From: Bombyx mori
Taxonomy: Eukaryota > Arthropoda > Insecta > Lepidoptera > Bombycidae
DNA: 64,000 bases
Assembly: GCF_030269925.1 (NCBI RefSeq)
Contig: NC_085126.1
Location: forward strand, 1,490,501 to 1,554,500
Direction of reading: 5' to 3'
Notes under the pieces: model-generated
The model's database searches: none
Seen by the model: only the letters and a program-made list of their open reading frames with translations
Told to the model about the DNA's origin: nothing
Part shown: positions 1 through 64,000 of the stretch, one piece after another
Numbering within the stretch: position 1 is the stretch's first letter
Layout: the number at the start of each line of letters is the position of its first letter
Position numbers and translations under genes: made by a program

Positions 1-348
1 TTTTAACCGACTTCAAAAAAGGAGGAGGTTCTCAATTCTACTGTATTTTTTTTTATGTCTGTTACCTCATAACTTTTGTCTGGGTGAATCGATTTTGATG
101 ATTTTTTATTTATTAGAAAGCTGACCCATTGTGGTCCCATTTCAATTTAGTCCAGTTCTGATAATGGTATCCATGAGAAAACCATATAAGTCTTAAACTT
201 GCATTAAGTACGTGCGCGATAAATAGATGAATAAATCAATAGCTCAATATCACGCCAACCGATTTCGATGATTATTGTTTTTAGTCTGTGTATTGATTTG
301 TTTGGGAATATCTTTTTTTTTCTTCTTTTTGAAGTCGGTTTTTGTTAA
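1..348. mobile_element. Element with inverted 'aaccgacttcaaaaa' ends
   Basis: 'ttttaaccgacttcaaaaaa' at the left and 'tttttgaagtcggttttt' near 335-350 are inverted copies; the inside repeats 'gattttgatgatt'. A one-ended relative lies at 31095-31260. Confidence 0.65.
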
Positions 349-424
349 AGCATGTCTATTTACAATGATATTCTTATATCTAGTTATCATATTATTATTT
401 TCGTATTACGTTCCTAAATGTAGC

Positions 425-835
425 TAATGCTTTACAATTATGTTAACGAGCTTTTAATAGTTTCGACTATCGTTCGACTCTTTCTCTCTTTCGAAATCAT
501 TCTACGCAGCTTTCGCGGCACCACTTATTATTTTTCTATTCCCTACCTAGTCGATGGTGGCTTGTTTCAGCTACACTCCGGCTGGTATTGCAATAATTGT
601 TACGTTATAATACTCATTGTAAATGGAATACTTTTAAAAAAAATCAAATATAAAAAAAAAAAAAAAAGAAAAAAGACATGCCCGCTGCGTTTCTTGCCGG
701 TTCTTCTCAGGACGGAGGCTAGTTTTTGTGAATCGGCGGTAGTTCTTTTTGACGTTCAACAAGTATGTACTTTCATTTATGTTAAATAAAATAAATTTTG
801 ATTTTGATTTTGAAAAATTTTTGATTTTGATTTTG
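425..835 (+). mobile_element. LINE 3' end (unnamed family)
   Basis: 'gcccgctgcgtttcttgccg' to 'tttgattttgattttgaaaa', with 'gacgttcaacaagtatgtac'. Three other copies lie in the window. Confidence 0.6.
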
Positions 836-865
836 CACGATAAGCTCACGGGGTTCAAATAGAAA

Positions 866-990
866 AAGTTTGCTAACACTGACCCTAGCAAGAACAGTGC
901 GTCGCTGAATCTGTCACCGAATCGGAATGGCGACCTACTGACGAGATCCGGTGATAAGCTTTGTAGGCTGAACCAACATCAACGTCCTGT
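866..990 (-). mobile_element. Short Jockey-like LINE 3' remnant
   Basis: 'gtttgctaacactgacccta' to 'ccggtgataagctttgtagg'. Confidence 0.5.
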
Positions 991-1060
991 TAATTTGAAA
1001 ATTGGCTCACGTATCAGGGTTCGATGATGACGAAGGATGGTTAAAATGGTATTTTACCTT

Positions 1061-1305
1061 TTTTTTATTGCTTAGATGGGTGGACAAGCTCACAGCCCAC
1101 CTGGTGTTAAGTGGTTACTGGAGCCCATAGACATCTACAACGTAAATGCGCCACCCACCTTGAGATATAAGTTCTAAGGTCTCAAGTATAGTTACAACGG
1201 TTTCCCCACCCTTCAAACCGAAACGCATTACTGCTTCACGACAGAAATAGGCGGGGTGGTGGTACCTACCCGTGCGGACTCACAAGAGGTCCTACCACCA
1301 GTAAA
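1061..1305 (-). mobile_element. Bm1 SINE
   Basis: Body and tail of the family. 'tacctt' on both sides (1055-1060 and 1306-1311) looks like the target duplication. Confidence 0.9.
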
Positions 1306-1818
1306 TACCTTTTGTTATATAGATTACATTTTTATTGTACTTTAGAATTTTATTATTTTAGTTTGATTGCATGACCCGAAACACCAGCACAAAAATTTAT
1401 TTATTTATTTAACTTCAATTGGGTTATGGTCAATACATGGTAGTGTGTGTAATGTTTTCTTTATTGATTTAATGTATATTTTATGCATTATTTTAAATAA
1501 ATATTAGCATTGTGCACTTCTTCTCTATAATTTCTATAAGTGTGTGAAATTTCATACTCCTCCGTCCGCGCAATTTTCGTAAAAAGGGATACAAAGTTTT
1601 TGCTTCACGTATTAATATATAGACTAGACGATGACCGAGCTATGCTCGTTTTTTTTTTATAATTTGTGTTTTTCGGGTGGCTTAACAACGCCATCTCCTG
1701 AAATAGTTTTAGTGTTATTGTGTCTTTAAAGCAGTTAGTTGCCCTTCGCCAATAGATGTCGGGAATTATATACAAGAATTGCTCGTTTAAAGGTATAAGA
1801 TAAAACAAACAAACATAC

Positions 1819-2048
1819 AACATTGAACAGAGTTAAAACGATTCCACCATTTTTTCTGCCCAGACTGTTGATCAGCGTTCCGGTTATGGCTGTTCCGAGC
1901 ATCGCTCCCAACGACGGTAGACTGCCCAGGAGAGACGCGTGAGTTTCACTGAATGGCGCCGACAGCGGGGTCAGCTCGGACTTGAAGAGCTCCGTCGTGT
2001 ACGAAGGCCAGACGTTGGTGAAGCCCATCAAAAGTGAACCGTAGCCAC
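1819..2048 (-). CDS. Gene C exon 2
   Basis: 230 nt, with an acceptor ending 'tttttag', encoding MGFTNVWPSY, LGSLPSLGAMLG and NSLGRK. Confidence 0.85.
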
Positions 2049-5000
2049 CTAAAAATAAAGTGACTTTTATTAAAGGTCCGCTCCGGCTCCGTTCGGGTCT
2101 TTAACAAAAATTTCAACGATATTTGACGTTGTTTTATTTTTTTTATTTAAATTCTAATTCTAATTCAAAATCATTTATTTCAACTTAGATGTCAGCATAA
2201 CACACTTGTTGAATGTCAAAATATAAAAAACAGTGTTAACTCTACCGCCGGTTCCAAAAAAAGTCACAGTTCTGAGAAGAACCGATGAAACAAACTCAGC
2301 GGGCTTTTTTTGTTTTTTCTCAAATATTTTCTTTTTATTTTAAATAAATAAAAAGATTTACAATAAACGAAAAAACAAGTCAAAAAATACAATAAAAATA
2401 ATAATAATGAAAAATGAAAAAGCCAGAAGCGAACGCCTCATTCCCACGTAGTGCCATCTAGTAAATAATCCTTAACTTTATAATATGCCTTGTTGCACCA
2501 ACGTTCCTTGACAGTTTCCTTAAATCTATGAACGGTAGTAATTGAACGTTTTATGGGATCTTGTTGTAAAGTTGTACACCCAGCCCCCTAAAAGAGTTGC
2601 TTATTTTCTTAATTCGAGCCGCCGGCAACTCAAAGGAACACTTATTGCGACATAACTATAATAGTTACACATATGCTGTCGCAACACTTTTTGTAAATAA
2701 TAATGTGGTCTACAAAGTCTTAGCACATTATTTTATTCTATCATCAATAGTTTTCGCAGGGCACGCGATGTAAAGAATATTTTAGGTACTTTTTTTACAC
2801 CTTGGGTTACATTATTGGAGCTTTAGTAAGGATCCCTATTTTTTTTCAAAAAAGATTATAGCCTATGTCACTCGGGAGTAGTGTAGCTCCCAAACAGTGA
2901 AAGAATTTTTCAAATCGGTTCAGTAGTTTCAGAGCCTATTCAATACAAACAAACAAACAAATCTTTCCTCTTTATAATATTAGTATATAAGTAGATTTTA
3001 CTACTCTTGAAGAAATTGGTTTGTTACTATCGTCTTTACTATTCTCACTGGCCTTTTTTCCTATCTATGCTGATAGCCTTAAGAAGCTATTTCAGCTTTT
3101 CCTTGACGTGTACGGGGCTCAAACCGGGAGTGTTGCTAACACTGGCCCTAACAAGAGCAGTGCTTCGCAGAATCTACCACCGAATCGGAAACGCGACCCA
3201 CTGAGAAGATCCGGCGAGAAACTCACTGGGCTGTATCTATGAGTTAATTTACTCGTCGATCCCTTCGTCGAGAGCGACGGGTTCGGCGAGGATGGTGACC
3301 GGTGCTTGTGGTACCTAAAAGCACCGTTAATGGATCGGGAGAATCTGTAATGACGTGTTCACCGCCCTAATATCACAGTGTTATAAAAATATTGAATACA
3401 ATTATATTGAGTCTCTTTGTCGTAGTATAATTAGCCTACGGGTGGTTCTATATCATATGCAGTGGCCAATTGAATGGATGAAGCATATTCAGAACTTGAC
3501 CCTCGCTAAAGAATCAAATGATCTTACTGTAGGTATATCACAAAGGGAAGATCTTCCACCGAGCGTGTGTTATTGCTCAGTAGACCGACGGTCCAAATGT
3601 TTTTATGTTTGAGAGATTAAACTGTTGTTCTACCATATTTAATAATTAGCAGACACTGTTTTGATGTGTACATGTTCAGAATACGTTTAATGTTTATATT
3701 ATTGTTTAAAAACACAAATGACTGTATAAATAATTAAATATGAATAAAGCATAAATATTAATAATAATTTATATTATAATTAACAGTAATAATTTAATTA
3801 AGTATTGTAATTGTTATGCAATGATGTTGTTGGCGCCATCTATTATTAGGCTGGATAATAACAATATTAGTTTATATTAGTTAAAAGTAATTTATGTAAA
3901 ATAAATTAATGTCAGAGTCATGTAAAAATCACTAAAATATGTATTGTGAATATTAAGCCATATTTTGTGAATTGTTTCGCAGTAATTACATTTGTTTGTA
4001 TAAAAGTAGTTGTAGTTGCTATAACCAACACAAAATGGCTAATTGTGTAAGAACTAAGACGTAGCTTTTTGTAATAAAATAGTAATGTTAAAGTTTTATA
4101 GAATTGTATTTTCATTGTAAAAGAACTTATATGTGAAAACCCTGGCTTAACATCGACATATACATAACAAGGAACTTCAAGGTTATCTCAGAGGACAGGC
4201 AACAAGAATTAAAAAATATATGCAAAAGATTCCTTAGAATTATACATATTGAGTAATAAGCTTATTCTTCTTTCTAGCGTTTTCCCAGTCTAGTTTCAGG
4301 GTCAGCTTTCCTACTTTAACTCCTCCACTTTGCCAGTTCTTCGGCATCCTTCTGGGTGAGGTTCTTCTCCACCATATATTTCTATAATAACTTATACCAT
4401 TTTTTTAAATTAACACAGCGATCTTACAGAATTACCCTGGGCTCTATCTATAGTGTAATGGCTTTGTAGATACATGTGATACGCCTATTTATCGGTAAAA
4501 ACCTTACGGCAGGCCACATTGATTTCCTTCATAGGCAAAAGTGGGTATTTCTTTTGCATGCGGGCCCAAAAATATTAGTTACTACCCGTCCGCTTCGCAG
4601 ATTTTAAATCAACATTATTATTTCTCACCCCCACAAAGATTCTCATCATTAACGCCCCCGCAAATGGTGTAGGGAGTCCAACACTCATATAAATATTAGC
4701 CTATCCATTAAGTACATGTATTTTCTACATGGATACCAAGTTTCAAGTCAATCGGTGCCCATAGACATCTACAACGTAAAGGCGCCACCCACCTTGAGAT
4801 ATAAGTTCTAAGATCTCAGTATAGTTACAACGGCTGCCCTACCCTTCAGACCGAAACGCATTACTGCTTCACGGCAGAAATAGGCAGGGCGATGGTACCT
4901 ATCCGCGCGGACTCACAACAGGTCCTACCACCAGTAAAAGTACCATGTGCTCGTTTGCCTAGAAGCGCGATTTAAAAAACACACTCTTAGTCAGCTTTTC

Positions 5001-5140
5001 TCATAGACCTGTTGGCACCAGCCTTCTTTATAACAAACAAGAGACGAAAACATGTCAAAACAAAAGATAATTATTACAAAAACAAAAAAAAAACACTTAC
5101 ACGCAAAAGAAGTGAACACCTGATTCAATTTTCCTTTCAT
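1819..5140 (-). CDS. MFS sugar/trehalose-transporter-like protein, gene C (first two exons only)
   Basis: Third tandem paralogue, partial at the left window edge. Exon 1 is 5101-5140 (ATG at 5140, 13 codons plus one base, MKGKLNQVFTSFA). Exon 2 is 1819-2048 (230 nt, as in genes A and B). The split codon T+GT gives Cys, so helix 1 reads FACGYGSLLMGFTNVWPSY, aligning with TGYIFAWPSY of gene A. Exon 2 ends after NSLGRK and VLTLFNV at a GTATGT donor. The remaining exons should lie to the left of base 1. The 3-kb intron holds a LINE end, a Helitron-like end, an LTR fragment and a Bm1 copy. Exon 1 is inferred from phase, donor and alignment and is less certain than exon 2. Confidence 0.75.
2150..2470 (-). 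mobile_element. LINE 3' end (same unnamed family)
   Basis: 'caaaatcatttatttcaact' to 'ccacgtagtgccatctagta', the complement of the copy at 55815. Confidence 0.65.
2836..2993 (-). mobile_element. Helitron-like 5' fragment
   Basis: 'ctttataatattagtatata' is the complement of the 5' end seen at 7920. Confidence 0.6.
3052..3355 (-). mobile_element. Jockey-like LINE 3' end
   Basis: 'ctatgctgatagcctt' through 'cgtaatgacgtgttc', the same family, in the gene C intron. Confidence 0.72.
3624..4158 (+). repeat. Diverged, 5'-truncated LTR related to LTR element 2
   Basis: From 'ctgttgttctaccat' to 'taacatcgaca' the sequence follows the 644-bp LTR of element 2 with scattered changes and ends at the same GACA, followed by TATA. 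The first part of the LTR is missing or unrecognisable. It lies in the gene C intron. Confidence 0.8.
4578..4755. repeat. Dispersed repeat shared with 15563-15770
   Basis: Same block as at 15563-15770; it runs straight into a truncated Bm1. Confidence 0.7.
4757..4937 (-). mobile_element. Bm1 SINE, truncated
   Basis: Begins inside the body at 'gcccatagacatctac', fused to an older repeat at 4585-4755. Confidence 0.8.
5101..5140 (-). CDS. Gene C exon 1 (start codon)
   Basis: 40 nt with a GTAAGT donor. Its phase matches exon 2. Confidence 0.6.
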
Positions 5141-5628
5141 TTTCACCAACAAAAAAAAAAAAACAGAATACCACCGCACTCCACATCCGATATTATAATT
5201 ACAGACTATAAAACATTATGTTCAACGAAAGTAAATCTTAAGTAAAGTCACGTATGTATTAATTTAAATAAACAAGAACGGAAGATACTAAATCTGTGTT
5301 AAAGTCAAATGTTTTACGAGCTGACAGATGTAATAACTTTATTACACTATCTGCATGGAAAAACAGAACCGCGCGTGGTTCTGTATTATGCATTATATTT
5401 TATATCGGCAATGCACCGTGAGGTACGTGCACACACACATCTAAAACCGGGTTATCGGAGAATTGACCTTTTCAATATGACGGCTGGGTGCAATGCCAGG
5501 TGGGTTAAAGCTTCCGCCACCCAGGAGATGTGAATAGGCAGACGGGCTAACAGAAATTGACAAGGTATTGGCGCTTAATCGACTGTATCCATACCTGTTA
5601 CCACTAATTACATGACTAATGATGTACT

Positions 5629-5801
5629 GTGTGCTTAGTGCGAGTTTTTTAACGTTCTCGATAGCGTAAAAGTTAACTCATATTTGTATGGAATGGGATC
5701 GTTTGCCTACGTTTGCCGCTAGGGGCGCTGTTTCAACTGCATACGAAATTGGGTTAACTTTTACGCCATCGATAACGTTAAAAAACTCGCACTAAGCACA
5801 C
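5629..5801. mobile_element. Palindromic MITE
   Basis: Long inverted ends: 'gtgtgcttagtgcgagtttt' at the left and its complement at the right, continuing to 'gcgtaaaagttaact'. No coding sequence. Confidence 0.85.
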
Positions 5802-6175
5802 TGAAGTAAGCTTTTAGTCGTGAGAGTCTTTTTATTTTTATTAAATACGCTTTTATTAGCTTCAGACGTATGTATGTTAGTATGTAACGGAATCTTCGAA
5901 CATGATTTTGACCCCCTTCAAAACGTCGGGTTAACACGAAATTTGGCATACTTATTAAGGACCGATGACAATTCGATATTTAAAAAATAATAATAGTAAA
6001 TATTGAAATTCAATTAAAAATTGAATATAATTAATAGTTTAAAAAAAAATTGTAATAAGTAAACTAATAAAATACGCTTTCATAGAAAATTCAACTAAAA
6101 AATAGAAAATAAATTTTAATAAATTTGAATTAAAAATAGTGTAAGAAAAATATATTTTATTGTTAAAAAGCGTTT

Positions 6176-6400
6176 TAGGACCTCTTGTGAGTCCGCCCGG
6201 TAGGTACCACCGACCTGCGTATTTCTGCCGTGAATCAGTTCGGCTTGAAGGCTGGGGCAGCCGTTGTAACTATACTTGAGACCTTAAAACTTATACCTCA
6301 AGGTGGGTGGCACATTTACGTCGCAGATATCTATAGGCTCCAGTAACCACTTAACACCAGGTGGGCTGTGAGCTCGTCCACCCATTTAAGCAAATAAAAT
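6176..6400 (+). mobile_element. Bm1 SINE
   Basis: 'aggacctcttgtgagtccgc' to 'atttaagcaaataaaat'. Confidence 0.88.
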
Positions 6401-6696
6401 AATAAGCATGTATCTCTTATCTTTTCGATACCGCAGACATTTCCCGTAGAAGTTCACCAGGACTCGTTCATTCGGAATCCAAAACAATGAAAATACGTAA
6501 GGATCCCCGACAATGCATGTCACTGCTCTTTTGATATGACACTTGTCTATTTATACTACGATAACATTAATTAATTGTACGTTGTACTTACATCATATTC
6601 GATATAATTTGTTCCATCGACCTCGGCAATAAATAATTTGAGTATTAGACGCAAGAGACACAGCGTATTTCGCTTTGAACGACATCTATATTCCTA

Positions 6697-7731
6697 GTCA
6701 GGTCATAAATTCTGTCACATGTTTAATGTAAAATAATTGAAACAAGTTTATTCATTATGTAACCATTCATATACCAAGGAGGGCCAGTCTTCGTGCCGGA
6801 TGAAGTCGATTTCACGCGCCACCAGCCAGTCTTGTGTGCTCTTCGCTCTATGAGCTGGCGCCAAATCTTGTTGGAATACCCAGTGCCTGTTATTGAACAT
6901 GGTATGAGAAACAGGTTCCACAAGGTTCGTCAGGACTGTATTTTGATACCCAACTGCATTCGTTTTTACACCTTTCTCACAAAATGTACCTTTGTTAAGC
7001 CCCGATAAGAAACTCCCAACCATACCATGAGCGAGGATGGAAAATGACCTCGTTGGACACGCGGAATACGGTTGCTCGCTTCTTCACTACTGTGTGCGTA
7101 CACCTTATCATTTTGTTTGTTGTAGCTCTCTTCTACGGTAAAAATTTTTTCATCCGAAAAAAGAATTTCCCGATATTTTTTTCCCGCGTACCGCTTTAAC
7201 AAAGCGCGGCATCTCTTCAGTCTCAGGTCCATTAGACGAGCATTCAAACGATGTCCTATTTTTCTTCGATATGCCCGAAGCCCTAACTCTTCATTTAACA
7301 CCCTTTTCACTTAACCCCATCTGAAGGGCCAACAGTTTCTCCTTACGTTTGGGATTTCTTTGAATTCGCGCCTTCACAGCTTTTATCACTACTGGAGTCC
7401 TAACAGACCGAGGGCGACCACTTCTTGACCTGTCATCTACACTAGAGTCTTCATTGTATCGTTTGATGGTACGATAAACGAATCTTTTGGTTATATTCAA
7501 ATTTTTCAGTATGTGTAAAAATTTGAATTGGCGCGTAACCGCAACGATGCAACGCAATAACTGCAACACGGTCTTCTTTAAGCGTCCACTCCATATTAAA
7601 AAATGAGTAAAATTCTAAAAGTATACATTTTTATTTTCATGAACAATTCGAAATTCGAATTCAATAAACTTTTTTGTGGCCAGCATTCTAAAAGAAAAGT
7701 TTTTACTGTGTGACAATACTTATGACCTGAC
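6697..7731 (-). mobile_element. maT-type Tc1/mariner element, deleted
   Basis: Inverted ends beginning 'gtcaggtcataa' on both sides, with TA flanks (6695-6696 and 7732-7733). The element is about 1.0 kb, shorter than expected for the family, and carries a broken transposase. Confidence 0.8.
6748..7569 (-). pseudogene. maT-type (DD37D-like) transposase, broken
   Basis: Three overlapping minus-strand frames (7291-7569, 6966-7310 and 6748-7023) together give a helix-turn-helix region (RFVYRTIKRY), the first catalytic block LFSDEKIFTVEE and the second WVFQQDLAPAHRA. Frameshifts separate them. After HEDWPS the expected third-aspartate block (SPDLNPLDY-like) is deleted and the frame closes with VYEWLHNE, so it cannot be active. 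Confidence 0.82.
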
Positions 7732-7733
7732 TA

Positions 7734-8511
7734 GTTATATATAAAAGAAAGTCGTGTTAGTTACACTATTTATAACTCAAGAACGGCTGAACTGATTTGA
7801 CTGAAAATCAATTTATCACGTTCCCGTGGGACGTGACCTAAAACGTAGTATAAGAAAACGCAACTAACATGGAATAACAAAACGCAGTTGACAGATAAAT
7901 GTAATGTAGTCTATCTATATCTATACTAATATTATAAAGAGGAAAGATTTGTTTGTTTGTTTGTTTCGAATAGGCTCCGAAACTACTGGACCGATTTGAA
8001 AAATTCTTTTTCCATTAGAAGCCGACATTGTCCCTGATGAACATAGGCTACTTTTTTTATTTTTTATTTTATTTTATTTTTTTTATTTTCATGTGTGTTT
8101 TAATGTTTCCGAAGCGAAGCGAGGGCGGGTCGCTAATGGTTAAATAAAGTAGAATTTTGAAGTTGACTGGTTGATGTGTTTGTTTCGAGTTTCTATTAGC
8201 TTATTGTGCTGAGATAGGTAATCATTAAGAAAGCCATGTCGCGACCAACACGATCACATCTTTTCCGACGAAGCCGTAATGCAAGGATTCGAAATATTAC
8301 GAGTGAAAGAACTAAAGAAGAACAAGAAATAAAAGTATAGTTATAATAATAATGATAACAACTAAAATACATGTCCATTATAGAATCATTAAAATACTTG
8401 CTTTTTCATTTACATTAATTATCCAAATCAAAAATTTACCTTGATAAAATCCAAAGTCTACGCATTTATTGCCTCTAAGGCGGAACAAAGTTCGCCGGGT
8501 CAGCTAGTTTA
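7734..8511 (+). mobile_element. Helitron-like element split by another (nested)
   Basis: The outer element begins 'ataaaagaaagtcgtgttag' and ends 'gttcgccgggtcagctag'. A second one, starting 'tctatactaatattataaag' at 7920, sits inside to about 8136. A single unsplit relative is at 39405-39730. Confidence 0.6.
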
Positions 8512-8613
8512 TTAATAATAGCACGACGTGAATGTTGTAAAAAGTACAACCGCAAAACTAGAAAAGTCCCATAGTCAAAAAGGTATTGACTCCTAGAATA
8601 AACTCAGTATTAA

Positions 8614-8912
8614 TCTATACTTATAATATTATAAAGCTGAATAGTTTGTTTGAATGCACTAATCTCTGGAACTACTGGTCCGATTTGAAAAATTCTTTCA
8701 GTCTTATATAGCCCATTTATTGAGGAAGGCTATAGGCTATACAACATCACGCTAAGACCAATAAAAGCGGTTAAAAAGCGTTATTAAATAGCTCCTTAAC
8801 ATTCTATTACTCAAAAATTTTTTCAGTTTCTACGTAAATGAAGAGGCGGGTAAAATTTAGCGTTATGCCAAAGTAAGTATTCCACGCAGACGAAGTCGCG
8901 GGCAAAAGCTAG
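8614..8912 (+). mobile_element. Helitron-like non-autonomous element
   Basis: Starts TC ('tctatacttataatatt') and ends 'gtcgcgggcaaaagctag', with CTAG at the end and A/T at the junctions, as in moth Lep1-type Helitrons. Confidence 0.7.
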
Positions 8913-9414
8913 TTTAACTACTACCTAGAAACGAATGGTTTTACTACATTATTTTGAAGGTTAACTCACGACCACGGACCCCGTTATAACAGTTAAAATT
9001 ATCATTATTATCACAGTTATTGTTGTGATGTCCAAAGACACCAGTAACTGTGAGTTATTTCGGGTAAAAAACATCCGTCACATCTGATTTGTTGTCTGTC
9101 CTACTCTAAAGAAGTCCTACTATACAATTATCCCAGTCAGTATCTACTCCTTCACTACCAGACTATTGCATTCTCTGCAACTCTTATTTTCCCAAAGCAT
9201 AGAATATAGAGCGTAAGCATAAGAGCATACCGCCCACCTGATAGTGAGTGGCTATGTGGCTATCACTCACGGACGTCAGTGATACCAGAGGCAGACTCTA
9301 AATGTTGCCTACAGCTAATGTATTATTAGCCTATAAATATTCACACTATAAAATAGATTCACAGTTATCATCCAAATGCGTATATACTATTGGTAATAGT
9401 ATAAACTATTTATA

Positions 9415-10190
9415 CCATGAAGCACCTTCCGACGGTTTTAAGAGTGAATAATTCCAAAATCGGCGAACACAATTGCGCATCGCGTTCTATACTCTTCAGT
9501 GGTCGTGACTTAATTTTCAAAAACTTGCATAAGGCCCGTCCTGACTTACGCGAGTGTAGTGTTCGCTCACGTGGCCCGCACACACATAGACACCAATCCA
9601 ATCCCTACAATCCCGCTTTTGCAGGTTAGCCGTCGGAGCTCCGTGGTTCGTGAGGAACGTTGACCTACACGACGACCTGGGCCTCGAATCTATCCAGAAA
9701 TACATGAAGTCAGCGTCGGAACGGTACTTCGATAAGGCTATGCGTCATGATAATCGTCTTATCGTTGCCGCCGCTGACTACTCCCCTAATCCTGATCACG
9801 CAGGAGCCAGTCACCGTCGACGCCCTAGACACGTCCTTACGGATCCATCAGATCCAATAACCTTTGCATTAGACGCTTTCAGCTCTAACACTAGGAGCAG
9901 GCTTAGGGACCCCGGTAACCGTACTCGTCGATCTCGACAAAGAGTTCGCCGTGCAACCTAACCCATGAATCAGCTAGCTGAGTTTCTCGCCGGGTCTTCT
10001 CAGCGAGTCGCGATTCCGATCCGGTAGTAGATTCATTCGCGAAGCAGCTGCTCTTGAGTTCTTAGGTCTCCTTCGGAGGCGCTCGAGAAGTTGTTAGCAA
10101 ATCCCACCCCTTCTGGCTGAGCGTTTGCTCGCCCACCTGTCCTGGTGAAACTGGAAAGGCCTCCGGGCCACCAGTAATCATTCAATCATA
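9415..10190 (+). mobile_element. Jockey-like LINE ORF2 C-terminus and 3' end
   Basis: The frame at 9650-9960 reads NVDLHDDLGLESIQKYMKS and FDKAMRHDNRLIVAA, the tail of a Jockey-clade ORF2. A 3' UTR follows ('gccgggtcttctcagcg' to 'aaggcctccgggccacc'). Confidence 0.75.
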
Positions 10191-10527
10191 AAAAAACTTC
10201 ATTTTCATACGATATCAAACAAAAATATACAAAATAGTTTGTATTGTTTGTTTTGCTAGTAAATAATATTTAAACAAACTATTAAAAAACGTCTAGTGCT
10301 ATAAATTCTGAAGCTGAAGCCTTCCGCAAAACGTTTGCAGATAAGTTTTCAGTATAAATCTCGGTTATCTTCGCTGGCGGGGAAAATTTTCATGTATATA
10401 GTTTCGGAATCTACCGAGTCAGCTATTACTGATAGCACTAAAAGCATTATTTTGTTTTGATGATCTTGTTATTAATACCTAATTTATTGGGAATAAATCA
10501 GGCACGGTTATCTAGTCCCAAATTAGG

Positions 10528-10732
10528 TTTTTTTTTTTATTGCTTACATGGGTGGTACGAGCTCACAGCCCACCTGATGTTAAGTGGTTACTGGAGCCCA
10601 TAGACATCTACAACGTAAATGCGCCACCCACCTTGAGATTCAAGTTTTAAGGTCTCAAGTATAGTTACAACGGCTGCCCCACCCTCAACACGAATGCACC
10701 GGACGTCTTATCGCTTAGGCCACGACCACTTC
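10528..10732 (-). mobile_element. Bm1 SINE with internal deletion
   Basis: The body joins directly to the tRNA-like head ('gaatgcaccggacgtcttat'), skipping the middle. Confidence 0.8.
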
Positions 10733-10788
10733 AAGTCCCTGTGTTATGGGTACCAGATACTGACATACATACTTATATAAATATATAT

Positions 10789-11180
10789 TTTCGTGGACGA
10801 TCACTTTGAGAAGGCGGCACGACACAAAAACCCTCTTGTCGTGGCCGCCGGAAATCACATACCTACCCGATCCTGTGGACCGAATGGTAAACAGTCGACG
10901 TCACCCTACACACGTCGTTTCGGATCCTCCCGCGGTAGCCGAACCCGTGGCTCGCGACGAAGGGCTCGACGAGTAAATTAACCCATAGACACAGCCCACT
11001 GAGTTTCTTGCCGGATATTCTCAGTGCGTCGCGTTTCCGATCCGGTGGTAGATTCTGCGAAGCACTGCTCATGCTAGGACCAGTGGTAACAACACTTCCG
11101 GTTTGAGCCCCGAGAGCTCACCTACACGCTAGGGTGAAGCTGAAATAGCCCCTCAAGGCTATCAGCATAGGTAGGAAAAA
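10789..11180 (+). mobile_element. Jockey-like LINE 3' end (second subfamily)
   Basis: Encodes HFEKAARHKNPLVVAAGNH and then the UTR 'ttgccggatattctcag' to 'aggctatcagcataggtagg'. Confidence 0.75.
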
Positions 11181-11385
11181 AAGTGGACGACTAAGGTGTT
11201 ATTTATCTTATTCCACAAATTTGAAAGCGTCGGTCCAACGTTTTGATTGGTCCTTGGGTTAAACGATTCATTCATAGATCCTTCAGCACCCTCGTGTGTC
11301 CACAAGTTTTGGCAAGAATTATGAATACTTCTTTCTTAATGTTTAATTCTTTTTTTCATTGCAAGGATGCAAGGATGAAGTATTT

Positions 11386-11631
11386 TACTGGTGGTAGGAC
11401 CTCTTGTGAGTCCGCGCGGGTGGGTACCACCACCCTGCCTATTTCTGCCGTGAAGTAGTAATGCATTTCGGTTTGAAGGGTGGGGCAGCCGTTGTTACTA
11501 TACTGAGACCTTAGAACTTATATCTCAAGGTGGGTGGCGCATTTACGTTGTGGATGTCTATGGGCTCCAGTAACCACTTAACACCATGTGGGCTGTGAGC
11601 TCGTCCACCCATCTAAGCAATAAAAAAAAAA
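11386..11631 (+). mobile_element. Bm1 SINE
   Basis: Complete body just downstream of the gene A stop codon on the opposite strand. Confidence 0.88.
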
Positions 11632-11863
11632 GGAAATCATACAAAAATATATTTAAAATTATTTTTATTATTTTTTTAATAGTTTCTTTTTGTTTTTTTT
11701 TAAATCTAGTGGCGAATGTATCGTCATATTTACAAAGCGTATGTAATACAGAAAAAAAAAACCATCTTATACATAATCATCTAATCTCAAAAGACATCAC
11801 ATTATCACACATAGTTTTTTAAACTTAAAATAACTTTAATAACAGTTTCAAATCATTAACTTA

Positions 11864-12109
11864 TTAGATATTATAATGTCTTCTCTTATCTTTCTTAATG
11901 AAGAGCAACGGAATGGCTTCGATGGGCATACCCTTAGTCTCCGGCAAGTAAAATTGACAAAAGACCGCTCCAAGGAATCCGAAGAAACTGAAGAGGTAGA
12001 AGAGAGGAGCCAGGCCGACCCAATCGACGAGTTGTGAGAATAATTGAAGCGTCACAAAATTCATGAGCCAAGTACAGGCGTTGATCAAACAATTGCACAG
12101 ACCTCGGAC
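11864..12109 (-). CDS. Gene A exon 8 (helices 11-12, stop)
   Basis: Begins VRGLCN after a 'cccacag' acceptor, contains PETKG and ends KKDKRRHYNI then TAA. An ATTAAA lies about 20 bp downstream as a possible polyadenylation signal. Confidence 0.9.
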   Translation of the reverse strand, partial: VRGLCNCLINACTWLMNFVTLQLFSQLVDWVGLAPLFYLFSFFGFLGAVFCQFYLPETKGMPIEAIPLLFIKKDKRRHYNI

Positions 12110-15100
12110 CTGTGGGAAATTAAGATTTTTCGATTCAAACATTTTTTTGAAGTTATACTTCTTTAGGCGCGTTATGAAAAATTGATGAGAGTGAAATTTT
12201 ACGATGCGCGCGCACCGTGACACAAAATTAACAGAAATGAAGTTGCCCACTAAATCGCTCATTACAATACGACCGACGTAACTTGGCGAGTCTGAATATA
12301 GCCGCAGGTGAACTTTCGCGCATATACACTCGTAAAAAAAGTGTTATTAGCATTAATTTTTTAGTAATATAAATGACAGAATTATTATTTAATATCATTC
12401 ATACTAAATATTATTAAATTATTAACGTTAAATATTTATTATTAATTATTTAATACTTAAAAAAAAAAAAAAAATAACAAAAATAAAGTATAACTTCTTA
12501 CGCGCGTACATAAGTACACGCACCCTTTTTTTTATTGCTTAGATGGGTGGACGAGCTCACAGCCCACCTGGTGTTAAGTAGTTACTGGAGCCCATGGACA
12601 TCTACAACGCAAATGCGCCACCCAACTTGAGATATAAGTTCTAAGATCTCAGTATAGTTACAACGGCTGCCCCACCGTTCAAACCGAAACGCATTACTGC
12701 TTCACGGCAGAAATAGGCAGGGCGGTGGCAACTACCCGCGCGGACTCACAAGAGGTCCCACCACCAGTACTATCTTTTTACAATTGCAATCAATTTTAAA
12801 GCGATTTACTCTAACTACTTTTTTAATTTAATTTTAATATGTCTATTAACGTAATGGTTGATTTTTATGCAATTTCAATTAGCTTTGAGTAAGAACGTGC
12901 GCTGGTTTGATAAAAGTTGATTGAACGAAACCCAAAATGTCTGTTAGTAAGCTCAGTAGAGAATTTCGAATATAAATAAATAAATATTTTCTAACAATCA
13001 CGCCACGTTAACTGGTCCCGTGATAAGTTGGTAAAAAACTTGTGTTACAGGTACCAGATAACGGAAATAAATGTAAGATTTTTATTATACACATACATAT
13101 ATTTAACAGACATCCATAACTCTGGAAAAGACATTTATATTTATCAAACAAATATCTTCCCTTGGCGGGATTCGAACCCGCGACCCTCTTGTGTAGTGAC
13201 CATGTCACTTACCACTACACCAGACGGCCGTTAAATAGATACCTATAGATTTGATATCGAATATCGATAAGATACGTTAGCTTTTAGGTATATGTTTGTA
13301 ACGGAATCTCTTTTCTCGGAATCTTTCTCCGACACCAGTTAATTCGGTTTGCTATTTAAGTACATATATTTTTTTAACCGTATATATTATTAATTAACAA
13401 TTTATTTAACAACTTACAAATCAAGACAGTAAAACAAGATACCAAATTATTCTAATTGAAAGAACCTATGTAATAACAGAACATAAGAACAATCATGAAA
13501 ATAAGAGCTAATTTCGACTTTACATTGTAGATGTCTATGGGTTCCTTTAACCACTTAACACTAGGCGGGCCGTGAGCTCGCCCACCCATCAAAGCAAAAA
13601 ATGAATTGCTGTTCGTTAGTCTCGCTAAAACTCAAGAACGGCTGGACCCATTTGGCTAATTTTGGTCATGAATTATTTGTGGAAGTCCAGAGAAGGTTTA
13701 AAAGGTAGATAAATATGAAAATTCGGATTCATTTTGTTTGTTTTAAGTTTATTTTATACAAAAGTTTAGGTCTTTAATTTATCGATTGAGGCACTACGAA
13801 GTCTGCCGGGTCAGCTAATAAATAAATAAAAAACATTAACTTTTCCTCATACAGTAACTAATGAATTAATATACCAATTAAGGAATTAATGAATCAATTA
13901 CTGTCGTAGTAAAAATGTGGTATAACGTTCTCCAAGCAAAATACCACAGCTCTGTCTATTTGAGTCATGCGATTCAGTTTGAAACGTTGGATCAGCTGTA
14001 TTCAATTGAGACTTGACCGCAAGTTTTTTTTTGGTCTATGGGCTTAATAATCACATAATGCCAGATGCGTCCTGAGCTCACACATATTTACAATAAAAAT
14101 CGTACATACATCATTTATTCGCTCATAATGTGCTATTCCATGTAGGCTCTATTTGAAATACCATTCACTCGGTACGTCATTTCTGAATCTTTTCTTTAGA
14201 TAATATGTACTTAATTGCGGTATAAATAGTCCTTTTGGGTTATAAGTGGTCTCTACTAATGGTTTTCATTTAAATCCATTCCTTCCCCAAACAACAGTTG
14301 CCATGGTAACCGTTGCTATGCGACCAGTAGTTTATGGACCAGATTGTGACACAAGCCAGCCTTGATCGAAAATGCAACGTTTTTTCTTCATTCTGAATAA
14401 ATGAAGGCGAATAAAGTCGCGCTAGGGAGAGGTAGGGACCTAAGAAGAAATGGATGGATTGCGTGAAAGACGATCTGTGTAAGAGGAGAGTGAGCGAAGA
14501 AATCATAGAGGAGTATAGAAAGAGAAAACATGTTGCGCCGACCCCAGGTGATTGAGGAGAAGGCCAGGAGAATGACGATGATGAAAGCCGCGCTCACGAT
14601 TCTTTTTGCTTTATTTTTTATTTATTTTTTCTAACTTTGCTGATAGCCTTGAGAGGCTATTTCAGCTTCACCCTAACGTATAGGTGAGCTCACGGGGCTC
14701 AAACCGGAGTGTTGCTAACACTGGCCCTAGCAAGAGCAGTGCTTCGCAGAATCTACTACCGGATCGGAAACGCGACCCACTGAGAAGATCCGGCGAAAAA
14801 CTCAGTGTGTCTGTAGGTTAATTCGCTCGTCGAGCCCTTCGTCGCAAGCGACGGGTTCGACGAGGACGGTGACCGGTGCTTGAGGTACCTAAAAGCACCG
14901 TTAATGGATTGGGAGGATCCGTAATGACGTGTTTTGGGCGAAGTCGACTATTTACCATTCTGCCTACAGGATCGGGTATGTAATTTCCAGCGGCCACGAC
15001 AAGAGGGTTCTCATGTCGGGCCGCCTTCGCAAAGTGCATCCTTCGAGCCTGCACAGTAAAATTAGCTTGGACGTTAGCACGTAACACACTCACTTCTGGC

Positions 15101-18100
15101 ACAAAGAACTCGGCAGCGATCACGAACGGAATCGTCGCCGGTCCCAAGTTGTAGAAGAAGGAGAAGGCGTACATGAAGCCCGCTGTCGTCCACTGTGGAG
15201 CCCAGCTGAACTGCAGCTGAGTCGCCATCAGTAATATACATATGCTGGTCAGGACTGTGGTGATGATCAGCAGGTACTAAAATAAATTGGATTAACAGTT
15301 ACTTTGGGCTTAAAGCGGCTAGGGTTCATCATCCTTTTTCAATAAGTCAAGAATGCCAAATGAATGGGTCATTAGAAGTTAGTCGAGCTGATCATGACGA
15401 GGCAGCTGGATGGAATCCTGGGGCGCTGGCTCTCGATCTTGGCTCGATCGAGTCTGGCTTGCTAGAATAGCCAGAATAGCTCGCAGATGCCAGATTTTTT
15501 TCCTTGGTATTTGACACTCATCGTTATATTTTAGGTAATTCACACTATACCTTTATAAATTACTAGCCGTACTCACCCGCTTTGCTGGGCATTTAAAATT
15601 AACATTATTATTTATTGTCATTATTATTAGGGAGTCCAACACTCATATAAATATTAGCTTATCCATTAGGTACATGTATTTTCTACATGGATACCAAGTT
15701 TCAAGTCAATCGGATGCATGGTTCAGTAGTTATAACGGAACATCCGTAAAAACCACTGTAGATTTATATATTATTATAAAATATTATAAATAAATTATTG
15801 CCTATCTGTTATTCTGACGTGTAAGCTATATTATTGCAAAGTTTCATCAAAATCCATTCACTAGTTTTTGCGTGAACAAGTAACAAACATACATCAATAC
15901 ATAGGATTCTTAGTATTAGTAAGATAGGATATAAATCTACCTTACGCCCCAATCTGTCAATGAGTACTCCACAAATAAGACTGCCCACAATGAAATCTAT
16001 CGCCAGGTAAATCGTCAACTGGTTCGGCTCCATCGATGGGACTGCTTCTCTGAATAGTGGTTCGGCGTATACCTGGAGCACCACCACTCCCATGAGCACC
16101 GTGTACGTCATCGTGATAATAGCGATAGTCAAAGCTCGAATTGATGACGGGGAATTGACTGAAAACAAATCGTGGGATTATTTTCTGGCGATAATTATCG
16201 TGTGGGTTTATCTCATTGCTTCTAAAATACTTGTTAAGTTTAAGGTCTATCGCGTCTCCGCTTGTAACAGTATTTTAATGTGCAATATATTGAGACAGAT
16301 TAGGTTCGTAGCCATAAGAGCTATACTCACCAAATGTCCATATAGTATAATTCTAGTTTAAGTCGATTCTTGTTTTTGTTCTACAAGAAGCATTCCAATT
16401 TTGTGGGTATCCAATTTTGTTGGTAGTATATGAAAAAATAAAATCCGACCAACAAAATTGAAATACTTTTCGAAATTATAGTTCTAGAGCGCCACCGTCT
16501 TTAATGGGAACAGTTATTGTTTTTGTATACTTAAATATTAGTGCCCAAGAACTATTAAGGTATACTTACTTAAAAATTTCCATTCTGATTTCGCTTCGGC
16601 TGGTTCTGATTTAATCTTTAACAATTCTTTTGTGACTGTCATATCTATAACAAAACAATCATCCATTTCAAAACCATTTTTATGAACGTCTTTTATATAA
16701 TACTAACGAACATTATGTATCGTTTAAAAATTGTGTAGTTTTAATAATGCCTAGATTGTCGCAGATTGGCTGTAGTCGTCGTGGCCTAAAGGATAAGACG
16801 TCCGTTGCATTCGTATCTAGCGATGCAACGGTGTTCGAATCCCTCAGGCGGGTACTAATTTTTCTAATGAAATACGTACTTAACAAATTAATGTTTCCGA
16901 TTGCCTTCCACGGTGAAGGAATAAAATCGTATAACAAAAATCAAACCCGCAAAATTATAATTTGCGTAATTACTGGTGCTAGGACAACTTGTGAGTCCGC
17001 AAGGGTAGGTACCACCACCCTGCCTATTTCAGTCGTGAAGCAGTAATGCGTTTCGGTTTGAAGGGTGGGGCAGCCGTTGTAACTATACTGAGACCTTAGA
17101 ACTCTCAAGGTGGGTGGCGGCATTTACGTTATATATGTCAATGGGCTCCGGTAACCACTTAGCACCGGTGAGCTGTGACCTCGTCCAACCGCCTATGCAA
17201 TAAAAAAATAAATAAAAAATCGTAGAAATATCAGGATCAAATCCAAGCCTAAACCAATATCATTGAGGAAGTTTCAATTGTAACGTGTCGTTTGATATAA
17301 AAACGTTTGATATAATCATTAGGAGAAAAGATCCATTAATATTCGCGCGCCGCAACAACACTAATAAATATTAACTTGCGAAAACAAAGTTCCGAACCTC
17401 ACGTAAACAACTAAACGATGCACCATCAAACAAAGGCAATGCAAATTTAATAAAATGATATCAATAGTAAATAATAATGTTTTATCTGCGCACAGAACGC
17501 GTACGGATTATGTTTGTACACGAATATAAACGTTATGTGATGATATGATGTTATATCGCGCCATTGTTTTGTAATGAAAATCTTCGTTTTATTGCGTTTA
17601 TAATTTTATTTAAATTAACAGATGTCATTGTTTTGTACCACACCTTACCTTCTTCAAACGAGGCTTGTGGAGAGTATTAAGCGGTAGGCAGCGGCTTGGC
17701 TCTGTCCCTGGTATTGCTGAAGTCCATGGGCGACGGTAACCATTCACCATCAGGTGGGCCGTGTGCTCGTCTGCCTACAAGGGCAATAAAAAAAAACACC
17801 CAATTTCTACCGCCCATTTCTGAAGACTCGTAATTGGCTGTCCGATGTGGTTTTCTCAAAGAATTGTGTTCATGCTGTCGGTTTTCCTGAAGATTTCAAT
17901 GCAATCATCGAGCATTATAGCTTTTGATAGCCTTCGAAGAAAGACAAACCTATAACTACCAGTTAACTGGTACTCATGATCATCGGTAATGCCACGAGTA
18001 AAAGGGAGTGATTCTGAAGAGGTCTGTGTTGAGGGCTTCATTCCAGAGCTTGTTTAGGTATCTACAAATGCATACAGTAGCGCAACAGTGCATGCAACGT

Positions 18101-21100
18101 AGTAACTCCAAGCAGTATATAAGAAATCCGATCCAATAGCGGAGATTAAAAAAAAATGGGCGGAGGAGGGAAGCCACTGCACCTATGAAGAAGGAAGAAA
18201 GAAGAGGGAAGAAAGAAGAGGAAGAGGTACCCGTCTTCACCTCCATCACAGCATGACACTCGATGCTCAATCCCGCACACGGGGGGTAAGGGGACGCGAC
18301 GACCCCACGGAGCCGACAATAGGACCAATAGGAAGCACCAATGAGAAGTAGGCTTTCTACTTTGGCTATATGTGGGCATATCAGTGCACATACTTGTTGA
18401 TTGCCCCATCTGGGCGGCTCAATAACCTGCCCTCCTTAGACAAATATGATCAGAACGTTGTTGCTACGGTGCTCAATCGCGGCGAGCCTTAAAGAAGGAT
18501 GCTACACCATTATGAGCCACTATCTCAAAGAAGAAAGCAGCCGAGCACGAACGACCTATTTTCTCTGTGAAAGTACAGCCACCCGAGTGCTTCCAAAGGA
18601 GACCTAACAACTTAAGAGTAGCTGTTTCGCGAATGAATCTGCTACCGGATCGGAATCGCGACCCGCTGAGAAAATCTGGCGAGAAACTCAACGGGCTGAT
18701 GCTTAGGTTAGGTTGCACGCCGAACTGTGCCAAGTTCGACGAGTACGGTTACCCGGGTCAGGCGGGATCAGGCGGACTCCTACTGTTAGAGTTAAAGGTG
18801 TCTAATGCAAGGGTTATTGGATCTGATGACTTCGCCGATTAGGGTATCAGCGGAAAGTCAAATGAACAATCCATTCTCGCTCTATGCATTAAGAGCTATG
18901 CAAGGCTGCTGAACACAACCTACTCGGATTCTTACCTGAGTGTTTTTGTTTCACGACTTCCTGTTTGTTCTTTAGGAGTTTTTTGGATGGCAAAATTACA
19001 ATGGACTTTTTTTCCAAACGCAACAACTAGTAACAGTTCTATTAGAAAATGAACTGTACTTCACAAACATACCATTTTTCCCTTCTAGAATATTCTCTCG
19101 ACGAGGATCAAGCTGCAGGCGGATATTGGCTAGTTCTATCTCCACTTCTTTAGATGTGACGTCCACACACCGATAAAAGGCAATCGATTTCGCCGCCTCC
19201 TGTAAATTTGTAGTAACTTACAGAAATGTCAGACATGCTGTTTTAAAAAGGTTTTGTCCCCTACGCATGGGAATAGAATAACTTATTGGGTCATGCATAT
19301 CACAATGATTGATTCGCTTTACAATATTACCCAGCAGCTGATGTATGTGACTACCGCTTGCAATATTGTCACTAAAATTTGCTATATTTGCTATTGGAAG
19401 ATAAGCCTAGAAATCGCTTTTCTAGGCTAAGTTAGCACTGAAATTTTGGTTCTGTACCGTATGACCACCACGTAAGTACTGAGTCGAATTGTTTGAGATG
19501 ACTCATCTATTTTACCATCCCACCGAGAACTAGAGCATGTTTCATCTCTACTACCTGAAAGTACTTCTAAGATTTCTGCCACATTTTGCAATAAACTCTT
19601 CTTTATGATGCCTCTTGAGCGTTATAACATAGCTTTCTAAAAACGAGGTAAGCTTGAAAAAGTTCTCCGCGTTATACCAATGATCGACAGTGGCTCGGTA
19701 TTTCTTGAAGCCCATTATCAAAGGTGGGCTTTCATGGTAGATCGTATGTCTATAATATAACAGTGGGTTGAAGAGTAAAAAGCACATACTCAAAACTTCA
19801 GCTAACTTTTGTTAAGATTGACATTGATTTGAAAGAAAAACTTTGAAAGCTTACCTTTTCTTTGTTGGTTTGCATCAAGAAAACCGGGGAATCCTTCAAA
19901 GAACCAACCATTATAATATACAGCACGCATAGACCCAAGTGCAAGTGGACTACGTTGTAATAGCTCAAGTATCCTCCCCAGGAGTAGGAGAGAAAAAGTC
20001 CGAGAAAATATCCTGATATCGCATTTGACGTTAAAATTCCTCTGATTGAATCATCTGATATCTCCGAGATATAAATTGTTGAGGCCGGTACACCCGCAGC
20101 GCCAATTCCACTCAAAGCCAAAGCGACGATGACAAAAGGAACATAATTAGATACTGACAGTATCGCCCATGACATCTGGAAATAATAAAGTTAAATCAAT
20201 CCTTTCAATCCTTGTGACTTAAATATCGAATACAGCTTCACCACTGAGGTGGATCGAAACGAAGCTAAGCGTTTGATTTTTCCAAAATACGGTACGGTAC
20301 ATATTTATTCATTTATTAAGGAATGTAACTGTACAAAACACATCCACATAGTATATTAAATATAAGGGAAAAAAACTAAACAAAACTTGCTCCATTAATA
20401 CGAGGGCGGCACTGAAAATTTCGGGAATTAACGAAGTGACACAACATTACTATTTAAAAATGTATTTATTGCTTTTCGAAGTATTCTCCGCGAAATTTGA
20501 CACATTTTTCTATACGATGGAACCAATCATTGAAGCAACCATTTCATTCGGAAGTTGGGGTCTCCAAAATAGCGTTTTGTAGGCGTCCACAGCTTCTTCA
20601 GGTGATGAAAATCTCTGTCCACGCAATTTATTCTTTATTTTAGGGAAAGTATAGAAATCATTAGGGCTTAGGTCGGGGCTGTACGGCGGATGGTCTAATA
20701 ATTCTATGTTTTCTTGCTCTAAAAACTCTTTTGTTCTGTGCGCGGTGTGAGAACTCGCATTGTCGTGATGGAGGATGATGCGGCGGTTGCAGTTCTCTTT
20801 ACGGAGTTCAGAAACGACCTGTGGCAAACAAATGCTAGCATACCATTCTGCATTAACCGTTCTTTGTCCCTCAAGAGGAATAGTCGTAACATGGCCGGTT
20901 TTGGAGACAAACGTGGCAACCATTTTTTTTGCAACACTCCGTGAACAAACAATTTTTGTTGGCTTTAACTCATTTTCGAACACCCAAACTTGTGACTGGC
21001 TTTTTGTTTCGGGTTCGTACGCGTATATCCAGGATTCGTCACCTGATACAATGTTGTATAAAGCATTTGAGGATCCTGCGTGAAATCTTTCGAGAGTTCT

Positions 21101-23733
21101 GACGCACCAAGTAACGCGAGGCGCTTTTTCCTCTTCACAGAGCGAATGCGGTATCCATCGGGAAAACAACTTTTTTACACCTAATTGTTCATGCAAGATT
21201 ATTTGTATTTGACTCATGCCAATGTCTAAAGTTGCCTGAATTTCGCGGTATGTCACATGTCGATCTTCCTCAATCAGCTTACGCACAGCATCAACGTTTT
21301 CTTGGGTGACTGCAGTTTTTGGACGACCTTGACGGGGATCATCACTGAGCTTGACACGTCCACGTTGAAACTCAGCAAACCAGCGATAAATTGTGGTTTT
21401 GGATGGGGCTTCATCACCAAATGCAGAAATCATCCAGTCAACACACTGTTTTTGTGTTAAACCACTTCGAAAGTCATAATAAATCATCGCTCTTGAATTT
21501 TCTCGAGTCAATTCCATTTTCTCAACGACTAAACAAGTTTGAAAAAACATCGTGACAAGACCGAGAATCTTTTTTAAAATAAATAAATGGTATTCGATTT
21601 TTAAAACCAAGGAGTTTTCAATTAAAAAGGTTTTAATATGACAGGAACAGTGGAAATATTCCATTCCCGATACTTTTAGTGTAGCCTCTGTACAACTATG
21701 TGTAAATAGTGAACTAAAATAACTGAAATTGATAACTTATACTAACAAAAAGGTAACAAGATAAAAATTAAATAACAAAAAAAATACTACGTGGTTCTGT
21801 CATACGTGTAATCACTGACTTCGCAATAAACCTGACATTAGTTTTAATTTTTTTAATTGTCAAATTCAAATGTCAATGCAAAAACGCTCTCAAAATTGAT
21901 TAATTAATCATCTGGAGCAAGTCAAAGGATCAGTTGAACCCGGGCGGACATCGGAAGTCGGGTAAGAGAGTGCTTAGGGAGTCGTTTGGCGGATAGAGCC
22001 ATAAAAACATCCTTATGCCCCCGGACAGCACCCACGCACGACCCCTAGGCGCAATTGTTCGAGATGAACGTACCAACGTCTCGTTTTTACCATCGCACCG
22101 CCCGCCACCGGAGTAGAGTTCATCCATACTACCTGGAGCCCCTGCGGTCATCCACAGTGCGTTTCCAGAGATGCCACGTACCATCCGGCTATGGAATGAG
22201 CTCCCCTCCACGGTGTTTCCCGAGCGCTATGACATGTCCTTCTTCAAACGAGGCTTGTGGAGAGTATTAAGCGGTAGGCAGCGGCTTGGCTCTGCCCTTG
22301 GCATTGCTGAAGTCCATGGGCGACGGTAGCCACTCACCATCAGGTGGGCCGTATGCTCGTCTGCCTACAAAGGCAAAAAAAAAAAAAAAAAAAGAAACCT
22401 CACGTAAGAGGTTCGACCTTATCGTACCTTATCTGTCATCTAGCAAAAAATTTAAGATTGGAATATAATAGGATTTTAACATTAACTTGGTGGGAAACCT
22501 TTTTGTCTTTCTGTTCACCTGAAGACTGATTGAAATAAAAAGTAGCCAGGAAATCAACTTACCGCATAAGGCACGCCAAAGAGCATACATGTGTATTTCC
22601 GCCCCAACTTATTTAAGAAGTAAGTACAGAAAGGCGTGGCTACCAATGCTCCAATGTTAACCACACTCCCGACCAACGAGATCTCCAGAGTAGTCATGGG
22701 ATGTGAAAGAACTGTAGAGTTGGATCTGAAGTTGGCCACATTGTAAGATGGCCAAGCAAAAATGTATCCCGTCAATGTGCATAGATTGGAAACTGTAACA
22801 TTGAATCAATTTAATATTGAGGCATTGAGGATGCAAACATTTGAGGATGTAATTAAATTACGTAATACAGATAAGATGCGTCAATCAGTGAGTATGGTAA
22901 AGGGAACACCCAGATCGCATTTCTAGCATAGTCAAACTCTATAAAAGCAGAATTTGTCGTAGCCTTAGACGGCAGCCAGAAGATTTACATATAAACAGTC
23001 TGTCTGGCTTTATATCACTGGACAAGACCTAAGTTCTGTTTACGTTATGGTAATAAGATAAGATCTGGCTTTCCTTCACCAATTCCTATATCAAGGACTG
23101 CGGTAGTCCATTTGGTACTACGATAGGATTTCTTTGTTTCTAAATGCAAGCACTGATTCCTGTCTCAGCGGGTATTAAGCCCAACTAAGTTTTTGACCGT
23201 TATCGGCGTCCGTAAGTAGCATTACCAACAGGCAACTAAAGGTTAACCAGTATTTGTTGTTGATGTGTTAAGTGACAGATAGAAACAAAGAAAGCTTGTA
23301 TGCGCAGCGTTTGTGATAGTTCCACTAGGAAAGTGATGAAAAGCGTCGCCTTAAATCCAGTTCCTATACCACACTATTTTCACTGGCTGGTACGGAAATA
23401 TTCGCTATGACTCTAGCGAATGGATAGCCACAGCCTGCAGATCTGGCTAGGTTTTTCCACAAGCCTATATAGTTATATTACTATTCAATATGAATACAAA
23501 ATTAAATGGCGTGCGTTGGGAAGCGCATGACTGGGTGGATTTAGCTTTTTAAATAAAATAAAATATCCGAGTTACGTATTGAAAAATATAAAAAGATTAT
23601 ATCTAAAGTTATTTCCGAATAGCCTCCAGAGCATAAACCATAGCAAAAAGTAGGTATAAAACAATAGATGTCACTAACTTATCAGAGTAGCCAGCGTTTG
23701 TATGAAATAAGACTTCACTTTAGCACGACTCAT
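11864..23733 (-). CDS. MFS sugar/trehalose-transporter-like protein, gene A (8 exons, complete)
   Basis: Predicted twelve-helix membrane transporter of the sugar-porter branch of the major facilitator superfamily, resembling insect facilitated trehalose transporter (Tret1-like) proteins. Exons on the minus strand: 23679-23733, 22563-22792, 19855-20175, 19073-19199, 16570-16644, 15941-16158, 15094-15276, 11864-12109. All junctions are GT-AG, the phases agree, and the total is 1455 nt (484 aa plus stop). Visible family marks are NKLGRK after helix 2, SEISDDSIRG in loop 4-5, DRLGRK in loop 8-9, PEVRGLCN near helix 10 and PETKG at the C-terminus. The usual QQLSGIN stretch of helix 7 is absent (the region reads MGVVVLQVYAEPLF), and the PESPR motif is KDSPVF, so the substrate is uncertain. 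The start is the ATG of exon 1, MSRAKVK. The gene lies in tandem with genes B and C; its introns hold a mariner, LINE and SINE copies and a MITE. Confidence 0.88.
12146..12524 (-). mobile_element. MITE next to gene A exon 8
   Basis: Ends 'gaagttatacttctttagg' and 'aaagtataacttcttacg' are inverted relatives. A core block ('cttggcgagtctgaatatag') is shared with the copy at 36852-37208. It lies 36 bp from the exon 8 acceptor. Confidence 0.75.
12525..12769 (-). mobile_element. Bm1 SINE at the end of a MITE
   Basis: The T-run starts exactly at the end of the MITE at 12146-12524. Confidence 0.85.
12960..13232 (-). mobile_element. tRNA-derived SINE (not Bm1)
   Basis: The minus strand has 'ctggtgtagtggtaagtg' (box A-like) and 'gggttcgaatcccgcc' (box B), then a non-tRNA body. 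The acceptor ends do not pair, so it is not a tRNA gene. Confidence 0.7.
13525..13602 (+). mobile_element. Bm1 SINE 3' fragment
   Basis: 'cattgtagatgtctatggg' to 'catcaaagcaaaaaa'. Confidence 0.75.
13607..13816 (+). mobile_element. Helitron-like element
   Basis: 'actcaagaacggctggaccc' inside and 'agtctgccgggtcagcta' at the end, similar to the 7734 family. Confidence 0.55.
14380..14595 (+). mobile_element. RTE-like LINE 3' fragment, mutated
   Basis: It follows the same 3' sequence ('gaagaaatggatggattgcg' to 'gatgatgaaa') with base changes that close the frame. Confidence 0.7.
14630..15060 (-). mobile_element. Jockey-like LINE 3' end in gene A intron 7
   Basis: Minus orientation; the frame reads MHFAKAARHENPLVVAAGNY. 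It starts about 34 bp after the exon 7 donor, and a naive open frame runs from the exon into it. Confidence 0.82.
15094..15276 (-). CDS. Gene A exon 7 (helices 9-10)
   Basis: 183 nt, phase 0 at both ends, running from YLLIITTV to AEFFVPE. A Jockey-like LINE 3' fragment begins about 30 bp downstream of its donor. Confidence 0.9.
15563..15770. repeat. Dispersed repeat shared with 4578-4755
   Basis: 'agggagtccaacactcatat' through 'ccaagtttcaagtcaatcgg' is nearly identical to 4672-4755. Confidence 0.7.
15941..16158 (-). CDS. Gene A exon 6 (helices 7-8)
   Basis: 218 nt encoding RALTIAIITMTYTVLMG, LQVYAEPLF and DRLGRK. Its donor GTAGAT follows the final Lys codon. Confidence 0.9.
16570..16644 (-). 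CDS. Gene A exon 5 (end of central loop)
   Basis: 75 nt, phase 1 at both ends, ending SEWKFL before a GTAAGT donor. Gene B has an exon of the same length ending SSWKFL. Confidence 0.82.
16772..17209 (+). mobile_element. Bm1 SINE, full length
   Basis: tRNA-like head with box-B-like 'gtgttcgaatccctcag', body and tail, in gene A intron 4. Confidence 0.9.
17650..17795 (+). mobile_element. BMC1-like LINE 3' end, short
   Basis: 'ttcttcaaacgaggcttgtg' to 'acaagggcaataaaaaaaa'. Confidence 0.75.
17796..18569. other. Gene A intron 4, partly purine-rich
   Basis: Holds a GA-rich stretch at about 18186-18225 and otherwise unassigned, GC-richer sequence, probably an unknown repeat. Confidence 0.4.
18570..18840 (-). 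mobile_element. Jockey-like LINE 3' end (first subfamily), diverged
   Basis: 'cttccaaaggagacctaa' through 'ggttattggatctgatgac' is the complement of the 9415-10190 copy. Confidence 0.65.
19073..19199 (-). CDS. Gene A exon 4 (central cytoplasmic loop)
   Basis: 127 nt starting EAAKSIAFYR, the helical loop after helix 6. The donor is GTATGT. Confidence 0.82.
19855..20175 (-). CDS. Gene A exon 3 (helices 3-6)
   Basis: 321 nt, phase 0 at both ends. It encodes the SEISDDSIRG loop and the KDSPVF motif. Same length as gene B exon 3. Confidence 0.9.
20401..21690 (-). mobile_element. mariner transposon (1.29 kb)
   Basis: Inverted ends 'cgagggcggcactgaaaatt' at 20401 and its diverged complement ending at 21690, with TA on both sides (20399-20400 and 21691-21692). 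It is inserted in intron 2 of gene A. Confidence 0.92.
20510..21517 (-). CDS. mariner transposase (335 aa, C-terminus frameshifted)
   Basis: DD34D-type transposase; in the family it cuts the element out and reinserts it at TA. I start it at the ATG at 21517 (MELTRENSRA), the usual mariner N-terminus; the open frame continues 49 codons further upstream without support. Visible are a helix-turn-helix region (LTQKQCVDWM and TTIYRWFAEF), the WIPHSLCEEE linker and the three catalytic aspartates in SGDESWIY, LHHDNASSHT and YSPDLSPNDF. The reading frame then ends MIGSIV. The normal tail (CFNDWFHRIEKCVKFRGEYF...) is present in another frame down to a stop at 20466, so a one-base frameshift near 20545 replaces the last residues. 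It looks cecropia-type (Bmmar1-like), from memory. Confidence 0.9.
   Translation of the reverse strand: MELTRENSRAMIYYDFRSGLTQKQCVDWMISAFGDEAPSKTTIYRWFAEFQRGRVKLSDDPRQGRPKTAVTQENVDAVRKLIEEDRHVTYREIQATLDIGMSQIQIILHEQLGVKKLFSRWIPHSLCEEEKAPRVTWCVRTLERFHAGSSNALYNIVSGDESWIYAYEPETKSQSQVWVFENELKPTKIVCSRSVAKKMVATFVSKTGHVTTIPLEGQRTVNAEWYASICLPQVVSELRKENCNRRIILHHDNASSHTAHRTKEFLEQENIELLDHPPYSPDLSPNDFYTFPKIKNKLRGQRFSSPEEAVDAYKTLFWRPQLPNEMVASMIGSIV
21925..22392 (+). mobile_element. BMC1-like LINE 3' end
   Basis: The tail of the ORF is visible in shifted frames (WNELPSTVFPERYDMSFFKR, then LWRVLSGRQRLGSA), followed by 'atcaggtgggccgtatgctc' and a poly-A tail. Confidence 0.75.
22563..22792 (-). CDS. Gene A exon 2 (helices 1-2)
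   Basis: 230 nt between an acceptor 'ttacag' and a donor GTAAGT. It encodes TGYIFAWPSY and NKLGRK. The length is identical to exon 2 of genes B and C. Confidence 0.88.
22800..23678 (-). other. Gene A intron 1
   Basis: Intron between the start exon and exon 2, with no repeat recognised. Confidence 0.6.
23679..23733 (-). CDS. Gene A exon 1 (start codon)
   Basis: 55 nt, 18 codons plus one base. It begins ATG at 23733 (MSRAKVK...) and ends at a GTTAGT donor. The split codon completes correctly with exon 2. Confidence 0.75.
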
Positions 23734-24044
23734 TTTTGATGGATCCTTTCGAATTTTCCGAAACTTAATGTCGACTTGGACGATCGAAACGAACTAAAGA
23801 AATTCTAAACGCGTATAAACTACTGTGCTATTAGTGTTCTCGCATAAATAGTAGAATTGTAGTGATTAAGTAAGATTAGCTGTGATATATAGTTTATTAT
23901 GTTGCTGTTGATGTTACGCGTACTAACGAGAACTAAAGAATTATGGGCTTCTAGTATTTTCTTATGTTCTTGTTTGTCTAATTATTTATCTGTGACCGCG
24001 AAGTTTTCAGTCAAACATTTAATATCTCTCTTAATTTATTGGAG

Positions 24045-24262
24045 ATATAGTTGAGATGCAGGCCTGGGCGTTCTTGGGGTGAGCCGCGCTGTCTGGTTGT
24101 AGAGTGCAGGGGAGTCGTTTAGTGGGTGGGCTCTAAAATCCTTGGGCCCGCGATCTGCTCTCAACACCTGCAGATCGTTGAGTCTCACATACCCCGCGCG
24201 CTCCTTATGCGCGGGGACCTCGTAGGAGGTTCGGCACCCGGCCCGAAAAAAAAAAAATAAAG
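24045..24262 (+). mobile_element. R1/TRAS-like LINE 3' UTR fragment
   Basis: GC-rich block 'caggcctgggcgttcttggg' to 'ggcacccggcccg' followed by poly-A. The family is assigned from memory of similar silkworm 3' ends. Confidence 0.45.
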
Positions 24263-24538
24263 GTTCCTTGCCCCCTTTTCACAACTAGACACTTGAAGTC
24301 GTCGGAGCCTAAAGGTTAAGACGTCCGGTGCATTCGTATCTAGCGATGCAACGATGTTCGAATCCCGCAGGTGGGTACCAATTTTTCTAATGGAATACGT
24401 ACTTAACAAATCTTCACGATTGACATCCGCGGTGAAGGAATAAAACATCTTGTAATAAAAATCAAACCTGCAAAATTATAGTTTGTATAATTACTGGTGG
24501 TAGGACCTCTTGTGAGTCCGCACGGGTAGGTACCACCT

Positions 24539-25045
24539 AACACATGAAGTCAGCGTCGGAACGGTACTTCACTATGGCTGTGCGTCATGATAATCGCCTT
24601 ATCGTTGCCGCCACTGACAACTCCCCGAATCCTGATCACGCAGGAGCCACTCACCTTTGACGTCCTAGACACGTCCTTACCGATCCATCAGATCCAATAA
24701 CCCTTACATTATACACCTTTAGCTCTAACACTAGGTGTAGGGACCCCAGTAACCGTACTCGTCGAACTCGGCAAAGAGTTCGACGTACAACCTAACCTAA
24801 GTATCAGCCCGCTGAGTTTCTCCCCGGATCTTCTCAGCGGGTCACGATTTCGATCCGGTAGTAGATTCATTCGCGAAGCAGATACTCTTGAGTTGTTAGG
24901 TCTCCCTTGGAGGCGCTCGGGTAACCGTTAGCAAATCCCACCCTTCCTGGCCGAGCTCTTTGCTCGCCTGCTCTTTGCAGGGCAGGTGCCCTGGTAAAAC
25001 TGGAAAGGCCTACGGGCCACCAGTAATTTCTCAAACATAAACAAA
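24539..25045 (+). mobile_element. Jockey-like LINE 3' end inserted in a Bm1 SINE
   Basis: Same sequence as the 9415-10190 copy from 'atgaagtcagcgtcggaacg' to 'gggccaccagtaat', interrupting a Bm1 body. Confidence 0.8.
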
Positions 25046-25096
25046 ACCACCACCCTACCTATTCCTGCCGTGAAGCAGTATTTGAAGCGATTTGAA

Positions 25097-25520
25097 GGCT
25101 TTTTTTTTTTTGTCAGGAGGAAATCGCCGGACTTCCGCCCTCCCCTGGGGATGGAGGGTGGGGCATGTCGGAGTCGAACTGACTCAAACCTCCTGTCGCT
25201 CAACAACCCGCATCCGAACCTCGCATTAGACAGAACCCATGAAAAGGCAAAGGGGGGAGAGTGAAGTCGTCGGCGCCACGACCACCAGCCCTCTCGGTTG
25301 GCAGGCTATCCGGAGCCCGCCTAGATGGCGCCGGTTAGAATGGGTTATCCTACGATATACCCCGCTGGGTCAGAACCAGCGTGGGTCGAGGATAGCCGGC
25401 CTTCCATCACCCGGATGCTCTTGTGTAAAACGCGTGCAGAGCAGCTTGCACGTCGACTTCTTAGGCCCCCTTCGCCGGCCCCCAGACCGACACATGAAGG
25501 GGACCCGAAACACTTAGAGG
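25097..25520. mobile_element. Unassigned LINE-like block inside the split Bm1
   Basis: Starts with a T-run then 'gtcaggaggaaatcgccgg'. The same opening and the 'gagacagaaccyatgaaaag' block recur at 61035-61190, so it is a dispersed repeat, probably a LINE 3' end in minus orientation. Confidence 0.55.
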
Positions 25521-26214
25521 GCCAGGGCTTGGGCAACCGTTGTAACTATAATGATACCTTAGAACTCATATCTCAAGGTGGGTTGCGGCATTTACGCTAT
25601 AGATGTCTATGCGGTAACTACCACCAGGTGGGCTGTGAGCTCGTCTCTAATAAAAATAAATCGGAGAGTAAGACAGCTAGCTGATATAGAATACAACTGG
25701 GAAGCTCTTCGACATTCACCTCGTGAAGTCTAAGACCGGTAACCACTTATAATCAGGCATGCAATGAGCTCATTCATCAATCAAAAAACACAAAGAAATT
25801 CCTTAATTGAGGTAGTCCAATGAAGGGAAAGTCAAACGTACATCAGACATTTTATTGTCTCTGATTTAAATACAAACGCTATAAAAAATTATTTACAAAT
25901 CTTTTTGAGTTTTAAGGCAAGCTTTAAAGATATGTAATCCTTTGTTTACTTTATTTAGTATACGTAATATAAAGGACGTAAGGTTCCAGCGTCAAAGACT
26001 CCCGGGAATGTCATAATCTTTATTCATACATCATAATTCAACAAAGAAGAAACAGTTAAGTACAATTATCTTATCCGTTTATCAGCTGGTTTTTATGTTT
26101 CGTCAATATAAATAACTTTTTTTGGTGACATTCAGTCTTTTTTAATACGTATGTAACTAAACAAAGCAGAAAAGGGTAATAAAGGGTTTTGCGTTAAGAG
26201 CGTTCGAAATAAAA

Positions 26215-26525
26215 ATAAAATAAAAAAGTCTGTTTAACTAATATTGCCACAATTTTGATTTTATTTTAAAGGGTATGACATTATGTATGGAATATAATTT
26301 CAGATAAATGGCCGCCGCGACCCCGCTCCAGATGGTGGACCAGTTTTGTATGACATCTTCACATAAATGGGGCTCAATTTCACGAAGAGCGCGAGTTATG
26401 GTTGAGATTTCACGTAGCCTCACAGAAAGTAGTCGAGCGGTGTTAAGTCACACAATCTCGGTGGCCAGTTGATGTCGCCACTATGCGAGATGGCGAAGCC
26501 TTCGAATTTCTCATCCAATCAATTT
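26215..26525 (-). pseudogene. mariner-like transposase C-terminal remnant
   Basis: Minus-strand translation with stops gives DINWPPRLCDLTPLDYFL, then TRALREIEPHLCEDVIQNW, typical of the third catalytic block and tail of a mariner-like transposase. Only the C-terminus survives, and it abuts an RTE fragment. Confidence 0.6.
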
Positions 26526-26526
26526 A

Positions 26527-27480
26527 ATGTTTCCCGTACTGTATAGCAAGTGGCGCCGTCCTGTTGGAACTGCGCTAAGTCCCTATCTCTTCCTGTTAGT
26601 GATGGATGCCTTGACGTCGGAAATACAGGAAGAGGCCCCTTGGTGTATGCTCGTTGCCGATGACATAGTGCTCGTCGGAGGAAACGGACTCGAGGTCCAA
26701 AACATACTGGAGAAATGGCGATGCAGGTTGGGGAGAATCAGCCTAAAAATCAGCAGATCCAAAACTGAACAGCTGTTCTGTGATTTTAGCGGTCTCTCCA
26801 TTTTACCACCTTTGCTACTATGTCAAAACTTCCGATACCTACGGTCCGTTATCTAAAGAAATGGCGAACTGGATCGTACTGTAAGCAGTACTGTAAGCAG
26901 TACGATCCAGTTCTTCTTTTTCTCTGTCTTAACACAGAATTGACGCAGGATGGATGAAATGGCAGCAGGTCACGGGTACCACGTCTGACACACGTTTCTC
27001 TTCCCCTAAAAGCGAAGATATACATATAAGACCTTAATAAGGCCTGCCGTCTTGTATGTATCAGCTTGTTGGACCGCTAAAGTGGCGGATGAAACGCGAT
27101 GGCATGCAGCAGAGATGCGAATGTTGCGATAGATGTGTGGGGTAACGAGATTGAATAAAATACGGAATGAATACGTCAGAGGAAATCTGAAAGTGGCACC
27201 TGTGACAAAGAAGTTGAGAAGTACGCGTTTGGGATGGTATGGACATGTGATGAGACGAAATGACAATGAGCTTGGTATAAGAGTTTTAACTATGAATATA
27301 GAAGGCTTTAGAGGAAGAGGTAGACCTAAAAAAAATGGGATGGATTGCGTGAAAGACGATATGTGTAAAAGGGGAGTTAGCGAGGAAATGGTGTATGATA
27401 GAGGAGTATGGAAGGAGAAAGCATGTTGCACCGACCCCAGGTGACTGGGAGAAGGGCAGGAAAATTATGAGGATGATGTG
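26527..27480 (+). mobile_element. RTE-like LINE, 5'-truncated with internal losses
   Basis: Frame 26527-26856 carries the reverse transcriptase core (YLFLLVMDALT, then the FADD-type box as VADDIVLVGG, then LKISRSKTE). Frame 27133-27431 carries the C-terminus (LGWYGHVMRRNDNE, GRGRPKKN). A short inverted duplication of 'ctgtaagcagtac' near 26878-26900 lies between. The element ends near 'atgaggatgatg'. Confidence 0.8.
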
Positions 27481-28004
27481 AAATCATATACATATTTCGT
27501 TAACACCTCAATTGGCGATTGGACAACAACAAATAAATTTCATCATAAGATTTTTAACCCAACATCACAATATAATAAGGGACGTTAATTGATCGAACAT
27601 GATGTCACAATAAATGAGATATCTTTCGGCTGAGCTTCGTCAACGTAGTGAATACTACTTTTGCAACACTTGAATATTGTATTAGCTGTCGAAGAAGAAC
27701 ACCTTAGTAATCTGTGACCACGAACACTGTATTCAAATTTCGCAAACTAGTAAAGTTAATTTTAATCATATCTAGGACTTGCGAAAACCGATGAAAATAT
27801 CATGAACTTTGTACAGTGTGCAGAGCAACACGGATTAATAGATGAACTTTGAAAAGAAAGCCAGGGTTTGTAAAAAGAAGCGCTTTTGTCATATCGTTAA
27901 TATCTCTCAATGATAGATCTGTACGAAAATTCCATACTTTAGGTACATATACCAGAACGTATTGTACTAAATAGCCCGGTCATCGTTTTCGTTAAACCCG
28001 TATG
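27481..28004. other. Intergenic, nothing recognised
   Basis: No coding frame or repeat family recognised here. Confidence 0.5.
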
Positions 28005-28240
28005 TGGCAACGAAGGGCTCGGCGAGTAAATTAACCCACAGATACAGCCCACTGAGTTTCTTGCCGGATCTTCTCAGTGGGTCGCGTTTCCGATCCGATG
28101 GTAGATTCTGCCAAGCACTGCTTTTGCTAGGGCTAGTGTTAGCAACGTTCTCAAATTACAGCTCCGTGAGCTCACCTACTCGCCTGGTTACGCTGGTATA
28201 ACCCTCTTAGGTTAACCGTAACGCGTAACCGCTTAGGTAG
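28005..28240 (+). mobile_element. Short Jockey-like LINE 3' end
   Basis: 'acgaagggctcggcgagtaa' to 'gcttaggtaggacaaaa'. Confidence 0.65.
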
Positions 28241-28889
28241 GACAAAAAATAATCTAAATAGGGTTACCGCGCCGAGTATTCATCACTTAACTTTCTCATA
28301 CGTTTCATCATTTAAAATGCTCAGTTTTGGGAATTTGTTTAGTTTCCATGATAAAGGAAAACGGAAGTGGAATGTCGCAACTGCTGACATAAAAAAATGA
28401 AATGCAGTTTTTGTATTTTTCAAAACTTTATTTCGCAACGCCATTGTAATTGTGCGCTGGCTTACACTGCAGGCTCTTCGTTATTATTTAAGAGGTTCTT
28501 GTAGTCTAACCTTTATGATAGCGCTTGCAACACGCAGAAATACCAGGGACTAATCCAATGTTAAAATGCTGGTAAGAACCCATTAATAACGTGTTCCCAA
28601 TTATTTTTTATAATAAACAATATTAATTATAGTGGACACATAGAGAATAGGTAGTTGCTACGTAAACTATAAGATTTAAAATTTAATTAGCAGTTTTATT
28701 ATAATATAAAATGGTCTAAAGATAGAGAACTAATTTGAGACCAAGGCCAGAGACTCGCATCTTCTGATTAAACCATAGTCTGGTTATCATGTTAATTGCT
28801 CAATAAATAACCTAATGGAAACTACAAATAATTCTAAACATTTACATCTTTAAATAAAAATTAATAACAGTGACTTTTATTCATCATGG
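28241..28889. other. Intergenic, nothing recognised
   Basis: AT-rich unique-looking sequence between two LINE ends. Confidence 0.5.
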
Positions 28890-29260
28890 ATTTTTCCTTT
28901 TTTTCTACCTATGCTGATAGCCTTGAGAGGCTATTTCGGCTTTACCCTAGCGTATAGGTGAGCGCTCGGGGCTCAAACCGGAGGTGCTGCTAACACTGGT
29001 CCTAGCAAGAACAGTGCTTCGCAGAATCTACTACCGGATCGGAAACGCGACCTACTGAGAAAATCCGGCGAGAAACTCAGTGGGTCGTATCTGTGGGTTC
29101 ATTCGCTCGTCGAGCCCTTCGTCGCAAGCAACGGGTTCGACGAGGACGGTGACCGGTGCTTCTGGTGCCTAAAAGCACCGTTAATAGATCGGGAGGATCC
29201 GTAATGACGTGTTTAGGGCGACGTCGACTGTTTACCATTTGGTCCAAAGGATCGAGTATA
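28890..29260 (-). mobile_element. Jockey-like LINE 3' end
   Basis: Same 3' sequence from 'ctatgctgatagccttgaga' to 'ccatttggtccaaaggatcg'. Confidence 0.75.
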
Positions 29261-29490
29261 TTTTCTTAATAACAATCGCCTCGCTTTTGCAACTAGCAGA
29301 CTTGGTTCTAATTTTAAAGTAATTCCCTACGGTAGCCACCAAGACAATGGCCGTAACATTTTGCTACACGATAATTACCTCTGCCTTTTATTATCGCGAT
29401 GCACTTGATACTTAGTCATGAATTCGCTCATCTTCAATGTATACCTACTATTTTATCAAACATTTTGTATCATCGTATTAAAACGTCCTG

Positions 29491-29880
29491 GAAGTCGTCG
29501 TGGCCTAAAGGATAAGACGTCCGGTGCATTCGTATGCAGCGATGCACCGGTGTTCGAATCCCGCAGGCGGGTACCAATTTTTCTAATGAAATACGTACTT
29601 AACAAATGTTCACGATTAACTTCCACAGTGAAGGAATAACATATTATAAAAGTGTAATAAAAATCAAACCCGCAAAATTATGTTTTTTTACATTATAATT
29701 TTAATTTGAGTCCCAACGAGTAGGTACCACCACCCTGCCTATTTCTGCCGTGAAGCAGTAATCGGTTTGAAGGGTGGGGCAGCCGTTATACTGATCTCAA
29801 GGTAGGTGGCGGTATTTACGTTGTACATGTCTATGGGCTCAGGTAACCACTTTACACCGGGTGCAGTAAGCAATAAAAAT
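29491..29880 (+). mobile_element. Bm1 SINE, near full length
   Basis: Head 'gaagtcgtcgtggcctaaag' and box-B-like 'gtgttcgaatcccgcagg', with short internal deletions in the body. Confidence 0.88.
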
Positions 29881-29989
29881 CGTATTTACAATTAAAAATA
29901 AGCAACAGATGTCTCATTTAGCTTTATTTAATGTAAACATTTGCAACACATAATGTATTATACTTTAGTTATAAGTATCCATCGTTATA

Positions 29990-30205
29990 CGCCAGGTGGG
30001 GGAGGAAAGTCCTCGAATGGAGGCCACGGATGGGTACAAGGAACGTGGGGCGTCCTCCAACCAGGTGGACTGACGACTTAGTGCGCACGGCGGGAAGTCG
30101 TTGGATGCGGAAGGCGGAGGACCGCATTATGTGGAAGCCATTGGGGAAGGCCTATGTCCAGCAGTGGGCAGATAAAGGCTGATGATGATGATGATGATGA
30201 TGTTA
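29990..30205 (+). mobile_element. Second RTE-like LINE 3' end with (gat)n tail
   Basis: The frame reads RPPTRWTDDLVRTAGSRWMR and then KALGEAYVQQWADKG, ending in 'gatgatgatgatgatga', typical of RTE-clade 3' ends. Confidence 0.75.
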
Positions 30206-30710
30206 TACTGAAATATTACTTCACTGCGACTATGAGTAAGTGTCAGCAGAGTTTTCCTTCAGGTGGTAAGAGAGACATGAAATAAACGATATTTGTTTCC
30301 GCGACGCATCACATATCGTTTTGGTTCAGCGAACTTATGTTATATAGATATGCATACGTCAAACGATTTGTATTAAATCCAATGGCAGTCATCAAGCAAA
30401 AAATGCCACTCTTACAATAAGCGTTTTATCAAAACTTTTCAAGTTATATTGTAATATTGTGTACGCGAGATGCAAGTCACGACGGGACGTTGTCTTCTTC
30501 TTTTGTTCTTTTCGTCTTTACGTAAGGGTGAGACGCGAAATAGTTACAAAACTCCGATAACACACTCCTTAGTTTTAAATGAAAATAATAAGACAATGAA
30601 AATACGCTATTCATTCTTTGAATGGGCTGATGGTACTTGACGGTAGATATGTAGTAAGGTTTGCTTTAGATTTTAAGCACTGAAAGATCTCGAACGAAAT
30701 GCGTGGTACA

Positions 30711-30935
30711 CTATTTTTTCTTCAAAAATAATAACTGTATCGCGTCCACTGATAAACCTTTCGTCTCCGGTATGTATGCGTAGCCAAATAAAACTCCCAC
30801 GAAACTGAACATTGAAAAGCAGTAGAACACTATTCCGAGGCCCAGCCATTCCGCCAGCGGCTTGAACACCAGAAGAGTCACAAAATTGACCGACCAAAGG
30901 CAAACCATTGTGATGCTATTACAGAGACTCCTCAC
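30711..30935 (-). CDS. Gene B exon 8 (stop)
   Basis: Begins VRSLCN after a 'tttcag' acceptor, contains PETKG and ends LLFLKKK then a stop. Confidence 0.9.
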   Translation of the reverse strand: MRSLCNSITMVCLWSVNFVTLLVFKPLAEWLGLGIVFYCFSMFSFVGVLFGYAYIPETKGLSVDAIQLLFLKKK

Positions 30936-33900
30936 CTGAAAAGTATAGGAGTAAATGTCAAATTAACGAAACAAGTAATTGTGATCTAAAGGCAGTGATA
31001 TATAAAAACCCAAAGGTTAAGACGCCTGGTTTAATCTTATTGAGCGATGCTACTATGCCGGTGTTCAAATCCTGCAGCCAGATATTTTTCTTTTTAACCG
31101 ACTTCAAAAATTCGACTATGTTTTTTTTTGTGTTCGTTACCTTATAACTTTTTACTGGGTGAATCGAATTTGATGATTCTTTTTTTATTAAAAAGATGAC
31201 GCTTCCCATGTGATCCCATTTTTCCATCCATTAGATCCATTAGACAATTTAGTCCTGTTCTCTCTCTGTTATACTAGGAACACATGAATACAAAGAATTA
31301 TCGCTCCGCTCCGGGCATTTCAATATTGCAATAATTGTTACGTTATAATACTCATTGTAAAAATGAATATTTAAAAAAATATATCTAATATTTAAAAAAA
31401 TATATATACATGCCCGCTGAGTTTCTAGCCAGTTCTTCGCAGGACGGAGGCTAGTTTTTGTGAATTGGCGGTAGTTCTTTTTGACGTTCAACAAGTATGT
31501 ACTTTCATTTATGTTGAAAAAAAATAATGTAATTCAAATTTAAATTTTAGATTTATCAACAAACCTCCGGCAAGAAAAGTTCGGCGCTCAATACGAACGG
31601 TATAGCAGCGCAGCCCAGCATGTAGACGAAGCTGTACGTGTAGATGATTAGCACCGTGAACCAATGTGGCGCGAAATGTGTCTGCAGTTGCAAGCCCAGC
31701 AGGAACATGCAGACGCCCGAAATTGCTGCCGTCACTATTAGCAGGGGCTGAAAATAAAATGACTCTTTTCAATTATGTTCTCCTGGTACACGACACGTCG
31801 TTCACTGATCAATCGTGTGGGAATTTGGGTATTTTTTTTCGTTAGTTGTTGGCACGCTAGATTTGTTTTAAAGGATTATGAATGTCAATGTCAGTCATCG
31901 ATTGAGAACTATGTTTATGAATAGTTTTTTGAAATTAAGACTTTAAAGTTAAAATCCACTAGATTTTGACTTAAAATTCCACAAAAGAAATTTTCTCCTA
32001 AACTTGCTGTTGTTTTCTCTTTCATGCAAAAAAAACTTTTAATTTTTTGTAGATTTGAGACATTTTCATTTGACTCTTTGCCGGAAACATCGATATCGTC
32101 TGAATTATATTAATTTGTTAATTTAGTGTTTCTTCAAATTTAATATAAGTAAGCGAGTAATAATGTCGGTTTGATTTATTAACATCTATGAAAGTGCACA
32201 ACTATGGGAATTTTGATGATGAACTTTGATTATGCCAAAACGTTGACTGAATTTTCGGTCATCATTTAAATGGGACATTAATTCACCGCATTTGATTACT
32301 AATCCAGAAAAATCAACTTCAATTCGTTCTGTTCCGTTTTTGTACAACATAGTTTTAATCAAAATAGAATGGATAGAATACGGAATGAATCGAGAATGGA
32401 TAGAATACGGAATGAATATGTTAGAGGAAGTCTGAAAGTGGCACCTGTGACAGAGAAGCTGAGAAGTGCGCGTTTGCGATGGTATGGACATGTGATGAGA
32501 CGAAATGAAAATGAGGTTAGTAAGAGAATGTTAACTATGAATGTGGAAGGATGGAAGGATAGAGGAAGAGGTAGACCTAAGAAGAAATGGATGGGTTGCG
32601 TAAAAGACGATATGGGTAAGAGGGGAGTGAGCGAAGAAATGGTATATGATAAAGGAGTATGGAAGGAGAAAACATGTTGCGCTGACCCCAGGTGAATCTG
32701 AGAAGGGCAGGATAATGATGATGAGTTTTAATCAAAATAACATTATTTGAAGAATACACAAACTCGGCACTGGGAACAACATCTCCAGAAGTCGATTGCC
32801 ATGCTGAATACAGAGGAAAACCGAGAAGAATCTTTAACCTCATGTCTCACGTCATGTGGGCTCAATTGAGGCTCAAAAGAAATTGTTGATTCTTATCCAT
32901 CAGCCACCTTAGCTCAATCCAGGAGGAGCCAATAATATCCACCAGGCGCAAATAGAATGGAAGAGGTGTCATAGTATTATGTACTAAAAATGGCTAGAAT
33001 GGAATAGCTGGATAACATTGTTAGAAATCCACTATTGATCCATATAGTTACATACGAATACTAACCATATATTAAAGTCGCTTAAAAGGTATAATACTTA
33101 AAAAGGCACAAGAAAACGGTAATTTTGAAATGCTTTAGCGTTTCCTAATCTAATAACAACAACATTTTTTATCAATATATTACCCACAGACACAGCCCAC
33201 TGAGTTTCTCGCCGGATCTTCTCAGTGGGTCGCGTTTCCGATCCGGTGATAGATTCTGCGACGCACTGCTCTTGCTGGGGCCAGTGTTAGCAACACTCCG
33301 GTTTGAGCCCGTGAGCTCACTTACACGTTAGGGCGAAGCTGATATAGCCTCTCAAGGCTATCAGCATAGGTAGGGGAAAAAAAACAATATAGTATGGCCT
33401 ATTGTGAGCTCACCTTTCGATACCTACCCGCCTGTTTCTACCGTAAAGCTATGACGCGTCTGATTTGATTTGGTTCGTATAACCGTCAGTGAAATGATCA
33501 GAAAATGCCTTACCTTTCTGCCAAACTTATCAATAATAAATACACAAACGAGACTGGCAATTAAAAAGTCCACAGCGAGTAATATGGCGCATTGGTTCGG
33601 CGGCATCGAAGGTACAGCTTCTTTGAAGAGCGGTTCGGCATACACTTGTAGCACCACGCAGCCCATTAATATGATCAGGGTCATGATTATTAGCACTGTG
33701 GCCAGGGCGCGCTGTGAAGACTTTGACTTCACTGGAATTCAAATAAAAACGAATAAGGATTGTGTTGAGCCACGGATCGAAATCTGATCATAATCACTGA
33801 TGTCCCATGATGCCAATATTCTTTGTATTAATTTATTTTATGGGTGGACAAGCTCACAGCCCTCCTGATGTTAAGTAGTTACTGGAGCCCATAGACATCT

Positions 33901-36900
33901 ACAACGTAAATGCGCCACCCACCTTGAGATGTAAGTTCTAAGGTCTCAGTGTAGTCACAACGGCTGACCCACCCTTCAAACCGAAACGCATTACTGCTTC
34001 ACGGCCGAAATAGGCCGGACGGTAGTACCTACCCATGCGGACTAACAAAAGGTCCTACCACCAATAATTACGCAAATTAGAATTTTGGGGGTTTGATTTT
34101 TATTAGGTACATGATGATTATTCTTTCACCGTGGAAGTCAGTCGTAAGTACGTATTTCTTTAGAAAAATTGGTACCCGCCTGCGGGATTCGAACACTTTT
34201 GCATCGCTTGATACGAATGCACCGGACGTCTTATCCTTAATGAAAATAAAAACTATAATAATATACAAGCAATAAATACACAAAACACAAATATATCTAG
34301 CTCAAGTATATTTTTAATGCCAGCTACATGTGAAGAAATTTATAAAACAATTCATTCTCTCAATAATACTAAATGAACAGGTTATGATGAACTGCCCACC
34401 TTTATACTAAAACAATGTGCAATAGCCATTACACCTGTACTCTGTCATATTATCAATCTTTCATTAACTGAAGGTACATTTCCTGATAAATTGAAAATCT
34501 CAATAGTGAAACCTATATACAAAAAAGGACATAAGGAATGCATCAATAACTACCGACCGATTACTTTAATACCTATACTTGCAAAAATATTCGAAAAAAT
34601 CATGCATTCTAGACTCACAACTTTTCTTAATAAATCTGAAGTTATAAAATCTGAACAACACGGTTTTCAAAAAGGCAAATCTACTACAAGTACGTACGTA
34701 GTAAAATTAATCGATTCTCATATGCACTTTGGCGACTTACAAAAATATGTAATTTAAAAACTGCATTACAGGCCTATCATGGATATGTCGCCTCAAATAT
34801 CAGATACTGTATACCCCTCTGGGGAAATTCTAGTCACATAAATAGAGTGTTCATTGCACAAAAGCAATGTGTTCGTGCCATGTGCAATATTCATCCTCTG
34901 ACTTCTTGTAAACCATTCTTCCAAAAACATAATATTTTAACTGTACCATCCATATATATACAAGAATGTTGTTTGTTTGTTAAAAAGCACCCACAATTAT
35001 ATAAATCGTGTGGCGAGTACTGTCAATTTAATACAAGATACCCTACTAAACTAATGTTACCAAGTATAAATACTCGTTACTACCATACAAACTGTTATCC
35101 TATGAGTATCAGAATATTTAATAAGATACCAAACAGCATAAGAGATCTTCCACTAACTCAATTTAAAAGAAAATTATATTTATGGCTAATAGACAAGACT
35201 TATTATAGTGTGCAAGAATTTTTAAATGATAAGTGTTGTACATAATAAAATATTAGAATAAGAAGTGATAGAATGTAAAAATAGATAGATTTAGTAAATT
35301 TTGTGTTATAATTAATATAAAAATAAATTAAATTTTCGCATGCCTAAACAGGCGAAATATATGAAGCTATGTCCTATATCTTGTAAACTATATTTCTGGC
35401 GAATAAAGATTTTCTTTCTTTCTTTCTTTCTTTCTTTCTTTCACGACGACTTCAAATTTAGTGTGTTATACATAACTGGGTACTGTTGCTCCAACGTTAA
35501 TATCATTCGTGAGCATACGTTACCTTTATATTTAATAATAAGTAAACCAATCGCCCCGGGCATCAAGTCAGGCAACAAGCGGTGTATTTCACATTTATAT
35601 GGTACGATTTTCGCAATGAAACTAGAGATTTGGAATTAAAATTGTTAACTATATATACTATGTAACTATACTGAGATCTCAGAACTTATATCTCAAGGTG
35701 AGTGGCGCATTTACGTTGTAGATGTCCATGGGCTCCAGTAACCACTTAACACCAGGTGGGCTGTGAGCCCGGCCAACCATATAAGCAATAAAAAAAAAAA
35801 TAATAATAAAAAAATAACTCTTACTCAAAAATTTCCAAGACGATGTCGGTTTCTGTTCAACTTGTTGCTCTTCATGTTTCGCTAAATCTTTTGCTTCTTC
35901 TGAATGTAAATAAAATAATATATATATTAGTATGTATGTAAAGTTCCAACAAGGCAAACTCTACAATCCATTAGTTCGGCAACATTTCCTCCTTCTTCAA
36001 ACGAGGCTTGTGGAGAGTATTAAGCGGTAGGCAGCGGCTTGGTTCTGCCCCTGGCATTGCTGAAGTCCATGGGCGACGGTAACCACTCACCATCAGGTGG
36101 GCCGTATGCTCGTCTGCCTACAAAGGCAATAAAAAAAAAAAATTCTGTCATACAAATTTCAATCAAAAATTTAGAATGAAAATCTCACCCAGCGAATTCC
36201 CGTGGAAATATTTGTGATAGAAAACAATGCTTTTCACAAATGTTACTCACCAGTATCTACAGGTAGATAAGTTTTCTCGGAACTAGGATTAATCTGCAAT
36301 CTGATTTTGTCAATTTCAAATGCTATGTCCTTTGAACCGATTTTCAATCTTTTATAGAACGCTATAGATTTTTCCGCTTCCTGCCAACATACAGTATAAC
36401 CATTTAGTTATTATACGACTCTCTTATTTATATTGGCATAACCAAGGCATATCGTCTATAATCTCAGTGGTGCGCAATTTTTCGACTATGACCCCTTCAT
36501 TAGAGAGATCTTTCTTATTACGAGCTGCTAAATCGACCGAAATATTAAAAAAAAATGCGACCCTAACAACCTTCTGGCGGCCTCCATAGGGGTCGAGGCC
36601 CCTAGTTTGAGCACCACTGGTCTGTCTTGAAATTTGTTTTGGGGCGTTGGAAAGCATCATACTGTATCTGACGCAAAGTCACTTTCTATTTAAGATCTTG
36701 AACATACGTTAAGTTCATTTTGTCATGTAAGCTTGTATCTTTGAGCCCACAGACGTCCACTGCTGGAGGTAGGTCTCTTGCAAGCTTTTTCGCAACGACC
36801 AGTCCAGCATTCCTAGCATCCAAACCAATAAAAAACATATTTAAAGAAAAAAAGGGTGCGTATACTTAAGTACGCGCGTAAGAAGTTATACTTTATTTTT

Positions 36901-39038
36901 ATTAAATTTATTTCTCTTTTATTTATTTAAATTTTAATCAATTTGAAAAAAAATCGATTAAACAACATCCTCAAACACGCATATTGGACATCCCTTTTCT
37001 TGATATCGTATAAATTCGGTAATTCTGGGTACGGTTCGGAAAGTTCACCTGCGGCTATATTCAGACTCGCCAAGTTACGTCGGTCGCGTTGTAATGAGCG
37101 ATTTAGTGGGCAACTTCATTCTGTTAATTTTGTGTCACGGTGTGCGCGCATCGTAAAATTTCACTCTCATCAATTTTTCATAACGCGCCTAAAGAAGTAT
37201 AACTTCAAAAAGACAAAAAACTCACTTCTTCCCTGCCTTTCATTACCAGGAACACAGGACTCTCGCGGAGTAAGGTCAACAACAGCATCGTCATTACTGA
37301 GAACCCCAAATGCGTATAAACAACCTGTTGATACGTCAGTTTTCCTCCCAAGATGTATGACGTCAAAAGCCCTATGATATACCCCGATGATGAGAATGCC
37401 GTGAGACCACCTCGGATTGAATCATGAGCGATTTCTGACACGTAAATTATTGCAACGTTTTGCCCCGCAACGCCCACACCCGCGATCGACATGGCCACAA
37501 GTACTAGGATCACATTATCCGTAAGAGATATTATTGTCCATGTGATCTGAAATAAAACAACGAGAAATATATGTAAAATCTCGTTTCTGTTTTTGTTTGT
37601 TCGCGTGATCAGGTTTTACTACGTAAAATGATAGTCTTGTTTTAGTGGTAGTAGGACGTCTTGTGAGTCCGCACGGGTAAGTGCCACCACCTCGCCTCTT
37701 TCTGTCGTGATGCAGTAATGCGTTTCGATTCGAATGGTGGGGCAGCCGTTGGGACGAATAATATAGGTCTTATATGTGACCACACGCATCATGGGTGTTA
37801 TACAATACAACTGACATTTATTTTGACCTCATATCTTAAGATATTTAATGAAAAATTTGGACACAAATTTAGATATAATTTTTGGATATCAAGTGATTAT
37901 CGGGACCCATAGGCAACATACCATTGCTACCGTCATCCAGCTTGAGACAAGAGCTCTCAATTCTGTACAATTACACCTGCCCCACCTTTCAAGCCAGAAC
38001 GCAGGCATTCAAGACACTTTCCCGCTATCTAAGTTTAATATAATAACATTACAACAAAGTATAATAGTATTACTTCTAATCAGCTTACAACAAAGCCAGG
38101 TAATTGCTGTTTGTTTGCAGTGATTTACTTATCAGACAGCGAGGTACTTGTGGATTAATGTAACCACACGCACGAAATACGTCAATTTGTTTTTTGGTTA
38201 TTTTTAAAACATTCGAGTTGATAGTAATATAAATAGAAGTACTAATAAAATAATTATGATGTGAGCTATATTGCTATACTGTTGCTATACAAATTCAGTT
38301 TTTTTTCAAATTCTGCCTGTGGGGCTAGCGACAAAGAGACGATTTTCCACTGAGCGAATAAAAGTACCAATCGAGGGTCCCTATTTAGAACTTGTATAAC
38401 TGCCAAACTTTCTCAAAAAGCTCCTGAGATTCAGACTTCGGTTAAATATCTTGTGTTCTGGGATAGGCGGACGCTACATGCCACTAGGGAGTCATTAGTT
38501 TTTCGAGTTTAAGAATTAAGCAGTTGTTCTTATACCGATTTTACAAAGACGGTATTGCCTTTTTTGATATTTGATATTCAGTGCTATTACAGAACTGGTG
38601 TGAGTGATATTTTAGGTTTTAAAAGCCCAAACATAGCAGAATTTTAGAAAAAGTTCACGATGTTCAAGATCGGGAAGTATTTTCCTAGTAATTTAAACTC
38701 ATAGCTAAAACCTTTTTTCGGATAAATATTGAAATCAGAGGTAAAAACCAGAAATTGCGACACCAAATGTGCACTGGTATTGCAATCAAAATAATAACAA
38801 AAACTTACCACGTAAGGTAGACCGAAGAATATCGTAGCGTATTTTCTTCCTAAAATGTTGAAGGCGAGTCCACAGAAGGGACTAGCCAACAGTGCTCCGA
38901 AGTTAGGCAAGCTGCCCAGTAGTGATATCTCCCACGCAGACATCGGCCTGTCCAAAAGTGTTGAATTGGACTCGAAGTTTGAGGTCGTGTAAGACGGCCA
39001 TGCGCATATATAACCGGTTTGACATGCCAATAACGAAA
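30711..39038 (-). CDS. MFS sugar/trehalose-transporter-like protein, gene B (7 certain exons)
   Basis: Tandem paralogue of gene A. Certain exons on the minus strand: 38809-39038, 37226-37546, 36251-36380, 35825-35899, 33514-33731, 31565-31747, 30711-30935. Five of these match gene A exon lengths exactly (230, 321, 75, 218 and 183 nt), and all junctions are GT-AG with consistent phase. They give about 460 codons including stop. Family marks are FNILGRK, SEIAHDSIRG, RESPVF, DKFGRK, PEVRSLCN and PETKG. As in gene A, helix 7 lacks QQLSGIN and reads MGCVVLQVYAEPLF. The 5' end is unclear: the best first exon, 39188-39263, has a TGA in frame. The gene may be functional with another first exon, or damaged. 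Confidence 0.85.
31009..31090 (+). mobile_element. Diverged Bm1 head
   Basis: 'cccaaaggttaagacgcctgg' to 'ggtgttcaaatcctgcagcc' matches the tRNA-like head only. Confidence 0.5.
31095..31262 (+). mobile_element. One-ended relative of the 1-348 element
   Basis: 'ttttaaccgacttcaaaaat' then 'gggtgaatcgaatttgatga' parallels the left half of 1-348. Confidence 0.6.
31310..31535 (+). mobile_element. LINE 3' end (same unnamed family)
   Basis: 'catgcccgctgagtttctag' to 'acgttcaacaagtatgtact', next to gene B exon 7. Confidence 0.6.
31565..31747 (-). CDS. Gene B exon 7
   Basis: 183 nt from PLLIVTAA to SAELFLPE. It is phase 0 and homologous to gene A exon 7. Confidence 0.85.
32369..32724 (+). mobile_element. 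RTE-like LINE 3' fragment
   Basis: Same C-terminal frame (LRWYGHVMRRNENE, GRGRPKKKW) ending ADPR, with 'gatgatgatgag' after it. The 5' junction has a 25-bp direct repetition of 'gaatggatagaatacggaat'. Confidence 0.8.
33178..33378 (+). mobile_element. Short Jockey-like LINE 3' end
   Basis: 'acccacagacacagcccact' to 'ctatcagcataggtaggg'. Confidence 0.7.
33514..33731 (-). CDS. Gene B exon 6
   Basis: 218 nt with LQVYAEPLF and DKFGRK, and a GTAAGG donor. Confidence 0.88.
33838..34242 (-). mobile_element. Bm1 SINE, near full length
   Basis: Complete from tail to head ('accggacgtcttatcctta'), in gene B intron 5. Confidence 0.88.
34300..35445 (+). mobile_element. LINE with the reverse-transcriptase core deleted
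   Basis: The first part (34345-34757) reads PVLCHIINLSLTEGTFPDKL, SIVKPIYKKG and NNYRPITLIP, the opening blocks of a CR1/Jockey-group reverse transcriptase. The second part (from about 34757 to 35245) is the C-terminal region (RYCIPLWGNSSHINRVFIAQ to YLWLIDKTYY). The catalytic FADD box between them is gone. The 3' end is a TTTC microsatellite. Confidence 0.8.
35408..35443. repeat. (TTTC)n microsatellite at a LINE tail
   Basis: Several perfect TTTC units follow 'gaataaagatttt'. Confidence 0.9.
35655..35797 (+). mobile_element. Bm1 SINE 3' fragment
   Basis: 'taactatactgagatctcag' to 'ataagcaataaaaaa', ending shortly before gene B exon 5. Confidence 0.85.
35825..35899 (-). CDS. Gene B exon 5
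   Basis: 75 nt of hydrophilic loop ending SSWKFL, phase 1 at both ends. Confidence 0.82.
35990..36141 (+). mobile_element. BMC1-like LINE 3' end, short
   Basis: Same sequence as the copy at 17650, in a gene B intron. Confidence 0.75.
36251..36380 (-). CDS. Gene B exon 4
   Basis: 130 nt starting EAEKSIAFYK, one codon longer than in gene A, with a GTGAGT donor. Confidence 0.82.
36461..36631. mobile_element. hAT-like MITE
   Basis: Starts 'cagtggtgcgcaattttt' and ends 'agtttgagcaccactg', inverted ends of the hAT type. The flanking 8-bp duplication is not clear, so it is old. Confidence 0.6.
36738..36812 (-). mobile_element. Short RTE-like 3' remnant
   Basis: 'cagacgtccactgctggagg' is the complement of the usual end of the same LINE group. 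It is too short to classify further. Confidence 0.4.
36852..37208 (+). mobile_element. MITE next to gene B exon 3
   Basis: Same ends and core as the copy at 12146-12524, in the opposite orientation, ending about a dozen bases from the exon 3 donor. Confidence 0.75.
37226..37546 (-). CDS. Gene B exon 3
   Basis: 321 nt from ITWTIISL to MKGREE. Its GTGAGT donor lies only about a dozen bases from the end of a MITE. Confidence 0.9.
37644..37755 (+). mobile_element. Bm1 SINE middle fragment
   Basis: 'ggtagtaggacgtcttgtga' to 'ggtggggcagccgttgg'. Confidence 0.75.
37756..38808 (-). other. Gene B intron 2 remainder
   Basis: Intronic sequence between exons 2 and 3 with no further repeat recognised. 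Confidence 0.55.
38809..39038 (-). CDS. Gene B exon 2
   Basis: 230 nt encoding LLACQTGYICAWPSY and NILGRK, with acceptor 'ttttcag' and donor GTAAGT. Confidence 0.88.
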
Positions 39039-39187
39039 CTGAAAATTTTATTAAAAAACTAGAATTTCAAGGGTAGGACGCTCATATCTGACAAGATGCA
39101 GCGCCCACACTAAGAGACTAGGCATTGGTCCGAAGCCCGTGGGCAAGTACCAATACCACTATTTTCCGCCAACCAAATGGCACTTAC

Positions 39188-39263
39188 AAGTGAGGAAGAG
39201 CGTATCCACTCAAATAGAACTATCAAAAACTTTAAAAAAAACGGTGCGCTTGCACCGTTGCAT
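39188..39263 (-). pseudogene. Gene B candidate exon 1, interrupted by TGA
   Basis: An open stretch starts ATG at 39263 (MQRCKRTVFF) and reads in frame to VDTLFLT before a GTAAGT donor at 39187. It joins exon 2 in the right phase to give DTLFLTFSLLACQTGY, which resembles helix 1 of gene A. A TGA at 39212-39210 interrupts it, downstream of an 8-T run at 39241-39234. Either the exon begins after the TGA at an internal acceptor, or the allele carries a stop. Confidence 0.4.
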
Positions 39264-39404
39264 CTTGGTGCGTGTGAATGAAGTGAAACTTCTTTTTCGA
39301 TGTGAACTATTGTGGTTTTATTCATTTTTCACCCTTAAATCAGATTGCTCCTGTAATAGGGAATGCTGTGTATAAGAGATACGACATCTTCAACATTTAT
39401 ATTA

Positions 39405-39730
39405 TACTAGTGGACCCGACGAACTTTGTTCCGCCATACGGTTTCTTTCAAACACATCAACCGGTCAACTTCAAAATTCTACTATAAAATTAACCATAGA
39501 ATATATTACGTTTAGCTGTTAGTTGCGTTTTGTTATTACATATCAGTTGCGTTTTGTTATACCACGTTTTATGTCACGTCCCATGGGAACGTGATAAAAA
39601 GTATGTAATCCTATGTCCTTCTCCCGGTTCTAAGCTACCTCCCTACCAATTTTCAGCCAAATCAGTTCAGCTGTTCTTGAGTTATAAATAGTGTAACTAA
39701 CACGACTTTCTTTTATATATATAGATATAT
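39405..39730 (-). mobile_element. Helitron-like element
   Basis: The complement of the outer element at 7734-8511 without the nested insert, ending 'ctagtggacccgacgaac'. Confidence 0.65.
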
Positions 39731-39763
39731 TTTAAATTATAGATAGAAAAATAAATATATATA

Positions 39764-40169
39764 TGTCGTGGTTAACAACTTTTAGTAATATTAAGAAGTT
39801 GTTTTGACTATTATTTTAAATGATGAAATGTTGTTTTGATAAATGTCACAAAATGTAGGGTAGACTCCGTGGCGCCACAGTATAAAATGGCGGTACGTGG
39901 ACAGAGTCGTGGCATTCCGTGTCAGACAGTCATTCGGTCCGTATCAGACGGTCCGTCCGTCTCAGTGAGTCTCTGACAGTCAGTCAGTCTGTCTGTCGGT
40001 ATGTGCAACGAAACTGTCGGTTTATCCTGTCATTGTGAAAGTTGTGTGTGTTGAGTTTCAATAATTATTATTCAAAAGGTTTTATTGACTTTTTATAAAC
40101 TGAGTTCAACCAAATACGAGTGATGACGGAAACTACCGCTCAGCCATCCCTGGCGCGCTGCCGCCGACA
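39764..40169 (+). repeat. 5' LTR of element 1
   Basis: 406 bp containing 'agtataaaatgg' (TATA box, about 39881) and a tract of cagtcagt-type repeats downstream, consistent with an LTR promoter on the plus strand. Confidence 0.88.
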
Positions 40170-40710
40170 TCAGAAGTGGGATCAAGACTCTACTCTCACT
40201 GGCGTGACGTGTTTGAACGTGTTCGAAGTACAGCGAAAAGACATGATGCAGATCAGAAATCAGAATACCAGTAACGGTATGTGAGATCACGGGTCGGAAA
40301 TTCATCGGGAACAGACAGATTCCGATCCATGTGCTTGGTGCGATACGGTTGATATGTACCTCGATGAACGTCTACTGGATGGTGCATAGCTCATTGTAGT
40401 CTTCAGTGGGGCCCTGAAAGGCGGTGCCTTATCATGTCGCGGATTTCACAACGATGGTAAGCCACAAAAGCGTGAATGCAGCATACGCAAGTCGTGTAAT
40501 AACGTCTGCTACCTCGATGGAAGATCTGAGCCACGAAGAAATCGTCACATCTTACGTTCTGGCTCATGTTGCCCAGTTGTCTCTCGACTTATCACATGGC
40601 ATTTACTAGCGGAAATACGACACGTAGCAAAAGTGCAAGTCTCAAGTGAAACTTCGATCGCAATAATGGATCTGTCATGACGAGTGGGTAGTTCCGACAC
40701 GAATCGGATC

Positions 40711-41508
40711 TGAAGTCGTCGTGACCTGTAAGATAAGACGTCCGGTGCGTTCGTGTCTGGCGATGCGGCGGTGTTCGTGTTCCGCTGGCGGATGCAAGTT
40801 TTTCTGGTGAAGTGCGTGCTTGTGCGTGCTTGACAAGTGTTTGCGGTTGGCTTCCGCAGTGTGGGAGTAACATCGTGTAGGAGAGGTGGAACCCGCAAAA
40901 TTGTAGTTTGCGTGGTGGCTGGTAAGATTTGCGGTGGTAAAAAGTTTGCGTGGTGGTAAAATGTATTGTGAGTCTGCACAGGTAGCCGGAGGTGAGTCTT
41001 CCGCGGTCGCGGTCTACCCAGTCCGCGAGAACCGGGCAGATCGCCTCGACGGTACGGAGGCCGGCCGACGGGTCCGCCAAACGACGAGACCACGCCTCCA
41101 GCTCGGACTGCCGAGATTGGAGCCCCCGCGCTCCGGCTATACTTACGTTAGGGCGCGCCACCTCGTAGGAGACTGTGAGGTATCCTTGAATGACTCTGAC
41201 TGCGATCGCGCGCTGCCGGCGTCGCAGCGCGGCGACTTTCTCGTGGGTAAGGACGTGGCACCAGACGGGTGCTCCGTATAGTGCCATCGACCGCACGAGT
41301 ACCATCACCCTGTCTATTTCTGCCGTGAAGCAGTGTGTATTTCGGTTTGAATGGTGGGGCAGCGGTTGTAGCTATGCTAAGACCTTGGAACTTGTATCTC
41401 GGGATGGATGACGCGTTTGCGTTGTGGATGTCAGTGGGGTCCAATAACTACATGGCACCGGGTGGGTTGTGAGCTCGTTCATAGTCCACCCATCTAAGCA
41501 AAAACATT
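40711..41508 (+). mobile_element. A-to-G-rich Bm1-like SINE inside LTR element 1, split by a LINE fragment
   Basis: The tRNA-like head (from 'gaagtcgtcgtgacc') and the body with its 'catctaagcaa' end can be aligned with other Bm1 copies in the window. It is interrupted at about 40985-41300 by a piece of R1/TRAS-like LINE. Most differences from other copies are A to G on the plus strand. Confidence 0.75.
40985..41305 (-). mobile_element. R1/TRAS-type LINE ORF2 C-terminal fragment
   Basis: The minus-strand frame reads ALYGAPVWCH, LRRRQRAIAVRVIQGY and LEAWSRRLADPS, typical of the region after the reverse transcriptase in R1-clade LINEs. Only a fragment is present. Confidence 0.65.
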
Positions 41509-41723
41509 GCTACGAGTTGCCGCCGAGGCAAATTGATGGCGCGACGTCATCGACGGCCGCGAGCAACGCAGCAGCGGAGCGACGCCGTGACGTGCCGGTA
41601 GCTGCGTAACATCGGGTATTTTGGTAAATGAGAAAAATCTGGTGAGTCGTTTTATTTTTATTTGGAATCTGGTGCCGAATGTTCTCTTGTGGAGAAATCT
41701 ATATGCAATGGTTCGCATAAAGG

Positions 41724-42503
41724 GACTGTTGATTAGAGTCACAGGGATGACTGTTGATTAGAGTCACAGGGATGACTGTCGATTAGAGTCACAGGGATGA
41801 CTGTCGATTAGAGTCACAGGGATGACTGTCGATTAGAGTCACAGGGATGACTGTCGATTAGAGTCACAGGGATGACTGTCGATTAGAGTCACAGGGATGA
41901 CTGTCGATTAGAGTCACAGGGATGACTGTCGATTAGAGTCACAGGGATGACTGTCGATTAGAGTCACAGGGATGACTGTCGATTAGAGTCACAGGGATGA
42001 CTGTCGATTAGAGTCACAGGGATGACTGTCGATTAGAGTCACAGGGATGACTGTCGATTAGAGTCACAGGGATGACTGTCGATTAGAGTCACAGGGATGA
42101 CTGTCGATTAGAGTCACAGGGATGACTGTCGATTAGAGTCACAGGGATGACTGTCGATTAGAGTCACAGGGATGACTGTCGATTAGAGTCACAGGGATGA
42201 CTGTCGATTAGAGTCACAGGGATGACTGTCGATTAGAGTCACAGGGATGACTGTCGATTAGAGTCACAGGGATGACTGTCGATTAGAGTCACAGGGATGA
42301 CTGTCGATTAGAGTCACAGGGATGACTGTCGATTAGAGTCACAGGGATGACTGTCGATTAGAGTCACAGGGATGACTGTCGATTAGAGTCACAGGGATGA
42401 CTGTCGATTAGAGTCACAGGGATGACTGTCGATTAGAGTCACAGGGATGACTGTCGATTAGAGTCACAGGGATGACTGTCGATTAGAGTCACAGGGATGA
42501 CTA
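41724..42503. repeat. 25-bp minisatellite, about 31 copies
   Basis: Tandem unit 'gattagagtcacagggatga' plus 'ctgtc'. The first copies have 'ctgtt'; the rest look almost perfectly uniform, indicating recent array expansion. Confidence 0.97.
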
Positions 42504-42600
42504 TCATTGAACACTTGTAGTCACAGGGATGAATATCATTGAACACTTGTAGTCACAGGGATGACTATCATTGAACACTTGTAGTCACAGGAATGACTTA
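42504..42600. repeat. 32-bp variant tandem repeat, three copies
   Basis: Unit 'tatcattgaacacttg' plus 'tagtcacagggatgac'. It shares 'agtcacagggatgac' with the 25-bp array and directly continues it. Confidence 0.9.
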
Positions 42601-42847
42601 GTTACTGTGTACATGAATTGTACGGGGAGAACTTGCAGCAGTAGTAAATCACTTATTTTCGTTTGTGTAATCTTTCGATGTCGTTATAGAATTTGTGTTT
42701 AGAATAAAAATTATTTGATGACTTTTAAATTTTCCGATAAGTCGTAAAGTGTAGTCAGGAGTGATCGAGCGGAACAAGTGTTCTCGTGGATGTTTTTGAT
42801 TGTAGGTTAACCATCACACGAGGACGTGTGACGTGTCAGAATGGCCG

Positions 42848-43253
42848 TGTCGTGGTTAACAACTTTTAGTAATATTAAGAAGTTGTTTTGACTATTATTT
42901 TAAATGATGAAATGTTGTTTTGATAAATGTCACAAAATGTAGGGTAGACTCCGTGGCGCCACAGTATAAAATGGCGGTACGTGGACAGAGTCGTGGCATT
43001 CCGTGTCAGACAGTCATTCGGTCCGTATCAGACGGTCCGTCCGTCTCAGTGAGTCTCTGACAGTCAGTCAGTCTGTCTGTCGGTATGTGCAACGAAACTG
43101 TCGGTTTATCCTGTCATTGTGAAAGTTGTGTGTGTTGAGTTTCAATAATTATTATTCAAAAGGTTTTATTGACTTTTTATAAACTGAGTTCAACCAAATA
43201 CGAGTGATGACGGAAACTACCGCTCAGCCATCCCTGGCGCGCTGCCGCCGACA
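42848..43253 (+). repeat. 3' LTR of element 1
   Basis: Same length and apparently same sequence as the 5' LTR. It is preceded by 'cagaatggccg', almost the same motif that precedes the 3' LTR of element 2. Confidence 0.88.
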
Positions 43254-44592
43254 TATATATATTTTTTTAATACTTCATTAAGATATCGGACGCTACTCGT
43301 TGCTAACGCTCGCACTGGCCTATAACACGTATATCCTTTCGTATGGCAGCGTCCCGGTCCGGTCAGCTATATTATCTGGCGGCCGCCATAATGGAAAAAA
43401 AGCCTTGTCTGGCAGAGGTCTATCTTCCCCCTTAATTCTAGAAGATACTTTTTAGAAAAAACTGTAATTAAACTGCTTTATTGTTCAAAACCAGTGCATT
43501 ATGCTATAGGTTTAGAATCACAAAGGACCAAGCTATTATATTTTATACTAATAATAACTGCAAAGGTGTGAAAATAGTAAATTAATTTAAGTCAAATATG
43601 CAGATTTAGATTTTGTTCCAATTTTAGGTGTAAATACTGACAGAAATATTTAATAAAACAACTAAGCGATCATATTTGTATTTAATTTGCTTTGACAAAC
43701 ACTATTTCAAAACATAATCCTAAGAATTACACATCATTCTATACAAAAAAATATCAGTAGAACGTTTACAAAAAATCGGCCGCAGTGGTAGATCTTGCGC
43801 CGGATGTTGAAAATAGCTCATGTTACAAGCTTAGTTCTGAGAAATATATTGATCAAGTGAGATTGAAATGTATGTTTATATTGATGTTTGATTCATAATC
43901 TCAATTGTGTTAAATATTTACGTCTGAAATATGTAAGATTATAAAGATATTAAGATTCAAATAAAACCTGTGTAAACTAAGAAAAAATAGGTATATTCAA
44001 ACAATGATCTGTACTGTAGTATTCAATTATTTTTATGAGTTAATAATGTATTTCCTAAAACATGAATAAATTTGCAAAAGGCTTGTAAGATATAAAGATG
44101 GTGTTTTCATACAACATTTATTAGAAAATGATGAAATAAAACAACAATTATTTACTAAGATGGCACGCGAAAACGACTGTCTTAACGTGGATGCGACTTT
44201 TTACCCTCCGTCTGGCGAATGACCGGGTCCGGTCAGTTACTGTATTTATATTATTTCTGTTGTTTCAGAATATTATTTACTTGTTCTTAGAAAAAAAAAT
44301 GTATAAAAAGTTTTTTTTTCAGATTATTAAATCAAAAATCAAATTCAAATTCTCTCTCTAAATCAAATTTACTCTTACAAAAAATGTACATACAATCAGA
44401 CAAAAAAATACTCTTAAGAACTTAAGACGAAAAATTTTAAGACAAAAAATCAGACACAAAATAAACTCTTGAAATATGTCAACAATGTTTTGATAGTCTT
44501 AAAAAAAGTTAACATGTAGGCTACTTACAATTGAGAAGAAATAATAATTAACATAGGTACATAAAATTATTTGGCCTTACCCTATTATTATA
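43254..44592. other. Region between LTR element 1 and the piggyBac-derived gene
   Basis: No gene is seen. On the minus strand it should contain the 3' untranslated part of the piggyBac-derived gene; AATAAA complements occur, for instance near 44117. 'ccggtccggtcag' occurs at about 43356 and 44228. Confidence 0.5.
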
Positions 44593-46340
44593 TTAATTGT
44601 GAAGTTTCACAAAACATGTGAATACGCACACAGGTTTGTCGCAACCTACGCAATACGTTACCGTGCGCTTGCCGCACACTTTACATGGGTGGCGATGGCG
44701 ATTTGTGCTGTTTAATGAAGTTAGCCGCGGATATTCGGCGGGGTGATGGCGGCTCACCTCGAAAATGGTATCTTGTACCCTGGCAGAAAAGACATATGGC
44801 TGCATTTTTATTGAATGCCTACGCAAAAGGGATTCTACCAGGTTTTTTCTAAAGCCCCTGTGGTCCAAGACCTCCGTGGCGGTCTGTTTATGTATGATAT
44901 AGGCATTCAACACAGAAACATTAAGTAACCTTTTAAACAATTTCTTGTACCAAATTTGTGTCCTCTTGCGTTCAATTGGGAATGCAGCCAACATCTGATC
45001 TTTTTTATCCACGCCACCCATGCAGATGTTGTAGTCACGTATCAAAATAAGTTTTGTTACTCCGTTTTTAGTGGAGACGGCATTGCCATGGTACGTTGAG
45101 ATCGTCGCTACGCGGTTCTGATCTCTCCATATTATGCAATCGACATCTCCACTGGTATAGCCTACTACTTGCCCGGGCTTCATCTGAGATTTTTTCAGAT
45201 TGGTCAGTTCCGTCGGGACATACTTGCGGTTTGTCCGCAACGTACCGACACAATCAAACCCAATCGATTTGAGTTTTCGGGCAAGTGCTGGGGAATTGTA
45301 GAAGTTATCCATCCACAACGTGTATCCTTTGTGTTCTAAACCTTTGATAAGGTTAAGAACCAACGCCGGTGTACTCGCTGTGAATGGATCAGCCTCTGAG
45401 ACTGTAGGCGAAGCCTTATGGGCATGGATTTTAAATCGCCATAAATACCCCGTCTGCGACTCACATATTTCGTAAGTTTTTATGCCCACTGCTGCAGCTT
45501 TGTTTGGAATAAATTGGTTGATGTTCAACCAACCTTTCCACTGCAGCAGCGATTCATCTAAAGCAATGTTCTGCTTCATTATATATAATTCCGTGAACTT
45601 GGAATTCAAATGGCTAATCACAGGCTCCACTTTAAAAAGCTTTGCCTGTGAGGGATCCAGGTTGAGGTTTCTCAAGTTCTCGGAATTATTAAAATGTAAG
45701 CACCTGCTGAGTAACTGGAACCTCCTAAGCGACATATATACTTTGAAACCTGGAGTGGAGAAGATGTTTTGTTCCGTATTCCAGTACTCTTCAACCCGGT
45801 TCTTTATGACGATTCCCATCGCCAGTAATATTCCGAAGAACACCAATAACTCGTCTACATTGGTTTCTTTCCATTCTGTAATCCTACTGGAGGCCTGTAA
45901 TTCCCCGCCGTCCAACATTTCAGCAGCTAATTGTTGGGCATATCTATTTGTTTCCTGCACAATAAATTCCATGAACTCCTGGTCCCAAATAAGTCTAAAA
46001 ATCTCGTAAGGGTCACTTACAGCAACAGTGGGACCAGAGTGTTCCTTAAAAGATTCACGCCTTTCTGTTGGCGGTATAGGAGAGTCAGGGAAAGTTCCCC
46101 AGTCAAATTCAAAAAAATGACTAGGCTTCATACCGGTATCACGCGCTGGTGATGTAGGTGCTGAAATGATGGAAGGCGCGGAAGATGTCACAAGAGGTTT
46201 AGTTGCCGCCGCCGTGTCAATCTCAATCTCCTCGTCGTCCGGAGTGTCCATCAGTATTCCAGCTGCCCGGGGGATAATCATGGGAACGATTTCGTCGTTA
46301 TCATTCTGGCTCTCATCATCGCTGTCATCGTCGTCACTTC
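44593..46340 (-). CDS. piggyBac-derived gene, exon 7 (catalytic domain and stop)
   Basis: 1748 nt. It opens with an acidic run (SDDDDSDDES), then carries the whole DDE_Tnp_1_7 catalytic region and the C-terminal cysteine-rich domain. An ATG at 46281 would allow a shorter 562-aa product. Confidence 0.93.
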
Positions 46341-48386
46341 CTAATTGAATATAATAGTACGGTTAGGTCTTGAGAAAAGTAAGCTTGTGCTTGTGATAAC
46401 AAAAAACTTTGCGTAAGATGTTATCAATAGCTAATTTGAAATCGCCCTATGCCCTATACTAATTATTTAGTAATTTAGTGCCAACATGCACATAAATTTA
46501 CATCGCAAATTTACATTTATTAAATTCTTACCATAGTGCAACAAGTAGCAAATTTCAGAGTCTCGTAGCGGTCGACGTAGCGATGAAATAGAATCTCTGT
46601 TCCTGTGTAGTACAATAGTATACATTTAGAATCAACACCTTCCTCTCCCATCATCTCATTCTTCTACATTGAAATATGAAAAATACCACTTACGTAGTAT
46701 CATGTTCTTGGTCTGGGCAAAGCGATCGACGCACACGTTTATGTGACGGCGAAGGACTACGGCTGCCATGTACAGAAATCTGTATATTATATCTAGAAGA
46801 TGGCGTGCTCGTACCACTGCCGCCACATTCAACGTACCTGAAACATCATAGGTTATAAGTATTATAAAATCAACTATCACGATATTAATAATAAATTATT
46901 ATGATAAAAAAATATACATTGCCGGTGATGGCGGAATCGCAGGTGAAGACAAAATTACTGGAATGTCCTCTCCGTCAGGTTCATAATTTCGGCTGAAAAT
47001 AATAATGTATTGTAATATTGACAGTTAGCTAAATGATGATGGTGATAAAGTTGGCAAATAAATCAAAAATAAATTGGGTGAGGATTGATACTTACGGGTT
47101 CCATGAACGCTTACTTCGCTCCGTCAATGCCTGCTCTATCGGTTCCCCAGCGGGCAAATCCTCAATTGCAATAAGGTTAAATCTGTAAATACAATCACAT
47201 TTATAAGACAATGAAGATCGCGTCATGGAGGAGAGGCTTTTCTAGCAGTGGATTCAGGCTAATTATGATGATGAAATAAATGCACATTTACTCATGAGAT
47301 GCAGTGTCACTACATAAATATAAAAAAACTGGCTAATAAATATAAAAAAACTAAAAAAAGTGCGAGTCGGCCTCGCACACGAAGGGTTCCGTACCATTAT
47401 TATTAATATCGAGCAAAAAGTAACAAAATATCACCTATGTTGTATGCGAGCCCCCCTTGATAATTATTTTATTTTGTTTTTAATATTGCAGCCACAGAAA
47501 TACATGATCTGTGAAAAATTCAACTCTCGAGCTATCACAGTTCTTGAGATACAGCCTAGTGACAGACAGACAGCGAAGTCTTAGTAATAGGGTCCCGTTT
47601 TTTTCCCTTTGGGTACGGAACCCTAACAAGTACTTAAAATTGAAGTTCCATTAAAAACAAAATACTAACGCGCAACTTGCCGACGGCCTCTGTTCAACAG
47701 AAGACCGCGGGCACCCCCTTCCTCTACCTCGTACCCTTCCTGTTCGTGAACCACCACGTGTGGGAAGACTCGAACGACCTCCGCGAGTGCGCACGCCTGT
47801 TGCTCTTGCACTGCCTCCCCTCACCCGCAAACTTCTCTCACTATTAAAATCCAATCAAAAGCGCAACATAAGCCACATGCAGTTAACAGGGTGCAGGAAA
47901 AAGACATTCAAATTAGTTTTAAATAAAGCGCAAGTGCAAAAGAATAAAGAAAGAAAGAAATAAAAAAAAAGTTTTTCAAAATGATTTGTCAAAGCAAACC
48001 AAACACCATATAAAAGTAGATCCAATAGTCTTATCCATATTATGATAGCGAGCGAACAAAATGGCCGCATTGCCCGAAATAACCTAACTGTCATCGTCCC
48101 GGTCCGGTCAGTGGAGGGACGCGTGTTATTTTATTCGATATTTCTCTAATTAATGAAAGATTTGAATAAATTTACAATTTGGAAAAGGTTAATAGTTAAG
48201 TAATTATTTCATTGTTTCCATAAATTACACAAATCTACCAATATTTGGTGCTAAATGAATGGTTTGTTTGGCCGACATGAGCGTGTGCTAAGCCTGAGTA
48301 GGTGTTAGATATCAATGTTTTACCACGAAAAGCGTGTCACAACACGTACAAAAACAAAGAAATATGCTTATTACATACCTTTCCAT
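44593..48386 (-). CDS. piggyBac-type transposase gene with seven exons (767 aa)
   Basis: Minus-strand exons: 48379-48386, 47670-47840, 47096-47182, 46918-46992, 46694-46837, 46532-46602, 44593-46340. All junctions are GT-AG, phases fit, and the sum is 2304 nt (767 aa plus stop). Residues about 4-60 are Arg/Gly-rich, residues 60-200 are Ser/acidic and probably disordered, and the transposase domain follows. Its three catalytic aspartates are all present: D447 (IALDESLLQW), D530 (LWMDNFYNSP) and D630 (MGGVDKKDQM). The C-terminus has a cysteine-rich zinc-binding domain (CKVCGK, CVGCDKPVC, CFVKLH). In piggyBac transposases these parts cut and paste DNA at TTAA. I see no TTAA-flanked inverted repeats around the gene. 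An exonised 5' end and an intact reading frame suggest either a domesticated host gene (PGBD-like) or an intron-bearing transposon. LTR element 2 begins about 370 bp upstream. Confidence 0.85.
46532..46602 (-). CDS. piggyBac-derived gene, exon 6
   Basis: 71 nt encoding NRDSISSLRRPLRDSE and ending LLHYG across the junction; GTAAGA donor. Confidence 0.7.
46694..46837 (-). CDS. piggyBac-derived gene, exon 5
   Basis: 144 nt encoding a Ser-rich basic stretch (GSRSPSPSHKRVRRSL); acceptor 'tttcag', donor GTAAGT. Confidence 0.72.
46918..46992 (-). CDS. piggyBac-derived gene, exon 4
   Basis: 75 nt encoding RNYEPDGEDIPVILSSPAI; acceptor 'tttcag', donor GTATAT. Confidence 0.7.
47096..47182 (-). CDS. 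piggyBac-derived gene, exon 3
   Basis: 87 nt encoding FNLIAIEDLPAGEPIEQAL; acceptor 'tttacag', donor GTAAGT. Confidence 0.72.
47355..47630. mobile_element. Repeat with 'gggttccgtacc' inverted ends in the piggyBac-derived gene intron
   Basis: 'cgaagggttccgtaccatta' at the left and 'tttgggtacggaaccctaa' at the right. It lies between exons 2 and 3 of the gene, a repeat common in moths. Confidence 0.65.
47670..47840 (-). CDS. piggyBac-derived gene, exon 2 (RG-rich)
   Basis: 171 nt encoding a run of Arg/Gly motifs (VRTRGGRSSLPTRGGSRTGR, then VRGRGRG). Acceptor 'taatag', donor GTTAGT. A stop lies just upstream in frame, so the start must come from exon 1. Confidence 0.68.
48379..48386 (-). CDS. 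piggyBac-derived gene, exon 1 coding part
   Basis: ATG GAA AG followed by a GTATGT donor. The split codon AG+T gives Ser, so the protein begins MESERSLRVRG. The 5' untranslated part extends to higher coordinates. Confidence 0.55.
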
Positions 48387-48758
48387 CGCTTTTTCAAAAC
48401 TTTATCTCGTTATACTGTCGTCAACCACTTAAAAACACTTGAAAATAGACGCACAAACACTTCCAACTACTCCGCGTTAGCAAGTCCGGAACAATGAGGT
48501 TTTTTTTTCTTAAAAACATATGTAAGTTTACTTAAGAAAGCGTCTATATTTTGTCTTTGTTTAACGTTCTAGCAGTTGTATGCGTTAGAACACTGCAGAA
48601 CGTGTTTTAAAGTGCGCTTTTCGAATGAAAACAGCGGCATCAAATTACTGACCGTTCCGGTCGCCTGCCAGCTAAGCGTTTATTTTATCGTGACCGGAGC
48701 GGGAGGCTGCCACCATGGCACATTTTTTCCGATGGCGTCTGCCATAGGAAGGGATATA

Positions 48759-49402
48759 TGGGCGCAAATGCCACTGTTGGCAATAATTAACTTAATAATA
48801 TATAGTTTAGTTTATTCTATGTTAATATTTATTTATTATTAGCAACAAAACTGTTATTCTACCATATTTAATTATTAGCAGACACTGTTTTGATGTGAAA
48901 ATGTTCAGAATATGTTTAATGTTTATATTATTGTTTAAAAACACAAATGACTATAAATGATTAAATATGAATAAAGCATAAATATTAATAATAATTTATA
49001 TTATAATTAACAGTATTAATAATTTAATTAAGTATTGTAATTGTTATGCAATGATGTTGTTGGCGCCATCTATTATTAGGCTGGATAATAACAATGTTAG
49101 TTAATATTAATTAAAAGTAATTAATGTAAAATAAATTAAATGTGAGTCATGTAAAATCACTAAAATATGTATTTTGAATATTAAGCTATGTTTTGTGAAT
49201 TGTTTCGCAGTAATTACATTTGTTTGTATAAAAGAAGTTGTAGTTGCTATAACCAACACAAAATGGCTAATTGTGTAAAAACCACTGAGTAACTCAGGCG
49301 TGGCTTTTTGTTGTAAACAAGTAATGTTAAAGTTTTATAGAATTGTATTGTATTTTCATTGTAAAAGAACTTATGTGTGTAAATCCTGGTGTAACGCCGA
49401 CA
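48759..49402 (+). repeat. 5' LTR of element 2
   Basis: 644 bp with 'gtataaaagaag' (possible TATA box) near 49228. The interior starts at 'tcagaagtgggatca' just after it. Confidence 0.88.
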
Positions 49403-50143
49403 TCAGAAGTGGGATCACAGCCCCAAAATTAATTGTAAGCCCCCGAATGAAGCAACCCACTGTTGAACAAGTGATGGGTATCTCAACCTGTAATAAAAAG
49501 GCGAAAAGTGATGTTATCTGCAAATGCTGTACCCTTTTGGTGGCATTATAACTTTTATTTGCCGCCGTTCAACTCCGATGAGGGCGTGACATCAAGACCG
49601 ATGCGGAAATGTGGACGAAACTATCACGAAGCTAATTGTTTTATCGCATGAACATCGAGTTCAAAAGAGCAAGCAAGACATAAGCATTAAGCCGATATCT
49701 GGTCTTTGTATTGAACCGCATTGGAGCAAGTGAGGGACGAACTGATCCATGTATTCAGTAAGGATGTGGATATTTAAAATGAGTTCTAGACCGTGGATGT
49801 TTTGGAAAAGCTACTGACGCTGAGATGGTAAAAATACTGATTTCAGGTATTTATCTTAAATTTACCTATTCGATCCAAGTTATTGAGAAATACGCAGTGG
49901 TATGTATTTCGCTTCCTAAATAATATCGATTCTAAAAACGTTCCGAAAGCGTCAAATTGAAAATACAGTTAATTTAATGTTAATAATCTAAACATAATTC
50001 AGTTTTATCAAAATCACATAATGATTCCCTCAGTCTTCGTGGCACTTTTAGTAACACTAAAGTTTTAAATGTGGTTACTGCGTCACTTGCGTCATTTCGA
50101 GAAAACTTGTTACCGCCGTCAAGATGACAAACGTATCACCACA

Positions 50144-50303
50144 AATAAGACTTAAATCATTGCAGATATAGTTTAGTAAGCTAAACAACTTCATGTAAAG
50201 TTTTTGAGCATAAGGGGTCAACTAATAAGACTTAAATCATTGCAGATCTAGTTTAGTAAGCTAAACAACTTCATGTAAAGTTTTTGAGCATAAGGGGTCA
50301 ACT
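50144..50303. repeat. 80-bp tandem duplication in LTR element 2
   Basis: Two adjacent copies starting 'aataagacttaaatcattg' differ by one visible base (gatata versus gatcta). Confidence 0.9.
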
Positions 50304-51526
50304 GATTTCAAAACAAAGCATTGTGACTTTTAATGGAGAAAAATACTAGAACTATTATAGAATTTCATATGGTAATCATAATCATATGGTAATACTGACA
50401 GTCTTGCTGACATCCTAATAGGTTTTAATCTTTTAAAAATAACTTCTCAGTGTTGCACTCTTTGAAGAGAACTTATCTATTTTTATAAGTTTCTATCCAG
50501 TGAACGCTCAAGTTTGGAGTCATTATTCAATCATCATGTAACTTTTGCAAATCATGTCTCATAGATGGTGATCAGGCAGATAAAAGTTGGATTTGAAATA
50601 ATTAATTTGGATAGGATAGTACAACGCTGTACATACTGTATGTCTCCTGTTTATTGTGAGGAGTTCAAGCATATTACAATAAAAATAAACTTGTAATAAA
50701 ATGTCATAATAAGAGACAGCTCATCCCTGTTCAGTAGCTCCATATTATTACTTTTCCTTTCATAATTATTTATTTTTGGATGAGTGGGTGATTAACTCTC
50801 TGCACCCTAGGTTTCTAGTGGGGATGCCACTTTAGTATTAGTCAAGAAAAAGGATTGCACAGATCTCTGTATTGATTTCTGCTTTAAAATTCTTAGTTAC
50901 ATTTTTGGAACCCTGTCACTTTTATAAAAATCACCAAGATAAAAGATAATTCAGAAGTTTCAAAAACTTGTGAACAGTATGAAATTCAGTACCACATTAT
51001 TGCAAAGAGAACGAGCATGGTCAACAGGCATGCTGAACTATTGATGGGTCATAAATGTCACATGTTTGTAAAATATAATTTAATAAGCTCTAACAGGCAG
51101 CTTTAAGATTTACAGTTGATTAAAAGCTACAGCACAAAAATAAAATAAAAATGCAGAGGCATTAGGAGGATGATGTTCCCTACCTGCCATTAAAATAAAG
51201 CAAATTGGAAATGGTCCGCTGAATGATGAATTAGGGGAAGTTGAATCAGCTGGTGAGAAATGGATGGACGAGCGGTCTGTACCATCCAATGTGTTTTGAT
51301 AAAGGTAAAGGTAAAGGTTTGGTAATGGTAAAGGTTTGATACAGGTAAATCTATCCTCTTAATGTCAGAGGATTCTGATAACTGAAAAATTGACCGTATG
51401 GGCAGAGAGATTAGTTCTGCTGTAAAATGATTGATAATTTGTTAAAGTGGCTACTTTTATTTTCCTATCCAATTATCCTTCCTAAAACGCTGGCGGGCCA
51501 CCATGCGAATCCTTAATCCTGGTCTT

Positions 51527-52070
51527 GTTGGCTAGATCCCGTATGGGTGATGCCTTATGAGTTGGCTAGATCTCGTATGGGTGATGCCTTGAGAGTTGGC
51601 TAGATCCCGTATGGGTGATGCCTTATGAGTTGGCTAGATCTCGTATGGGTGATGCCTTGAGAGTTGGCTAGATCCCGTATGGGTGATGCCTTATGAGTTG
51701 GCTAGATCCCGAATGGGTGATGCCTTATGAGTTGGCTAGATCCCGAATGGGTGATGCCTTATGAGTTGGCTAGATCCCGAATGGGTGATGCCTTGAGGGT
51801 TGGCTAGATCTCAAGTGGGTGATGCCTTGTGAGTTGGCTAGATCCCGTATGGGTGATGCCGAGTGTGTTGGCTAGATCCCGTAAGGGTGATGCCTGGTAA
51901 GTTGGCTAGATCCTGTGAGGGTGATGGCTTGCGAGTTAACTAGACCTGTATGAGTGATGCTTTGTGTGTTGGGTAAATCCCGTTGGGTGATTCTCTTGTG
52001 TGTTAGCTAGATCTCGTAAGGGTGAATGATGCCTTGTGTATTGGGTAGATCCCAGTAGGGGATATGCCTT
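51527..52070. repeat. 34-bp minisatellite, about 16 copies
   Basis: Unit 'gttggctagatcccgtatgg' plus 'gtgatgccttatga'. Copies are nearly uniform on the left and decay to the right. Confidence 0.95.
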
Positions 52071-52132
52071 GTTTACTGTTATGTGAAATGCTAAAACAGC
52101 GCAAGGGACGCGCTGGAATCAGTATGGCCGTA

Positions 52133-52776
52133 TGGGCGCAAATGCCACTGTTGGCAATAATTAACTTAATAATATATAGTTTAGTTTATTCTATGTTAAT
52201 ATTTATTTATTATTAGCAACAAAACTGTTATTCTACCATATTTAATTATTAGCAGACACTGTTTTGATGTGAAAATGTTCAGAATATGTTTAATGTTTAT
52301 ATTATTGTTTAAAAACACAAATGACTATAAATGATTAAATATGAATAAAGCATAAATATTAATAATAATTTATATTATAATTAACAGTATTAATAATTTA
52401 ATTAAGTATTGTAATTGTTATGCAATGATGTTGTTGGCGCCATCTATTATTAGGCTGGATAATAACAATGTTAGTTAATATTAATTAAAAGTAATTAATG
52501 TAAAATAAATTAAATGTGAGTCATGTAAAATCACTAAAATATGTATTTTGAATATTAAGCTATGTTTTGTGAATTGTTTCGCAGTAATTACATTTGTTTG
52601 TATAAAAGAAGTTGTAGTTGCTATAACCAACACAAAATGGCTAATTGTGTAAAAACCACTGAGTAACTCAGGCGTGGCTTTTTGTTGTAAACAAGTAATG
52701 TTAAAGTTTTATAGAATTGTATTGTATTTTCATTGTAAAAGAACTTATGTGTGTAAATCCTGGTGTAACGCCGACA
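52133..52776 (+). repeat. 3' LTR of element 2
   Basis: Second copy of the LTR, equal in length to the first. 'cagtatggccg' lies just upstream. Confidence 0.88.
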
Positions 52777-53884
52777 TATACTACGGACATGCGTTCGAGT
52801 GCCACGCATTCACTCTCGCTCTGTCTCTTTCTAGTATTGTAGCGTTAAACGTTTAACGCAACCTCGTTGGAAGTCGCTTAAGAAGATTCACTTCAAAAAC
52901 TTCAAATTTGAAAATGAAATTATATTTGATGGCATTGTACTAAGTAAGTACACTGTAAGACCGCTTAAAGATAAAATAAATAAATGATGCAATATAATCT
53001 GGTTGGGTCGAAAGTACACAGAACAGTAAAACTTTATATAGCAACTTTGTGACACTTAGAGCAAGCAAACGTCAGTATTATTTGCTTTTATTTATGGATA
53101 AAGCTTCATTTTAAGTTACGTTTAGAATTAAAATGTATTTACGACAACTGAAATATAAGAAATGGGATCTATTCCGCTAGCCATTTTTATGCGGACTTGC
53201 ACTAATATTTGAGTCGACTATTATCAAAGCCGGCAATGTGACTTTTGGACAATTATTGGTAAATCAGAAAAACGAATTATTGACTTTGTATTCCATTGGC
53301 AGTCACAAAACTCTTCTGAACGACATCTTAGATAAATAACAGGTTAAGTATTAACCTTTATTTAATGCAGGTTTTGAACGGTATTCTTTGAAGGAGACGA
53401 TTATATTCAAATCAATCTGTATTGACATATCAATAACATTTTTTTGTCCAAATGCACAGATTGCCACCTTTGATAATAGACGACTCATTTAGACACTATT
53501 ACACACAATTGTTATTAGAATTCATTACAACTTGAAATCTTCGCTTTGAAAATATTGTTAAGATATCTTATGTCTGTATATTTGAGAGCTATTATTGGCT
53601 TAATTGTCTTGATAATTACATTTACCGAGCCTTCACAAAGAAATCATAATAATTTCTACATTGAAAATTTGAGACAAAACCACCATTGTTTTGCGGGTAA
53701 CAAAATATACCAGGCGTAGATATCAATGGTAAAAAGCACGAAGTAACATTCTGAAATACCAGGGGCTCATGTCAATAGGAACTTTATTCGAGAAATACGT
53801 AGATAGAACACAACGATAAGTTGGAATATCGGGCGATCATAGAACTTGGCTGATTACACGCTGTTACCAGGCGTGCATAAATAA
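52777..53884. other. Intergenic, nothing recognised
   Basis: AT-rich, apparently unique sequence without a convincing frame or repeat. Confidence 0.5.
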
Positions 53885-54240
53885 TGTTACGCCGTTAAGA
53901 GTAACACCATTTTTCGCCGAATAGTCGAACGAATATCGAAGGATCTAGTAGCATCTAGAAGTACAACGCCATCTATTGTCAGATAACAGAAACACAATAC
54001 TCGAAATGTGTGGAATATTCTCGATAATTCTAGGGATGTATCGGCTATAAAAACGTTGCAGAGATGGCACGCAGTCAGTCGGTAATTGGAACTACTCGAA
54101 GCGAAACAACGAACGGATCACCTGAAGCGAAGCGGAAGAAGCGAATTGAGAATTATAAAGTGTTTGTTGAATGTTTTAAGTGTTCTAAGTGTTGAATACA
54201 GGTAGATTTTTTTATTTATCCCGAACCCCAGCGCGTAACA
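53885..54240 (+). repeat. Solo-type LTR of another family
   Basis: 356 bp beginning TGTTACGC and ending GCGTAACA, with 'ctataaaaacg' about 15 bp before 'cacgcagtcagt', an LTR-type TATA and initiator. No partner copy is seen in the window, and flanking bases do not give a clear target duplication. Confidence 0.6.
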
Positions 54241-54589
54241 ATAGCAAGAGGTGGACTTACTGCATAGCATTGCCAGTGATTGTGTGATAAGCTCAGCCGT
54301 CGTAACTTTTTTGTCCATTTCGCTTTATATTTCAGTGTAGACGAAAACAAAGTTAGTTTTAAACTGAACACCCAGTGTTATTTATAATGAATTAAATAGA
54401 TTCAGAAAATAAAATACAGTTTAATTTTATTTACCTCCACGTCGACATTGCCATCACACTAGGGTGACAATCTTATCGGGTCGCGACGGGGCAACGCAAA
54501 ACCGCTGTCGCCGAAACATGTTTTGTCGGATCCCCCGGATTCACTCTCGGTGCTTTTAGGACCCTCAATCGCCGGTCACCGTCCTACCC

Positions 54590-54748
54590 CATGACAAAGC
54601 CCACTGGGTTTCTCGCCGGATCTTCTCAGTGGGTCGTGATTCCGATCCGGTGGTAGATTCTGCGAAGCACTGCTCATGCTAGGGCCAGTGTTAGCAACAA
54701 TTCCGGTTTGAACCCCGAGAGCTCACCCACACGCTAGGTAAAGCCTAT
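54590..54748 (+). mobile_element. Short Jockey-like LINE 3' end
   Basis: 'catgacaaagcccactggg' to 'cacacgctaggtaaagcc'. Confidence 0.6.
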
Positions 54749-55137
54749 GTTCCAATATGCCATACAACTAGTATAATTAGAAACCTAAGAGTTTAAGAGG
54801 AATTTGGGAGCAGAAAGTAATTGACCAAAAGTCTCAGCATACACACAACAGACTATCGTCAATCTTCGCCAATCCATCGCCACTCCTTGATGGATAACCC
54901 AACTGACAAGTGTCACTACAGGATCCTCCGGACATATGTGTACGCGAATGATAAAATTCGTTTTACCCTACACCCAGTAATGAGTGTTGAATCATATACA
55001 AACTAAAAATAATTGCACCAGATTATGCATTGTGTATTCGCGTCATAAAGATCTTATACTTAGCATTTTCATACGAATAAAATAACTTCTGATTGACATT
55101 CTTAAATAATGTTATCCCTGGTTTTTTTTTTACTTAA

Positions 55138-55309
55138 ATGCGTAATGCCTTTCGGTTTGAAGAGTGGGGCAGCCGTTGTAACTATACTGAGATCTTAGAA
55201 CTTATGTCTCAAGGTGGGTGGCAGCATTTACGTTATAGATGTCTATAGGCTCCGGTAACCACCTAGCACCTGGTGGGCTATGAGCTCGTCCACCCATCTA
55301 AGCAATAAA
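55138..55309 (+). mobile_element. Bm1 SINE 3' fragment
   Basis: 'gcgtaatgcctttcggtttg' to 'ctaagcaataaaaaaa'. Confidence 0.85.
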
Positions 55310-55814
55310 AAAAGGACTGGAACTAGCCAATTTCCGTCGCAAAGCTTGAAGGCTTGAAGGGTAGGGCCGGCTTAAACTATACTAACGGCTGAGAATTAGA
55401 CGTCATGTCTTAGGGTTTGATCTCGTTTTAGGCAACTAAAAATAAACATAATATGTAAAAATAAATGTCATGAACGTACATATTTATAACAGTTTCATGA
55501 GCTAAATCAAATTTAACAGAGATACGTCTAGGTTTTTCGCGTTTCATCATATTCTAGTCGCATCGATCGACTTTATTTTATTTTATTTTTATTGCTTTTT
55601 TCGATTCTAGTACACTGAGTATCTTATTCTGTAGCCAAGATGACTTAAAATTATTAAAATAGTAATAAATAAATGAATGACTAAGAATACTGATAAAACG
55701 GTAATATAATGATAATAATAACAACACGACATTAAAAGTAAAATTTGTTTTAATAATGTCTATAGCTCACTATAATATTATATATCACATATTATAAAGT
55801 TAAGGATTATTTAC

Positions 55815-56147
55815 TAGATGGCACTACGTGGGAATGAGGCGCTCGCTCCTGGCCTTTTCATTTTTCATTATTATTATTATTATTTTTTATTGTATTTTTT
55901 TTACTTGTTTTTTCTTTTATTGTGAATATTTCTATTTATTTAAAAAAAAAAAAATATTTGAGAAAAAACAAAAAAAAAAAAAAAGCCCGCTGAGTTTGTT
56001 TCGCCGGTTCTTCTCAGGACTGTGGCTTTTTTTGGAACCGGTGGTAGAGTTAACATTGTTATTTGTATTTTGACATTCAACAAGTGTGTCATACTGACAT
56101 CTAAGTTGAAATAAATGATTTTGAGTTTGAATTTGAATTTGAACTAA
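55815..56147 (+). mobile_element. LINE 3' end (same unnamed family)
   Basis: 'actagatggcactacgtggg' to 'gattttgagtttgaatttg', with long A runs inside. Confidence 0.65.
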
Positions 56148-56218
56148 AAATTAATAAAATAGTTACTAAAAATTTAATTGGAATGTTGTGAATTATTTAT
56201 CTCATTACCTTATGTTAT

Positions 56219-56925
56219 AGGAATATGTTAGAGGAAGTCTGAAAGTGGCACCTGTGACAGAGAAGTTGAGAAGTGCGCGTTTGGGATGGTATGGACATGT
56301 GATGAGACGAAATGAAAATGAGGTAAGAGAGTGCTAACTATGAATGTGGAAGGATATAGAGGAAGAGGAGGTAGACCTAAGAAGAAAGGGATGGATAGCG
56401 TGGAACGATATGTGTAAAAGGGGAGTGAGAGAAGAAATGGTATATGATAGAGGAGTATGTAAGGAGAAAACATGTTGCGCCGACCCCAAGGGTGGACCAC
56501 TCCCCCGTCTGGGGAGTGTTGGTAGATCGGTCCCTCCCCGCGACGGTCTTCCCCTTCTGGGGAGCCCGGAGTGGGTGAGCGCCTAACTAGTGCCGCGGCC
56601 CCCTCTCTGGTTTGTAGAGGTGGGGCCGCAGCATGGGGCCGGTGGCGGGCCCCCCGTGCTGACTGTTGTCCATCTGGTTGTAAAAATGTAAATGTTTATG
56701 TATATATCATTTTGTCGATGTAGTGCAGCCGTACACGCTGCGAACAGCCGTAGCTCTCCCATCTCCTCCCTGCATTTACTTCACCCCTGCCCAGAGTGGC
56801 AGGGAGCGTCTGCCTGGGCAGTGGGGTTTGCCCCGACGCCCGTTCCGTGCCCCCGTAAGAGGGTACGACGACCCCTCTTGCTTGCTTGCCGACTCCAGGT
56901 GACTGGGAGAAGGGCAGGAGAATGA
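56219..56925 (+). mobile_element. RTE-like LINE 3' fragment with an internal insertion
   Basis: The LINE end runs 56219-56487, is interrupted by a GC-rich insert, and resumes at 'ccgactccaggtgactggga' near 56889 to about 56925. Confidence 0.78.
56488..56888. mobile_element. GC-rich insert in the RTE fragment
   Basis: About 400 bp of GC-rich sequence with repeated 'ctggggag' motifs is bounded by 'gccgaccccaag' on the left and 'gccgactccag' on the right, an apparent diverged target duplication. I do not recognise the family. Confidence 0.55.
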
Positions 56926-57037
56926 TTATTCGTTACGTTTATAAATAAACTAACTATATTTAGATGTACTTATATTATAGAAACGCATAGCTTCTATAGC
57001 GTATAACATAGCATAGCGTGCTCAATGTGAATATTTT

Positions 57038-57142
57038 AACTTCTCGATCGCGTAAAAGCTAACTCAAATTTGAATGGATTTGGAACAGCGCCCCTAACGG
57101 TAAACGTAGTTCCAAAAAACTAGCACTAAGCACACTGGCTCC
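57038..57142. mobile_element. Decayed copy of the palindromic MITE
   Basis: 'tcgatcgcgtaaaagctaac' to 'ctagcactaagcacac' follows the 5629-5801 element with one end lost. Confidence 0.65.
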
Positions 57143-57246
57143 ATTCTTATCGTGTGTGCGTCGCATGCTAGAGCCACACAATATAATCATAATACATAGT
57201 TCTTAATCGCACACAACAACGTTGTTCATGAGGCGATACTTTTCTT

Positions 57247-57491
57247 ACTGGTGGTAGGACCTCTTGTGAGTCCGCACGGGTAGGTACCACCGCCTATTTC
57301 TGCCGTGAAGCAGTAATGCGTTTCGGTTTGAAGGGTGGGGCAGCTGTTGTAACTATACTGAGACCTTAGAACTTATATCTCAAGGTGGGTGGCGCATTTA
57401 CGTTGTAGATGTCTATGGACTCCAGTAACCACTTAAAACCAGGTGGGCTGTAAGATCGTCGTTGTCGATCGTTTATTTTTAAGCAATAAAA
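57247..57491 (+). mobile_element. Bm1 SINE
   Basis: 'actggtggtaggacctcttg' to 'aagcaataaaaaaaa', with a small insertion near the tail; it lies about 490 bp from the 3' end of the ZP gene. Confidence 0.85.
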
Positions 57492-57981
57492 AAAAACACA
57501 TTGGCGTGTTTTCAGAATACGAGCTTGTACACACCTACTTAATTTTTATTATTATCATCTAATACTATTGTAATGTTATTTTCTTGTAAGAAGCTGATTG
57601 TTGCCAAAATTCGTCTTCTTCTGTGTAGTTAAAAAAAATACGCAAAACTAACTTTGTTAAATCATTTATTAATCCTAATATTTACAAAAAGATAAAATAA
57701 CTTAAAATTAATCTTAAAAATACTATAAATTAGTATTTTCTTTATCGCTACATTCAATACTCGATTACAACAAATTTACATTGAATTCAAACAGTGGCCG
57801 AAGGTATTTATGTATATGTATGTACATGCGTTTCTTCAAAAACTTAAAATAAAATCGGGCAGTGATTTGTGGAACGAAGCATATTCGAAATCTTAATCAT
57901 ACAAAATGTAATCTCATAATAATTCGTTGTCTTAATATTATTTATTTTACGAGTATCATGACTGAATCCAGTTCGATATTA

Positions 57982-59531
57982 TTATGTAAACTTCACGGTG
58001 CCTCTGGATCTCTGCCAGCAATACGAAACGAGGACACTGCTCATCAAAGATCCGAGGAGTACCAGCACTCCGCCCCACAAAGCAGCGGACTGCGTCATGC
58101 ATACTCCAGAAGGCTCTGGGAGGTCTTCAGCAAATACCACTCTAAAACCTTTGCTAATCGTCGTCATAGGCTCCACAGTTCTGTTTCCGACATGGATGAT
58201 ATCCCTCCTCTTTCTCCTCGGTTCGATGCTCCCAGGGTTAGGGCATACGTCGCAGTCAGTTTTGCACAACTCCACATCGCATTGGATAATTAGGTCCATT
58301 TCATCGGGGAACTTAAAAGCTTTGAAGAATGCGAACGCAATGATCGATGCCCCAGTATTTCCTGTTTCTCTAGTTTTCTGGAAGGCACCGAATAGCTTGG
58401 GTTTTAATATACAACCGTTGCTGTCAGTTAACGGTACCATTTGGCGGCTATCGGCGTCTCTGGCGATACATTCTTTAACTTGAATGTCGAATCCTGGGTC
58501 TCCGGTAACAGATACAACCAAAGTCATGGTCTCTCCGATCTTGATCAGGCCGTTTGCTTCAGGCGCGAAAGGTCCACGTCCGGTCTGGATGTCCAAACGT
58601 GCCATGGCTGTGTCTCCACTGAAATTGCTCGTGATCTGGTTCAGCATACCGACACTGAGCGATGAAACCAATTGCTTGGTCAAATTTCCTTCCCACAAAC
58701 ATCTGACTCTGCGGATGTGATCCCATACTTCTTGAATACCGGGTTCGTTTTGAAGTACTAGTACGTTTTCGAGGTAGGCTTGGCCTTCGTTTTGGAAGTC
58801 ACTGAAGAATCTTGTGCCACAAGTGTTTAGGCTTACAGTGAACGAGTATTTGATTTGGTTCGAATTCTCTCTGACGTAAACGCACTCAGGTTCGTTATAG
58901 TGATCCTGAGAATAGATGATGCCATTGTACGGCTTGTTGAATTCGACGTTGATTGTCATCATTTCCTTGCCACAGTCAACTGTAATAGCGTGAATGTGAG
59001 GAGGGTGGCGATCGTCATCATCATCCAGGGTGGGTAGTTGCGTTTGCGAGGATTCGCCAGAGCTGCTGCCACCGTTGTCGGAAACGAAAGCAGGAAGAGT
59101 GGTTTCAGGAACAGTGGGTTGGCTTGTCTGGAAAGTGGTTGGTTGACTAGGTTGATAAGAAGGTTGGGACGGCTGACTGGGTTGGTCGCTAGGTTGCGAA
59201 GGCTCGTAAGTCGGTTGACTAGGCTGGTAGGTAGGAACTGAAGGCGAACTTGGCTGATAGGAAGGTTGTGTCGGCTGGCTGGGCTGGTAGCTAGGTTGAG
59301 CAGGGCGGCTGGGTAAGTAAGTAGGTTGGATTGGAGGATAGGGTTGCTCCGGTTGATACGTGGTTTCAGGTTGGCTTGGTGGGTTTTGTGGAACTGTCGA
59401 TGATGGGCCCTCATTGTAGACAGGAGTGGGACGTGATCCTGCAGCTGGATATCCTGTCACAGGGGGTAAGTAAGATGGTGCTGGTTCAAAAGGTCTTGGC
59501 TTCTCAGGTCTTCCTCCGAAGTACTGACGAG
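57982..59531 (-). CDS. ZP-domain transmembrane protein, large 3' exon (5' exons missing)
   Basis: Single exon of about 516 codons ending at a stop at 57982; a 'cttgcag' acceptor precedes 59531. Numbering from the longest open frame (519 residues): a Pro/Gln/Ser-rich region with repeated YQPSQPT-like units spans about 15-155; a ZP domain with ten cysteines follows from VDCGKEMM (about 187) to CDVCPNP (about 436). A furin-type RRKRR lies at 442-446, a membrane helix at about 487-507, and a short basic tail follows. Insect proteins with this layout are secreted through cleavage and polymerise in the apical or cuticular matrix; that role is inferred. The signal peptide must lie in exons to the right. 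I cannot say which insect ZP family (such as dusky-like or trynity-like) it belongs to. Confidence 0.88.
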
Positions 59532-61034
59532 CTGCAAGCACATTTAAATATGTTACAGAGTTGATTAAGAGATCCTGTCTTCCCTATAATCAGAAAAGAC
59601 CAATCGATCCCGTTTTTTTTTTAAGATATCTATTTATATTATGCCAATTAAATTCTAATGAAGATTGATGATATCTAGACTGAAAATATAGCGGAATACA
59701 GGCTAAATCTTCAGTGCAATTTGGTGCAGTGCAGTGCTATTGACCATGTAAAATGACCAAACATGTACGTTGCATGAACAAGTGTAAATGATAGGATTTA
59801 CGATAGTTACTTTATCTAGATTTAATTTTGGGTGTTGTAATTTTTCCGCATTGAAATACGGGAGACTAACCAACAACCTACATATATTTTAAATTTAAAT
59901 TATAAACAAACAAGCAGAAATATCGAATAATGAAATCGAGAATATCGAATCCGGACCTTTCCTAGTTCTTTGCTGGTATAATCCCTGAATCCAGTGCAGG
60001 AGGTTTCCGACCATGTCGTCGACGTCTGTCTGCTGGTTTGATGCCAGGTCAGCTGGAAATCAGACCTTCATCAGGATCGTCGCTCATGACGATAAGAAAC
60101 ACCAAAGTGGAAGAAACAGCGGACAGAAAATAAAACAGCGAAATATGCGTAGAATAGATCAAATCGTAGAAGAAAAGAAAAAAATTATGAAAAGACGTTA
60201 TAAAAGGCGATTAGTAGTAAGTAGTACACTATAGGAAAATCATAGATATACAGAAGATGACTCCTTGTTATTAAAGATATAAGAATTTTTCATTTATAGG
60301 AAAGGAGAAATTAAATTGTTAGATTAATTAATGTGAGATTCTGTACAAGAATAAAAAGAAGAATAGCATAACAAGAACAGGAGAAACACAAACTTCTTGA
60401 CGTAATCACCATACATTGTGCAAAGAAGAAGAAAGGCATTAGAAGACTTGACTTGACTATACAATGAAGAAGGCAAAGAAGAAAGACAAAACAAAGAAGA
60501 GACAGCTCTTTACATAAACGAGAATGTCTAGACAAGCAGTGTGAAAGAAAAACAAAGATCGACTATACAAAAAACGTAATTGAGAGGTATTTAGTTCCCA
60601 ATAAACACTATTTTGACAAAGTTGTCATAGAAGCAACAAGCTACTTCTAACATCGCATGACTTGCCGTTAAAGTTTAATCTACTTCAAGCGTCTACAACA
60701 TTACAGTCAAAAATATTTACAGGCAAAAAAGCAGTAAATAACAGCACATGCTATTTTAAACTTAATTCATAAGAAATTGTTTATACTACACTAAATATAT
60801 TACAAGCAAATATTACCACAACAGCAAATATTACATAAACAAAACATAATGGACGATGAACACCACTAAAGTTGTATATTCCGAACATTGCGTAGATTTA
60901 TACTAAAAGCACATGAATTTACAGTAATTACATTATTTTATGGATATGAATGAACAGCGGCGTGCCATTATGTACTATTAAAATGATACCAACTTACAAA
61001 AAGCCTAAAATCACGTTACGATCTACAAGATTCA
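59532..61034. other. Probable ZP gene intron
   Basis: AT-rich sequence upstream of the big ZP exon; no exon found with confidence. Confidence 0.45.
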
Positions 61035-61192
61035 TGTTTTTTTTTTGGTCAGGAGGAAACTCCGCCCTTTCGACCTCCACTAGAAATGGCGGGCGGGACC
61101 ATGTTGGAGCCGAACCGACTAAAAACATGTCGATCAACAACCCACGTCCGAAACTCACATGAGACAGAACCTATGAAAAGGCAAAGCTAATG
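61035..61192. repeat. Copy of the 25097 repeat block
   Basis: T-run, 'ggtcaggaggaaactccgcc' and 'aacctatgaaaaggcaaag' shared with 25097-25260. Confidence 0.6.
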
Positions 61193-61776
61193 ACAATTTA
61201 TTTGTCTATCATGGCGAAGCGTAATGAAAAGATGTTTTTAACTAAAACTCTCTCTCTCTCTCTCTCTTTCCAGCTATTTATCCCATATGGTGGTGGGGAC
61301 AGCTTTCCTTATTTTACTTCTCCACTTTGTTCTGTCTTCGACATCCTCGCCAGAAATATTGCATTCCCTTTTGTCCTTCAGCACTATATCCTTCCATACT
61401 GTCTTGGGTCTACCTCTAGGTCTCCGACCGGGGAGAAATTTCCGAACAAACTAAACTAAAGCTATAAAGCGATACCCTTAATAATTCTAATGCAAAAGAA
61501 ATATACAAAAACATTATATAATAAATGACCAAGTTACTGTGAAAGTTCCGTATTAAAATCCCGTTTACTCGTTTATCTAATTCCTTTCAAAACAAAACCA
61601 GAGAAAGCCATGAGAAACGAAAGTATGAATAAATATAAAATAACGCGTGAAATATTGAATGTTGTAATTCGGTATGTTATGGTTGAACACGTGAATTGGT
61701 TCTTTGTTAATTCGTGATTGATGTATATTATTTAGAAATGAATATGGATCGATAATTCTATCTGTGGCTAATCTAA

Positions 61777-62085
61777 CCCTTTGACTGCCATATGGGACAC
61801 CGATGGGCCACTGAAGTAATTATGTCGATTTCTCTCTTTGATCTTCTAAGTAGGGCACTGGAATATCTATAATAGCTGAGCTTGGGAAAGACGAATACGA
61901 AGATACTGAGAATTTATCTATTTCTAAGAGACCTAAAAGACTGAAACATCCATTAAAAACAAAAGAAGGCAAAGTTAGGCAATCCAGGCGGTTAATAGCA
62001 AAGAATCGACATAATTACTTCTGTGCGTCACGTAGGGTACCAGTGACCTAGGCAGTGACCAGGCAAAGTCATGACAGTCAAAGGG
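61777..62085. mobile_element. piggyBac-like MITE
   Basis: Inverted ends 'ccctttgactgccat' and 'atgacagtcaaaggg', flanked by CTAA and TTAG, which look like a decayed TTAA pair. No open frame. Confidence 0.6.
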
Positions 62086-62319
62086 TTAGCGCTTCCCCTA
62101 CCATATTTACAAACTAACCACATGACAATTCCTATCTTGAAAATGTAAAACTGTTAAAGGATTTTAATAAGCCATATCGCTCGTAATTTGTGCGCTAATT
62201 ACAATAAATAATACGATCTAGTTTCAAGATATTGGTAGACGACTTGATATGTTACGGCGTCTCAGGGATGTGTATGAGCTGCGCTAACATGAAATCGATC
62301 ATGACTATTAGAAAATTCG

Positions 62320-62512
62320 GTAGGTACCACCGCCTTGCCTATTTCTGCCGTGAAGCAGTAATGTGTTTCGGTTTGAACGGTGAGGCAGCCGTTGTAATTA
62401 TACTTGAGATCTTAGAACTTATACCTCAAGGTGGGTGGCGCATTTACGTTGTAGATTTCTATGGGCTCCGGTAACTACTTAACACCAGGTGGGCCGTGAC
62501 CTAAGCAATAAA
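62320..62512 (+). mobile_element. Bm1 SINE fragment
   Basis: 'cggtaggtaccaccgccttg' to 'cctaagcaataaaaaaaa'. Confidence 0.82.
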
Positions 62513-63691
62513 AAAAAAGTCTTTATGTTCGTCAACAACTTTCCATCCTTGTCTGACAAGAACTCCGGACTGGCACAGACGGAAAACACGCATCCAAGCT
62601 TAATCTCACATGAATTGAAACATGATTGAAATGGTAATTGGTTTTAATGACGTCTACAACTTTAAGCTGGCTTATATAAAGCAACGGTTACCTTTTTTTG
62701 TTTGTTATTATTAACGAATCTTTTAATTTTAGTTTACCATTATTAAAAACTCATAATGCATTGGATTTAAAATTAAATTTGTAAAGAAAAAAATAACCTT
62801 ACATATACGCTTTAAAAAAATATCAAATGCATCAATATTTAATTGAGCGTCTGTTGTATACGTACCGTGTCTAGATCGTGATTTTCTTGTTTCTGTAAAG
62901 ACGTTAAAATGTTTAGTTTTAGTATATTACAAATATGTCAAAATAGGGTAATGGTATTACATCGATTTTAAACTTTTCATGTGGAGGTGCCAGTAAGTTT
63001 TTTATTTACAGAATTGTTGATTTCAGACACTCATAATGTCAACATCGTAAAGATCGATAGGTGACCAGCCGTGAGCACCCGTGAGCACTCTTGAACACAA
63101 CGCATGTGGATTCATGAAAACTGCATAGACACTAGTGTGTGCCTGATTTTAAGTCAGGCACCTCTTCCATTAGAATCACGCGCGCCACATGATCACGAGT
63201 ACTCACAGTTGTGTTTTCTTAACACAGCTCGATAGAACCAACGCGTTTCAGAGAAAAAATATAAAATCGAGGTAATACCCTTTATACAAGGAAAGCATTA
63301 AAATGTACAATTTTTTGTTTAATTAAAAGTTATTCATTGTTAATTGTAGGCTTAGCGTAAAGATAACTCGAACGTAAATTTCTTGAATCCAAATATTCAC
63401 ATACTAAATTAAATACTTATCATATCAACGAATTTGTATTTCACAAATATACGTTGTTAAGTCAGAGTTTTCGCACTTTTCACGAACCCGTTGACCTGAT
63501 TGTCAGCTGATTATTAATTAATACATACCGCCCAATCCATGGAAATAGTCAATAGTCCCCCCCCCCCTTCTTTAATTACGTTATCCTTTTCACCAGAGTT
63601 AAGCATAATAACTATATTACAGTTTGTACACATAAAAACTATACGCAAATTGTGAATCCAGTTGGGTTTTCCCATTATTTTGCCATGGAAC
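62513..63691. other. AT-rich sequence near the right edge
   Basis: Apart from the candidate micro-exon at 62866-62892 and a C-run at 63558-63568, nothing is recognised. Confidence 0.45.
62866..62892 (-). CDS. Possible 27-nt micro-exon of the ZP gene
   Basis: An acceptor 'ctttacag' and a donor GTACGT bound 27 nt. Read in the phase required by the big exon it gives TRKSRSRH, and its last G completes an Ala codon before RQYFGG. The match could be chance, because short exons are easy to find. Confidence 0.3.
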
Positions 63692-63872
63692 AGTCGTCGT
63701 GGCCTAGAGGATAAGACGTCCGGTGTACTCATAAATGAATATACCGATGTTCAAATCCCGCAGGCAGTTACCAATTTATGTAATGAAATACGTATTTAAC
63801 CTCAATTCACAAATTACTTCCATAATAATGGAAGATCATCGTGTAATAGAAATCAAATACGCAAAATATTAA
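63692..63872 (+). mobile_element. Bm1 SINE head fragment
   Basis: 'agtcgtcgtggcctagagga' and 'ccgatgttcaaatcccgcag' followed by a diverged head-body junction. Confidence 0.8.
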
Positions 63873-63982
63873 ATTTCCATAATAAATATGCAATCGAGAC
63901 ATAGACCTCAAGCCTCAAAGTGGATAGTGGCTTCCATAATATTATATAGTATTATGTAATAGTGGCTTCCATAGTATATTTG

Positions 63983-64000
63983 TAGGCAACGGCTTGGCTC
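63983..64000 (+). mobile_element. BMC1-like LINE 3' end running off the window
   Basis: 'taggcaacggcttggctc' matches the inside of the BMC1-like 3' end. Confidence 0.45.

Follow-up and report, generated by a model that had tools for sequence, protein, structure and literature searches.

In Bombyx mori, a piggyBac transposase gene that appears to be split into seven exons raises the question of whether it is a host gene or part of a mobile element. The piggyBac elements, which serve as gene-transfer tools, normally carry one uninterrupted ORF, and both piggyBat and the T. ni piggyBac are single-exon genes. A sequence-only reading of the locus had allowed for either a domesticated gene or an intron-bearing transposon. 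The locus was followed up within the whole 64,000-nucleotide stretch of DNA (the window).

The transposase and its frame

The longest ATG frame of the terminal exon lies on the minus strand at 46281..44593 and, as had been described, codes for 562 aa, which cover positions 1-349 of the 349 of the Pfam family PF13843 (DDE_Tnp_1_7, piggyBac; E 4.7e-89). In the alignment with piggyBac 6x67, its residues D242, D325 and D425 (447, 530 and 630 in the 767-aa numbering of the full model) fall on the catalytic aspartates, which bears out the claim of an intact triad, and D428 pairs with the fourth aspartate. For T. ni piggyBac, the available part of PMC4273485 gives D268, D346 and D447 as the catalytic triad, plus D450. 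The homology extends over 387 and 437 chain residues for piggyBat (9c0f) and T. ni piggyBac (6x67), respectively, with the catalytic aspartates aligned, and the silkworm model has up to 205 extra predicted N-terminal residues in comparison with these two proteins. As for the C-terminal tail, also said to be kept, its Cys/His residues are complete (CxxC-x7-CxxC-x4-C-x3-C-x4-H, with a His upstream). A single-sequence AlphaFold2 model of the 562-aa frame had a mean pLDDT of 32.5 and was unusable. Judged from the predicted protein, in which the domain, the Asp triad plus D450 and the Cys/His tail are all present, the gene is a real piggyBac superfamily transposase.

Such a gene might be a host gene that arose by domestication of a piggyBac element and is maintained by selection, the old transposon ends being still recognisable; its product would then be a chromatin or DNA-binding protein, perhaps with nuclease activity retained. 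The in-frame part of exon 7 is stop-free, while 1000 plain shuffles contain on average 33.6 stops and none of them is stop-free, which is consistent with domestication, but an intact frame is equally expected of a fairly young transposon. Likewise, the Cys/His spacing is similar, without being identical, to that of PiggyMac, which excerpts of the literature describe as common to human PGBD proteins; the same arrangement is, however, also found there in active piggyBac-like transposases.

The exon model

The proposed exons and the AATAAA that follows them are:

48379..48386, minus strand: coding part of exon 1, 8 nt, with the ATG; strong donor
47670..47840, minus strand: exon 2, 171 nt, phase 2, Arg/Gly-rich; both sites weak
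47096..47182, minus strand: exon 3, 87 nt, phase 2; both sites good
46918..46992, minus strand: exon 4, 75 nt, phase 2; acceptor strong, donor weak
46694..46837, minus strand: exon 5, 144 nt, phase 2; both sites good
46532..46602, minus strand: exon 6, 71 nt; both sites strong
44593..46340, minus strand: exon 7, terminal, with the whole transposase domain (DDD core, Cys/His tail)
44117..44122, minus strand: first AATAAA of the coding strand downstream of the stop codon (from sequence only)

When the upstream exons were read again from the sequence, with the previously proposed end points and length known and the junctions not, the same seven-exon model of 767 aa was rebuilt, running from the ATG at 48386 to the stop at 44593, with GT-AG at every intron and no stop codon. 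The quality of the six upstream junctions varied greatly: the acceptors of exons 4, 5 and 6 (ranks 2, 3 and 4) and the donors of exons 1 and 6 (ranks 3 and 4) are among the best, and the sites of exon 3 are also good, whereas the donors of exons 2 and 4 (ranks 34 and 51 of 139) and the acceptor of exon 2 (rank 56 of 120) are poor. Moreover, stop-free GT-AG exon chains are common by chance. The best open chain was equalled or beaten in 47, 39, 27 and 11 of 300 shuffles, and by 42, 37, 20 and 12 of 106 other window stretches, at four site cut-offs of increasing strictness. This test took the best chain per sequence at each cut-off, did not require a start codon, and scored the best available chain instead of the one first proposed, two exons of which fail the cut-offs. 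These counts weaken the earlier argument from the open exon chain.

Concerning base composition, G+C ranges from 0.44 to 0.61 in exons 2-6 vs. 0.17 to 0.35 in the introns, and this fit to the proposed exons was reached by none of 5000 random placements, although open frames by themselves favour G+C. Codon scoring ranks the proposed frame first for exons 1, 3 and 4, but not for exons 2, 5 and 6, and the score of exon 6 is poor; in exons 2, 3 and 4, the proposed frame is the sole stop-free one. The 205-residue N-terminal part gave no Pfam match with an E value of 1 or less. A gene-finder score, in which the best upstream chain (46.9) exceeded the best of 200 shuffles (39.2), was discarded because, among 104 other window stretches, all eight listed scored higher (61.6 to 138.2), and because the exons of that chain are partly unlike those of the 767-aa model. 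A ZP-domain ORF in the window holds some of these higher-scoring stretches.

Chance chains of this kind, together with the weak sites of exon 2 and the weak donor of exon 4, speak for a piggyBac-like transposon in which exon 7 is the real transposase, preceded by at most one or two introns, exons 1-4 or more being fortuitous. It would also agree with the position of the first ATG of exon 7, which leaves 74 residues before the piggyBat match, compared with 85 in piggyBat itself, and with two surveys of piggyBac elements which, in the parts available, describe single ORFs. Yet exon 7 opens with an in-frame acidic stretch, and no ATG is found from the upstream stop down to 46281; one or more upstream exons are therefore likely required for its translation. 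The G+C contrast also argues against fortuitous exons. We hold this possibility to be rather unlikely, and the transposase gene, as predicted, is probably split by introns.

Ends, target site and neighbouring elements

The absence of TTAA-flanked inverted repeats had been put forward in favour of domestication. None of the 54 TTAA pairs scored, both LTR retrotransposons being left out, gave TTAA-bounded ends, and canonical ends were rejected with a best inner match of only 8/16. Inverted repeats do nevertheless enclose the gene (CCYTTCSTATGGCAG, 13/15 matching between the ends), with ATAT adjoining each, so that the earlier statement holds for TTAA but not for the repeats. The features are:

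43335..48753, minus strand (that of the transposase): proposed piggyBac-like transposon, 5419 bp
43331..43334: left copy of the proposed target-site duplication, ATAT
43335..43349, plus strand: left terminal inverted repeat (TIR), CCTTTCGTATGGCAG, 13/15 vs. the right end
48739..48753, minus strand: right TIR, CCCTTCCTATGGCAG
48754..48757: right copy of the proposed target-site duplication, ATAT
43352..43366, plus strand: subterminal motif TCCCGGTCCGGTCAG, exact
44222..44236, plus strand: TCCCGGTCCGGTCAG motif, 2 mismatches
48097..48111, plus strand: TCCCGGTCCGGTCAG motif, exact, within intron 1
48690..48704, minus strand: subterminal TCCCGGTCCGGTCAG motif, 2 mismatches
48648..48662, minus strand: possible degenerate TCCCGGTCCGGTCAG copy, 4 mismatches
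39764..43253: LTR retrotransposon, separated by 77 bp from the left ATAT of the element
48759..52776: LTR retrotransposon adjoining the element's right end, TATA duplicated

The inverted-repeat regions around the gene span 43330-43365 and 48691-48758. Within the outer 400 bp, the repeats match at 18/20 positions, a value attained by none of 200 shuffles, and among the 252 inverted pairs listed in 7.5 kb the pair used stands out by its identity, not its length. The right repeat opens with CCCTT, the most conserved TIR start according to the available part of a survey of small animal genomes, and the left one with CCTTT. Pattern, length and threshold had been chosen only once the repeats were known. 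When up to 3 mismatches are allowed, the window contains 6 matches to the TIR pattern vs. 2.99 expected (6 being attained by 8 of 100 shuffles); full matches are limited to the two ends from which the pattern was built. The boundary is not sharp, since the inverted match continues for two bases (GT) beyond the proposed ends. Also, a TATA duplication with a start one base earlier fits equally well as ATAT; in this single copy, the ATAT reading has a central TA, while the shifted one does not. A longer inverted repeat with gaps, also joining the two flanks (score 52), was not used, because 300 plain shuffles gave scores of up to 58. For CsuPLE1, a moth element, the accessible part of PMC4273485 tabulates the 5' side of 21 insertion sites, 2 of which have ATAT as their target-site duplication. 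Since TTAA ends were not found and the published exceptions include ATAT, membership rests on other features.

With up to 2 mismatches, TCCCGGTCCGGTCAG has four matches in the window, all within the element, vs. 0.02 expected, and none of 100 shuffles reached this count. At 4 mismatches, such matches are also found at four sites beyond the element. The LTRs of the right retrotransposon (48759-49402 and 52133-52776) are identical, as are those of the left one (39764-40169 and 42848-43253); the retrotransposons on both sides are young. Among the matches listed, no second copy of the element was seen in the window, and its ends consequently lack confirmation from such a copy. Two scans of viral contigs found no relatives.

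The transposase domain, intact frame, inverted repeats, matching 4-bp flanks and repeated internal motif are established parts of the locus. Because the gene, with its introns and flanks, is enclosed by inverted repeats that have matching 4-bp flanks, and the motif (up to 2 mismatches) is absent elsewhere in the window, we consider it likely, from these sequence features, that the locus is a structurally complete, intron-bearing piggyBac-like transposon copy. Of the two options left by the sequence-only reading, this one is favoured, whereas the case made for domestication relied on an absence of repeats that is not borne out. Upstream exons followed by a single transposase exon do recall human PGBD1 and PGBD2, as far as these are described in the excerpts, and the lack of a second copy among the window matches listed points the same way; however, a long-domesticated gene needs none of the repeats, flanks and motif copies that survive here. 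The loss of transposon ends, a feature of domesticated PGBD-like genes, is not observed, retained ends being strictly speaking compatible with domestication, which we regard as improbable.

As an intron-bearing transposon, the copy would have entered a non-TTAA target (ATAT) and later been bordered by the two young retrotransposons. Its RNA would be spliced to give a transposase whose N-terminal part is long and probably disordered, first basic and Arg/Gly-rich, then acidic. This transposase may bind the ends and the repeated motif, cut at the 4-bp target and re-insert the element by cut and paste.

Relation to known elements

Introns or upstream exons do not decide between the two origins, since they are known in mobile (Pokey) as well as domesticated (PGBD1, PGBD2, PGBD5) relatives. 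According to the available part of PMC3849761, Pokey of Daphnia is a mobile relative with an RT-PCR-confirmed intron in its transposase gene and about 10% of its insertions at non-TTAA sites; it differs by having one intron only, of 68-84 bp, and the variant sites listed there are TTAT, ATAA and CTAA, not ATAT. CsuPLE1.1 of Chilo suppressalis, as far as described in the part of PMC4273485 at hand, shares a DDD transposase, a short TIR starting with CC, subterminal repeats and a 4-bp target-site duplication, but is 2406 bp long with a single 505-aa ORF, vs. 5419 bp and proposed introns in the silkworm. In human PGBD1 and PGBD2 (PMC3902484, in part), the coding sequence is likewise spread over several exons, and the 3'-terminal one holds the transposase part without interruption; they are domesticated host genes, whereas in the silkworm the upstream exons are enclosed by the inverted repeats of the element itself. 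PGBD5 also has seven exons, yet, in the excerpts available, its introns cut the transposase domain, three of its four conserved aspartates are lost and it has no TIRs.

Exons 2 to 5 are all multiples of three and phase 2, so that each could be skipped in frame. In the P element, transposition is controlled by splicing. By analogy, this could be a still-mobile six-intron element in which in-frame skipping of exons 2-5 switches transposase N-termini and controls transposition, an idea we deem quite improbable. No multi-intron, TIR-bounded piggyBac transposon was found in the available portions of the literature on piggyBac elements.

A search limited to TTAA misses ends at a variant target site with a retrotransposon against the element's end. 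Several introns are unusual for the piggyBac family, but are not proof of host domestication. If the reading is true, a TIR-bounded multi-intron element would mean that the presence of introns is no sure sign of domestication in a piggyBac gene, and would provide a concrete test case for splicing control of transposition in the piggyBac family.

The transposase frame and the ends of the proposed element

On the minus strand, from 46281 to 44593, an open frame of 562 aa covers all 349 positions of the Pfam piggyBac transposase domain PF13843 (E 4.7e-89) and matches, by alignment, both the solved piggyBat and the solved T. ni piggyBac transposases. The catalytic aspartates proposed in the sequence-only reading hold: D242, D325 and D425 align with the piggyBac triad, D428 with a further piggyBac aspartate and W444 with a piggyBac tryptophan. 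As for the zinc-binding tail proposed there, six cysteines and three histidines are indeed found at the C-terminus, with a spacing similar, not identical, to that of PiggyMac; since the text of PMC8086355 available to us describes the PiggyMac Cys/His domain as not binding DNA, no DNA-binding role is assumed for this tail.

The same reading had reported no TTAA-flanked inverted repeats. This stands for TTAA, none of the 54 pairs tested around the element having inverted repeats, but inverted repeats do exist beside ATAT. In the region 43000-50500, 252 inverted pairs were listed; among the 25 inspected, the two of highest complementarity were 43344-43365 with 48691-48712 (91%) and 43330-43349 with 48739-48758 (90%); both bracket the gene from outside, in matching order. 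Within the outer 400 bp per side, the best 20-base inverted match was 18, a value reached in none of 200 shuffles, length and threshold having been picked after the repeats were seen. Read inward, the ends are CCTTTCGTATGGCAG and CCCTTCCTATGGCAG, alike at 13 of 15 positions, and ATAT, the proposed target-site duplication, adjoins each of them, which gives a piggyBac-like element of 5419 bp (43335 to 48753). These limits are defined from one copy: TATA fits equally if the element is taken to start one base earlier, and two further bases (GT) match outward of the proposed boundary.

Concerning the duplication, ATAT keeps the central TA of the variant target sites described for Pokey in part of PMC3849761. 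In the table of PMC4273485, which gives the 5' side, CsuPLE1 of the moth Chilo suppressalis has ATAT at sites 9 and 16 of 21. The consulted portion of the PMC10813416 survey records further non-TTAA duplications, and CCCTT as the most conserved start of terminal inverted repeats in small animal genomes.

The motif TCCCGGTCCGGTCAG, with at most two mismatches, has four matches in the 64-kb window, all in the element (43352, 44222, 48097 and 48690); shuffles averaged 0.02 matches and four were reached in 0 of 100, figures that overstate the case, as the motif was picked after being seen. Allowing three to four mismatches adds one match inside the element (48648) and five outside, so that a fifth copy is doubtful. 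Repeats placed close to both ends would be expected of a transposase-binding array, the putative role of the motif here.

The seven-exon model

Upstream sequence was read for splice sites with knowledge of the end points and length of the earlier gene model, not of its junctions. The resulting predicted gene has seven exons and 767 aa, from a start codon at 48386 to a stop at 44593, with GT-AG introns throughout (phases 2, 2, 2, 2, 2 and 1); exons 2, 3, 4 and 5 measure 171, 87, 75 and 144 nt, each divisible by three. The size claimed earlier was re-obtained. Four pairs of site cut-offs were then used to seek the best open chain joining exon 7 (the terminal exon, holding the whole transposase domain). 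With the loosest pair the real stretch gave five exons, partly not those of the sequence-only reading; with the strictest it gave exons 3, 5 and 6. Chains as good or better came from 47, 39, 27 and 11 of 300 shuffles, and from 42, 37, 20 and 12 of 106 stretches elsewhere in the window. A bare chain of open exons is not strong support.

Splice sites were ranked among the 139 GT and 120 AG of the stretch, with site frequencies from general knowledge. Donors of exons 1, 3, 5 and 6 ranked 3, 9, 11 and 4, and acceptors of exons 3, 4, 5, 6 and 7 ranked 11, 2, 3, 4 and 19; exon 2 has weak sites (acceptor 56, donor 34), as does the exon 4 donor (51). G+C ranges from 0.17 to 0.35 in the introns, against 0.44-0.61 for exons 2-6. 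No random placement out of 5000 gave an equally good fit; 4 circular shifts out of 2045 did, all four within 25 bases of the true place. This fit supports the exons short of proof, because open frames themselves favour G+C. Codon scores favour the proposed frame in exons 1, 3 and 4, not in exons 2, 5 and 6.

A transposon with exon 7 only, perhaps with one or two introns, would agree with these weaker sites and is, in our estimate, unlikely. Exon 7 opens with an in-frame acidic stretch that lacks its own ATG, which makes one or more upstream exons likely. Introns close to exon 7 are considered likely, and exons 1 and 2 unproven.

Neighbouring elements and age

Other features of the window
1059-1305, 11384-11629, 12526-12769, 33840-34067, 57245-57460, both strands: copies of a SINE-like repeat, with more copies among the self-comparison matches listed
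11864-12262, minus strand: sugar-transporter domain match (Pfam)
19798-20175, minus strand: sugar-transporter domain match (Pfam)
20510-21664, minus strand: mariner-type transposase frame, 384 aa (Pfam HTH_48 and DDE_3)
38644-39030, minus strand: sugar-transporter domain match, below Pfam's cut-off
39764-43253: LTR retrotransposon, identical LTRs of 406 bases, 77 bp outside the left ATAT
48759-52776: LTR retrotransposon, identical LTRs of 644 bases, starting one base past the right ATAT, TATA duplicated
57982-59541, minus strand: frame of 519 aa, cuticlin/zona-pellucida domains (Pfam), N-terminal part rich in Pro, Gln and Ser

The three sugar-transporter stretches are probably exons, whether from a single transporter gene or from several, and the element might be located in or close to the 5' portion of a gene of this kind. 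The SINE-like repeat, roughly 220-250 bp long, is abundant and interspersed on both strands.

The flanking LTR retrotransposons are offered as the reason why the ends were hidden. Their identical LTRs indicate that both arrived recently, and the one at 48759-52776 would be younger than the element, since it duplicated bases of the element's flank. It contains a 34-bp x 16 array (51527-52072), and most of its LTR has a match of about 90% identity at 3619-4163, a putative further, older copy or solo LTR. The other contains a 25-bp x 31 tandem array (41724-42502) and, among the ORFs of at least 120 aa listed, only two overlapping frames (40545-41308), one of which matched no family when scanned against Pfam. 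Both sit at TATA and share 23 identical bases at an LTR end and the bases following it (CGCCGACATCAGAAGTGGGATCA), suggesting related elements with a TATA preference. In intron 2, a 13-bp perfect inverted repeat (47383-47624; AGGGTTCCGTACC / GGTACGGAACCCT, 216 nt between) may be a nested insert; if so, this copy of the element would not be a very recent one.

Transposon or domesticated gene

The earlier case for a domesticated gene combined introns with missing ends; as the ends are present, it now relies on the introns and the intact frame. Introns do not decide the matter, because mobile Pokey also has one, demonstrated by RT-PCR (PMC3849761, in part). In the consulted part of PMC3902484, PGBD1 and PGBD2 carry their transposase part in a single exon preceded by others, and in PGBD5 the transposase domain itself is interrupted by introns. 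An unbroken frame is as compatible with a transposon of fairly young age as with a selected gene. With transposon ends in place, and with both remaining arguments fitting a transposon too, a domesticated piggyBac-derived gene appears quite improbable, and we consider an intron-bearing piggyBac-like transposon the probable reading. No relatives were found in viral contigs.

In the literature searched, mostly non-subscription papers, no piggyBac transposon was found that carries several introns between its ends; the surveys PMC12732532 and PMC10813416, in the portions consulted, both describe single ORFs. The length of 5419 bp is not new in itself, since piggyBac elements can reach 9.51 kb (PMC10813416, same portion). 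Cautiously, if the splicing is real, this would be a new variant of the known piggyBac kind; otherwise, it would be an ordinary new member.
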